36,709 bases of DNA, taken from an uncultured Porphyromonadaceae bacterium (GTDB lineage Bacteria; Bacteroidota; Bacteroidia; Bacteroidales; Muribaculaceae). Both the position numbers and the translations under genes were made by a program. This document shows, one piece after another, positions 1-36,709 of this stretch (position 1 is the stretch's first letter; each line of letters starts with the position of its first letter). The notes under the pieces were generated by a model that saw only the letters and a program-made list of their open reading frames with translations, was not told where the DNA came from and did not search any database. The stretch spans positions 1-36,709 of the forward strand of contig CAMWTJ010000017.1 in the NCBI GenBank assembly GCA_947177185.1, given 5' to 3'.

Positions 1-1794
1 CTTTTCTTCATTGACGAAGTAAGCCACTATCGCCAATATGACGAGGACGGCAACGAGGTCAAGGGTAAGTTTCAGCGTATCTTCGAGGAAGAATACTCCC
101 GTATAGTCGACGACTATATCTCCGGCTCAGATACACCTTACGATTTGTACCTGCGCCGTTTCAAGTCTTACGAGACACACCAGGGATATTTCTCTATCGA
201 CAAGAAAGGCCGCTCGGTCAATTCTGACACGAAACGCAGCTCCGACATTTCCGACGACATCTCAGCCTACGATCTTATTCTTCGGGATAAAGAACGTCTG
301 CTGAGTTTTGAGGAGCCGACACGATTCATATTCTCCCACTCGGCTCTGCGCGAAGGTTGGGACAACCCGAATGTGTTCCAGATATGTACGTTGCGCCATA
401 GCAACTCGTCCACCGCCAAGCGTCAGGAGGTAGGACGCGGCTTACGTATCTGCGTTGACCGCAACGGTATCCGCCAGGATAAGGAACTTCTCGGCGACGA
501 TGTGCACGAGGTGAACCAACTGACCGTCATTTCCAACGAAAGCTACACTGATTTCATAACTGCATTGCAGCGCGAAACACGCGAGGCTCTGCGCGACCGC
601 GCCGTGGCCGCTTCTCACGATTATTTTGCCGGACGTAAGGTTTCCGATACAGTTACAGGTGAGGTCCGAGCCATATCTGACACCGAGGCAAGCCGGATTA
701 TGATATATCTTGACGATAACGGTTATATCGACGCGTCCGGCCATCTTACCGAAAAATACCATGCTGATGTTTCGGCACAAAAGCTCGCTGAGCTCGGAAT
801 CAAACTTGCGCCCATCGCCAATGATGTGCACAAACTTATCAAATCCATATTCGACCCGAAAGTTCTTGACGATATGGTGCAGGGGGGCTCAGTAACTACG
901 CCGGCCAACAAACTCAATGAGAACTTTACCGACAAGCGCTTTCAGGAACTCTGGAACGAGATTAACCACAAATATGTCTATACTGTTCACTACGACAGCG
1001 ACGAACTTATAGACAAGGCTATCGCCAACTTGAAAACGAATCTCACCGTTACCCGCCTGCAGTATGTAATGGTTACGGGCGAACAGGATAAGGAGAACGT
1101 TACAGAGTTTGGGAATACCAAATCAACTACTCGCGAGCTGACAGACGTTTGCACGTCGTCAGTTTCTTACGACGTTGTCGGCGAGATTGCGCGCGGCGCA
1201 CGCCTTACCCGGCGCTCGGTAGTAAGAATTCTCAAAGGCATCGGCCAGAAAGTATTGCTGTTCAAGAACAACCCTGAAGAGTTTATCCGCAACGTAATCA
1301 AGGCTATCCGAGAGGAAAAGGCGACTATGATTGTAAATCATATTACCTACAATCCTACTAAGGCAGCACCTTACGACAGCGCTATCTTTGTGCCCGAACG
1401 CCGTCTGAATGTAAATAAAGTTCTCAAATTGTCGAAGCACATAACTCCATACGTAGCTTACGACAGCGACGGAGAAAAGAAATTTGCACAAGAACTGGAA
1501 GGAGCAACGGAGGTTCTTATATTCGCTAAACTCCCTCGCAAACTCAAAATACCCACACCCGTCGGCTACTATGCGCCGGACTGGGCGATAGTATTTGAGG
1601 AGGGTACGGTTCGTCACGTGTTCTTTGTTGCCGAAACCAAAGGCTCACTCGACAACATGGAACTTCGAGGTGTTGAAAAAGCCAAGACTGAATGTGCCAA
1701 ACGCCTGTTCAACTCCATATCCACAAACATCACCCGCTATGGAGTCGTAGATAAATTTGAGAACTTATACAAAATCATTAACGACATCAAATAA
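1..1794 (+). CDS. res: Type III restriction-modification enzyme, Res subunit (C-terminal part, 5' end outside window)
   Basis: The frame is open from base 1, so the gene begins upstream; about 597 C-terminal residues are visible. Res is the ATP-dependent helicase/endonuclease of a type III restriction system and works with a Mod methyltransferase that is not in the window. Late superfamily-2 helicase motifs are visible: SHSALREGWDNPNVFQ (motif V region, about 337-384) and RQEVGRGLRI (motif VI, about 421-450). A PD-(D/E)xK nuclease site lies near the C-terminus, with Pro-Asp at 1576-1581 and Glu-Thr-Lys at 1633-1641 (residues APDW...VAETKG). These are the expected order and spacing for Res proteins. 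The visible part shows no frameshift or stop, so the enzyme looks intact. Base composition is clearly less GC-rich than the genes after 2148, consistent with acquired DNA. The next gene starts one base after the stop codon. Confidence 0.9.
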   Translation, partial: LFFIDEVSHYRQYDEDGNEVKGKFQRIFEEEYSRIVDDYISGSDTPYDLYLRRFKSYETHQGYFSIDKKGRSVNSDTKRSSDISDDISAYDLILRDKERLLSFEEPTRFIFSHSALREGWDNPNVFQICTLRHSNSSTAKRQEVGRGLRICVDRNGIRQDKELLGDDVHEVNQLTVISNESYTDFITALQRETREALRDRAVAASHDYFAGRKVSDTVTGEVRAISDTEASRIMIYLDDNGYIDASGHLTEKYHADVSAQKLAELGIKLAPIANDVHKLIKSIFDPKVLDDMVQGGSVTTPANKLNENFTDKRFQELWNEINHKYVYTVHYDSDELIDKAIANLKTNLTVTRLQYVMVTGEQDKENVTEFGNTKSTTRELTDVCTSSVSYDVVGEIARGARLTRRSVVRILKGIGQKVLLFKNNPEEFIRNVIKAIREEKATMIVNHITYNPTKAAPYDSAIFVPERRLNVNKVLKLSKHITPYVAYDSDGEKKFAQELEGATEVLIFAKLPRKLKIPTPVGYYAPDWAIVFEEGTVRHVFFVAETKGSLDNMELRGVEKAKTECAKRLFNSISTNITRYGVVDKFENLYKIINDIK

Positions 1795-1795
1795 T

Positions 1796-2068
1796 ATGTC
1801 TTTCTGGAATTACATCGGTGAGTTTTTCTTGTTTCGTTGGCTGTTCGGTACACATAAGCCCTACGTGGCGAAACATAATGTACGTGATACACATACCCGT
1901 TCCGTCTATAACGATATTACGGATGATTGGGATTCGTGCATCGACCATGGAAGCCACTACGACAACGGCTACTCTCGCTATGAAGATCAAGAATATGGCT
2001 ATCTGCAATCATACGACGATTTCCATGACGAGCAGGACGACTATGACATGATGGACGATGATTTTTAG
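1796..2068 (+). CDS. Small acidic protein of unknown function, coupled to res
   Basis: This is a 90-residue protein. I chose the ATG at 1796, one base after the res stop codon, which suggests translational coupling; an earlier in-frame start would lie inside res. The N-terminus is hydrophobic and aromatic (MSFWNYIGEFFLFRWLFG, residues 1-18) and could be a membrane-attachment helix. The rest is hydrophilic and becomes very rich in Asp, Tyr and Glu, ending in an almost purely acidic tail (QDDYDMMDDDF). I recall small Bacteroidetes proteins with the same start and the same acidic ending, but know no function for them. Position suggests a restriction-linked accessory; a DNA-mimic or Res-modulating role is speculation. 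No enzyme motif is visible. Confidence 0.75.
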   Translation: MSFWNYIGEFFLFRWLFGTHKPYVAKHNVRDTHTRSVYNDITDDWDSCIDHGSHYDNGYSRYEDQEYGYLQSYDDFHDEQDDYDMMDDDF

Positions 2069-2135
2069 ACCCCGTTTTTTGCGGCGTTTAACAATTATTC
2101 TGCTGCGGGCGATGCCGCATACCGCGACAAATGAC

Positions 2136-2144
2136 TACCTTTGC
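2136..2144 (+). promoter_or_regulatory. Bacteroidetes -7 box upstream of the clostripain-like gene
   Basis: TACCTTTGC matches the Bacteroidetes -7 consensus TAnnTTTG. No convincing TTTG is seen 20 bases upstream. The box ends only three bases before the ATG at 2148, so a transcript starting the usual few bases downstream would have almost no leader. Confidence 0.45.
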
Positions 2145-2147
2145 GGC

Positions 2148-3308
2148 ATGAACTGCATAGCACGCACTCTCTACTGTATGGCACTGGCCGCACTGGCCGC
2201 GGCTTGCGGCCACCGCGACGAGCCGGCACCGCCGCCTGCGCCCGAGCCCGAGCCTCCCGCAGTGGCGGAACGCACCGTGCTCGTCTACATGGTGGCCAAC
2301 AACGACCTCGGACAACGCGGATGGGACGCCGCCGATATCGCGGAAATGCGCACGGCAGCAGCCACTGGCGGCCTCGGGCAAGACGGCCGACTGCTGGTGA
2401 TGCACAAGTCGCACGAAGGCAAGAGCGTGCTTAAGGAAATCAACAGCCGCGGCGCGGTGGACACGCTGCACGTGTATGCCGACGACACCACTCCTGTATC
2501 GGCAGTGAGCATCGCAGGCATGCAGCGGGCGTTCGACGACATGCGCCGCCTCGCTCCGGCCGCGCACTACGGGCTGGTGTTGTGGAGCCACGGCACAGGA
2601 TGGCTGCAGGACGGCATGCCCGACGACGGACGTCGCCGCGCCTTCGGGCTCGACGGCTCGGCAATGATGAACGTGAGCTCGCTCGCACAGGCTCTTGACG
2701 GACAGGGCTTCGAATATGTGTATTTCGACTGCTGCCTCATGGCCTCCGTGGAGGTGGCCTACGAGTTGCGCCACGCCACGCCGCTGATAGCTGCCAGCGC
2801 GACCGAGCTGCCCAACGCCGGGATGCCGTACGACGAGAATATCCCGCTGCTCATGCAGGGGCTGCCGGCTGAAGCCGCCGCCAACACGTTCCGCTACTAC
2901 GACTCAATGAGCGGCTCGAGCCGCACATGCACCATGAGTGTGATAGCCACCGACGGACTCGACGCACTGGCCGAAGCCACGCGCACGCTTTACGCGTCGG
3001 CGTCGGCCCTGCCGCAGGGCGTGATGCCGCAGGCGTTCGAACGCGGAGTCTGCCGCCACTACGACCTCGACCACTACGCCGAGCTGATAGCCGGCTCGGA
3101 CGAGGCCCTGGCCCGGTGGCGCGAGGCGCTGCGGCAGGTGGTGCTGTATGCCGACGCCACACCGCGCATATTCAACTCACTCACCATACAGCGGCATTGC
3201 GGCCTAAGCACCAATGTGGTGCGCTCGGCCGACGAAATGGCCCTCAAAGGCTACGCCGGCCTGCTGTGGGCCTCCGACGTGGCGTCCTCGCTGCCGTGGG
3301 CCCGCTGA
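2148..3308 (+). CDS. Clostripain-like C11-family cysteine peptidase, lipoprotein
   Basis: The protein has 386 residues from the ATG at 2148. That start gives a normal lipoprotein signal peptide: a positive residue, a hydrophobic run, then the lipobox LAAAC with Cys20. A Pro/Glu-rich linker follows at about 26-40. The catalytic domain shows the C11 (clostripain) signatures: VYMVANNDL near residue 46, the catalytic His in WSHGTGW (His148), and the nucleophile Cys in FDCCLMASVE (Cys195/Cys196, with Cys196 in the usual position). It should be an Arg- or Lys-directed endopeptidase anchored to an envelope membrane facing the periplasm or outside. C11 peptidases normally self-cleave for activation; no site can be assigned by eye. 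GC content jumps relative to the res region. The MscS-type gene starts 40 bases downstream and is probably co-transcribed. Confidence 0.85.
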   Translation: MNCIARTLYCMALAALAAACGHRDEPAPPPAPEPEPPAVAERTVLVYMVANNDLGQRGWDAADIAEMRTAAATGGLGQDGRLLVMHKSHEGKSVLKEINSRGAVDTLHVYADDTTPVSAVSIAGMQRAFDDMRRLAPAAHYGLVLWSHGTGWLQDGMPDDGRRRAFGLDGSAMMNVSSLAQALDGQGFEYVYFDCCLMASVEVAYELRHATPLIAASATELPNAGMPYDENIPLLMQGLPAEAAANTFRYYDSMSGSSRTCTMSVIATDGLDALAEATRTLYASASALPQGVMPQAFERGVCRHYDLDHYAELIAGSDEALARWREALRQVVLYADATPRIFNSLTIQRHCGLSTNVVRSADEMALKGYAGLLWASDVASSLPWAR

Positions 3309-3348
3309 CAAAACCAGTATATAACCCCTCATATCATAATTCCAAGAC

Positions 3349-4449
3349 ATGCCTCTGCTTCAGACTCCTGTCGTGAGCCCGATTCCCGCCGACTCCATAC
3401 CCGACGTAAAAGCCGAACTCGGGATGCTGAAATCCCTGCCCGTAGACGAACTTATCAACACGGCCATAAGCGGCCTGGTGCGCCTGGCCATCAATCTGGC
3501 CATAGCCATTGTGGTGTTCTATGTCGGACGCTTCATCATAAACAAGCTCTACACACTGCTTACGGGCATATTCATACGCCGCCGCATAGACCAGTCGCTC
3601 GGCACCTTCCTGCTCAGCCTGGTGCGGATAGTGCTGTATTTCATACTCATTGTGACAGTAATCGGCATCCTCGGCATCGAAACCACATCGTTTATAGCCA
3701 TATTCGCCTCGGCGGGCGTGGCCATAGGCATGGCCTTGAGCGGAACGCTGCAGAACTTTGCCGGCGGAGTGCTCATTCTCCTCATCAAGCCATACCGCGT
3801 GGGCGACTACATCGAAACACAGGGCTACGCCGGCACGGTGAAGGAAATACAGATATTCCACACCATCATAAACACGTTCGACAACAAAAGCCTCATCATA
3901 CCCAACGGCGGCCTAAGCACCGGCAGCGTCACAAACTGGAACCGCGAGGACTACCGCCGCGTGGACTGGACCGTGGCCATAAGCTACGGCGACAGCATCG
4001 ACGCCGCGCGAGCTGCGCTGCTCGACATAATGCGTTCGGACAAGCGTGTGGTGGAAAAATACGTGGAGGACGCGCGCAAATACCGTGCCGAAGCCGTGGC
4101 CGAAGCCTCTGCCGCCGCCGGAGAGCCTGCCCCGGAAGTGGAAAAACGCCGGGGATGGTTGGCGCGCATATTCCACCGCAAGGCAGCCAAAGCAGCCGTG
4201 GTGTGGGCCGAGCCGAAGCTCGACGAGCGCATACTCAGCCATCTGCCCAAGGCCGACCGTTCGCCGTCGGTGGTGGTCAACGAGCTGGCCGACAGCAGCG
4301 TCAACCTGAAAGCACGCGCATGGGTGCACCGCGACGACTACTGGTCGGTGTTCTACGACATCAACGAACGCATTTATAAGGAGTTGCCTGCTTCGGGCAT
4401 CAGCTTCCCCTTCCCACAGATGGACGTGCACCTTTCGCGGCAGCAGTAG
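3349..4449 (+). CDS. MscS-family mechanosensitive channel with an insertion in the C-terminal domain
   Basis: This is a 366-residue inner-membrane protein. Three hydrophobic segments lie at about 40-62, 86-110 and 114-146. The third is the Gly/Ala-rich pore helix (GVAIGMALSGTLQNFAGG, residues 123-140) followed by KPYRVGDYIE, the classic MscS signature. The beta domain follows (IPNGGLSTGSVTNWNRED, about 184-201), and the protein ends with the typical LADSSVNLKARAWVHRDDYW...FPFPQ (about 313-357). Such channels open under membrane tension and release solutes during hypo-osmotic shock. The oddity is a stretch of roughly 65-70 residues at about 236-306, Ala/Glu-rich and then basic (GWLARIFHRKAAKAA), which splits the alpha/beta domain that is compact in E. 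coli MscS (286 residues). It lies 40 bases after the peptidase gene, with no promoter visible between them. Confidence 0.92.
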   Translation: MPLLQTPVVSPIPADSIPDVKAELGMLKSLPVDELINTAISGLVRLAINLAIAIVVFYVGRFIINKLYTLLTGIFIRRRIDQSLGTFLLSLVRIVLYFILIVTVIGILGIETTSFIAIFASAGVAIGMALSGTLQNFAGGVLILLIKPYRVGDYIETQGYAGTVKEIQIFHTIINTFDNKSLIIPNGGLSTGSVTNWNREDYRRVDWTVAISYGDSIDAARAALLDIMRSDKRVVEKYVEDARKYRAEAVAEASAAAGEPAPEVEKRRGWLARIFHRKAAKAAVVWAEPKLDERILSHLPKADRSPSVVVNELADSSVNLKARAWVHRDDYWSVFYDINERIYKELPASGISFPFPQMDVHLSRQQ

Positions 4450-4464
4450 TTTTTTCGGCATAAA

Positions 4465-4496
4465 TTTTCGGGTCAGACATTATTTTGTTAGCTTTG
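4465..4496 (+). promoter_or_regulatory. Promoter for the voltage-gated channel gene
   Basis: The -7 box TAGCTTTG is at 4489-4496 and a TTTT at 4465-4468 is in -33 position, with a 20-base spacer. Transcription would start near 4502, giving a leader of about 35 bases before the ATG at 4537. This gives the channel its own promoter, separate from the MscS gene. Confidence 0.65.
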
Positions 4497-4536
4497 CACA
4501 ATTTTTCATGCAAACACACATAAATCTGCTCGGCAA

Positions 4537-5403
4537 ATGTCGGAAATGAACGGAACCGCAATGGAAACTGGCTACGGCAATGTGGCCCGGCAGGCGGCAA
4601 AATCGCTCGCCTGCAATCGATGGTTTGAACTCGGCATCACTATAGTGATACTTGTCAACTCGCTGCTGATAGGCGTGGAAACGTATCACACGCACGACAC
4701 CATCACATTCGTACAAAACATCATATTGTACGTATTCACAATCGAGATTGCCCTGCGCTTCATAGCCTCGGACAGCGTGAAATCATTCTTCAGCGACGGG
4801 TGGAACATCTTCGACCTGTCGCTGGTGCTTGTGGGCTACATACCCGAAACGATGTTTGAGAACGCATCGGCCATGATGGCCCTGCGTGTGCTGCGTGTGT
4901 TCAGGGTGCTGCGCCTGCTGCGCGCGGCCAAGGAAATCAAGGTTATCATAAGCGTGCTGCTGAAGAGCACGAGCGCCATGTTCTACAATGTGGTGCTGTT
5001 CGGCATATTCATTTATCTGTTTTCGATTATCGGCGTAGGGCTGTTCCGGCTCCCCGACCCCGCCACTCTCGACGGCGAAGAAAAAGCGCGCTACGAAAAG
5101 CTGATGGAGATTGCGCCCCACTCGCCTGCAAATTCACCCGACCCGTTCGGCACGTTGGGCGAGGCCATGTTCACACTGTTTCGCGAACTTACGGGCGAGG
5201 ACTGGACCGACCTCCGCTACAACCATATCACTGCATACGAGCTCGGGGTAATAAAAACCCCGCCTGTGGTAATAAACATGTTCCACATAGTGTGGTTCAT
5301 AATAGCCGCTTTCATGCTGCTCAACCTTGTCACAGGCGCCATAATCAACAATTACCAGGCCGTAATGGACCGAAAAGACGAGGAAAGCCACAGCCCGGAA
5401 TAG
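4537..5403 (+). CDS. Voltage-gated cation channel (bacterial Nav/Cav superfamily)
   Basis: This is a 288-residue six-helix channel subunit that should assemble as a homotetramer in the inner membrane. S1 is at about 31-50, S2 57-77, S3 88-104. S4 (113-131) carries arginines at every third position: 117, 120, 123, 126 and 129, which is the voltage sensor. S5 is at about 148-170, the pore loop about 203-227, and S6 243-272, ending in NLVTGAIINNY. The filter reads T219-G-E-D-W-T-D225. NavAb has TLESWSM here and the engineered calcium channel CavAb has TLDDWSD, so this protein has the extra Asp at both later positions. The S5-P turret (about 171-203) is long and charged. Calcium preference is an inference. 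The C-terminus after S6 is short and acidic, without the long coiled coil of NaChBac. Confidence 0.9.
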   Translation: MSEMNGTAMETGYGNVARQAAKSLACNRWFELGITIVILVNSLLIGVETYHTHDTITFVQNIILYVFTIEIALRFIASDSVKSFFSDGWNIFDLSLVLVGYIPETMFENASAMMALRVLRVFRVLRLLRAAKEIKVIISVLLKSTSAMFYNVVLFGIFIYLFSIIGVGLFRLPDPATLDGEEKARYEKLMEIAPHSPANSPDPFGTLGEAMFTLFRELTGEDWTDLRYNHITAYELGVIKTPPVVINMFHIVWFIIAAFMLLNLVTGAIINNYQAVMDRKDEESHSPE

Positions 5404-5433
5404 TCAGCGGCCTCAGGCATATCGACAATATAG

Positions 5434-5470
5434 CTGCAGCCACGGCAAAAGCGCCATGGCTGCAGTTTTT
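5434..5470 (+). terminator. Intrinsic terminator after the channel gene
   Basis: CTGCAGCCA (5434-5442) pairs with TGGCTGCAG (5457-5465), followed directly by TTTTT. It separates the channel gene from the convergent DJ-1 gene. The opposite strand lacks a T run, so it is best as a plus-strand terminator. Confidence 0.75.
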
Positions 5471-5495
5471 GATTCCGTGCCGCCGGAGCGACGCG

Positions 5496-6065
5496 TCAGT
5501 CGAGCGGCAGGAGCATGCCCGAGGCTATCTCGCGCGCTATGCCGGTGCCGAGAGAAGAGGCCACTATGGCGAGCGCGAAGGGCGTAGCTGTGGCCGGTCC
5601 GGCAGCCGTGATCACATCGTCGAGCGCCACCACTGCGGCGCCCTTCCTCACGCTGGCGCCACCGAGCACGAGCGCCTCCTCAAAGCCGGGATAGCCTGTG
5701 GCCTCCTTGCCCTGAAGCAGACCGAGCGGAGCGAGCACCACTGCGGGAGCGGCGCATATGGCGGCGACACCGCGGCGGTGGTGCTTGAGCAACTCGCACA
5801 AAGGAGCGTAGTCGGCCAGATTAGTACTTCCGGGCAGGCCGCCGGGGCATATCAGCCACTCGGCGTCGCTGAAATCCGTGTCGGCAAAGCGAACGTCGGC
5901 CGTCACCTCCACGCCGTGTGCGCCTCGCACGTTGTCGAGTGGAGTGATGCTTACCGTCTTCACCGGCATACCAGCGCGGCGGAGCACGTCGACTATGGTG
6001 ATGGCTTCAATCTCTTCAAAGCCTTCGGCAAGGAAAATGTAGGATGTGCGCATAAGAGTTTTCAT
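5496..6065 (-). CDS. DJ-1/PfpI family protein
   Basis: The protein has 189 residues from the ATG at 6065. A second in-frame ATG at 6053 is equally possible; the frame extends further upstream only beyond a promoter box, so longer starts are unlikely. It shows the DJ-1 fold signatures: AEGFEEIEA with the conserved Glu (Glu20), the PGG turn (LICPGGLPGS), and the nucleophile-elbow Cys in AAICAAPAV (Cys104). These correspond to Glu18 and Cys106 of human DJ-1. Members act as redox-sensitive proteins, glyoxalase III/deglycase-like enzymes or chaperones; which applies here cannot be told. It is cytosolic, with no signal peptide. It is convergent with the channel gene and has its own promoter. Confidence 0.9.
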   Translation of the reverse strand: MKTLMRTSYIFLAEGFEEIEAITIVDVLRRAGMPVKTVSITPLDNVRGAHGVEVTADVRFADTDFSDAEWLICPGGLPGSTNLADYAPLCELLKHHRRGVAAICAAPAVVLAPLGLLQGKEATGYPGFEEALVLGGASVRKGAAVVALDDVITAAGPATATPFALAIVASSLGTGIAREIASGMLLPLD

Positions 6066-6081
6066 TATGGGTATTACATGG

Positions 6082-6089
6082 CAAATATA
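6082..6089 (-). promoter_or_regulatory. Promoter -7 box for the DJ-1 gene
   Basis: Read on the minus strand the sequence is TATATTTG, a perfect -7 consensus. Transcription would begin near 6076, leaving about 12 bases before the ATG at 6065 or 24 before the one at 6053. No clear -33 TTTG is seen. Confidence 0.65.
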
Positions 6090-6123
6090 CGCATTTTCGT
6101 GCAATATTGTTCACGCCGCTGCA

Positions 6124-6163
6124 ATAAAAGCGGGAGCGCTCCCAAGGTAAGGTGCGCTCCCGC
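6124..6163 (-). terminator. Terminator at the end of the nuo-atp cluster
   Basis: On the minus strand GCGGGAGCGC (6163-6154) pairs perfectly with GCGCTCCCGC (6139-6130), and TTTTATTG follows. It lies 24 bases after the nuoN stop codon, so it ends the 18-gene unit. Confidence 0.85.
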
Positions 6164-6186
6164 CAAGTATGCTTGTCGGAGATATA

Positions 6187-7665
6187 TCAGACGAAATATG
6201 CGGCCAGCGGGCTTATCTCGCCCAGGTCGAAGATCCATGTGTAGACACAGCTGGCGATGCCGAGCAGCATCACGCCACCGACTGTGATCCACAGGCCCAG
6301 ACGCTCGCTGATACTGCTGCGGAATGTGCCGACAACAGGCTCGTCGGCGCTGATGTACATGGCTTTCACCACGAGCAGGTAGTAGTAGAGCGAGATGATG
6401 GTGTTGATAAGAGCGATGAGCACCAGAACGTAGATGGCAACGCTGCCCTGATTGATAGCTCCCGTAAAGATGAAGAATTTCGAGAAGAAACCTGCAAAGG
6501 GAGGTATGCCGGCCAGGGAGAACATGGCGAGCATCATTGAGAACGCAAGACGCGGATTGGTCTTGGACAGGCCGCGGTAGTCGGTCATGTCCACCTTGCC
6601 GCTTGCGCGCTCGATGGCGCCGATAACGCCGAACGCAGCGAGGTTGCTGAAGATGTAGACCAGGATGTAGTACATCATGGCAGTAAGGCCCATGGTGTTG
6701 AACGCCTCGATACCGAGCATGATATAGCCTGCTTGCGAGATAGACGAGAACGCCAGGAAGCGCTTCATGTTGGTCTGACGGATGGCGAAGAGGTTGCCGA
6801 CGGTGATGGTCAGGATAATGAGCGCGTAGAGCATCCACTCCCAGACATCGCTGTAGAGCGAGCCGAACACCTGCGCCAGAATCACGAGGAAGGAGAACGC
6901 TGCGGCGCCCTTGCTGATTACCGACAGATAGGATGTGACGGAGGTGGGGGCACCCTGATATACGTCGGCGGTCCAGAGGTGGAAGGGCACAAGCGAGAGT
7001 TTGAAGCCCATACCGGCTATCACGAACGCCACCGCGAGGGTAAGCATGAGCGAGTGTGTGCCGGCGCTGAGAGCGGCGTAAATGTTGCCGAAATAGAGCG
7101 AGCCGGCCAGGCCGTAAACGAAGCTGATGCCCATCATGAACACAGCCGAGGAGAACACGGCCGTGAGGATGTATTTCACGGCAGCCTCGTGGCTTTCGTA
7201 GTGGCGCTTGTCGAAGGCCACCATGGCTGCCAGCGGCAGCGAGGCGCACTCAAGGCCGATAACGAACAGCAGGAAGTGGCGGGCGGAAATCATCAGATAC
7301 ATGCCGAAGAGTGTCACCAGCAGCAGTTCGTAGAACTCGCCGCGGCGCACAGCCATGTGGTCGGAGCCCGACCATGAGATGCTCTGCAGAAGCACTATGA
7401 CAGCGCCTATGTTGAGAATACTCTTGATGGCGCACACTACCGGCGAAGTGGCGTACATGCCGGCGAACGCTTCGGTGGATGTGGCCGTGCCGAGGCAGTG
7501 GGAGCAGAAGCCCGCAGCCGTGGCGAGCAGCAGAAGCACGGTGCTGACAACGGGCAGGGCCTTGCCTGCGCGCTGGGGCATGAAAGTATCGTAAAGGAAT
7601 ACGAGCAGGAACACGACCAGGAGGCCGATTTCCTGTTTCATAGCCAAAAACTGTGAATAGTCCAT
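6187..7665 (-). CDS. nuoN: NADH-quinone oxidoreductase (complex I) subunit N
   Basis: This is a 492-residue polytopic membrane protein with about 14 hydrophobic helices. It is one of three antiporter-like proton-pumping subunits of complex I. Family signatures include VPFHLWTADVYQGAPTSV near residues 225-245, LAFSSISQAGYIMLGI near 304-320, and FSLAGIPPFAGFFSKFFIF near 385-405. It contains the conserved Lys/His residues in broken helices that carry the proton path. Length is normal for NuoN. The order nuoL-M-N at the end of the cluster is the standard one. It starts 15 bases after the nuoM stop and is the last gene of the operon, followed by a strong terminator. Confidence 0.95.
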   Translation of the reverse strand: MDYSQFLAMKQEIGLLVVFLLVFLYDTFMPQRAGKALPVVSTVLLLLATAAGFCSHCLGTATSTEAFAGMYATSPVVCAIKSILNIGAVIVLLQSISWSGSDHMAVRRGEFYELLLVTLFGMYLMISARHFLLFVIGLECASLPLAAMVAFDKRHYESHEAAVKYILTAVFSSAVFMMGISFVYGLAGSLYFGNIYAALSAGTHSLMLTLAVAFVIAGMGFKLSLVPFHLWTADVYQGAPTSVTSYLSVISKGAAAFSFLVILAQVFGSLYSDVWEWMLYALIILTITVGNLFAIRQTNMKRFLAFSSISQAGYIMLGIEAFNTMGLTAMMYYILVYIFSNLAAFGVIGAIERASGKVDMTDYRGLSKTNPRLAFSMMLAMFSLAGIPPFAGFFSKFFIFTGAINQGSVAIYVLVLIALINTIISLYYYLLVVKAMYISADEPVVGTFRSSISERLGLWITVGGVMLLGIASCVYTWIFDLGEISPLAAYFV

Positions 7666-7680
7666 TGCGTGATTAGTCTG

Positions 7681-9186
7681 TTAATTCATGCCGAGCACCG
7701 CGAAAATGTCGGGGCTGAAGGTGAAACGTATCAGGTTGCTGAAGAAGTTGGGGAAGCAGCCGATGGCAGCCACACAGAGTATGAGCGTGACGGTGCTGAG
7801 GCGTTCCCACCATGTGGCGTCGGTGAGCTCGAGGTGGTGCTTGTCCTGCACGGGACCGAACAGCAGCTTGCCCACGACGCGGAGTATGTAGACCGCCGTA
7901 ATCACAATCGAGCAGCAGGCCACGATGGTGAATGTGCGGTGGAACACGTCGGCATGCTGGAACGAGCCTACGAAGATGGTCATTTCAGCCACGAATCCCG
8001 AAAGACCGGGAAGGCCGAGCGATGCCATACCGGCAATCACGTAGCACACGGAGAGGTAAGGCATGATTTTCATCAGGCCGCCCATGGCACGTATGTCGCG
8101 TGTGTGCGTGCGTCCGTATATCATGCCTATGAGAGCAAAGAACAGAGCCGTCATAAGACCATGCGAGAGCATCTGCATGATGGCGCCTGTCATGGCTGTG
8201 GTGTTGAGCATGAGTATGGCGAACAGCACGAGGCCGCAGTGGCTCACGGAAGAATAGGCGTTGATATACTTGAGGTCGGTCTGCACGCATGCGCTGAACG
8301 CACCGTACACCACAGAAATGCCTGTGAGCACGAGGAATATCCATGCCAGCTCATTGGCGGCGTGGGGCATCAGGTAGATAGCCACACGGAAGCAACCGTA
8401 GCCGCCGAGCTTCATGAGCACGCCGGCGTGGAGCATCGACACCGCGGTGGGAGCGGACGCGTGACCGTCGGGGCTCCAGGTGTGGAAGGGGAACATGGCT
8501 CCAAGCACGCCGAAGCCTACAAACGTCATGGGGAAGAGGAAGCACTGCCAGCCGTGCGATATGGAATTGTTGCGCACGATTTCGAGTATGTTCCACGTAA
8601 GGGACTGGCCGGCGGGTGCCGAGTGGTAGTAAATACCTATCAGGCCAAGCATCAGGAAGGCCGAGCCGCCCATGAGCATGAGGGTGAGCTTCATGGCCGA
8701 ATACTCCTTGCGTCCCGAACCCCATACGCCGATAAGGAGGTACATGGGTATGAGGGCCACCTCATAGAACATGAACATCGTGAAGAGGTCAATCGAGATG
8801 AAGAAGCCGAACACGCCCGTGCTCAGGAGTATGAGCCAAAGGAAGAAGGCTTTGGGCTGCGGGATGGTCCACGATGCGAACGAGCCGGCGAAGACTATAA
8901 TTGCCGACAGCAGAATCATGGCCACGGAAATGCCGTCGACGCCGATTGCAAGATTGATGTGAAGCGGAGCAAACCAAGTCCAGCTGCCGGTGAAGAGCAT
9001 CGGATCAGTGTTGCCTGCGGCGCGGATGGCCAAATAGTCGACCAGAAGCTTTACGCTGAGGCCTACCAGGGCTATGGAACCCGCTACGGCCACTGCGCGT
9101 ATCTGCTTGATGTCGCGGCAGAGGGCGAGCCCTGCGAGCATGAGCAGGGGAATCACCACAAACCAGATTAATATATTGCTAAACAT
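7681..9186 (-). CDS. nuoM: NADH-quinone oxidoreductase (complex I) subunit M
   Basis: This 501-residue polytopic membrane protein is the second antiporter-like subunit of the membrane arm. Recognisable segments are the TM5 glutamate region FMFYEVALIPMYLLIGVWG (about 138-156), FPFHTWSPDGHASAPTAVSMLHAGVLMKLGGYG (split across about 223-255), and GLPGLSGFVAEMTIFVGSF near 400-420. The broken helix with Lys and the TM5 Glu needed for proton transfer are present. Start ATG at 9186 follows nuoL by 31 bases. A promoter-like box on the opposite strand in this gap is listed separately. Confidence 0.95.
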   Translation of the reverse strand: MFSNILIWFVVIPLLMLAGLALCRDIKQIRAVAVAGSIALVGLSVKLLVDYLAIRAAGNTDPMLFTGSWTWFAPLHINLAIGVDGISVAMILLSAIIVFAGSFASWTIPQPKAFFLWLILLSTGVFGFFISIDLFTMFMFYEVALIPMYLLIGVWGSGRKEYSAMKLTLMLMGGSAFLMLGLIGIYYHSAPAGQSLTWNILEIVRNNSISHGWQCFLFPMTFVGFGVLGAMFPFHTWSPDGHASAPTAVSMLHAGVLMKLGGYGCFRVAIYLMPHAANELAWIFLVLTGISVVYGAFSACVQTDLKYINAYSSVSHCGLVLFAILMLNTTAMTGAIMQMLSHGLMTALFFALIGMIYGRTHTRDIRAMGGLMKIMPYLSVCYVIAGMASLGLPGLSGFVAEMTIFVGSFQHADVFHRTFTIVACCSIVITAVYILRVVGKLLFGPVQDKHHLELTDATWWERLSTVTLILCVAAIGCFPNFFSNLIRFTFSPDIFAVLGMN

Positions 9187-9196
9187 TGTGTACTAC

Positions 9197-9204
9197 TATA
9201 TTTG
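9197..9204 (+). promoter_or_regulatory. Promoter-like -7 box antisense to nuoL
   Basis: TATATTTG on the plus strand lies in the 31-base gap between nuoM and nuoL and points into nuoL in antisense direction. A TTG lies near 9176-9178. It may be chance or may start an antisense RNA; no product gene follows. Confidence 0.2.
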
Positions 9205-9217
9205 TTTGTGGATTGGT

Positions 9218-11227
9218 TTAGAGCAGGCAGAGCATCGTTATGCCGCCGAGTGCCAGGGCGCCCAGCAGATACCACCATACGTAGAGCTGAACCTGTCCGC
9301 TCTGGAGGGGCTTGATAGCGCGCGATGCCTTGTTTGTGATTGTCGCGAACGCGTCCATGGTGCCGTCGATGATATGGCGGTCGAACCATGCTATGGGGCG
9401 GCAGATGCCGTCGAATATGATGCGATGCGTGATGAACATGTACAGTTCGTCCCAATAGAAGCGATGGTGGGCCCATTTCCAAAGACCGGGCATGGCTGCA
9501 CGCATCTTTTCGGGAAGCGGGTTTTCCTTGCGGTACATCACCGTGGCGATAGCGATGGCCACGACTGCCACGAAGAGGCTGACAGCGGCTACCGACCAGT
9601 CGAAATGCGCCATGAAATCGTAGCTCTTGCCGTTCCATGTGACGAACTTGCCGAAGGGTATGAAGCCGGCCACAAGGCTGATGGCCGCAAGGATAATCAG
9701 CGGCAGGCTCATGGTCCAGGGCTGATCGTGCGGGGCGTGGTGGCCTTCGTGCACCTTGTGTTCCTTCCACCAGAAAATGAGGTAGTAGAGTCGGAACATA
9801 TAGAACGCGGTAAGACCGGCCACAAGCGACATCCACACGTATATCACCGTGCTGTTGCCGAGGCAGCTGCTGAGGATCTCGTCCTTAGAGAAGAAACCCG
9901 AGAAGGGTATGATGCCCGCGATGGCCAGGCAGCCGATGAGGAACGTCCAGTGGGTTATGGGCATGTATTTGCGCAGGCCGTGCATTTCGGTGTAGTCGTT
10001 GGAGCCGATGGCGTGGATGAGAGCGCCGGCGCCGAGGAAGAGCAGAGCCTTGAACATGGCATGCGTGAAGAGGTGGAACATGGAGGCCATGTAGCCGAGG
10101 CCCTCGTGCATCTCGGGACGTGCCACACCGAGCGACACCATCATGAACGCAATCTGCGAGATGGTGGAGAACGCGAGCACACGCTTGATGTCAATCTGCG
10201 TGCACGCCACAATGGCCGCATAAAGGGCTGTGAGCGCACCGACCCATGTGACAAATTCCAGGGCCGAAACCTCCATCAGATAGAGCGGGAACAGACGTGC
10301 CACAAGGTAGACACCGGCCACAACCATGGTGGCGGCGTGGATGAGTGCCGACACGGGCGTGGGGCCTTCCATAGCGTCAGGCAGCCATATGTGGAGGGGA
10401 AGCATGGCCGATTTGCCCATGCCGCCCATAAAGATGAGCACCAGAGCCCATGTGAGCACCGACGCGCCCATGAACACCGGGGTGGCGCTGCTCTCGAACA
10501 CGCTCTTCACACCGGCGGCGGTGGATTCGCTGATCTGGAATACGCCGGCGAGGCCCTCGACGGGAGCCGATGTGAGCTCCGTGAAGTTGAACGTGCCGGT
10601 GTAGTACGACAGGATGAGTATGCCGATAAGGAAGCCGAGGTCGGCGAATCGGGTCACGATAAATGCTTTCTTCGAGGCCGACACTGCCGAGGGTTTCACA
10701 TAGTAGAAACCTATGAGCAGATAGGACGACGCACCCACAAGCTCCCAGAAGATGTACATCTGGAAAATGTTGGTGGCCACGACCAGGCCGAGCATCGAGA
10801 AGCTGAAGAGCGACAGGAACGCGTAGAAGCGCTGAAAACCGTGCTCGTAGACGCCGTGATGGTCGCGCATATAGCCCATGCTGTACAGATGCACCATGAA
10901 CGATATCGTGGTGATAACCACAAGCATCATGGCCGAGATGGGGTCGAGCAGGAAGCCGAGCCTGATTACGAGATTGTCGGTAAACGCGAGCCAGGTCTGA
11001 TTGAAAATGAGTGCCTGGAGGCGATTGCCTGCGGCGTCGACGAATTCAGGACTGCCGCTGAAGAAATAGGTGAATGCCGTGTAGTATGCAAGTACGAGGG
11101 TGGTGCCCATGCCGAGGCATCCGAGCGTACCGGCCAGTTTATGGCTCATCTTGCAGCCGGCAAGACCCAGCACAAGGAACATCCCCAGGGGGATGGCCAG
11201 AATGAGTATAGGTAGTGTTGCGTCCAT
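9218..11227 (-). CDS. nuoL: NADH-quinone oxidoreductase (complex I) subunit L
   Basis: This is a 669-residue membrane protein, the distal antiporter-like subunit. It carries the extra C-terminal part with the long amphipathic connecting helix and a last membrane anchor (LYVWWYLLGALALGGITM at the end). Motifs include IFWELVGASSYLLIGFY, LPLHIWLPDAMEGPTPVSALIHAATMV (about 276-302), LAFSTISQIAFMMVSLG, and IPFSGFFSKDEIL. The ATG at 11227 lies 5 bases after the nuoK stop. Length is slightly above E. coli NuoL (613 residues); the excess appears to be in the C-terminal region facing the cytoplasm, including a His-rich stretch (KEHKVHEGHHAPHD). Confidence 0.95.
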   Translation of the reverse strand: MDATLPILILAIPLGMFLVLGLAGCKMSHKLAGTLGCLGMGTTLVLAYYTAFTYFFSGSPEFVDAAGNRLQALIFNQTWLAFTDNLVIRLGFLLDPISAMMLVVITTISFMVHLYSMGYMRDHHGVYEHGFQRFYAFLSLFSFSMLGLVVATNIFQMYIFWELVGASSYLLIGFYYVKPSAVSASKKAFIVTRFADLGFLIGILILSYYTGTFNFTELTSAPVEGLAGVFQISESTAAGVKSVFESSATPVFMGASVLTWALVLIFMGGMGKSAMLPLHIWLPDAMEGPTPVSALIHAATMVVAGVYLVARLFPLYLMEVSALEFVTWVGALTALYAAIVACTQIDIKRVLAFSTISQIAFMMVSLGVARPEMHEGLGYMASMFHLFTHAMFKALLFLGAGALIHAIGSNDYTEMHGLRKYMPITHWTFLIGCLAIAGIIPFSGFFSKDEILSSCLGNSTVIYVWMSLVAGLTAFYMFRLYYLIFWWKEHKVHEGHHAPHDQPWTMSLPLIILAAISLVAGFIPFGKFVTWNGKSYDFMAHFDWSVAAVSLFVAVVAIAIATVMYRKENPLPEKMRAAMPGLWKWAHHRFYWDELYMFITHRIIFDGICRPIAWFDRHIIDGTMDAFATITNKASRAIKPLQSGQVQLYVWWYLLGALALGGITMLCLL

Positions 11228-11232
11228 CGGGC

Positions 11233-11544
11233 TTAATATTTCAGTTTGTTAAGGTCGCGCACGTCGATATTCTTGGCCGAGCGATAGAGGTTGATTATAA
11301 TCGCGATGGCAAGAGCCGTTTCGGCGGCGGCGATGGCTATGGCGAAGAGTGTGAAGAACATACCTTCCATGGCATCGGGCCAAAGATAACGGTTGAAGAC
11401 GGCGAAATTGATATCTACCGCATTGAGCATGAGCTCAAGCGAAATGAGGATGGCAATCATGTTGCGGCGGGTGATAAAGCCGTACACACCGCAGCAGAAC
11501 ATAATCAGTGCCGGAACGAGGAGCATTATTGCTTTGATTTCCAT
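11233..11544 (-). CDS. nuoK: NADH-quinone oxidoreductase (complex I) subunit K
   Basis: This 103-residue protein has three membrane helices at about 5-22, 28-52 and 60-84, the normal length and topology for NuoK. Conserved membrane glutamates lie in ISLELMLNAVDINF (TM2) and AAAETALAIAIIINLYR (TM3). They belong to the E-channel linking quinone chemistry to the pumping subunits. It is tightly packed in the operon: 7 bases after nuoJ and 5 before nuoL. Confidence 0.95.
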   Translation of the reverse strand: MEIKAIMLLVPALIMFCCGVYGFITRRNMIAILISLELMLNAVDINFAVFNRYLWPDAMEGMFFTLFAIAIAAAETALAIAIIINLYRSAKNIDVRDLNKLKY

Positions 11545-11551
11545 AGGGCGA

Positions 11552-12064
11552 TTAACGTTTGCGGGCGATGACTACGCCACCGATTATACATGCGAGCAAC
11601 AGCACACTGATGGCCTCGAACGGCAGCAGATAGCCACCCTCGGAGGTGCTCATCATGGATTCGCCGATCTGTTGCATCGTGGGTGTTTCAAGTGCGGGTT
11701 TGGCGACAAACAGGGCGCAGCGGCTGACAAGTGCATAGCCGGCCACGAGCAGCATGGCCACGGAGGCCACGGCGCCAAGCACGCGCGATTTAGAGGCAAG
11801 AGGCTCCGAATTGCGGCCGGGATGCGTCGTGAGCAGGATACTGAACACGAACAGCACCACTATGCCACCTGCGTACACCGCAATCTGCACCGCACCGAGA
11901 AACTCGTAGTCGAGCATGAAATATACACATGCGGCGGCAAACAGGGTGAACAGCAGATAGGTGGCCGCGCGCAGTATCTTGCGCGTGGTCACGGCCAGCA
12001 CGGAGAACACTACCATGGCCAAAGCGACGATAGTGTAGAGAATAATACTTCCTACTGATTCCAT
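11552..12064 (-). CDS. nuoJ: NADH-quinone oxidoreductase (complex I) subunit J
   Basis: This 170-residue membrane protein has five hydrophobic segments. The start SIILYTIVALAMVVFSVLAV (about 6-25) and LLFTLFAAACVYFMLDYEFLGAVQIAVYAGGIVVLFVFSILL (pieces between about 36 and 78) are typical. The latter contains the TM3 region with the pi-bulge that moves in turnover. NuoJ links the E-channel to the pump modules. Spacing is 15 bases to nuoI upstream and 7 to nuoK downstream. Confidence 0.95.
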   Translation of the reverse strand: MESVGSIILYTIVALAMVVFSVLAVTTRKILRAATYLLFTLFAAACVYFMLDYEFLGAVQIAVYAGGIVVLFVFSILLTTHPGRNSEPLASKSRVLGAVASVAMLLVAGYALVSRCALFVAKPALETPTMQQIGESMMSTSEGGYLLPFEAISVLLLACIIGGVVIARKR

Positions 12065-12079
12065 ATAGCTGATTGATTT

Positions 12080-12700
12080 TTATTTTTCGGTGTTGGTGGG
12101 CGCATCGGCCGGAGCTGCACCTTCGGCGGCTTTTGCTGCTGCCTCGCGCGCGGCCTTGGCTTTGGCGGCGGCTGCCTTAGCGGCCTCGATTTTGGCCTGA
12201 CGGGCTGCTTCTGCAGCAGCTATCTGCTCGGGGGTGGGAGCAGGCTCTTCTTTTTCGGGAAGATAATTGAGCTGCTTCACGAGCTTATCACGTGTGAACA
12301 CTGCCTGCTCGAAATCGTTGCTGAATTCGAGAGCGTTTGTCGGACAGGTGGTGGCACAGAGTGAGCAGAACATGCAGCTGCCGAGGTCGTAGAGATATCG
12401 GTCGAGCTTTTTCTTTTTGCCGGTGAGCGTGTCCACCATCCGGGTTTCAAGTTTGATGGTTCCGTTCGGACAGTTGCGCTCGCATGTGCCGCAGGCTATG
12501 CATTTGTGGTTGCCCTCGGCGTCGTAGATGAGCCGCAGCTCGGCGCGAAAACGCGGAGCGGCCGGCGAGTCAAGACGGTTGTCGGGGTATTCCTCCGTGA
12601 TTTTGCGGGTGACAAGCTCCTTGCCGGTCACCTGCATGCCTTTGATAAGGCTGGCGATACCCGTGCCTAAAGATGAAAAGTAATCTTTTACGCTACCCAT
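12080..12700 (-). CDS. nuoI: NADH-quinone oxidoreductase (complex I) subunit I, with alanine-rich C-terminal tail
   Basis: This 206-residue peripheral iron-sulfur subunit carries two [4Fe-4S] binding motifs, CIACGTCERNCP (about 67-78) and CMFCSLCATTCP (about 109-120). They transfer electrons towards NuoB and quinone. The N-terminal part TGIASLIKGMQVTGKELV is the amphipathic membrane-docking helix. From about residue 150 a long tail follows, Pro/Glu-rich and then Ala/Lys/Glu/Arg-rich, predicted to be a single charged helix; it has no counterpart in E. coli NuoI (180 residues). It is the first nuo gene after the inserted atp block: 58 bases separate it from atpG, with no promoter consensus in that gap. 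Confidence 0.95.
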   Translation of the reverse strand: MGSVKDYFSSLGTGIASLIKGMQVTGKELVTRKITEEYPDNRLDSPAAPRFRAELRLIYDAEGNHKCIACGTCERNCPNGTIKLETRMVDTLTGKKKKLDRYLYDLGSCMFCSLCATTCPTNALEFSNDFEQAVFTRDKLVKQLNYLPEKEEPAPTPEQIAAAEAARQAKIEAAKAAAAKAKAAREAAAKAAEGAAPADAPTNTEK

Positions 12701-12758
12701 TGAGTATGCTATGGTTTAGTTACTGATTTACACTGTGTTCATATATCGTCTGCGCCGG

Positions 12759-13658
12759 TCAGTCGCGCACCTGTCCGCCCACTATGTCAAGCAGTTCGGT
12801 GGTGATGCTTTGCTGACGCAGTTTGTTGTATTCGAGTTGCAGCTGTTCGAGCAGTTTGCGCGCGTTGTCGGTGGCGGCCTGCATGGCCATTACACGCGCG
12901 GCCTGTTCCGACGCCCTGTTTTCAGCGAACGCCTCCTGCAGTGTGGCAAGCAGATGCATCGGCAGCAGAGTGCTGAATATTGATGCGGCATCGGGCTCGT
13001 AGATGTATGGCTTAAGAGCGGTCTGCGCATCGGTATCGCCCGGGGCAAGCGCCGAGGTGTCGACCGGCAGCAGCCGGTCTGTGACGGCACGCTGGCGTCC
13101 GGCGCTGTGATAGTGCATATAGGCCAGTTCGAGGCTGTCGATCTCGCCTGCGAGGAAGCGCTGTATGAGCCCCTCGAGCATGGCTTTGATTTCGGGGCCG
13201 TCGGTACGGCTGTCGACGCCCTCCGCGGCGCGTATCTCAAGGCCTTCCACTCCCGACAGGCGCTGCGCCGCCTTGAGCATTTTCGCTCCCACGCAATGCA
13301 GCTCAACGCGCAGGCTCTCGCCCGCGTTGCCCGTGGCGCGCGCCTCGGCTATATAAGCATCGATGAACTTGGCAAGATTGGAATTATAGGCACCACAGAG
13401 TCCGTCGTCGCTGCCGAAGGCCACGATGGCAAGGCGCCGTACTTCGCGCACGTCCATCAGCGGCGACGCGAATTCGGCGTCGGAAGCAAGGAGGTTGGCC
13501 ATGATTCCCCGGATGCTCTCGCGGAAAGGCGTCAGCTTGCGCAACGCCTGCTCGGCCTTGCGCATTTTTGCGGAGGAAATCATCTTCATGGCACCGGTGA
13601 TTTTTTCCGTGGATGCCACGGAGCCGATGCGTCCTTTTAATTCTCTTAGTGTTGCCAT
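12759..13658 (-). CDS. atpG: ATP synthase F1 subunit gamma
   Basis: This 299-residue protein is the central rotor shaft. The N-terminal helix reads LRELKGRIGSVASTEKITGAMKMISSAKMRKAE, the family signature in pieces (about 4-36). The C-terminal helix has AMQAATDNARKLLEQLQLEYNKLRQQ and ends ITTELLDIVGG (about 264-296). These two helices form the coiled coil that turns inside the alpha3beta3 ring. It is the last gene of the atp block, 40 bases after atpA and upstream of nuoI. Confidence 0.96.
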   Translation of the reverse strand: MATLRELKGRIGSVASTEKITGAMKMISSAKMRKAEQALRKLTPFRESIRGIMANLLASDAEFASPLMDVREVRRLAIVAFGSDDGLCGAYNSNLAKFIDAYIAEARATGNAGESLRVELHCVGAKMLKAAQRLSGVEGLEIRAAEGVDSRTDGPEIKAMLEGLIQRFLAGEIDSLELAYMHYHSAGRQRAVTDRLLPVDTSALAPGDTDAQTALKPYIYEPDAASIFSTLLPMHLLATLQEAFAENRASEQAARVMAMQAATDNARKLLEQLQLEYNKLRQQSITTELLDIVGGQVRD

Positions 13659-13698
13659 TGCTTGGTGTTTGCGATGCTTGTCAGCGGTGCGCTGCGTG

Positions 13699-15267
13699 TC
13701 AGAACTGTCCTGCTACCTCTTTTGCAGCTTCTACAAGCGCTGCGGTGACTTCGTCGGTCAGACGGCCGGCGCGAATCTCGTCAAGCACAGCTTCGTGTCG
13801 AGCGTGCATGAGCTGCAGGAACTGTTTTTCGAATTCGGCCACTTTCTCCAGCGGAACGCTCTCGAGCAGACCGTTCACGCCGCAATAAATCACGGCCACC
13901 TCGTCCTCCACCGCCATAGGGTGGTACTGAGGCTGTATCAGCAGGCGCTCGTTCTTGCGGCCCTTGTCAATGACTCTTGCGGTCACGGGGTCGATGTCGC
14001 CGCCGAATTTGGTGAACGACTCGAGCTCGCGGAACTGGGCCTGGTCGATTTTCAGCGTGCCTGCCACTTTTTTCATTGATTTGATCTGCGCGTTGCCGCC
14101 CACACGGCTCACGGAGATACCCACGTTGATGGCCGGACGGATACCGCGGTTGAACAGAGCGGTTTCAAGGAATATCTGGCCGTCGGTGATAGAAATCACG
14201 TTGGTGGGAATGTAGGCCGAAACGTCGCCGGCCTGAGTTTCAATGATAGGAAGGGCTGTGAGCGAGCCGCCGCCTTTCACTTTGTCTTTCAGCACGGCCG
14301 GAAGGTCGTTCATGCGCGATGCCACCTCCTGGTTGTCAATGATTTTGGCTGCGCGTTCGAGCAGACGGGAGTGCAGATAGAAGATGTCGCCGGGATATGC
14401 CTCGCGGCCAGAAGGACGCTTCAGCACAAGCGAAATCTCGCGGTATGCCACGGCCTGCTTCGAAAGGTCGTCGTAGACGATGAGTGCGTCGCGGCCCGTG
14501 TCGCGGATATATTCACCTATAGCTACGCCTGCGAAGGGAGCGAAATAGCGCATGCTGGCCGACTCCGACGCCGTGGCGGCAACCACTACGGTGTAGTCGA
14601 GAGCGCCGTTGCGGCGCAGTGTGTCGACGATGGCGGCTACGCTCGACGCTTTTTGTCCGATGGCCACGTAGATACAGTAGACGGGCTTGCCGGCCTCGTA
14701 GTTCTGACGCTGGTTGATGATTGTGTCGATAGCGATGGCCGTTTTGCCTATCTGTCGGTCGCCGATGATAAGCTCGCGCTGTCCGCGGCCAATGGGCACC
14801 ATGGCGTCGATGGCCTTCAGACCGGTCTGAAGGGGCTGCTTCACCGGCTGACGGTAAATGACACCGGGAGCCTTGCGCTCAAGCGGCATGAGCAGGCGCT
14901 CGCCTGCGATGGGGCCGCGGCCGTCGATCGGCTCGCCCAGCACATTGACTACGCGTCCGAAGAGTCCTTCTCCCACGGGGATGGAAGCAATCTCGCCTGT
15001 GCGCTTCACCTTCATGCCTTCGGTGATGGCGTTGACATTGTTGAGCAGAATGACGCCGACGTTGCTTTCCTCAAGGTTGAGAGCCACGCCCATAGCGCCG
15101 TTTTCGAACTCTACGAGCTCGTTGGCACACACCTTGTCGAGGCCATAGACATGTGCTACGCCGTCGCCCACTTCGAGCACCGTGCCGGTTTCTTCGAAGC
15201 TGACCTTGGCGTTGACGCTTTCGAGTTGTTGTTTGAGAACTTCCGAAATCTCGCTTGGATTAATCAT
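13699..15267 (-). CDS. atpA: ATP synthase F1 subunit alpha
   Basis: This 522-residue protein is the non-catalytic nucleotide-binding subunit of F1. The P-loop is [14 protein letters not shown] (about 170-183). The arginine finger region is [19 protein letters not shown] (about 369-387), with the conserved VGGNAQ variant seen in many bacteria. The N-terminal 20 residues ([10 protein letters not shown]) form the delta-binding helix. ATG at 15267 is 27 bases after atpH. Confidence 0.97.
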
Positions 15268-15294
15268 TGTATGGATGAGAGTGCTGGGGAGGTG

Positions 15295-15855
15295 TTACTG
15301 TTTCTTTAAGATATTGAGGCGGAGATTGTCGAGGCGGGCACGCACCGATGCGTCGAGGCGCTCGCTGGCGATGTCGATGGCGAATCCTCCGATGAGAGCG
15401 GGGTCAACGCGTTCTTCATACTCCATTGTTGCATCCGGGCCGATGTGGCTCTGGATGAGTGCGCGCATGCGCTTGCTCTCGTCGGCGCCGAGCGGCGCTG
15501 CCGAGGTGACGCGAACGGGGTAGATGCCACGCTGCGCACGATAGCAGTCGATGTAGGCACGGGCTATGTCGGCGGCCATGCCTGTACGATGGTTTTCGAC
15601 AAGTACGCGCATCCAGTCGGCAAAGGTGGAGCCGGATGCAGCTTGGGCCGGGAGGCCGGCGGCAGTTTCGAGCAGGCGGCGCTTGTCGGCGTCGCCCACA
15701 TACGGGTTGGCCAGCGTGTGCGCAAGCTCGGGATGCGACACTGCGGCATCGGCGAGCGCGCGCATGCTGTCGTAGAGCATCTCTGCCTGGCCTCGTTCAG
15801 AGGCCACCTCGTACAAAGCCTTGGCGTAGCGGCGGGGTATCAGACCTTCGTTCAT
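15295..15855 (-). CDS. atpH: ATP synthase F1 subunit delta
   Basis: This is a 186-residue stator subunit joining the top of F1 to the b dimer. The N-terminus PRRYAKALYEVASE and the C-terminal VDPALIGGFAIDIASERLDASVRARL (in two parts, about 147-176) are the OSCP/delta signatures. Length is normal. It lies between atpF and atpA as usual, 18 bases after atpF. Confidence 0.95.
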   Translation of the reverse strand: MNEGLIPRRYAKALYEVASERGQAEMLYDSMRALADAAVSHPELAHTLANPYVGDADKRRLLETAAGLPAQAASGSTFADWMRVLVENHRTGMAADIARAYIDCYRAQRGIYPVRVTSAAPLGADESKRMRALIQSHIGPDATMEYEERVDPALIGGFAIDIASERLDASVRARLDNLRLNILKKQ

Positions 15856-15873
15856 GTCAGATGTTGTGGCGCT

Positions 15874-16371
15874 TTAGTTTTGCGTTTCAATCTCGTTCAG
15901 CAGCTTGTCGACGAGCTGTCGCTGCTCTTTGTCGGCTGCCAGGTTCTGCTGCACCACCTTTTGGGCGATGTCGAGCGCTATGGCACCGACGCTGGCACGC
16001 AGCTGCTCTTCGGCCTGCTTCTGCTGCTGCGCGATAGACACCTTGGCGGCGTCCATCACTTTCTGAGCCTCGGACTGCGCGGCAGCGCGCGCTTCCTCGA
16101 CCAGACGCGACTTCATCTTGTCGGCCTCACGCAGCATGTCGGCTTGCTGCCGCTGCGCCTGGCGGATAAGGTCGTCGGCCGTGGAGCGTGCATTGTCGAG
16201 CTGGGCCTTGGCCTCCTGCGCATACTCAACGCCTTTGTCTATAAGGTCTGCCCGGCTGTCGACGCTTTTGAGGATGACGGGCCAGGCGAACTTCCACAGA
16301 ATCAGGAAGAGCATGCCGAAAGCGACGAACATCCAAAATACAAGGCCAAAGTCAGGCGTGAATAGTTCCAT
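15874..16371 (-). CDS. atpF: ATP synthase Fo subunit b
   Basis: This is a 165-residue peripheral stalk subunit. A single membrane helix lies at about 8-28 (FGLVFWMFVAFGMLFLILWKF). The rest is a long charged helix rich in Ala, Gln, Glu and Arg, predicted to be a coiled coil (about 35-160). The family-typical membrane-near sequence is KFAWPVILKSVDSRADLI. It should work as a dimer holding F1 against rotation. It is encoded once; no b' partner is present. Confidence 0.95.
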   Translation of the reverse strand: MELFTPDFGLVFWMFVAFGMLFLILWKFAWPVILKSVDSRADLIDKGVEYAQEAKAQLDNARSTADDLIRQAQRQQADMLREADKMKSRLVEEARAAAQSEAQKVMDAAKVSIAQQQKQAEEQLRASVGAIALDIAQKVVQQNLAADKEQRQLVDKLLNEIETQN

Positions 16372-16395
16372 TCGTAGCGATGGGGGTATAAACGA

Positions 16396-16647
<252 letters not shown>

Positions 16648-16693
16648 TTAAGTGGGTTTATGTTTTGTTTATTTATTTCTGTTTTGATGTAAA

Positions 16694-17791
16694 TCAGTGC
16701 GCGGCGGCTTCGTGCGATGCTTCGCCGTGGTGCTCCTCGTTGGACAGCCCGATGAATATGGTGCTGAGCATTGTGAACACATAGGCCTGGATGAAACTTA
16801 CCAGCACGTCGATAAGCAGCATGAACACGCTGAACACCATCGACACCGCCGTGGCGACGCCTCCGGCCGCAGCGCTCACAGCCGCGAATATGAATATGAG
16901 CAATGTGAGCACAATCACTATCATGTGGCCACCCATCATGTTGGCAAACAGACGCACAGTCAGGGCGGCGGGCTTCGTGAACATGCCGAAGATTTCAATC
17001 ATGGGCATGATGGGAAGCGGAAACTTGAGCCACAGAGGCACATCGGGCCAGAATATCTCTTTCCAGTAATGGCGGTTGCCTGAGATATTGGTGACCAGGA
17101 ACGTCAGGAGCGCAAGCACGAGAGTGATGGCTATATTGCCCGTGAGGTTGGCACCGCCGGGAAAGACGACTATCAGGCCGAGAAGGTTCATGAAGAAGAT
17201 GAAGAAGAATACCGTGAGCAGATACGGCGCGAAGCGTCGCGCCTTGCTGCCCAGTGTGCTCTTGATCACCGACACGTATATGAAATCCACCAGCAGCTCC
17301 AAAAAGCCGAGTCCCTTGCGCGGCGCCTTGAATCCGTTGCGGCGATACCAGCGGGCGAGCCAAAGCATCAGACCGGCCACAAGCACTACGGAAATGAACA
17401 GCGCGCACACGTTTTTCGTGATTGAGAAATCCCACGGACGCGTTTCTTTGCCGTCGGGTCCGATTTCCACGATTTTACCACGGTACTCGCTGTCCTTGCC
17501 GCCGAGGCGGAAGCTCACATCGCCGTCGCGGTATGTTTCGCCGCCGGTGATGCGCGCCGAGGAGAACACGTGCAGTCCGCCGGTGCCCCACACTATGCAG
17601 GGCAGCGGCAGGCGGTGATGGTGGTCAAACGGCACCTCCCATCCGTAGCCGTCGCCAAGGTGCTCGAATATGATTTCCTTGGGGTTTATGGCAGACGCCT
17701 CGCCGTGCTGCCCTTCATGCGCTTCGGCGGAATATGCCGGCATGGTTGCGACAGCGAAGATGGCTGCGAATATGATAAACAATCGCTTCAT
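16694..17791 (-). CDS. atpB: ATP synthase Fo subunit a, with signal peptide and long N-terminal domain
   Basis: The protein has 365 residues from the ATG at 17791. That start gives a clean signal peptide (MKRLFIIFAAIFAVATMPAY); an upstream extension would run into atpC. The first hydrophobic segment of the conserved part begins near 127 (KNVCALFISVVLVAGLMLWL). Residues about 22-125 therefore form an extra domain outside the membrane, with His-rich pieces HEGQHGE and FDHHHR. The stator arginine is Arg280 in KPAALTVRLFANMMGGH, matching Arg210 of E. coli. The C-terminal helices end with a His-rich tail (EEHHGEASHEAAAH). E. coli subunit a has 271 residues, so the extra mass is mostly N-terminal, as in other Bacteroidetes/Chlorobi proteins I recall. 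Confidence 0.94.
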   Translation of the reverse strand: MKRLFIIFAAIFAVATMPAYSAEAHEGQHGEASAINPKEIIFEHLGDGYGWEVPFDHHHRLPLPCIVWGTGGLHVFSSARITGGETYRDGDVSFRLGGKDSEYRGKIVEIGPDGKETRPWDFSITKNVCALFISVVLVAGLMLWLARWYRRNGFKAPRKGLGFLELLVDFIYVSVIKSTLGSKARRFAPYLLTVFFFIFFMNLLGLIVVFPGGANLTGNIAITLVLALLTFLVTNISGNRHYWKEIFWPDVPLWLKFPLPIMPMIEIFGMFTKPAALTVRLFANMMGGHMIVIVLTLLIFIFAAVSAAAGGVATAVSMVFSVFMLLIDVLVSFIQAYVFTMLSTIFIGLSNEEHHGEASHEAAAH

Positions 17792-17810
17792 TGCAAAGAC
17801 GCGGATGGGA

Positions 17811-18047
17811 TTAATATACACAGACATTGATTACGTTGTTGTCCACATCGGCCACACCTCCCGTGATGGCACGGGTGTGCTCGCTGCCGTCGGGCGTGCG
17901 GTAGGCTACCGTGCCGGCCGACAGTATGGCCACAAGCGACGCGTGGTTGCGCAACACTGTGAAGGCGCCCTGCTGGCCGGGCAGCGTGGCTGAACTTACT
18001 TCGCCCTCGAATATCACTTCGGCCGCCGATATGACTTTCAGTATCAT
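17811..18047 (-). CDS. atpC: ATP synthase F1 subunit epsilon, beta-sandwich only
   Basis: This 78-residue protein contains the N-terminal beta-sandwich: LKVISAAEVIFEGEVSSATLPGQQG (about 3-27) and the segment LVAILSAGTVAYR. The C-terminal two-helix domain that in E. coli (139 residues) locks the enzyme against ATP hydrolysis is absent. The stop codon is clean and the next gene starts 19 bases later, so this is a natural short form rather than a frameshift. It couples gamma to the c ring. It lies 26 bases after atpD, the usual Bacteroidetes order atpD-atpC first. Confidence 0.93.
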   Translation of the reverse strand: MILKVISAAEVIFEGEVSSATLPGQQGAFTVLRNHASLVAILSAGTVAYRTPDGSEHTRAITGGVADVDNNVINVCVY

Positions 18048-18073
18048 GACTGTGTGCTGTTGGATTTATAGGA

Positions 18074-19582
<1,509 letters not shown>

Positions 19583-19613
19583 TTATTTGGGAAGGGATTG
19601 ATGTACTTGATAG

Positions 19614-20690
19614 TTAGAAATGCCAGCCAAAGACTATAACGCATGTCATAAGCACAAGGTTGAAAAGACCTATGGGTAAAAGGTATTTCCATTCCATGGC
19701 GAGCACCTGGTCGATACGCAGACGGGGGAAAGTCCACTTGAACCATATGATGATGCCGCTGAGCGCTATAGCCTTGCCGATGAACCACACCACGGAGGGT
19801 ATGAAATCCATTATATGATTGAACGCGGTCCATCCGGGAATGTGCAGGGGCATCCAGCCGCCGAAGAAGAGCAGCGAGGCCACACCTGCCACGATGAACA
19901 GGTTGAGATATTCGGCCAGATAGAAGAATCCGAAATGTATGCCGGAGTACTCCGTGTGATAGCCTGCCGTGAGCTCGCTTTCAGCCTCGGGAAGGTCGAA
20001 CGGGCCACGGTTGGTTTCGGCCGTACCGGCAATCATATAGATGACGAACGCGATAATGGCGGGCACATGGCCTTTGAAGATGAACCAGCAGTCCTGCTGT
20101 TCGGCCACTATCTCGCCCACGTTCATGGTGCCGGCGAAGCAGACCATGGTGATGACGCTGAGGCCGATCGACAGCTCGTAGCTGACCATCTGCGCGCCGG
20201 AGCGCATGGCACCTATGAGTGTGAACTTGTTGTTCGACGACCATCCGGCGAGCAGGATACCGAGCACACCGATGCTCGAAACCGCAAGCAGGAAGAATAT
20301 GCCGATATTGAAATCGATTATCTGCAGCCCGTTGCCCCAGGGAAGCACAGCGAAGGCGAGCATGGAGGCGAGTATCACGAGATACGGAGCAAGCGCAAAA
20401 AGGAACTTGTCGACATGATTGAGCGAAATCAGCTCCTTGATGAGAATCTTGAACATATCGGCAAAGCTCTGCAGCAGTCCCCAGGGACCTACGCGGTTGG
20501 GGCCCAGGCGGCACTGGATGGCCGCGCAGAATTTACGTTCGTAGTATATGTAGAAAAGAGCCAGGAGCGAATAGGCAAGCAGAAGGCCCACGCCTATCAG
20601 CACACACTCCACCGTGACTGTGAGCCACGCGGGCATAAAGCCCGAGAGAAAGGAGTGGATGGCATCGGTGATTACCGACAGATCGTACAT
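19614..20690 (-). CDS. nuoH: NADH-quinone oxidoreductase (complex I) subunit H
   Basis: This 358-residue membrane protein has eight hydrophobic helices. It forms the quinone chamber next to NuoB/NuoD. Motifs include [20 protein letters not shown] (about 49-68), [34 protein letters not shown] with the conserved acidic loop, and [21 protein letters not shown] (split). The C-terminal [19 protein letters not shown] is typical. It is the last nuo gene before the atp block. Spacing is 36 bases after nuoCD and 37 before atpD. Confidence 0.95.
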
Positions 20691-20726
20691 GATGCGTTGT
20701 GTATAATTGGTTTATTACTTTTTGAA

Positions 20727-22361
20727 TTAACGGTCCATGTCGGGCACGATATAGTCGAGCGAGCCACCGATGGTGATAAGGTCGGCAATTTTCTCGCCAC
20801 GGGTGAGGTGGTCGACGACACCTGCCGCAGGCATCGAGGGTGTGGCATACTTGAGGCGGGCGGGCTTGGTGCCACCGTCGCTTTCGAGGTGTATGCCGAA
20901 CACACCGCGGCAGCCTTCCACTATCTGGAACCACTGGCCGGCGGGCAGTTTCAGCACCTTGGGCACTTTGGCCTGGATGTCGCCCTCGGGTATATTGTCG
21001 ACGAGCTGCTCGAGTATGCGGGCGCTCTGCTCTATTTCGGCAAGGCGCACCTTGAAACGCGCCATGGAGTCGCCTTCGGTGAGCACCACCTCGTCGAAAT
21101 CGAGATCGGAGTAGATGCTGTACGGACGCCATTTGCGCACGTCGCAGGCCCAGCCGGAAGCACGGCCGCTGGGGCCGGTGACACCGTAGCTAATGGCGTC
21201 TTCACGCGACAGAACGCCGACGCCTTCCATGCGGTTGCGGGCTATCACATTGCCCACGAACACCTTTTTGTATTCCTTGATATTGGCGGGCAGCACTTTC
21301 AGCAGCGCCTTGACATCGTTTTGGAAATTGGCGTCGAGATCCTGCATCACACCGCCGATGCAATCGTAGTTGAAGCTCATGCGGGCTCCGCAGGTGCGCT
21401 CGAGGATGTCGAGAATCTGCTCGCGCACGCGGAGCGTGTAGAACAGCATCGACGTGGCACCGAGGTCCATGCAGAAGGTGCCCATGAAGAGGCAGTGCGA
21501 GGCGATGCGCGACAGCTCGTCCATCATCACTCGTATCACCTGCGCGCGGCGGGGCACTTCGATGCCGGCGGCACGTTCGTAGACCATGCAGACGCCGTGA
21601 TGGTAGTTCAGAGCCGAGAAATAGTCCATACGGTCGAGGAACGGGAGCGACTGCGCGTAGGTCTGCTGCTCGTTGAGCTTTTCGATACCGCGGTGTATGT
21701 AGCCCATGTAGACGTCGATTTTCTTGATGGTTTCGCCATCAACAGCCGTACGGAAACGCAACACACCGTGTGTGGCGGGGTGCTGCGGGCCGATATTGAC
21801 CACAAAATCGTCCGGGGCGAACACCTCTACCTGCTCCGACACGAGATTGCCTTCGGCGTCCTTGGTCCACTTGGTGGTGAAATCGCTCTGGCGCTCATTG
21901 TCGCGGGGCACGGGGTTGATATTGGGAGATGCGTCGTAGTCCTTGCGCAGGGGGTAGCCTTTCCAGTCTATGCTGAGGAAAAGGCGACGCATGTCGGGAT
22001 TGTTCAGGAATATTATGCCGAAGAAATCGTAGACTTCGCGCTCGTACAGACCGGCTACAGCCCATATGTCGCTCACGGAGTGGAGCACGGGACGCTCGCG
22101 GTCGCCGGTGGCGAGCACCGTCACGCCCAGGTTGGTATTGTGGCGCGTCGACATCATGTAGTAAACGCAGCCCATGGATTCCACATGGTCGAAGCCTGCT
22201 ATAGTCACGAGATAGTCCATCTCGAGATTGGCGTCGTGGCGCAACGCCTTGGCCAGCTCATGCCAATGAGCGTCGTCGACGGATATCATCGGCGCGCCGT
22301 CCACCTCGGCGACAGTGGCCGCGGGGCAGATTTTGGCAATTATTTCATTAAGAGTTGCCAT
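20727..22361 (-). CDS. nuoCD: NADH-quinone oxidoreductase (complex I) fused subunits C and D
   Basis: This 544-residue protein joins NuoC (about 1-150) to NuoD (about 165-544). The NuoC part shows REVYDFFGIIFLNNPDMRRL and WKGYPLRKDY. The NuoD part starts near NIGPQHPATHGVLRF (quinone-site His) and ends with SLDYIVPDMDR, close to the universal GSLDxVxxDxDR ending. No B-family fusion is present. The linker around 150-165 is short. Fused NuoCD is common in Bacteroidetes and in enterobacteria. It lies 54 bases after nuoB. Confidence 0.95.
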   Translation of the reverse strand: MATLNEIIAKICPAATVAEVDGAPMISVDDAHWHELAKALRHDANLEMDYLVTIAGFDHVESMGCVYYMMSTRHNTNLGVTVLATGDRERPVLHSVSDIWAVAGLYEREVYDFFGIIFLNNPDMRRLFLSIDWKGYPLRKDYDASPNINPVPRDNERQSDFTTKWTKDAEGNLVSEQVEVFAPDDFVVNIGPQHPATHGVLRFRTAVDGETIKKIDVYMGYIHRGIEKLNEQQTYAQSLPFLDRMDYFSALNYHHGVCMVYERAAGIEVPRRAQVIRVMMDELSRIASHCLFMGTFCMDLGATSMLFYTLRVREQILDILERTCGARMSFNYDCIGGVMQDLDANFQNDVKALLKVLPANIKEYKKVFVGNVIARNRMEGVGVLSREDAISYGVTGPSGRASGWACDVRKWRPYSIYSDLDFDEVVLTEGDSMARFKVRLAEIEQSARILEQLVDNIPEGDIQAKVPKVLKLPAGQWFQIVEGCRGVFGIHLESDGGTKPARLKYATPSMPAAGVVDHLTRGEKIADLITIGGSLDYIVPDMDR

Positions 22362-22415
22362 ATATTATATTATTGTATATCTATTGAAGACGTGATGTGT
22401 TGGATACTCTCGCGC

Positions 22416-23075
22416 TTATTGCTTGTCGGTCACAGGGGCTTCGGGTGCCGAGGTGTTGAACTCGGCGCTATCGTTCACTCCTTCCACGGGATGCTCACGC
22501 AGGAACTCCTGCTGCTTCTGCTGCCTGTTGACACCGCCGAAGAAACGCTCCACCTTCACTTTGCGCGAAAGCTGCATGATGGAATAAATCATGGCTTCGG
22601 GGCGGGGCGGACAGCCGGGCAGGAACACGTCGACCGGGATAATCTGGTCAACGCCCTTGACCACATGATAGCTGTCGCGGAACGGACCGCCGCTGATGGC
22701 GCACGCGCCGGTGGCAATCACATATTTCGGTTCGGCCATCTGGTCGTACAGACGACGCAGCACAGGCGCCATACGGTGCACGATGGTGCCGGCCACCATT
22801 ATAAAGTCGGCCTGACGGGGCGACGAACGCGCCACTTCCCATCCGAAACGCGCCATATCGTAGCGCGCAGCGCCAAGGCTCACGAATTCGATGCCGCAGC
22901 AGCTTGTAGCGAAGGTCAGAGGCCACAGCGAGTTGGAGCGGCCCCAGTTGATAAGCTTGTCGAGAGAGCCGACCACGACATTGGTGCCGTTTTCCTGCAG
23001 CTCTTTTACGAGAGATTCAATATATTCGTTGTCTTTGAACGCCTCATAGGGCATTCCCTGTGCGGTTACTTCCAT
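22416..23075 (-). CDS. nuoB: NADH-quinone oxidoreductase (complex I) subunit B
   Basis: This 219-residue peripheral subunit carries the terminal [4Fe-4S] cluster N2. The ligand cysteines are visible in [12 protein letters not shown] (two adjacent Cys), [10 protein letters not shown], and [11 protein letters not shown]. It hands electrons to quinone at the interface with NuoD and NuoH. The C-terminal about 50 residues (after [12 protein letters not shown]) are an unconserved polar tail. Its start overlaps the end of nuoA by ten bases, indicating translational coupling. Confidence 0.96.
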
Positions 23076-23446
23076 TCCAACGCTCCTTTCCGCCAGGCAT
23101 AAACAAGGCCCAGCACTAACACTCCGAAAAACACTGCGATGCTCACAAGGCCGCCGACGCCCATCTCGCGGACACGTACTGCCCAGGGGAAGAGGAACAC
23201 CGTTTCGACGTCGAACATCAGAAACAGAATTGCGAACAGGTAATAGCCCACCTTAAACTGAGCCATGCTTTCGCCTCGCGTGGGGATACCGCACTCGTAG
23301 GCTTCGCCCTTCTGCGCGTTGAACGATTTAGGCGAAATCAGGCCGGCGAGCCAGAGGGCAAGCGCCACAAGGCCGATGCCGGTAAGGGCTGCCGTAATGG
23401 CCAGCAGGCCATTGTTGGAGATTCCGAAAATGTCTAATGCGATCAT
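23066..23446 (-). CDS. nuoA: NADH-quinone oxidoreductase (complex I) subunit A
   Basis: The protein has 126 residues from the ATG at 23446; a GTG at 23470 is a less likely start. Three membrane helices lie at about 8-34, 60-85 and 94-116. Family motifs are [11 protein letters not shown] with the conserved TM1-2 loop cysteine, then [26 protein letters not shown]. This is the first gene of the 18-gene nuo-atp cluster. The transcript appears to start about 130 bases upstream. Confidence 0.94.
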
Positions 23447-23472
23447 ATCGTAATTTAAATTTATTTTCACTC

Positions 23473-23503
23473 AAAAAAAGCCACAAGGGCCGCCGCAGAC
23501 GGC
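23473..23503 (-). promoter_or_regulatory. Possible attenuator in the nuo-atp leader
   Basis: In the leader of the cluster the minus strand has a GC-rich stretch (GCCGTCTGCGGC, then GGCCCTTGTGGC) followed directly by seven T residues, about 27 bases before the nuoA ATG. Short stems can form (GCCG/CGGC; GCC/GGC), but they are weak. It could be a leaky terminator or attenuator. Confidence 0.3.
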
Positions 23504-23586
23504 TGCGCATCAGCAACCACCCTATCAATCAGCGACATATGCTTGCGTCGAAGTGTTTTCAAGGCACTTGGGCATTATTTTTCCGT

Positions 23587-23595
23587 GCAAATTTA
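23587..23595 (-). promoter_or_regulatory. Promoter of the nuo-atp cluster
   Basis: On the minus strand the sequence reads TAAATTTGC, a perfect -7 box. A TTGG at 23622-23619 is the only -33 candidate and its spacing is a little long. Transcription would begin near 23580, giving a leader of about 135 bases. It is the only consensus box upstream of any gene in the 17 kb cluster on this strand that I found at gene boundaries. Confidence 0.6.
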
Positions 23596-23673
23596 GCAAA
23601 TAATCCTTACATAACTGCCCAACTTTCGTGTTTAATTTTCATTTTTACGCATAAAAAGACAAGAAAACGACAT

Positions 23674-23708
23674 AAAAAAGATAGCCTGCAGCAAAAGCTA
23701 CAAGCTAT
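23674..23708 (-). terminator. Terminator after tRNA-Pro
   Basis: On the minus strand ATAGC plus TGTAGC (23708-23697) pair with GCTGCA plus GCTAT (23692-23681) around a TTTT loop, with one mismatch and one wobble pair, followed by TTTTTT. It insulates the tRNA gene from the nuo promoter downstream. Confidence 0.8.
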
Positions 23709-23718
23709 TTGGTCATAG

Positions 23719-23792
23719 TCGGGGTGACAGGATTCGAACCTGCGACCACCTGGTCCCAAACCAGGTGCGCTACCGGACTGCGCTACGCCCCG
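23719..23792 (-). tRNA. tRNA-Pro (anticodon TGG)
   Basis: The 74-base cloverleaf is read on the minus strand. The acceptor is CGGGGCG/CACCCCG, the D stem GCGC/GCGC, and the anticodon stem CCTGG/CCAGG with loop TTTGGGA, so the anticodon is TGG. The T arm is GCAGG-TTCGAAT-CCTGT, the discriminator A. The acceptor has one mismatch (C6 against A67), where a T-A pair is usual. The 3' CCA is not encoded and must be added by the CCA enzyme. Confidence 0.95.
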
Positions 23793-23805
23793 GACTTTGC
23801 GGCAA

Positions 23806-23837
23806 CAAAATTACAACTTTTTTTTTATTCAGACAAA
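23806..23837 (-). promoter_or_regulatory. Promoter of tRNA-Pro
   Basis: On the minus strand -33 TTTG (23837-23834), a 20-base spacer and -7 TAATTTTG (23813-23806) match the Bacteroidetes consensus fully. Transcription would start just upstream of the mature tRNA 5' end at 23792. Confidence 0.75.
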
Positions 23838-23852
23838 TTCTGTGTATTTTTG
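23821..23852 (+). promoter_or_regulatory. Promoter of the DUF3298-like lipoprotein gene
   Basis: The -7 box TATTTTTG (23845-23852) has a 20-base spacer to TTTT at 23821-23824. It overlaps the divergent tRNA-Pro promoter. Transcription would start near 23858, about 90 bases before the ATG at 23949. Confidence 0.6.
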
Positions 23853-23948
23853 CGCCCCGAACGAACACGCCCGCGGCAACGCGCGTTTTCCAAATATGCA
23901 GACATCTCTATTTCTATGCAAAAAAACCTTTTCATACATTCCCTGATT

Positions 23949-24779
23949 ATGAAAAAAACAGCGATAACATGCATACTGGGCGCTCTGGCGCTATCCTTTC
24001 TTGCCCCCTCGTGCTCCGACACAGGAGCCGAACACCTTTCCGCATCGTTTGAGGCCGCTACGGCCTCGGCAAAGTACCGCCTGCAGAACTCGGCCCGGGA
24101 ATACGGCACCGAAGAAGACATCCTGTACTCCGAATCCATCAACGTGCTGATGCCCGTGAAGCTGTTCGGCGCCGACGTGAAAGGGCTGCGCGACAGCATA
24201 GTCAAACTCGCGTTCGACACCGCGGGGTGCAGCCTGCCCGACGCCATAGACGCCTACGTGGCCCGGACGGTATCGCAATATGGCTACAAAGTGTGCGACG
24301 CCGACTCACTGCCCACCGACGGCACCTCGCCCGACGGCTTCACCAACATAACGGGAGCCGTGGTGAATCTCACGCCTGAGATACTTGTGTACTGCGTCAC
24401 CACCGACGAATACCGCCCGCGTGCCGCCCACGGCCTCAGCACCAACTACTATCTGAATTTCGACATCAATGGCTCGCGCGTGCTCACTTTTGCCGAGATA
24501 TTCGACTCTGCCAAAACCGATTCGCTGGCCGCCGCGATTCAGACACAGGCCGACGCCCTCGAACAGGTGCTCGGCCCCACCACCATAACAGCTCTTCCGG
24601 CCGGCAACAATTTCATGCTCTCCCCCTCGGGCGAGATAGTGTTCGTGTACCAGCCCTACGAGGTGGCCAGTTTCGCGCAGGGAGCTATACGCGTATCGTT
24701 TTATCCCTACGAGCTCTCGCAGTTCATGACCCCGGCGGGAGCGGAATTCTTCAACGTGTCGGATTTGACACAGCAATGA
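23949..24779 (+). CDS. DUF3298/RsiV-like lipoprotein
   Basis: The protein has 276 residues from the ATG at 23949; an in-frame ATG at 23916 is possible but only adds 11 residues before the same signal peptide. The signal peptide MKKTAITCILGALALSFLAP ends at the lipobox with Cys22, so the protein is a lipoprotein. The later half (about 165-265) has the layout of DUF3298: YYLNFDINGSRVLTFAEIFDS, then a helix (ADALEQVLG), then NNFMLSPSGEIVFVYQPYEVASFAQG and FYPYELSQFMTP. This fold is found in the sigma-factor inhibitor RsiV and in other Bacteroidetes lipoproteins; no lysozyme-binding or sigma-factor partner is seen here. Function is unknown. It is followed by the M16 protease gene 101 bases downstream. 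Confidence 0.75.
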   Translation: MKKTAITCILGALALSFLAPSCSDTGAEHLSASFEAATASAKYRLQNSAREYGTEEDILYSESINVLMPVKLFGADVKGLRDSIVKLAFDTAGCSLPDAIDAYVARTVSQYGYKVCDADSLPTDGTSPDGFTNITGAVVNLTPEILVYCVTTDEYRPRAAHGLSTNYYLNFDINGSRVLTFAEIFDSAKTDSLAAAIQTQADALEQVLGPTTITALPAGNNFMLSPSGEIVFVYQPYEVASFAQGAIRVSFYPYELSQFMTPAGAEFFNVSDLTQQ

Positions 24780-24797
24780 CCGCATTAAGATTTTTTA

Positions 24798-24833
24798 ACG
24801 CTGCGTGTTGTCACTTTTGGCAACACGCAGCGT
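24798..24833. terminator. Perfect hairpin between the DUF3298-like and M16 genes
   Basis: ACGCTGCGTGTTG (24798-24810) pairs perfectly with CAACACGCAGCGT (24821-24833) around a 10-base loop. No T run follows on the plus strand, so it may be a weak terminator, a processing site or an mRNA-stabilising stem. Confidence 0.5.
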
Positions 24834-24880
24834 CAAATATATCAAAATAATATCCAAACATCATACACATTACAAACGCA

Positions 24881-27700
24881 ATGAAAAGAATCTTCAAAAG
24901 CTGTCTGTTTCTGTTCGGCCTGCTGAGCGGAAGCACTGCAGCTGCACAGATGCCCGAATTGCCGCAAATGCCTGTTGACTCCGCAGTAGTCACCGGCCGC
25001 CTCGACAACGGACTCACCTACTACATCCGCCACAACGAAACGCCCAAAGGCCAGGCCGATTTCTACATAGCCCAGAAAGTGGGTTCCGTGCTTGAGGAAG
25101 ACAACCAGCGCGGCCTCGCACACTTTCTTGAACACATGTGCTTCAACGGCACCGAGAATTTCCCTGGCAACACACTCATCGACTGGCTCGAAAGCGTAGG
25201 CGTGAAATTCGGCTACAACCTCAACGCCTACACCTCTGTCGACGAAACCGTCTACAACATCTCCAGCGTGCCCGTGGCCCGCGAAAGCGTGCAGGACAGC
25301 TGTCTTCTCATTCTCCACGACTGGGCCAACGCCCTTCTCCTCGACACCGAAGAAATAAACAAGGAGCGCGGTGTGATACACGAAGAGTGGCGCCGCTCCA
25401 ACGTAGGCCAGATGCGTATCCTCGAGCAGCTGCTGCCCACGATATTCCCCGACAACCGCTACGGCCACCGTCTGCCCATCGGCATCATGGAGGTGGTCGA
25501 CAACTTTGACCCGCAGGTTCTGCGCGACTACTACCACAAATGGTATCGTCCCGACCAGCAGGGCATAATCGTGGTGGGCGACATCAACCCCGTGCGCATC
25601 GAAGCTAAAATCAAAGAGATGTTCTCCGGCATCAAGATGCCCGAAAACGCTGCCGAGCGCGTATATTTCGACGTGCCCGACAACGAAGGCACCATCTACG
25701 CCATCGGCAAGGACAAAGAACAGCCCGCCGGTGTGTTCCTGATGTTCTTCAAAGGCGACAAGCTGCCTAAGGAAATGCGCAACACTCCCATGTACTACCA
25801 GATGCACTACATGACGGAGCTCATCTCCTCGATGCTCAACAACCGCTTGGACGAGGTTTCCAACAAGCCCGACGCGCAGTTTGCCGGCGCAGGCAGCTAC
25901 TATGGCGACTTCTTCATCTCCAAGACCAAGGATGCCTTCACCGTGCAGGGCATGCCTAAAGGCAACGACATCCTGCCCGCCATCGAGCAGGTGTACCGCG
26001 AGCTGCTGCGCGCACAGCGCGGAGGCTTCACCCCCGGCGAGTACGACCGCGCGAAGGCCGAGTTCATCTCCGCACTCGAGAAGCAGCACAACAACCGCAA
26101 CAACACCGAAAACGACACCTACTCCAAGGAAATCGTACGCCACTTCGTCGACGGCGAGCCCATGCCCGGCATTGACACCGATTTCCAGATCTACAGCCAG
26201 CTTGCCGCAATGATTCCCGTAGAGATCATCAATCAGCTTCTGCCGGAACTCATCACCAACGACAACCGCGTGCTGGTGGGTCTGCTGCCTGACAACGAGA
26301 ATTTCCGAGTGCCCACCGAAGAAGAGGTGGCTGCCGTGATAGCCAAGGTGGACGCCGAAGAAATCGAACCCTACCGCGACGAAATGAAGAGCGAGCCCCT
26401 CATCCCGCAGCTCCCCGCCCCCGGTACCATCGCCGCCACGCAGCACCTCACACAGTGGGACGCCACCGAATTCACACTCAGCAACGGCGTGAAAGTGATT
26501 GTCAAGCCCACCACGTTCAAAGACAACGAAATACTCTTCAGCGCAATCGCCAAGGGCGGCATATCCGACATCGACCCCGCCAAGGCCGCCAGCGTGAAAT
26601 TCATGCCCTACGCCCTCGGCAACTACGGCCTCGGCGACTACAACAACAGCGACATGAAGAAATACCTGCAGGGACGCCAGGTGAGCATCAGCCACGACAT
26701 CGACGACTACTACCGCAGCATCGAAGGCTCGACCACGGTCAAAGACCTCCCCGTGCTGATGGAAATGATTTACATGACGTTCACCGCCTTCAACATCACC
26801 GAGGACGATTACGCCGCCGTACAAAGCAGCATAGCCGGCATACTCGGCAACCAGGAGGCCACACCCGAATACATGTTCGGCAAGCGCGCAGCGGAATCGC
26901 TCTTCGCATCGCCCCTGAAACAGGTTATCTCCACCGACGACATCAAGACAGCCGACCGCGGCACGATACTTGATATCATGCACGGTTTCACCGCCAACGC
27001 CGCCGACTATACGTTTGTATTCACCGGCAACATCGACCTCGACACCTTCAAGCCGCTGCTCGAACAGTACGTGGCCACCCTGCCCGCCGACGCATCCAAA
27101 GCGTCAGCAGCTCCCGCCGCCAACCCCGCGGTAGAGCCCACCCTGGGCGGAGGCACCACCACGTTCACCACTCCGATGCAGACTCCCCAGTCGTGGATTC
27201 TCGTAAGCCTCGCCGGCACCGAGGAGTTCACTCCGAAAAACCGCACCATGCTCTCCATGGCTTCTCAGATTCTCAGCAACCGACTGCTGAAAAAGGTGCG
27301 TGAAGAAATGGGCGCCACCTACAGCATCGGCGCCGGAGGCGCAATCGACCGCATGGGCAAGACCAACACCTTCATGCAGTCGCCCTTCCCCGTGAAGCCC
27401 GAGCTCAAGGCCGAGGTAATCGAGGTGGTCAACAGCAAGTTCCGCGAAATGGCCGAAAATATCACCGACGAGGAACTCAACCCCATCAAGGAATACATGG
27501 TGAAAAACGCCACCGAAAACCTCGAGAAGAACGAAAGCTGGTCCAACGCCATCACTGGCAGCCTGCTCAACGGCGTAGACACTTTCAACGGCGCAGCCGA
27601 TGTAGTGAACAGCGTCACCACGGCCGACATCATGAACCTGATGCGCGACCTGCTCAAGCAGGGCAACTTCCGCGTGATGGTGCTTGACCCGGCTGAATAA
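24881..27700 (+). CDS. M16-family zinc metallopeptidase (pitrilysin-like), secreted
   Basis: This is a 939-residue protein with a signal peptide ending near residue 22 (SGSTAAAQ). Two M16 halves are seen. The N-terminal half has the inverted zinc motif HFLEH (His81, Glu84, His85) and the third ligand Glu162 in EEINKERGVIHEEW, with the exact spacing of pitrilysin. The second pseudo-active half (about 520-930) lacks HxxEH and has the RXXY-type end region KKVREEMGATYSIGAGG (about 804-820). Such clamshell enzymes degrade short peptides, here probably in the periplasm. Length is normal for one-chain M16B/PqqL-type proteins. No promoter box is visible directly upstream, so it may be read from the promoter of the previous gene. 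Confidence 0.93.
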   Translation: MKRIFKSCLFLFGLLSGSTAAAQMPELPQMPVDSAVVTGRLDNGLTYYIRHNETPKGQADFYIAQKVGSVLEEDNQRGLAHFLEHMCFNGTENFPGNTLIDWLESVGVKFGYNLNAYTSVDETVYNISSVPVARESVQDSCLLILHDWANALLLDTEEINKERGVIHEEWRRSNVGQMRILEQLLPTIFPDNRYGHRLPIGIMEVVDNFDPQVLRDYYHKWYRPDQQGIIVVGDINPVRIEAKIKEMFSGIKMPENAAERVYFDVPDNEGTIYAIGKDKEQPAGVFLMFFKGDKLPKEMRNTPMYYQMHYMTELISSMLNNRLDEVSNKPDAQFAGAGSYYGDFFISKTKDAFTVQGMPKGNDILPAIEQVYRELLRAQRGGFTPGEYDRAKAEFISALEKQHNNRNNTENDTYSKEIVRHFVDGEPMPGIDTDFQIYSQLAAMIPVEIINQLLPELITNDNRVLVGLLPDNENFRVPTEEEVAAVIAKVDAEEIEPYRDEMKSEPLIPQLPAPGTIAATQHLTQWDATEFTLSNGVKVIVKPTTFKDNEILFSAIAKGGISDIDPAKAASVKFMPYALGNYGLGDYNNSDMKKYLQGRQVSISHDIDDYYRSIEGSTTVKDLPVLMEMIYMTFTAFNITEDDYAAVQSSIAGILGNQEATPEYMFGKRAAESLFASPLKQVISTDDIKTADRGTILDIMHGFTANAADYTFVFTGNIDLDTFKPLLEQYVATLPADASKASAAPAANPAVEPTLGGGTTTFTTPMQTPQSWILVSLAGTEEFTPKNRTMLSMASQILSNRLLKKVREEMGATYSIGAGGAIDRMGKTNTFMQSPFPVKPELKAEVIEVVNSKFREMAENITDEELNPIKEYMVKNATENLEKNESWSNAITGSLLNGVDTFNGAADVVNSVTTADIMNLMRDLLKQGNFRVMVLDPAE

Positions 27701-27714
27701 CCCCGCGGGTAACA

Positions 27715-27762
27715 AACAAAATAAAACAGGCTGCGCCGTGGCGCAGCCTGTTTTATTTTGTT
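27715..27762. terminator. Bidirectional terminator between convergent genes
   Basis: A perfect 22-base inverted repeat (27715-27736 with 27741-27762) encloses a 4-base loop. The core is CAGGCTGCGC/GCGCAGCCTG, flanked by A-rich and T-rich arms, so it can terminate transcripts from both the M16 gene and the phosphoesterase gene. Confidence 0.92.
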
Positions 27763-27775
27763 ACATGCAATCGCT

Positions 27776-29608
27776 TCAATCTGCCGGGCGCGACACTCTG
27801 AACACAGTGCCCTCTATAAGGGACACGAACACGGAACCCGTGGCGGGGTCCACGTCTATGCCGTTGATTTCACTGACGCCGAGCGGCAGCTGCCACAGCA
27901 CGCGGCGCTCCTGCTGATCCACGGCCGTGAGGAGTCCGCGGCGCGATCCGGCGTACACCACACCGTCCTGCTCGGCCACGATGCAGGGAGCGTGATCATA
28001 TCCCAGGCCGAGGTCCACCGTCCACAGTTCGCGGAAATCCGGCGCCGATGCGTCCACAGCCACAAGTTCGCCATCCATGGTCTTCGCGTACACGCGCGTA
28101 CCGTCGGCGCTGCGGCCCAGACTCTCGCGGTAGCGGTGGCTGTTGTCGCGCCATATAGTAGCACCTGTGCGCCGGTCTATGGCCGTCATATAGCGGTCGG
28201 GAGCCACCACGTACACGCGTTCGGGCGTCACCACAGGCACCACATTGCCCGGGCCGAGCATATTGGCAGACTTACCGTTGTTCCACACCCAGCGCAGACG
28301 CCCGGTGCGCGCATCGAGGCAGCGCAGATTGGTGTCCCACGCGCCGAAGATTATATCCTCGCCGTCGAGCACCGGCGCAGCCTGGCAATAATTGAACAGA
28401 GAGTCGTAGCTCCACCGCAGGCGTCCGTCGGGACGGCGGCGCTCAAAGCGCTTATAGCCGCCGGTGAGCAAATCGCCGGTGGCGGAGTCGGCAATGCCGT
28501 CGGCCACGTACGGTCCTTCGCGCGAAGGCAGGGTCTTGAGCACACGGCCCGTGCGGCAGTCAGCTATCATAAGCCCCGTGGCCGTGGGTATGGACACGCG
28601 GTTTCGCGGCAGCAGCACGGGGCGTCCGAACAGCGACGCCCCCGTGGGCACACTCCACACAAGCTCGCCGCTGTGGCGGTCGACTGCACGCGCCTCGCCC
28701 AGCGAATTGCCGAAATACACACGCTCGGCATCCACCGCTACGCGCGTGAACACCGACGCGCTGTCGGCCCACACTTTTTGCACCTCGAAGCCCTCGGGAG
28801 CCTCCCACGAAGGCGCTGCACCCGCCACATCCACATTGGTGTGGGTCGTGGCAAAAGCAAAGCGCGGCACCGCGGGTGCGCCCACGCTCTTGTCGTAGAC
28901 GTGCACCCAGTCGGGAGTGATGTCGAGTATGGCATAGCCGTAGGTGCCGTCGCGCATGTCGAGCGCGCGGGTCATTACTGCCGGTATGCCTCCGGCACGG
29001 TATTCCTGCCAGGAGTGATAGTGTCCGTTGATATGGCCTATAACTGGAAACTGCTGCAGAAGCGCCACGTATTCCTGCCAGTTGTCGAGGTCGCCCTCTC
29101 GCAGCGGGTAGTGATTGAACGACAGTATGCGCCTTCCGGCGTCGGCCGCGCGCTGCAACTCGGCGCGCAGCCAGTGCAGGTCTTCCTGCTTCACATGGCC
29201 GTCGCCCATCTTCATATACGGGCCGCAGTTTATGCCTACTATCGTGAGCGAGTCGGGACCAACGGTGCGCAGGAAGCGGTCGTTGCCCCAGGTGTCCACA
29301 AATGTTTTTGTGGCGCTTTGGCTCCAGTTGTTCTCATGGTTGCCGGGCAGCACTGCAATCGGCAGCCTGATGCCGTCGAGTATGCTTTTCACGTTGGCGA
29401 GTTCAGCGTCCGAGCCCTCGTTGGAGAGGTCGCCGTTCACCACCACATAGTCAAAGGCTCCAGTGTTGATTTCGTCAACAGCGCGACGCAGCTGCCGGTC
29501 GTTCTCGTTGCCGGGCGTCACATGTATGTCGCTCAGCACTGCAATTCGCTGCGCCGAGGCACAACATGCCGCAGCCGCAGCAAAAACTATTACTGCAATT
29601 TTTTTCAT
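27776..29608 (-). CDS. Metallophosphoesterase fused to a PQQ-like beta-propeller, secreted
   Basis: The protein has 610 residues from the ATG at 29608, which begins a signal peptide (MKKIAVIVFAAAAACCASAQ). Residues about 21-235 are a calcineurin-like phosphoesterase with all metal motifs: SDIH (Asp27, His29), NGDLSNEG (Asp60), GNHEN (Asn90, His91), FNHYP (His166) and GHINGHYH (191-198). Residues about 280-610 are a propeller of repeated blades such as VDRHSGELVWSV, LDARTGRLRWVW, IDRRTGATIWRD and VDQQERRVLWQL, the PQQ/WD-like pattern. The substrate is unknown; the propeller may bind a ligand or a protein. No PQQ-cofactor catalytic residues can be assigned, so it is probably not a dehydrogenase. 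A strong terminator separates it from rpmH upstream and no promoter consensus is seen between. Confidence 0.9.
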   Translation of the reverse strand: MKKIAVIVFAAAAACCASAQRIAVLSDIHVTPGNENDRQLRRAVDEINTGAFDYVVVNGDLSNEGSDAELANVKSILDGIRLPIAVLPGNHENNWSQSATKTFVDTWGNDRFLRTVGPDSLTIVGINCGPYMKMGDGHVKQEDLHWLRAELQRAADAGRRILSFNHYPLREGDLDNWQEYVALLQQFPVIGHINGHYHSWQEYRAGGIPAVMTRALDMRDGTYGYAILDITPDWVHVYDKSVGAPAVPRFAFATTHTNVDVAGAAPSWEAPEGFEVQKVWADSASVFTRVAVDAERVYFGNSLGEARAVDRHSGELVWSVPTGASLFGRPVLLPRNRVSIPTATGLMIADCRTGRVLKTLPSREGPYVADGIADSATGDLLTGGYKRFERRRPDGRLRWSYDSLFNYCQAAPVLDGEDIIFGAWDTNLRCLDARTGRLRWVWNNGKSANMLGPGNVVPVVTPERVYVVAPDRYMTAIDRRTGATIWRDNSHRYRESLGRSADGTRVYAKTMDGELVAVDASAPDFRELWTVDLGLGYDHAPCIVAEQDGVVYAGSRRGLLTAVDQQERRVLWQLPLGVSEINGIDVDPATGSVFVSLIEGTVFRVSRPAD

Positions 29609-29626
29609 GGTACTATAATTTCTATA

Positions 29627-29663
29627 AAAAAACACAGCTGCGACCACGGAGTGGAGCAGCTGT
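29627..29663 (-). terminator. Terminator after rpmH
   Basis: On the minus strand ACAGCTGC (29663-29656) pairs with GCAGCTGT (29641-29634), with an inner CCAC/GTGG stem, followed by TTTTTTT. It lies about 30 bases after the rpmH stop codon. Confidence 0.88.
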
Positions 29664-29692
29664 CGGTTTTTGTTTAATGCCGTGGGTGCTTT

Positions 29693-29848
29693 TTACTTGC
29701 CGGCGATGCTGTCGCTGACAGTCAGGCGCTTGCGGCCTTTAGCACGACGACGGGCCAGAACTTTACGGCCGTCGGCGGTGGACATTCTTTCGCGGAAGCC
29801 GTGCTTGTTCACGCGCTTGCGGTTGTGGGGCTGATAAGTACGTTTCAT
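29693..29848 (-). CDS. rpmH: 50S ribosomal protein L34
   Basis: This 51-residue, strongly basic protein starts [20 protein letters not shown] and continues [20 protein letters not shown], the full L34 signature. The C-terminus ([11 protein letters not shown]) is slightly longer than in E. coli (46 residues). It is a structural protein of the large ribosomal subunit. It has its own consensus promoter and terminator; rnpA, the usual partner in many bacteria, is not adjacent. Confidence 0.97.
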
Positions 29849-29889
29849 ATCCTTATATGTGTTTTATTTGTTACTCGTCAATTCGGGAG

Positions 29890-29922
29890 GCAAAGTTAAT
29901 AAACATTTTCGAGATGGCCAAA
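29890..29922 (-). promoter_or_regulatory. Promoter of rpmH
   Basis: On the minus strand -33 TTTG (29922-29919), a 20-base spacer and -7 TAACTTTGC (29898-29890) match the Bacteroidetes consensus closely. The leader would be about 35 bases. This is one of the best promoters in the window, as expected for a ribosomal protein gene. Confidence 0.85.
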
Positions 29923-29953
29923 TAATTCCTTAAAACAATCTAAAAAACTGCGC

Positions 29954-29982
29954 AAAAAAGCCTCCGTAAATTGCCGGCGGAG
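29954..29982 (-). terminator. Terminator after the beta-lactamase gene
   Basis: On the minus strand CTCCG (29982-29978) pairs with CGGAG (29966-29962), followed by GC and TTTTTT. The stem is short but the T run and position right after the stop codon fit. Confidence 0.65.
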
Positions 29983-29984
29983 TT

Positions 29985-30902
29985 CTACAATCCTGCCGGC
30001 GGGGTACGGTCAAGGTGGCGTTTTACGATGTCGGAGATATCGGCTATCATGGCAGATGTGCGCTGCGGCGACTCTCCCGACTCCGCCACAAACACTACGA
30101 GCACGTAGCGGCGGCCGTCGGGCATACACACATATGCAGCATCGTTGACCGACGTGATGCGCCCGCGGGCGTCGAAGCCGCCGGTGCCGGTTTTGTGCCC
30201 GACCGTGGCTCCCGAAGCGGCGAGCGGCGCCACAATGCGATCGGTGCCAGTGGCGCACGTTTCCATCATGCCGGCGATGCGCGCATGAGCGGGCGACACA
30301 TGGCGCAGCTCCGTGTCGAAGCGGTCGAGAAGGCGCGCCATGGCAACAGGCGACGCACAGTTGGCCCGGCACCGCGACGTGTCGGCGTGCATTTCCGCCT
30401 CAGTATTCCGCACGTGTATGCCGTAAAAGCCCGAGGCCTCCAGATAACGGTCCACTGTTTCGGCGCCTCCTATTATGCGAAATATCACATCGCAGGCGTT
30501 GTTGTCGCTGAGCTGCAGCGAATATGCCAGCAGCGTGTCCAGCGGCACACGCACATCGGCCTGCCCGTAGGTGTCGCGCATCGGGCTGTAGGTATCGGCG
30601 CGCATCTCCCTGGCCGATACGTTCACAGTGTCGGAAAGACTGACGCCGTGCGCAGCACAGAAATCCGCAAGAGCGAGCGCCTGCGGAAATTTGTACACAC
30701 TCTGCATGGGAAACTGCTCGTGACCGTTCACCTCTATGGTGTCGCGGCTTTCAGATATGAGCGCCACACCGATACGTGCGTCGCAGCTGTCTATGTACGC
30801 AGCTATCTCGCTGCGCAGCTCGCCGCCACGGGGAGCTGCGCCGGAGCATCCGGCATGCAGGAGCAGAAGCGCGGCGGCCGTGGCTACAAGTCCGAGTTTC
30901 AT
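29985..30902 (-). CDS. bla: Class A beta-lactamase, CfxA/CepA-like (subclass A2), lipoprotein
   Basis: This is a 305-residue serine beta-lactamase. Active-site motifs are all present: SVYK (Ser68, Lys71), SDN (Ser132-Asp-Asn), the omega-loop TEAEMHAD with Glu168 as the general base, and KTG (Lys237-Thr-Gly). The EMHAD form, with His where TEM-type enzymes have Asn170, and the N-terminal FPMQSVYKFP context are like the Bacteroides CfxA/CepA/CblA group. The signal ends LLLHAGC, so Cys19 is a probable lipidation site and the enzyme would be membrane-tethered. No mobile element flanks it and base composition matches the neighbours, suggesting a resident chromosomal gene. It starts 14 bases after the DUF362 gene and is probably in the same transcript. 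Its substrate range cannot be read from sequence. Confidence 0.9.
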   Translation of the reverse strand: MKLGLVATAAALLLLHAGCSGAAPRGGELRSEIAAYIDSCDARIGVALISESRDTIEVNGHEQFPMQSVYKFPQALALADFCAAHGVSLSDTVNVSAREMRADTYSPMRDTYGQADVRVPLDTLLAYSLQLSDNNACDVIFRIIGGAETVDRYLEASGFYGIHVRNTEAEMHADTSRCRANCASPVAMARLLDRFDTELRHVSPAHARIAGMMETCATGTDRIVAPLAASGATVGHKTGTGGFDARGRITSVNDAAYVCMPDGRRYVLVVFVAESGESPQRTSAMIADISDIVKRHLDRTPPAGL

Positions 30903-30916
30903 AAAGCGTGGAAAGT

Positions 30917-31894
30917 TCAGTCGAGGCTGACCAGTTTATAGGTCTGTGAACCAAGGCCGATCTGTTCGCCATAGTCAAGAGTGTGCATGCCATGGCGCGA
31001 GTCGATGCGCTCTATGAGGTGAATCTTGCCGTGGTCGTCGCTTGCGCGCACGAAATCGGTGCATGCCTTGTCGAGCGCCACAGGATCGAGCGAGGCCAGT
31101 ATGCCAATATCGTGCATCTGCGGGTCGGCCGGATGGGAGTCGCAGTCGCAGTCCACCGACAGATTGTTGGCCACGCTTATATAAAGGATATTGTCGCCGC
31201 AGTGGTCGGCCACGGCCTTGGCAGCCTCGGCCATGGACTCCAGAAAATCGTCCTGCTGCGCGAGGTTGTCCCACAGCGTGTCAGGGGCGTCTATCTTTCC
31301 GGCGGAATGGATGTAGCTCTTGCCGTTGGACGACGCTATGCCTATCGACATGTTTTTCACCGCTCCGCCGAATCCGCCCATAGCGTGGCCTTTGAAGTGC
31401 GACAGTATCACCGTGAAATCGTAGTCTGGATAGCTCGCACCCACGATATCATATTTCAGATGCTTTCCGCCTTCGAGCGGCAGCCTTACCTCGCCATCGG
31501 CATCCATAATGTCCACGTCGGCGATTGCCGTGAAGCCGTGTTCCTCGGCAGCACGCAGATGGTCGGCCGTGGAAAAGCGCTTGCCTTTATAGGCCGTGTT
31601 GCACTCCACGATGGTGCCTTGTGTGAGCTTTACAAAGTCGGCTATCAGCGACGGCTGCAGGAAATTGTGGCCGCCGGGCTCGCCGGTGGAAATCTTGATT
31701 GCCACGCGGCCTTTGGCTTCGCGGCCGAGAGCCTTGTACAGCCGAACCAACGCCTCGGGAGAAATCTCGCGAGTCATGTATACCACCGAAGTGTCGGCGC
31801 CCGCGACGGCTTTGTCGGCGTCGCTGCCGGCCCGCGCACAGCCCGCAACGGCTGTCGCGCCCATCAGCAGGGCGCAAATGAGAGTTTTCATCAT
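30917..31894 (-). CDS. DUF362-family lipoprotein
   Basis: The protein has 325 residues from the first of two adjacent ATGs (31894 or 31891); a promoter box just upstream excludes longer starts. The signal ends GATAVAGC, so it is a lipoprotein. DUF362 signatures are visible: VAIKISTGEPGGHNFLQP (about 65-82), VILSHFKGHAMGGFGGAVKNMSIGIAS (in parts, about 165-191), a Cys-rich CDCDSHP, and HDIGILASLDPVALDKACTDFV (in parts, about 262-283). The ferredoxin-like cluster motif found in some DUF362 proteins is absent. Function is unknown; iron-sulfur or metal binding by the cysteines near 250 is possible. It is the first gene of a two-gene unit with the beta-lactamase. Confidence 0.85.
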   Translation of the reverse strand: MMKTLICALLMGATAVAGCARAGSDADKAVAGADTSVVYMTREISPEALVRLYKALGREAKGRVAIKISTGEPGGHNFLQPSLIADFVKLTQGTIVECNTAYKGKRFSTADHLRAAEEHGFTAIADVDIMDADGEVRLPLEGGKHLKYDIVGASYPDYDFTVILSHFKGHAMGGFGGAVKNMSIGIASSNGKSYIHSAGKIDAPDTLWDNLAQQDDFLESMAEAAKAVADHCGDNILYISVANNLSVDCDCDSHPADPQMHDIGILASLDPVALDKACTDFVRASDDHGKIHLIERIDSRHGMHTLDYGEQIGLGSQTYKLVSLD

Positions 31895-31949
31895 AACGAA
31901 TAAAATATAGCCTGAGATGTGATGCCTTTCCGGCAATAACTGTTTCAAT

Positions 31950-31958
31950 GCAAATATA
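31950..31958 (-). promoter_or_regulatory. Promoter -7 box for the DUF362 / beta-lactamase pair
   Basis: On the minus strand the sequence reads TATATTTGC. A TTTTG lies upstream (31979-31975) but its spacer of 16-17 bases is shorter than ideal. The leader would be about 50 bases. Confidence 0.6.
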
Positions 31959-32021
31959 CGATTAATCAGAGCAGCAAAATGTTAAAAATGCATAATCTCC
32001 CTGATTGCCTGCGCGCCACCA

Positions 32022-33302
32022 TCAGCGCCAGAGCCTGATATTAAGCTCCTGTACGGCCGATTTGTAGGTGTCGTCGCCATCAGCTTCCACACACACCGTG
32101 ATTCCGCTCCACAAGCGTTTCGGGTCGGCTCCGAAATAGTCAGGGTCGACGCGGAAGGTATATTCGCCGGTCTGTATGGCCGGACCCGATATGAGCACCA
32201 CCCTGGGACGCACGCCGGCGTGGCTGTCGCTTTCGGCATCGCGGGTTTCGTTGACAAAGGCGGGTTCGATGGTAAACTCGTCGGATTCCACCACGACATT
32301 CAGTTTAATGTGCTTTTCGGCATCATACGGCACGAGCTGTCCGTCAATCTTTGCGGAAACGTACTGCATGCGCTTTCCGAGCGATGCCTTATAGCGGTCC
32401 TTGGTGAGGCGCACCATCTCGTCGTCGTGATACCAGAAGCAGTCGTGCGGGTCGGTGCTCTCGTGTCCGTCCTCCGCCCAGCGCGAATACAGCACTCCGC
32501 CGACAGGGCGCGGGTCGGCAAGCGTTTTTTCAATAAACCGGGCTATGTAGAGCTGCGTTTCCTCGCCGAGGTCGAAATGGCCGCGGCCGGCATCGCAAAG
32601 AAACGAAATGCGGCTGTCGGGATACATCATGCGGAACGCAAGAGCCGGACGCACACGCGCCTCCCACCACTCATACTCGCCTTCAATCATCAGGCCGGGT
32701 ATGCCGTCGATGTTGCGCGTACGCCCCCACTCTATGTTCGCCCGGCCGTAGCCGCACAGGTTGGTGCGCGGAGCATCGCCGTGAAACGAAATCACACACA
32801 GTGTCCTGTCAGGATTCCACGCCGCAAAGTTCCAGGGGAAAGTGGCCTGCGCGGAGTGTCCGAAAGGAATCACCGGCGCCGACGCTATCTCGGGATGCTC
32901 GGTAGCGACGGCGAAATCGGCCATTATTTTTTCGAAACGCTGCTGACAGCCGTCGTTCACATCCCAGTTCTGCGAACCGCTCTGCACGAAAGCCATGGCC
33001 ACGCCGAGGCTATCCATGCGGCTGCAGAAGGCGGGGCTGCGGAACAGCACCTCCTCCGTCATGTTCTGGTGGCAGTAAAGCACGGCCTTGACGTCGCGGC
33101 TGCCGCGCGGCAGCCTCAGACAAGCGCGCTGCCCCTCCTCGCCGAGCATGCAGTCGAACTGCGCACGCGCACTGCGCCCACCCTCCTGCAAGGTGGAGCT
33201 TACGTCGGGAGCATCGCTTTTCGCATGCTTTAATGGCTTAACGCTCCCTTCGGCGAAATAAAAACAAAGAATACTGAATACGATGGCGAGTGTCCGTTTC
33301 AT
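32022..33302 (-). CDS. Secreted alpha/beta-hydrolase-like protein of unknown substrate
   Basis: This 426-residue protein has an N-terminal signal-like hydrophobic segment (RTLAIVFSILCFYFAEG). A probable alpha/beta-hydrolase core spans about 60-270: the strand VKAVLYCHQNM, then the nucleophile elbow PFGHSAQATFP with Ser150 as the candidate nucleophile, then a strand LCVISFHGDAP, and CDAGRGHFDLGEE near 245 with the candidate His. The C-terminal about 140 residues (from about 290) look like a beta-rich accessory domain with VVLISGPAIQTGEYTF and ITVCVEADGDD. I do not recognise a named family. An esterase or carbohydrate-related deacylase is possible. It is 67 bases downstream of the phytase-like gene and may share its transcript. 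Confidence 0.75.
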   Translation of the reverse strand: MKRTLAIVFSILCFYFAEGSVKPLKHAKSDAPDVSSTLQEGGRSARAQFDCMLGEEGQRACLRLPRGSRDVKAVLYCHQNMTEEVLFRSPAFCSRMDSLGVAMAFVQSGSQNWDVNDGCQQRFEKIMADFAVATEHPEIASAPVIPFGHSAQATFPWNFAAWNPDRTLCVISFHGDAPRTNLCGYGRANIEWGRTRNIDGIPGLMIEGEYEWWEARVRPALAFRMMYPDSRISFLCDAGRGHFDLGEETQLYIARFIEKTLADPRPVGGVLYSRWAEDGHESTDPHDCFWYHDDEMVRLTKDRYKASLGKRMQYVSAKIDGQLVPYDAEKHIKLNVVVESDEFTIEPAFVNETRDAESDSHAGVRPRVVLISGPAIQTGEYTFRVDPDYFGADPKRLWSGITVCVEADGDDTYKSAVQELNIRLWR

Positions 33303-33369
33303 GTGCGTGGCGTTTTTTTATTTAAATACGCCCGGCGCATGAAAAACACTCAACACCGGCGGCCGGAGC

Positions 33370-34638
33370 CTACTGCATTTCGAGCGGCAGGCAGCGCATC
33401 ATGTAGTCGCGCGCTTTCTCCCAGGGCACATACAGCGTGTCGCTGTCGGGCAGGAGTGGTACAGGACGCTCGTTGAGCGACGCGCGCAGATAATAGCGCC
33501 CCGACACCCTGCTGCGGAACAGCACCAGCTGCAGGTTGGCAGCCATGGGCACGATGTCGAAATCCTTCCAGTGCAGGGCCACCGTATCGAAATAGTTGGT
33601 CAGATAGTAGCAGCCGCGCAGACGCAACAGCGACAGCAGCGGCATAAGGGTTTCGGCATGGCCGAAACGCAGGCGCACGGTGGTGTCGCGCTCGCCGGCT
33701 ATAAATGCGTCGGTGGTCTGCACGAGATTCAGCACCAGCGCGGCGGCGATATCGGCCGGCGCAGTGCTCACCGTAGAGGCCGAATAGCGCAGATACTGCC
33801 GCAGGTTGAAGCACGACCACAAGGCATTGAGCTCCTCGGGCGAGAAATACACCAGCGGATCCACTTCGACCGACATGGCCGAGCATCCCGCCACTACAGC
33901 CCACTCGGCATATGCCAGCCGGCGCACATGGGCAGCGTCGTCGAACGGGAAACGCGCACCCAGCGCACGCATGATGGCAGCCGTCGGACACTCCGACTCG
34001 AAAAAGCTCTCGTAGACCGGCTCCCACACCTTATGGTCGCGGAACTCGATATAATCCCGGTCCACGTCGAACGGTCGCATAAGAGGCGAATTTACGCGGC
34101 CGGTAGAGGTGCGGAACGTGGTTTCGTTGTTCAAGCGGTCGATGCGGTGGGTGAAGCAATACATGCTCATCATGGCACGCGGCGAATAGCTCGATATGGC
34201 CTCGACCGTGGCGTCGCCGCCGAACAGTTCGGGATAGTTGCGCACCATGCGCGTGGCTATACCTTCCTGCTCGGCCATGCCCAGCGAGTCAAGCGCACCC
34301 CAGCGTCCCGCCGTGCGCTCTATCACAGTATCGGTCAGCCGCAACAGCGAGCGGCCGATGGATGTGATTGTGCCCACCGAATCGGCCTTCAGCAGCGCTT
34401 TGCGCAACTCCGTGCAGTTTGATGCCGACGACGGATAGCGGGCTCCGTGACGGCCCACATGGTTGATGTACACAGCCGTCAGAGAGTCGGGCTGCGACTG
34501 CTCTGCCACTGATTCGGGATACGGAGTGAGAGAGCCTTCGCACTGGCGGATGCTGTAGTGTGTGGCCATAGGGTCGGCGCACCACGCCGAGGCCGCGGCA
34601 CCCAACACCGACAAAGAAAGCAAAATACGTCGTAGCAT
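33370..34638 (-). CDS. MINPP-type histidine acid phosphatase (phytase-like), secreted
   Basis: The protein has 422 residues from the ATG at 34638, which begins a signal peptide (MLRRILLSLSVLGAAASAWC). The histidine phosphatase motif NHVGRHGARYP has the nucleophile His64 (RHGxRxP, 63-69). The proton donor is in GHAETLMPLLSLL (His327-Ala-Glu329). HAE instead of HD is the mark of multiple inositol-polyphosphate phosphatases; a Bacteroides thetaiotaomicron enzyme of this type is known and degrades phytate. The protein should act in the periplasm or outside, releasing phosphate from inositol phosphates. Length is normal. The alpha-domain between the motifs is as expected. It is divergent from the DUF4465 gene, with a shared promoter region. 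Confidence 0.88.
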   Translation of the reverse strand: MLRRILLSLSVLGAAASAWCADPMATHYSIRQCEGSLTPYPESVAEQSQPDSLTAVYINHVGRHGARYPSSASNCTELRKALLKADSVGTITSIGRSLLRLTDTVIERTAGRWGALDSLGMAEQEGIATRMVRNYPELFGGDATVEAISSYSPRAMMSMYCFTHRIDRLNNETTFRTSTGRVNSPLMRPFDVDRDYIEFRDHKVWEPVYESFFESECPTAAIMRALGARFPFDDAAHVRRLAYAEWAVVAGCSAMSVEVDPLVYFSPEELNALWSCFNLRQYLRYSASTVSTAPADIAAALVLNLVQTTDAFIAGERDTTVRLRFGHAETLMPLLSLLRLRGCYYLTNYFDTVALHWKDFDIVPMAANLQLVLFRSRVSGRYYLRASLNERPVPLLPDSDTLYVPWEKARDYMMRCLPLEMQ

Positions 34639-34689
34639 AATATCTGTATGTTTATCTATAATATAAAGCCCCGTAAGGCAATAATCGTT

Positions 34690-34697
34690 CAAAGTTA
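34690..34697 (-). promoter_or_regulatory. Promoter -7 box for the phytase-like gene
   Basis: On the minus strand the sequence reads TAACTTTG. Transcription would start near 34684, leaving a leader of about 45 bases. No clear TTTG is found 20 bases upstream. It is back-to-back with the plus-strand box at 34720. Confidence 0.55.
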
Positions 34698-34719
34698 AAG
34701 ATTTTTCACAAAAAAAGTG

Positions 34720-34728
34720 TAACTTTGC
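34720..34728 (+). promoter_or_regulatory. Promoter -7 box for the DUF4465 gene
   Basis: TAACTTTGC is a perfect -7 box. The start would be near 34733, about 20 bases before the ATG at 34756. The -33 position falls on the minus-strand -7 box of the divergent gene. Confidence 0.65.
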
Positions 34729-34755
34729 GGCGCAAAAACTGAAAATTCACCACTT

Positions 34756-35520
34756 ATGAATCTCAAACACCTTTTTCTCGCTTCCGTGGCTGTTGCGGCA
34801 CTCACCGCCTGCGGCACTGAAGACAAAGATGTAGAACACAACTGGACCGCGTCGTTCTCGGACTTCAACAGCGAAGGCTATTGGAACGGCTGCTACAACG
34901 CAGATGCCAACTATGTCGACATAGACGGTTTCCGCTTCACACACCACGCCGAATCGTATGAGTGGGAAGGTGTGACCTACGGCTCGTGGTACGGCTTCTG
35001 CCCCTCGCGCGCCACCGACAACGCCGACTACAGCACCGGCAACTGGACCGAACACCAGTGGAGCGCCATCACAGGCGGCGGCGTGGCCGGTTCAGGCACC
35101 CCCTATGTGGTAGGCTTCTGGAAAACCGATGGCGGCGAAACATCCTGCATAATGACACGCACCGACGGCGCCGTGTTCTATCCCGACGCCCTATACGTGA
35201 CCAACACCAGCTACGGCTATTACGCTATGAAAAACGGCACCGCGTTCAACCACGCCTTCACCGAAGCCGACGAGTGTATTCTCCACGTGGCAGGCTACCT
35301 CGGCGACGTACGCAAAAACGGCACCGTCGACATCTACCTGGCAAAAGGCACCGACATCCTCGACGAATGGAAGAAAGCCGAAGTGAGCAAGCTCGGCAAT
35401 GTGGACCGCCTCGTGTTCACCATCAGCAGCTCCGACACCGGCCAGTGGGGAATCAACAATCCCACTTATTTCTGCATCGGAGCCATGGAATACAACCTGC
35501 CCGAAACCTACAACAACTAA
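34756..35520 (+). CDS. DUF4465-family lipoprotein
   Basis: This 254-residue lipoprotein has a signal ending VAALTAC with Cys19. The body is aromatic and Gly/Thr/Asn-rich, as in beta-sandwich surface proteins. DUF4465 signatures are visible: TASFSDF...YWNG at the start, YGSWYGFCPSRATDN (about 75-89), YVTNTSYGYYAMKNG (about 147-161), and the closing YLAKGTDILDEWKKAEVSKLG...LVFTISSSDTGQWGINNPTYFC (in parts, about 193-241). The function of the family is not established. Such genes often sit near TonB-linked uptake systems, possibly for cobalamin, but no transporter gene is next to this one. It has its own promoter and terminator. Confidence 0.85.
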   Translation: MNLKHLFLASVAVAALTACGTEDKDVEHNWTASFSDFNSEGYWNGCYNADANYVDIDGFRFTHHAESYEWEGVTYGSWYGFCPSRATDNADYSTGNWTEHQWSAITGGGVAGSGTPYVVGFWKTDGGETSCIMTRTDGAVFYPDALYVTNTSYGYYAMKNGTAFNHAFTEADECILHVAGYLGDVRKNGTVDIYLAKGTDILDEWKKAEVSKLGNVDRLVFTISSSDTGQWGINNPTYFCIGAMEYNLPETYNN

Positions 35521-35543
35521 TCGGTCCGAAACCACAGCATACA

Positions 35544-35585
35544 AAAACGGAGGGTCCTATCGCTCAGGAGCCCTCCGTTTTCTTT
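35544..35585 (+). terminator. Terminator after the DUF4465 gene
   Basis: AAAACGGAGGG (35544-35554) pairs perfectly with CCCTCCGTTTT (35571-35581), with an inner TCCT/AGGA stem, followed by CTTTTT. The A-rich left arm lets it work in the other direction for rpiB too. Confidence 0.88.
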
Positions 35586-35599
35586 TTGCTTACGGGCGA

Positions 35600-36055
35600 T
35601 TATTGCGCCACGGGAATCTTGGCTATACGCCGGGCGTGGCGACCGCCCTCAAAGCCCGTGTGCAAGAACGCGTCGACAATCTCCAGCGCCACCTCCGGGG
35701 CTATAAAGCGCGCAGGAAGCACCAGACAGTTGGCATCGTTGTGCTGACGCGCCAGGTGTGCCAGCTCCACATTCCAGCAATGCGCCGCGCGCACTCCCTG
35801 ATGCTTGTTCATAGTCATGCCTATACCGTTGCCGCTGCCGCATATGGCTATGGCCGGATACACCTCGCCGGCCTCAAGCGCCGCTGCGCAGGGATGCGCA
35901 TAATCGGCATAGTCGCACGACTCTTCAGAATCGGTGCCGAAATCGCGGTACTCAATGCCGGCAGCCTCAAGCCAGCCCTCAATGATGCTCTTGAGCTCAA
36001 AGCCGGCGTGGTCGCTGCACAGCCCCACCGGGACTCCAGATTTAAGAATGTCCAT
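35600..36055 (-). CDS. rpiB: Ribose-5-phosphate isomerase B
   Basis: The protein has 151 residues from the ATG at 36055. It interconverts ribose 5-phosphate and ribulose 5-phosphate in the pentose phosphate pathway, in the cytosol. RpiB/LacAB signatures are present: GLCSDHAGFELK (about 11-22) with the substrate-binding Asp-His, DFGTDSEESCDYADYA, and ICGSGNGIGMTMNKHQGVRAAHC (in parts, about 70-92) with the catalytic Cys in the CGSGNG loop. HNDANCLVLPARF follows as usual. Length is normal. It has its own promoter. Confidence 0.95.
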   Translation of the reverse strand: MDILKSGVPVGLCSDHAGFELKSIIEGWLEAAGIEYRDFGTDSEESCDYADYAHPCAAALEAGEVYPAIAICGSGNGIGMTMNKHQGVRAAHCWNVELAHLARQHNDANCLVLPARFIAPEVALEIVDAFLHTGFEGGRHARRIAKIPVAQ

Positions 36056-36083
36056 ATATCTACAATTCAAAGTTTACAATACA

Positions 36084-36115
36084 CAAAGATAATAAATACT
36101 CCGCAAAGCCACAAA
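36084..36115 (-). promoter_or_regulatory. Promoter of rpiB
   Basis: On the minus strand -33 TTTG (36115-36112), a 20-base spacer and -7 TATCTTTG (36091-36084) match the Bacteroidetes consensus exactly. The leader would be about 25 bases. Confidence 0.75.
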
Positions 36116-36399
36116 ACAAAATCCTCCCCACCCTTACATCCGGCAGTTGCTACGCGCCCGCCGCGGCGAGGGCGAGCTATCGCGACACGGAATTTTTCGC
36201 AAGCAATGCAGACTTCGGAGCCGTCAGTGCGGTGCTATAGCCGGCCTTCTCAATACGCACTGCACCCCAAAAGTTTTGTACTCAACTTTTGGGGTGCAGT
36301 TTAATTGTCAGCCAGGCCATTAGTCTTGTTCAGGCTTTTGTCGGCCGGAACCTTTAGCTCGCCGCAATTCGTTTGCGGCAATCCGCCCGACCCGTCAGG
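36116..36399. other. Non-coding stretch between rpiB and tmRNA
   Basis: I see no gene here. It holds a strong 17-base palindrome at 36259-36300 and a small hairpin GCCGCAA/TTGCGGC at 36361-36379 that may help end the tmRNA transcript, though without a T run. The rest shows no motif I recognise. Confidence 0.6.
36259..36300. repeat. 17-base perfect inverted repeat, insertion-sequence-end-like
   Basis: ACTGCACCCCAAAAGTT (36259-36275) and AACTTTTGGGGTGCAGT (36284-36300) are exact inverse copies around an 8-base loop TTGTACTC. The arm resembles terminal repeats I recall from IS3-like elements of Bacteroidetes, but no transposase is present. No direct target duplication is visible. It could also be a transcription terminator or a short dispersed palindrome. 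Confidence 0.6.
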
Positions 36400-36709
36400 T
36401 GGAGATGGAGGGATTCGAACCCTCGTCCAAACGTGGAACTAATGTGCTTTCTACGTGCGTATTTCCAAGTTGATTTTCGTGTGTCGGCAGGCATGGAACC
36501 ACCAACCGGCACCTTATCCTCAAAAACTTCGGAAGCCTCGCGAGGCTCTTGGCTTCCTATTCCCGAAATTCCTGCACCGCCGGTTCGGTTAGCCTCGGGA
36601 AAAGGGCAACCGGGCGATGTCCCGTCCCCGCAACTGTTGCGGGGATAAAGCTAATCTACTGTACTTCAATTAGGCAGCGAGAGCGTAGTTGTTTTCGCCA
36701 TTTGAAATT
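36400..36709 (-). ncRNA. ssrA: Transfer-messenger RNA (tmRNA), 5' part outside window
   Basis: Read on the minus strand, the tag reading frame at 36699-36670 gives GENNYALAA followed by TAA, the Bacteroidetes tmRNA tag. The 3' end has a tRNA-like T arm (GAGGG-TTCGAAT-CCCTC) and the acceptor strand CATCTCC plus discriminator A at 36400. CC follows but then T, so the full CCA is not encoded. Between tag and 3' end lie hairpins that fit the downstream pseudoknots, including CCCCGCAACAGTTGCGGGG near 36626-36644. tmRNA rescues stalled ribosomes and marks the unfinished protein for degradation. The 5' tRNA half lies past the window end. Confidence 0.93.

Follow-up and report, generated by a model that had tools for sequence, protein, structure and literature searches.

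The genes for complex I and ATP synthase in this Muribaculaceae genome are nested, the atp operon lying inside the nuo operon. This order is an old, inherited feature, because it was published for the family in 2016, is family-wide wherever it can be read, and is common to seven families. The cluster probably represents one long housekeeping energy operon, which atp would have entered once, in a common ancestor, with vertical inheritance since.

The window, the whole stretch of DNA analysed (36,709 nucleotides), comes from a genome that belongs to Muribaculaceae (labelled f1 in the genome comparison). NCBIfam profiles matched 18 of 18 genes in the order nuoA-B-CD-H, atpD-C-B-E-F-H-A-G, nuoI-J-K-L-M-N, all on the minus strand, from the nuoA ATG at 23446 to the nuoN stop at 6187. 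A preliminary description had claimed this nuo-atp-nuo order on one strand, along with a largest gap of 58 bases. Both claims hold: intergenic gaps range from -17 to 58 nt, and the 58-nt gap is found twice (atpB/atpE and atpG/nuoI). For nuoA, the ORF tool calls a GTG start at 23470 instead of the ATG at 23446. The features are as follows, all genes being profile matches:

23588..23595, minus: promoter-like -7 box TAAATTTG upstream of nuoA (TAnnTTTG scan)
23066..23446, minus: nuoA
22416..23075, minus: nuoB
20727..22361, minus: nuoCD (fused)
19614..20690, minus: nuoH
19577..19613, minus: upstream seam nuoH/atpD, 37 nt, without TAnnTTTG box
18074..19576, minus: atpD (beta)
17811..18047, minus: atpC (epsilon, 78 aa; profile covered in its first part only)
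16694..17827, minus: atpB (a subunit)
16396..16635, minus: atpE (c subunit)
15874..16371, minus: atpF (b)
15295..15855, minus: atpH (delta)
13699..15267, minus: atpA (alpha)
12759..13658, minus: atpG (gamma)
12701..12758, minus: downstream seam atpG/nuoI, 58 nt, without strong hairpin (z +0.65)
12080..12700, minus: nuoI
11552..12064, minus: nuoJ
11233..11544, minus: nuoK
9218..11227, minus: nuoL
7681..9186, minus: nuoM
6187..7665, minus: nuoN
6131..6144, minus: terminator-like hairpin after nuoN (scan and sequence reading; the full inverted repeat exceeds the scan match)

Both blocks had been called complete. This stands for atp, which encodes eight of eight F1Fo ATP synthase subunits (alpha, beta, gamma, delta, epsilon, a, b, and c). 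It is wrong for nuo, because the nuoE, nuoF, and nuoG genes are missing from the cluster by NCBIfam profiles; that block can be called complete only as an 11-subunit complex I (NuoA, B, C, D, H, I, J, K, L, M, and N all found). The NuoF profile has no match anywhere in the genome (completeness 90.9%); NuoE and NuoG were checked at the cluster alone. Hence the locus lacks the NADH module (NuoE/NuoF/NuoG) of a 14-subunit NADH:quinone oxidoreductase, and it bears on the use of complex I without this module in gut bacteria. The AtpE sequence has a glutamate followed by G (EG, not ES/ET) and no PxxxQ. As it lacks the Na+ motif, we take AtpE, on a motif reading only, to be a proton-type c subunit.

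How widespread is the nested order? In the family as sampled, nesting is seen in 123/123 genomes whose NuoH and AtpG share a contig, and NuoL lies 1.4–2.0 kb downstream of AtpG in 131/132 genomes with both on one contig. The order-level sample comprised 97 genomes whose NuoH match reached E 1.1e-110 or better, with AtpG listed in 71; among the matches listed, 20 of these 71 are nested, in seven families, and 51 are not. The nested families are Muribaculaceae and six more, among them the families to which Barnesiella and Coprobacter belong. Gene order was read out in 16 nested loci from outside f1 and 11 from f1, and extends to nuoN in 15 and 10 of these, respectively; the exceptions end at a contig end (L030) or are split (G007). 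Moreover, nuoJ-N is relocated elsewhere in two genomes, so one transcript is not indispensable.

These comparisons, together with the 2016 publication, dispose of the novelty implied by the preliminary description. It had proposed comparing the surroundings of nuoH-nuoI across Bacteroidales, and had named an order already described as standard for the family as the outcome that would count against it; the order is indeed the family norm, and the window's gene order needs no special explanation. A recent insertion in the window's own lineage is likewise ruled out, since nesting is family- and clade-wide. The remaining structural claims fare better: related Bacteroidales do keep nuo and atp apart, as stated for Bacteroides-type genomes, and the gene order bears out an operon within an operon at the nuoH/nuoI boundary.

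The chance that misassembly of a fragmented genome produced the order is practically nil. The window genome is in 82 contigs, and one relative (G104) breaks within atpF at runs of N. However, the order was read fully in two near-complete genomes of three contigs (G057) and one contig (G368), and a further single-contig genome (G092) is nested by spacing. The same order occurs in the named records Coprobacter secundus strain 177 and Barnesiella sp. An22; nesting in so many other assemblies refutes an artefact of this kind.

The trees of the nuo and atp blocks agree on the nested group, except for one genome in the separate state (G275), which the nuo trees place inside that group. Apart from this misplaced genome, the gene trees fit a single ancestral event, and the present trees suggest that nested genomes fall in one internal clade only. 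The reverse history, in which nesting was ancestral in Bacteroidales and atp later moved out in other families, is very improbable. It could draw on the distant genome G392, with tandem nuoA-N-atpD-G order, and on G243 and G321, in which atp lies close to nuo; nuo-atp closeness thus recurs. Against this, a scan of named records found nuoH followed by nuoI in 48 of the best 80 loci (atpD follows in the other 32), and nuoI follows nuoH in each of seven outgroup nuo loci read. Adjacency of nuoH and nuoI is kept in named Bacteroides, Phocaeicola, Butyricimonas, Odoribacter, and Alistipes records. In other orders of the phylum, none of 59 genomes with both NuoH and AtpD among the matches listed (24 of them with both on one contig) has the two less than 42 kb apart on one contig; nesting was found in none of these 59. 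Finally, the atp tree gives the nested clade an internal position. Presumably, then, the atp operon came inside the nuo operon once, in an ancestor that Muribaculaceae shares with six sister families, and the nested order was passed on vertically thereafter.

Is the cluster one transcription unit? As the preliminary description had claimed, a TAnnTTTG box lies upstream of nuoA (23588-23595), and none is found on the minus strand at the internal gene boundaries; the sole minus-strand match within the cluster (11381-11388) sits inside nuoK. The next box (6082-6089) follows the cluster, just before a same-strand DJ-1-like ORF. The terminator claimed after nuoN is borne out as terminator-like: a 10-bp GC-rich inverted repeat, then a T run, lies just past the gene. 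Matches to a sigma-70-like promoter were uninformative (11 versus 9.6 expected). Among nested loci, TAnnTTTG occurs within 250 nt upstream of nuoA in 36/49, at the nuoH-atpD seam in 2/50 (both in family f80), and at the atpG-nuoI seam in 1/50; separate atpD has the box in 5/7 testable loci. The box is an insensitive promoter marker, because it lies upstream of nuoA in only 4/12 non-nested loci.

Hairpins complicate the downstream seam. In nested loci, the atpG-nuoI seam has a hairpin stem of at least 7 bp in 20/50 (8 expected), z falls below -2 in 13/39, and six loci picked for their hairpins give dinucleotide z of -2.1 to -5.5. Such hairpins could act as terminators and leave the two blocks partly independent of each other. 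On this reading the genes are linked and the blocks expressed separately, with atpD and nuoI each preceded by a weak or non-consensus promoter and atpG followed by a terminator. The hairpins in several families and the two f80 boxes at nuoH-atpD speak for it; nevertheless, it is unlikely. The window's own seam, unlike that of several relatives, has no strong hairpin; a T run stands behind only 3/20 seam hairpins versus 19/25 of those after nuoN; the consensus box is absent from most seams; and the median gaps at the two seams are short (45 and 67.5 nt).

Codon adaptation points the same way. The median difference, nuo minus atp, is +0.015 in 18 nested and -0.038 in 7 separate genomes; that is, pooled nuo is level with atp in nested genomes and lower in separate ones, a contrast that rests on one evolutionary transition. 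By itself, nuoA-H falls below alpha plus beta in 16/18 nested genomes, and nested against separate genomes do not differ significantly in this respect (p=0.24). Contrary to separate expression, nuoI-N is no lower than nuoA-H in nested genomes, and no polarity effect on nuoI-N was found there.

Co-transcription of the nuo-atp cluster is therefore left as likely, and read-through across the seams as plausible, judged from sequence features. Most likely, a transcript begins ahead of nuoA, spans all 18 genes, and ends just past nuoN. Complex I, with 11 subunits and no NADH-oxidising NuoEFG module, would thus be made together with a proton-type F1Fo ATP synthase. Some relatives have a hairpin behind atpG, which may adjust read-through or the stability of the RNA. 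As to a selective reason, we infer only tentatively, and with doubt outweighing belief, that nesting is an expression device. In one gut Bacteroidales clade, it would have brought nuo expression up to that of ATP synthase and locked the ratio between them. The fast-changing atpG-nuoI hairpin would work as an adjustable attenuator, setting how much of the complex I membrane arm is supplied in proportion to ATP synthase.

The locus plainly shows a large energy operon enclosed by a second one, an arrangement since retained in at least seven families. In close relatives the operons are separate, which makes for a natural comparison of whether operon fusion alters expression balance.

Related systems share parts of this arrangement. 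Sections of a study of NuoEFG-less complex I in Prevotella (PMC6560451) contain nothing on gene order. For Bacteroides fragilis, passages of PMC4154653 describe an atp locus in which the beta and epsilon genes come first, and a Bacteroidetes epsilon without its C-terminal half; the window's atp block is alike in both respects. The passages of that survey on F0F1 ATP synthase loci say nothing of nesting in nuo. In three separate loci (L035, L036, and L038), the atpC and atpB alignments lie about 440 nt apart, whereas these genes overlap in the window. The B. fragilis nuo operon (BF638R_0841-0850) also lacks nuoEFG, according to the portions of Ito et al. (2020, PMC7002350) that describe it; it is poorly expressed in rich medium, with no NADH oxidation attributable to nuo. 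Unlike the window, it occupies ten consecutive locus tags, with no space for atp, and named Bacteroides records have nuoI after nuoH.

The closest likeness is within the family. Ormerod et al. (2016, PMC4936053) report, in their account of S24-7 or 'Ca. Homeothermaceae', ATP synthase genes integrated in the complex I locus; 'Candidatus Homeothermaceae' and Muribaculaceae are one taxon in NCBI taxonomy. The nested order in Muribaculaceae has thus been known since 2016, and the window matches that locus in having F-type ATP synthase genes enclosed by those of complex I. The relevant passages of that paper are silent on the insertion point, on occurrence outside the family, and on promoters, hairpins, and codon data. 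To the published order, the present analysis adds its consistency across the family, six further families, gene trees, boxes and hairpins at the seams, and codon adaptation.

In the window, the cluster at 6187..23446 on the minus strand reads nuoA, B, CD, H; atpD, C, B, E, F, H, A, G; and nuoI, J, K, L, M, N, with every gene named by NCBIfam scans. The intergenic gaps from nuoA to nuoN are -10, 54, 36, 37, 26, -17, 58, 24, 18, 27, 40, 58, 15, 7, 5, 31, and 15 nt. The window contains 20 copies of the promoter-like -7 box TAnnTTTG, against 9.1 expected; the single minus-strand copy within the cluster lies inside nuoK, and further copies stand before nuoA and after nuoN. These scans bear out the preliminary description in its coordinates, gene order, strand, spacing, and boxes. 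Its statement that both blocks are complete does not hold for the nuo part: the NCBIfam scans of the cluster found no nuoEFG, so the cluster encodes the 11-subunit form, and NuoF had no match anywhere in the window's genome.

Other features of the window are:
23718-23792, minus strand: tRNA-Pro (TGG) with a terminator-like hairpin, immediately upstream of the nuo promoter region
4537-5403 and 3349-4449, both plus strand: a voltage-gated-type ion channel (Pfam Ion_trans) adjoining an MscS-type mechanosensitive channel
27758-29677, plus strand: an open frame of 639 aa behind an M16 peptidase; neither Pfam nor NCBIfam gave a match for it at E<=0.001

The window's family (f1) was sampled in 149 genomes, taking the first row per genome and leaving genomes without a match outside the pairs. 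NuoH and AtpG were both found in 144/149: on one contig in 123, and on different contigs in 21. AtpG lies 5.8-6.8 kb downstream of NuoH, on the same strand, in all 123 shared-contig genomes. AtpG and NuoL were both found in 143 genomes (G116 and G121, with weak NuoL matches only, were left out), and NuoL lies 1.4-2.0 kb downstream in 131. Eleven of the other 12 pairs are on different contigs; in the twelfth (G007) the genes share a contig about 1 Mb apart. G007 (loci L046 and L139) and G137 (L137 and L138) keep nuoA-H, atp, and nuoI together, with nuoJ-K-L-M-N elsewhere, and are secondary splits at nuoI/nuoJ. A further genome, G104 (L135, L136), has atpF apparently split over two contigs. Because runs of N lie at the break in both pieces, this is most likely an assembly or scaffolding fault; the genome was kept unaltered and is counted among the 21 different-contig pairs.

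Across the order, 97 of 247 genomes match NuoH at E<=1.1e-110, and AtpG is among the matches listed for 71 of those. Among these listed matches, the nested spacing occurs in 20/71 genomes, from families f1, f99, f18, f61, f24, f54, and f80; in the remaining 51, NuoH and AtpG are on different contigs in 47 and share a contig without nesting in four (G243, G230, G267, and G321). All 16 of the nested loci fetched from outside f1 have the order, one of them (L030) ending in nuoL at the contig end. Among the best 80 loci of a scan of named records, the gene after nuoH is atpD in 32 and nuoI in 48. Among the former are Coprobacter secundus, identical to G292 of f54, and Barnesiella sp. An22, which lies next to f99 genomes in trees; the latter include an Odoribacter sp. 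and species of Bacteroides, Phocaeicola, Butyricimonas, and Alistipes, in agreement with the preliminary description, which gave separate operons as the Bacteroides-type arrangement. Four nested metagenome records (L084, L112, L060, L114) are labelled Bacteroides sp., Bacteroidaceae, or Prevotellaceae, labels that we take as coarse. The phylum sample comprised 198 genomes, the window's own included. Outside the order, AtpD reaches E<=1e-150 in 100 others; NuoH is also among the matches listed in 59, with a shared contig in 24, and among those matches no nesting was seen, the closest NuoH/AtpD pair being 42 kb apart.

Trees were built from concatenated NuoB, CD, H, L, and M (33 rows) and AtpD, A, B, and G (30 rows), after removal of rows that covered under half of the columns. 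The nested families group together in both. The atp tree unites them in a single clade with a support of 99, sister to Butyricimonas and G243. The nuo tree also gives one group (support 100), but places inside it G275, a genome with separate blocks that falls with Bacteroides and Phocaeicola in the atp tree. Its nuo branch is very long and lies beside a taxon without nuoM data (Barnesiella An22 in this nuo tree, G312 in another nuo tree), and nuoM was not found on the G275 stretch. We read this placement as a missing-data artefact; it nonetheless counts against clean monophyly in that tree. A single event seems to lie at the origin of all nested genomes. Two distant genomes have other layouts: G392 (L164, L165; SUXD01000010.1, 'Bacteroidales bacterium isolate SIG115') carries nuoA-N and then atpD-G in tandem on one strand, with two TAnnTTTG boxes in a nuoN-atpD spacer of about 300 nt; in G321 (L042), atpG and preceding atp genes share the strand of nuoA and lie some 6 kb upstream of it. 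These layouts could have arisen independently, or could point to an intermediate.

The seams were compared in 50 nested loci (the window, 15 of the 16 from outside f1, 15 from f1, and 19 of the 32 named), which are related and so not independent. Median gaps are 45 nt at nuoH-atpD and 67.5 nt at atpG-nuoI. The box appears at nuoH-atpD in 2/50 loci (both f80), at atpG-nuoI in 1/50, and within 250 nt of nuoA in 36/49; requiring a -33 element too leaves 13/49 at nuoA and none at any internal junction. In separate loci, it lies within 300 nt of atpD in five of seven testable cases (an eighth locus ends within atpD). Since only 4/12 non-nested loci (11 genomes, tandem G392 included) have a box at nuoA, absence of the box is weak evidence.

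Hairpins of at least 7 bp occur at atpG-nuoI in 20/50 nested loci, where mononucleotide shuffles predict 8, and at nuoH-atpD in 3/50, where 2.9 are expected; atpA-atpG is also somewhat more structured than expected (z below -2 in 4/15). A T run follows only 3/20 of the atpG-nuoI hairpins; after nuoN, a hairpin occurs in 25/28 loci, with a T run in 19. Strong atpG-nuoI hairpins, some of them with a T run, are found in L016, L018-L021, L026, L027, L051, L053, L058, L063, L064, and L137. Dinucleotide z is -2.1 to -5.5 in six loci picked for such hairpins, and +0.65 at the window's seam. The hairpin sequences vary between families, and strong hairpins are missing elsewhere, the window included. 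These structures could act as attenuators or RNA-stabilising ends, or be remnants of the old atp terminator.

Codon adaptation was referred to open frames of the ribosomal-protein cluster round rplB, picked by length and strand rather than annotated. (A search of 29 genomes for rplB located it in 28; of 28 stretches fetched, 25 were used, omitting G092, with no nuo locus fetched; G167, with atp cut; and G156, with a short ribosomal stretch.) The nuo minus atp difference has a median of +0.015 (-0.030 to 0.025) in 18 nested genomes and -0.038 (-0.156 to -0.002) in seven separate ones (p=1.2e-4); as the nested genomes seemingly stem from one event, this and the following p-values overstate the evidence. 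The effect is uneven: against alpha+beta, p=0.24 for nuoA-H, 0.041 for nuoB+CD, and 0.021 for nuoI-N; for membrane genes, p=0.0003. In 16/18 nested genomes nuoA-H falls under alpha+beta, and adaptation does not fall off between nuoA-H and nuoI-N.

In the portions of open-licence literature searched, no description was found of the nested order in sister families, of hairpins at the seam, or of codon parity; all of these may well have been mentioned elsewhere before. The nested order itself is not new, and one of the refuting grounds that the preliminary description had named, a prior account of the order as the family's standard, applies: a passage of Ormerod et al. 2016 (PMC4936053) already states atp/nuo integration for family S24-7. 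The paper's name for that family, 'Ca. Homeothermaceae', leads to Muribaculaceae in NCBI taxonomy. Family f1, to which the window belongs, includes G034, and the stretch L003 fetched from that genome is identical to L123, a record with Muribaculaceae in its title. The nested gene order is real, old, and stable, and was previously reported for the family.
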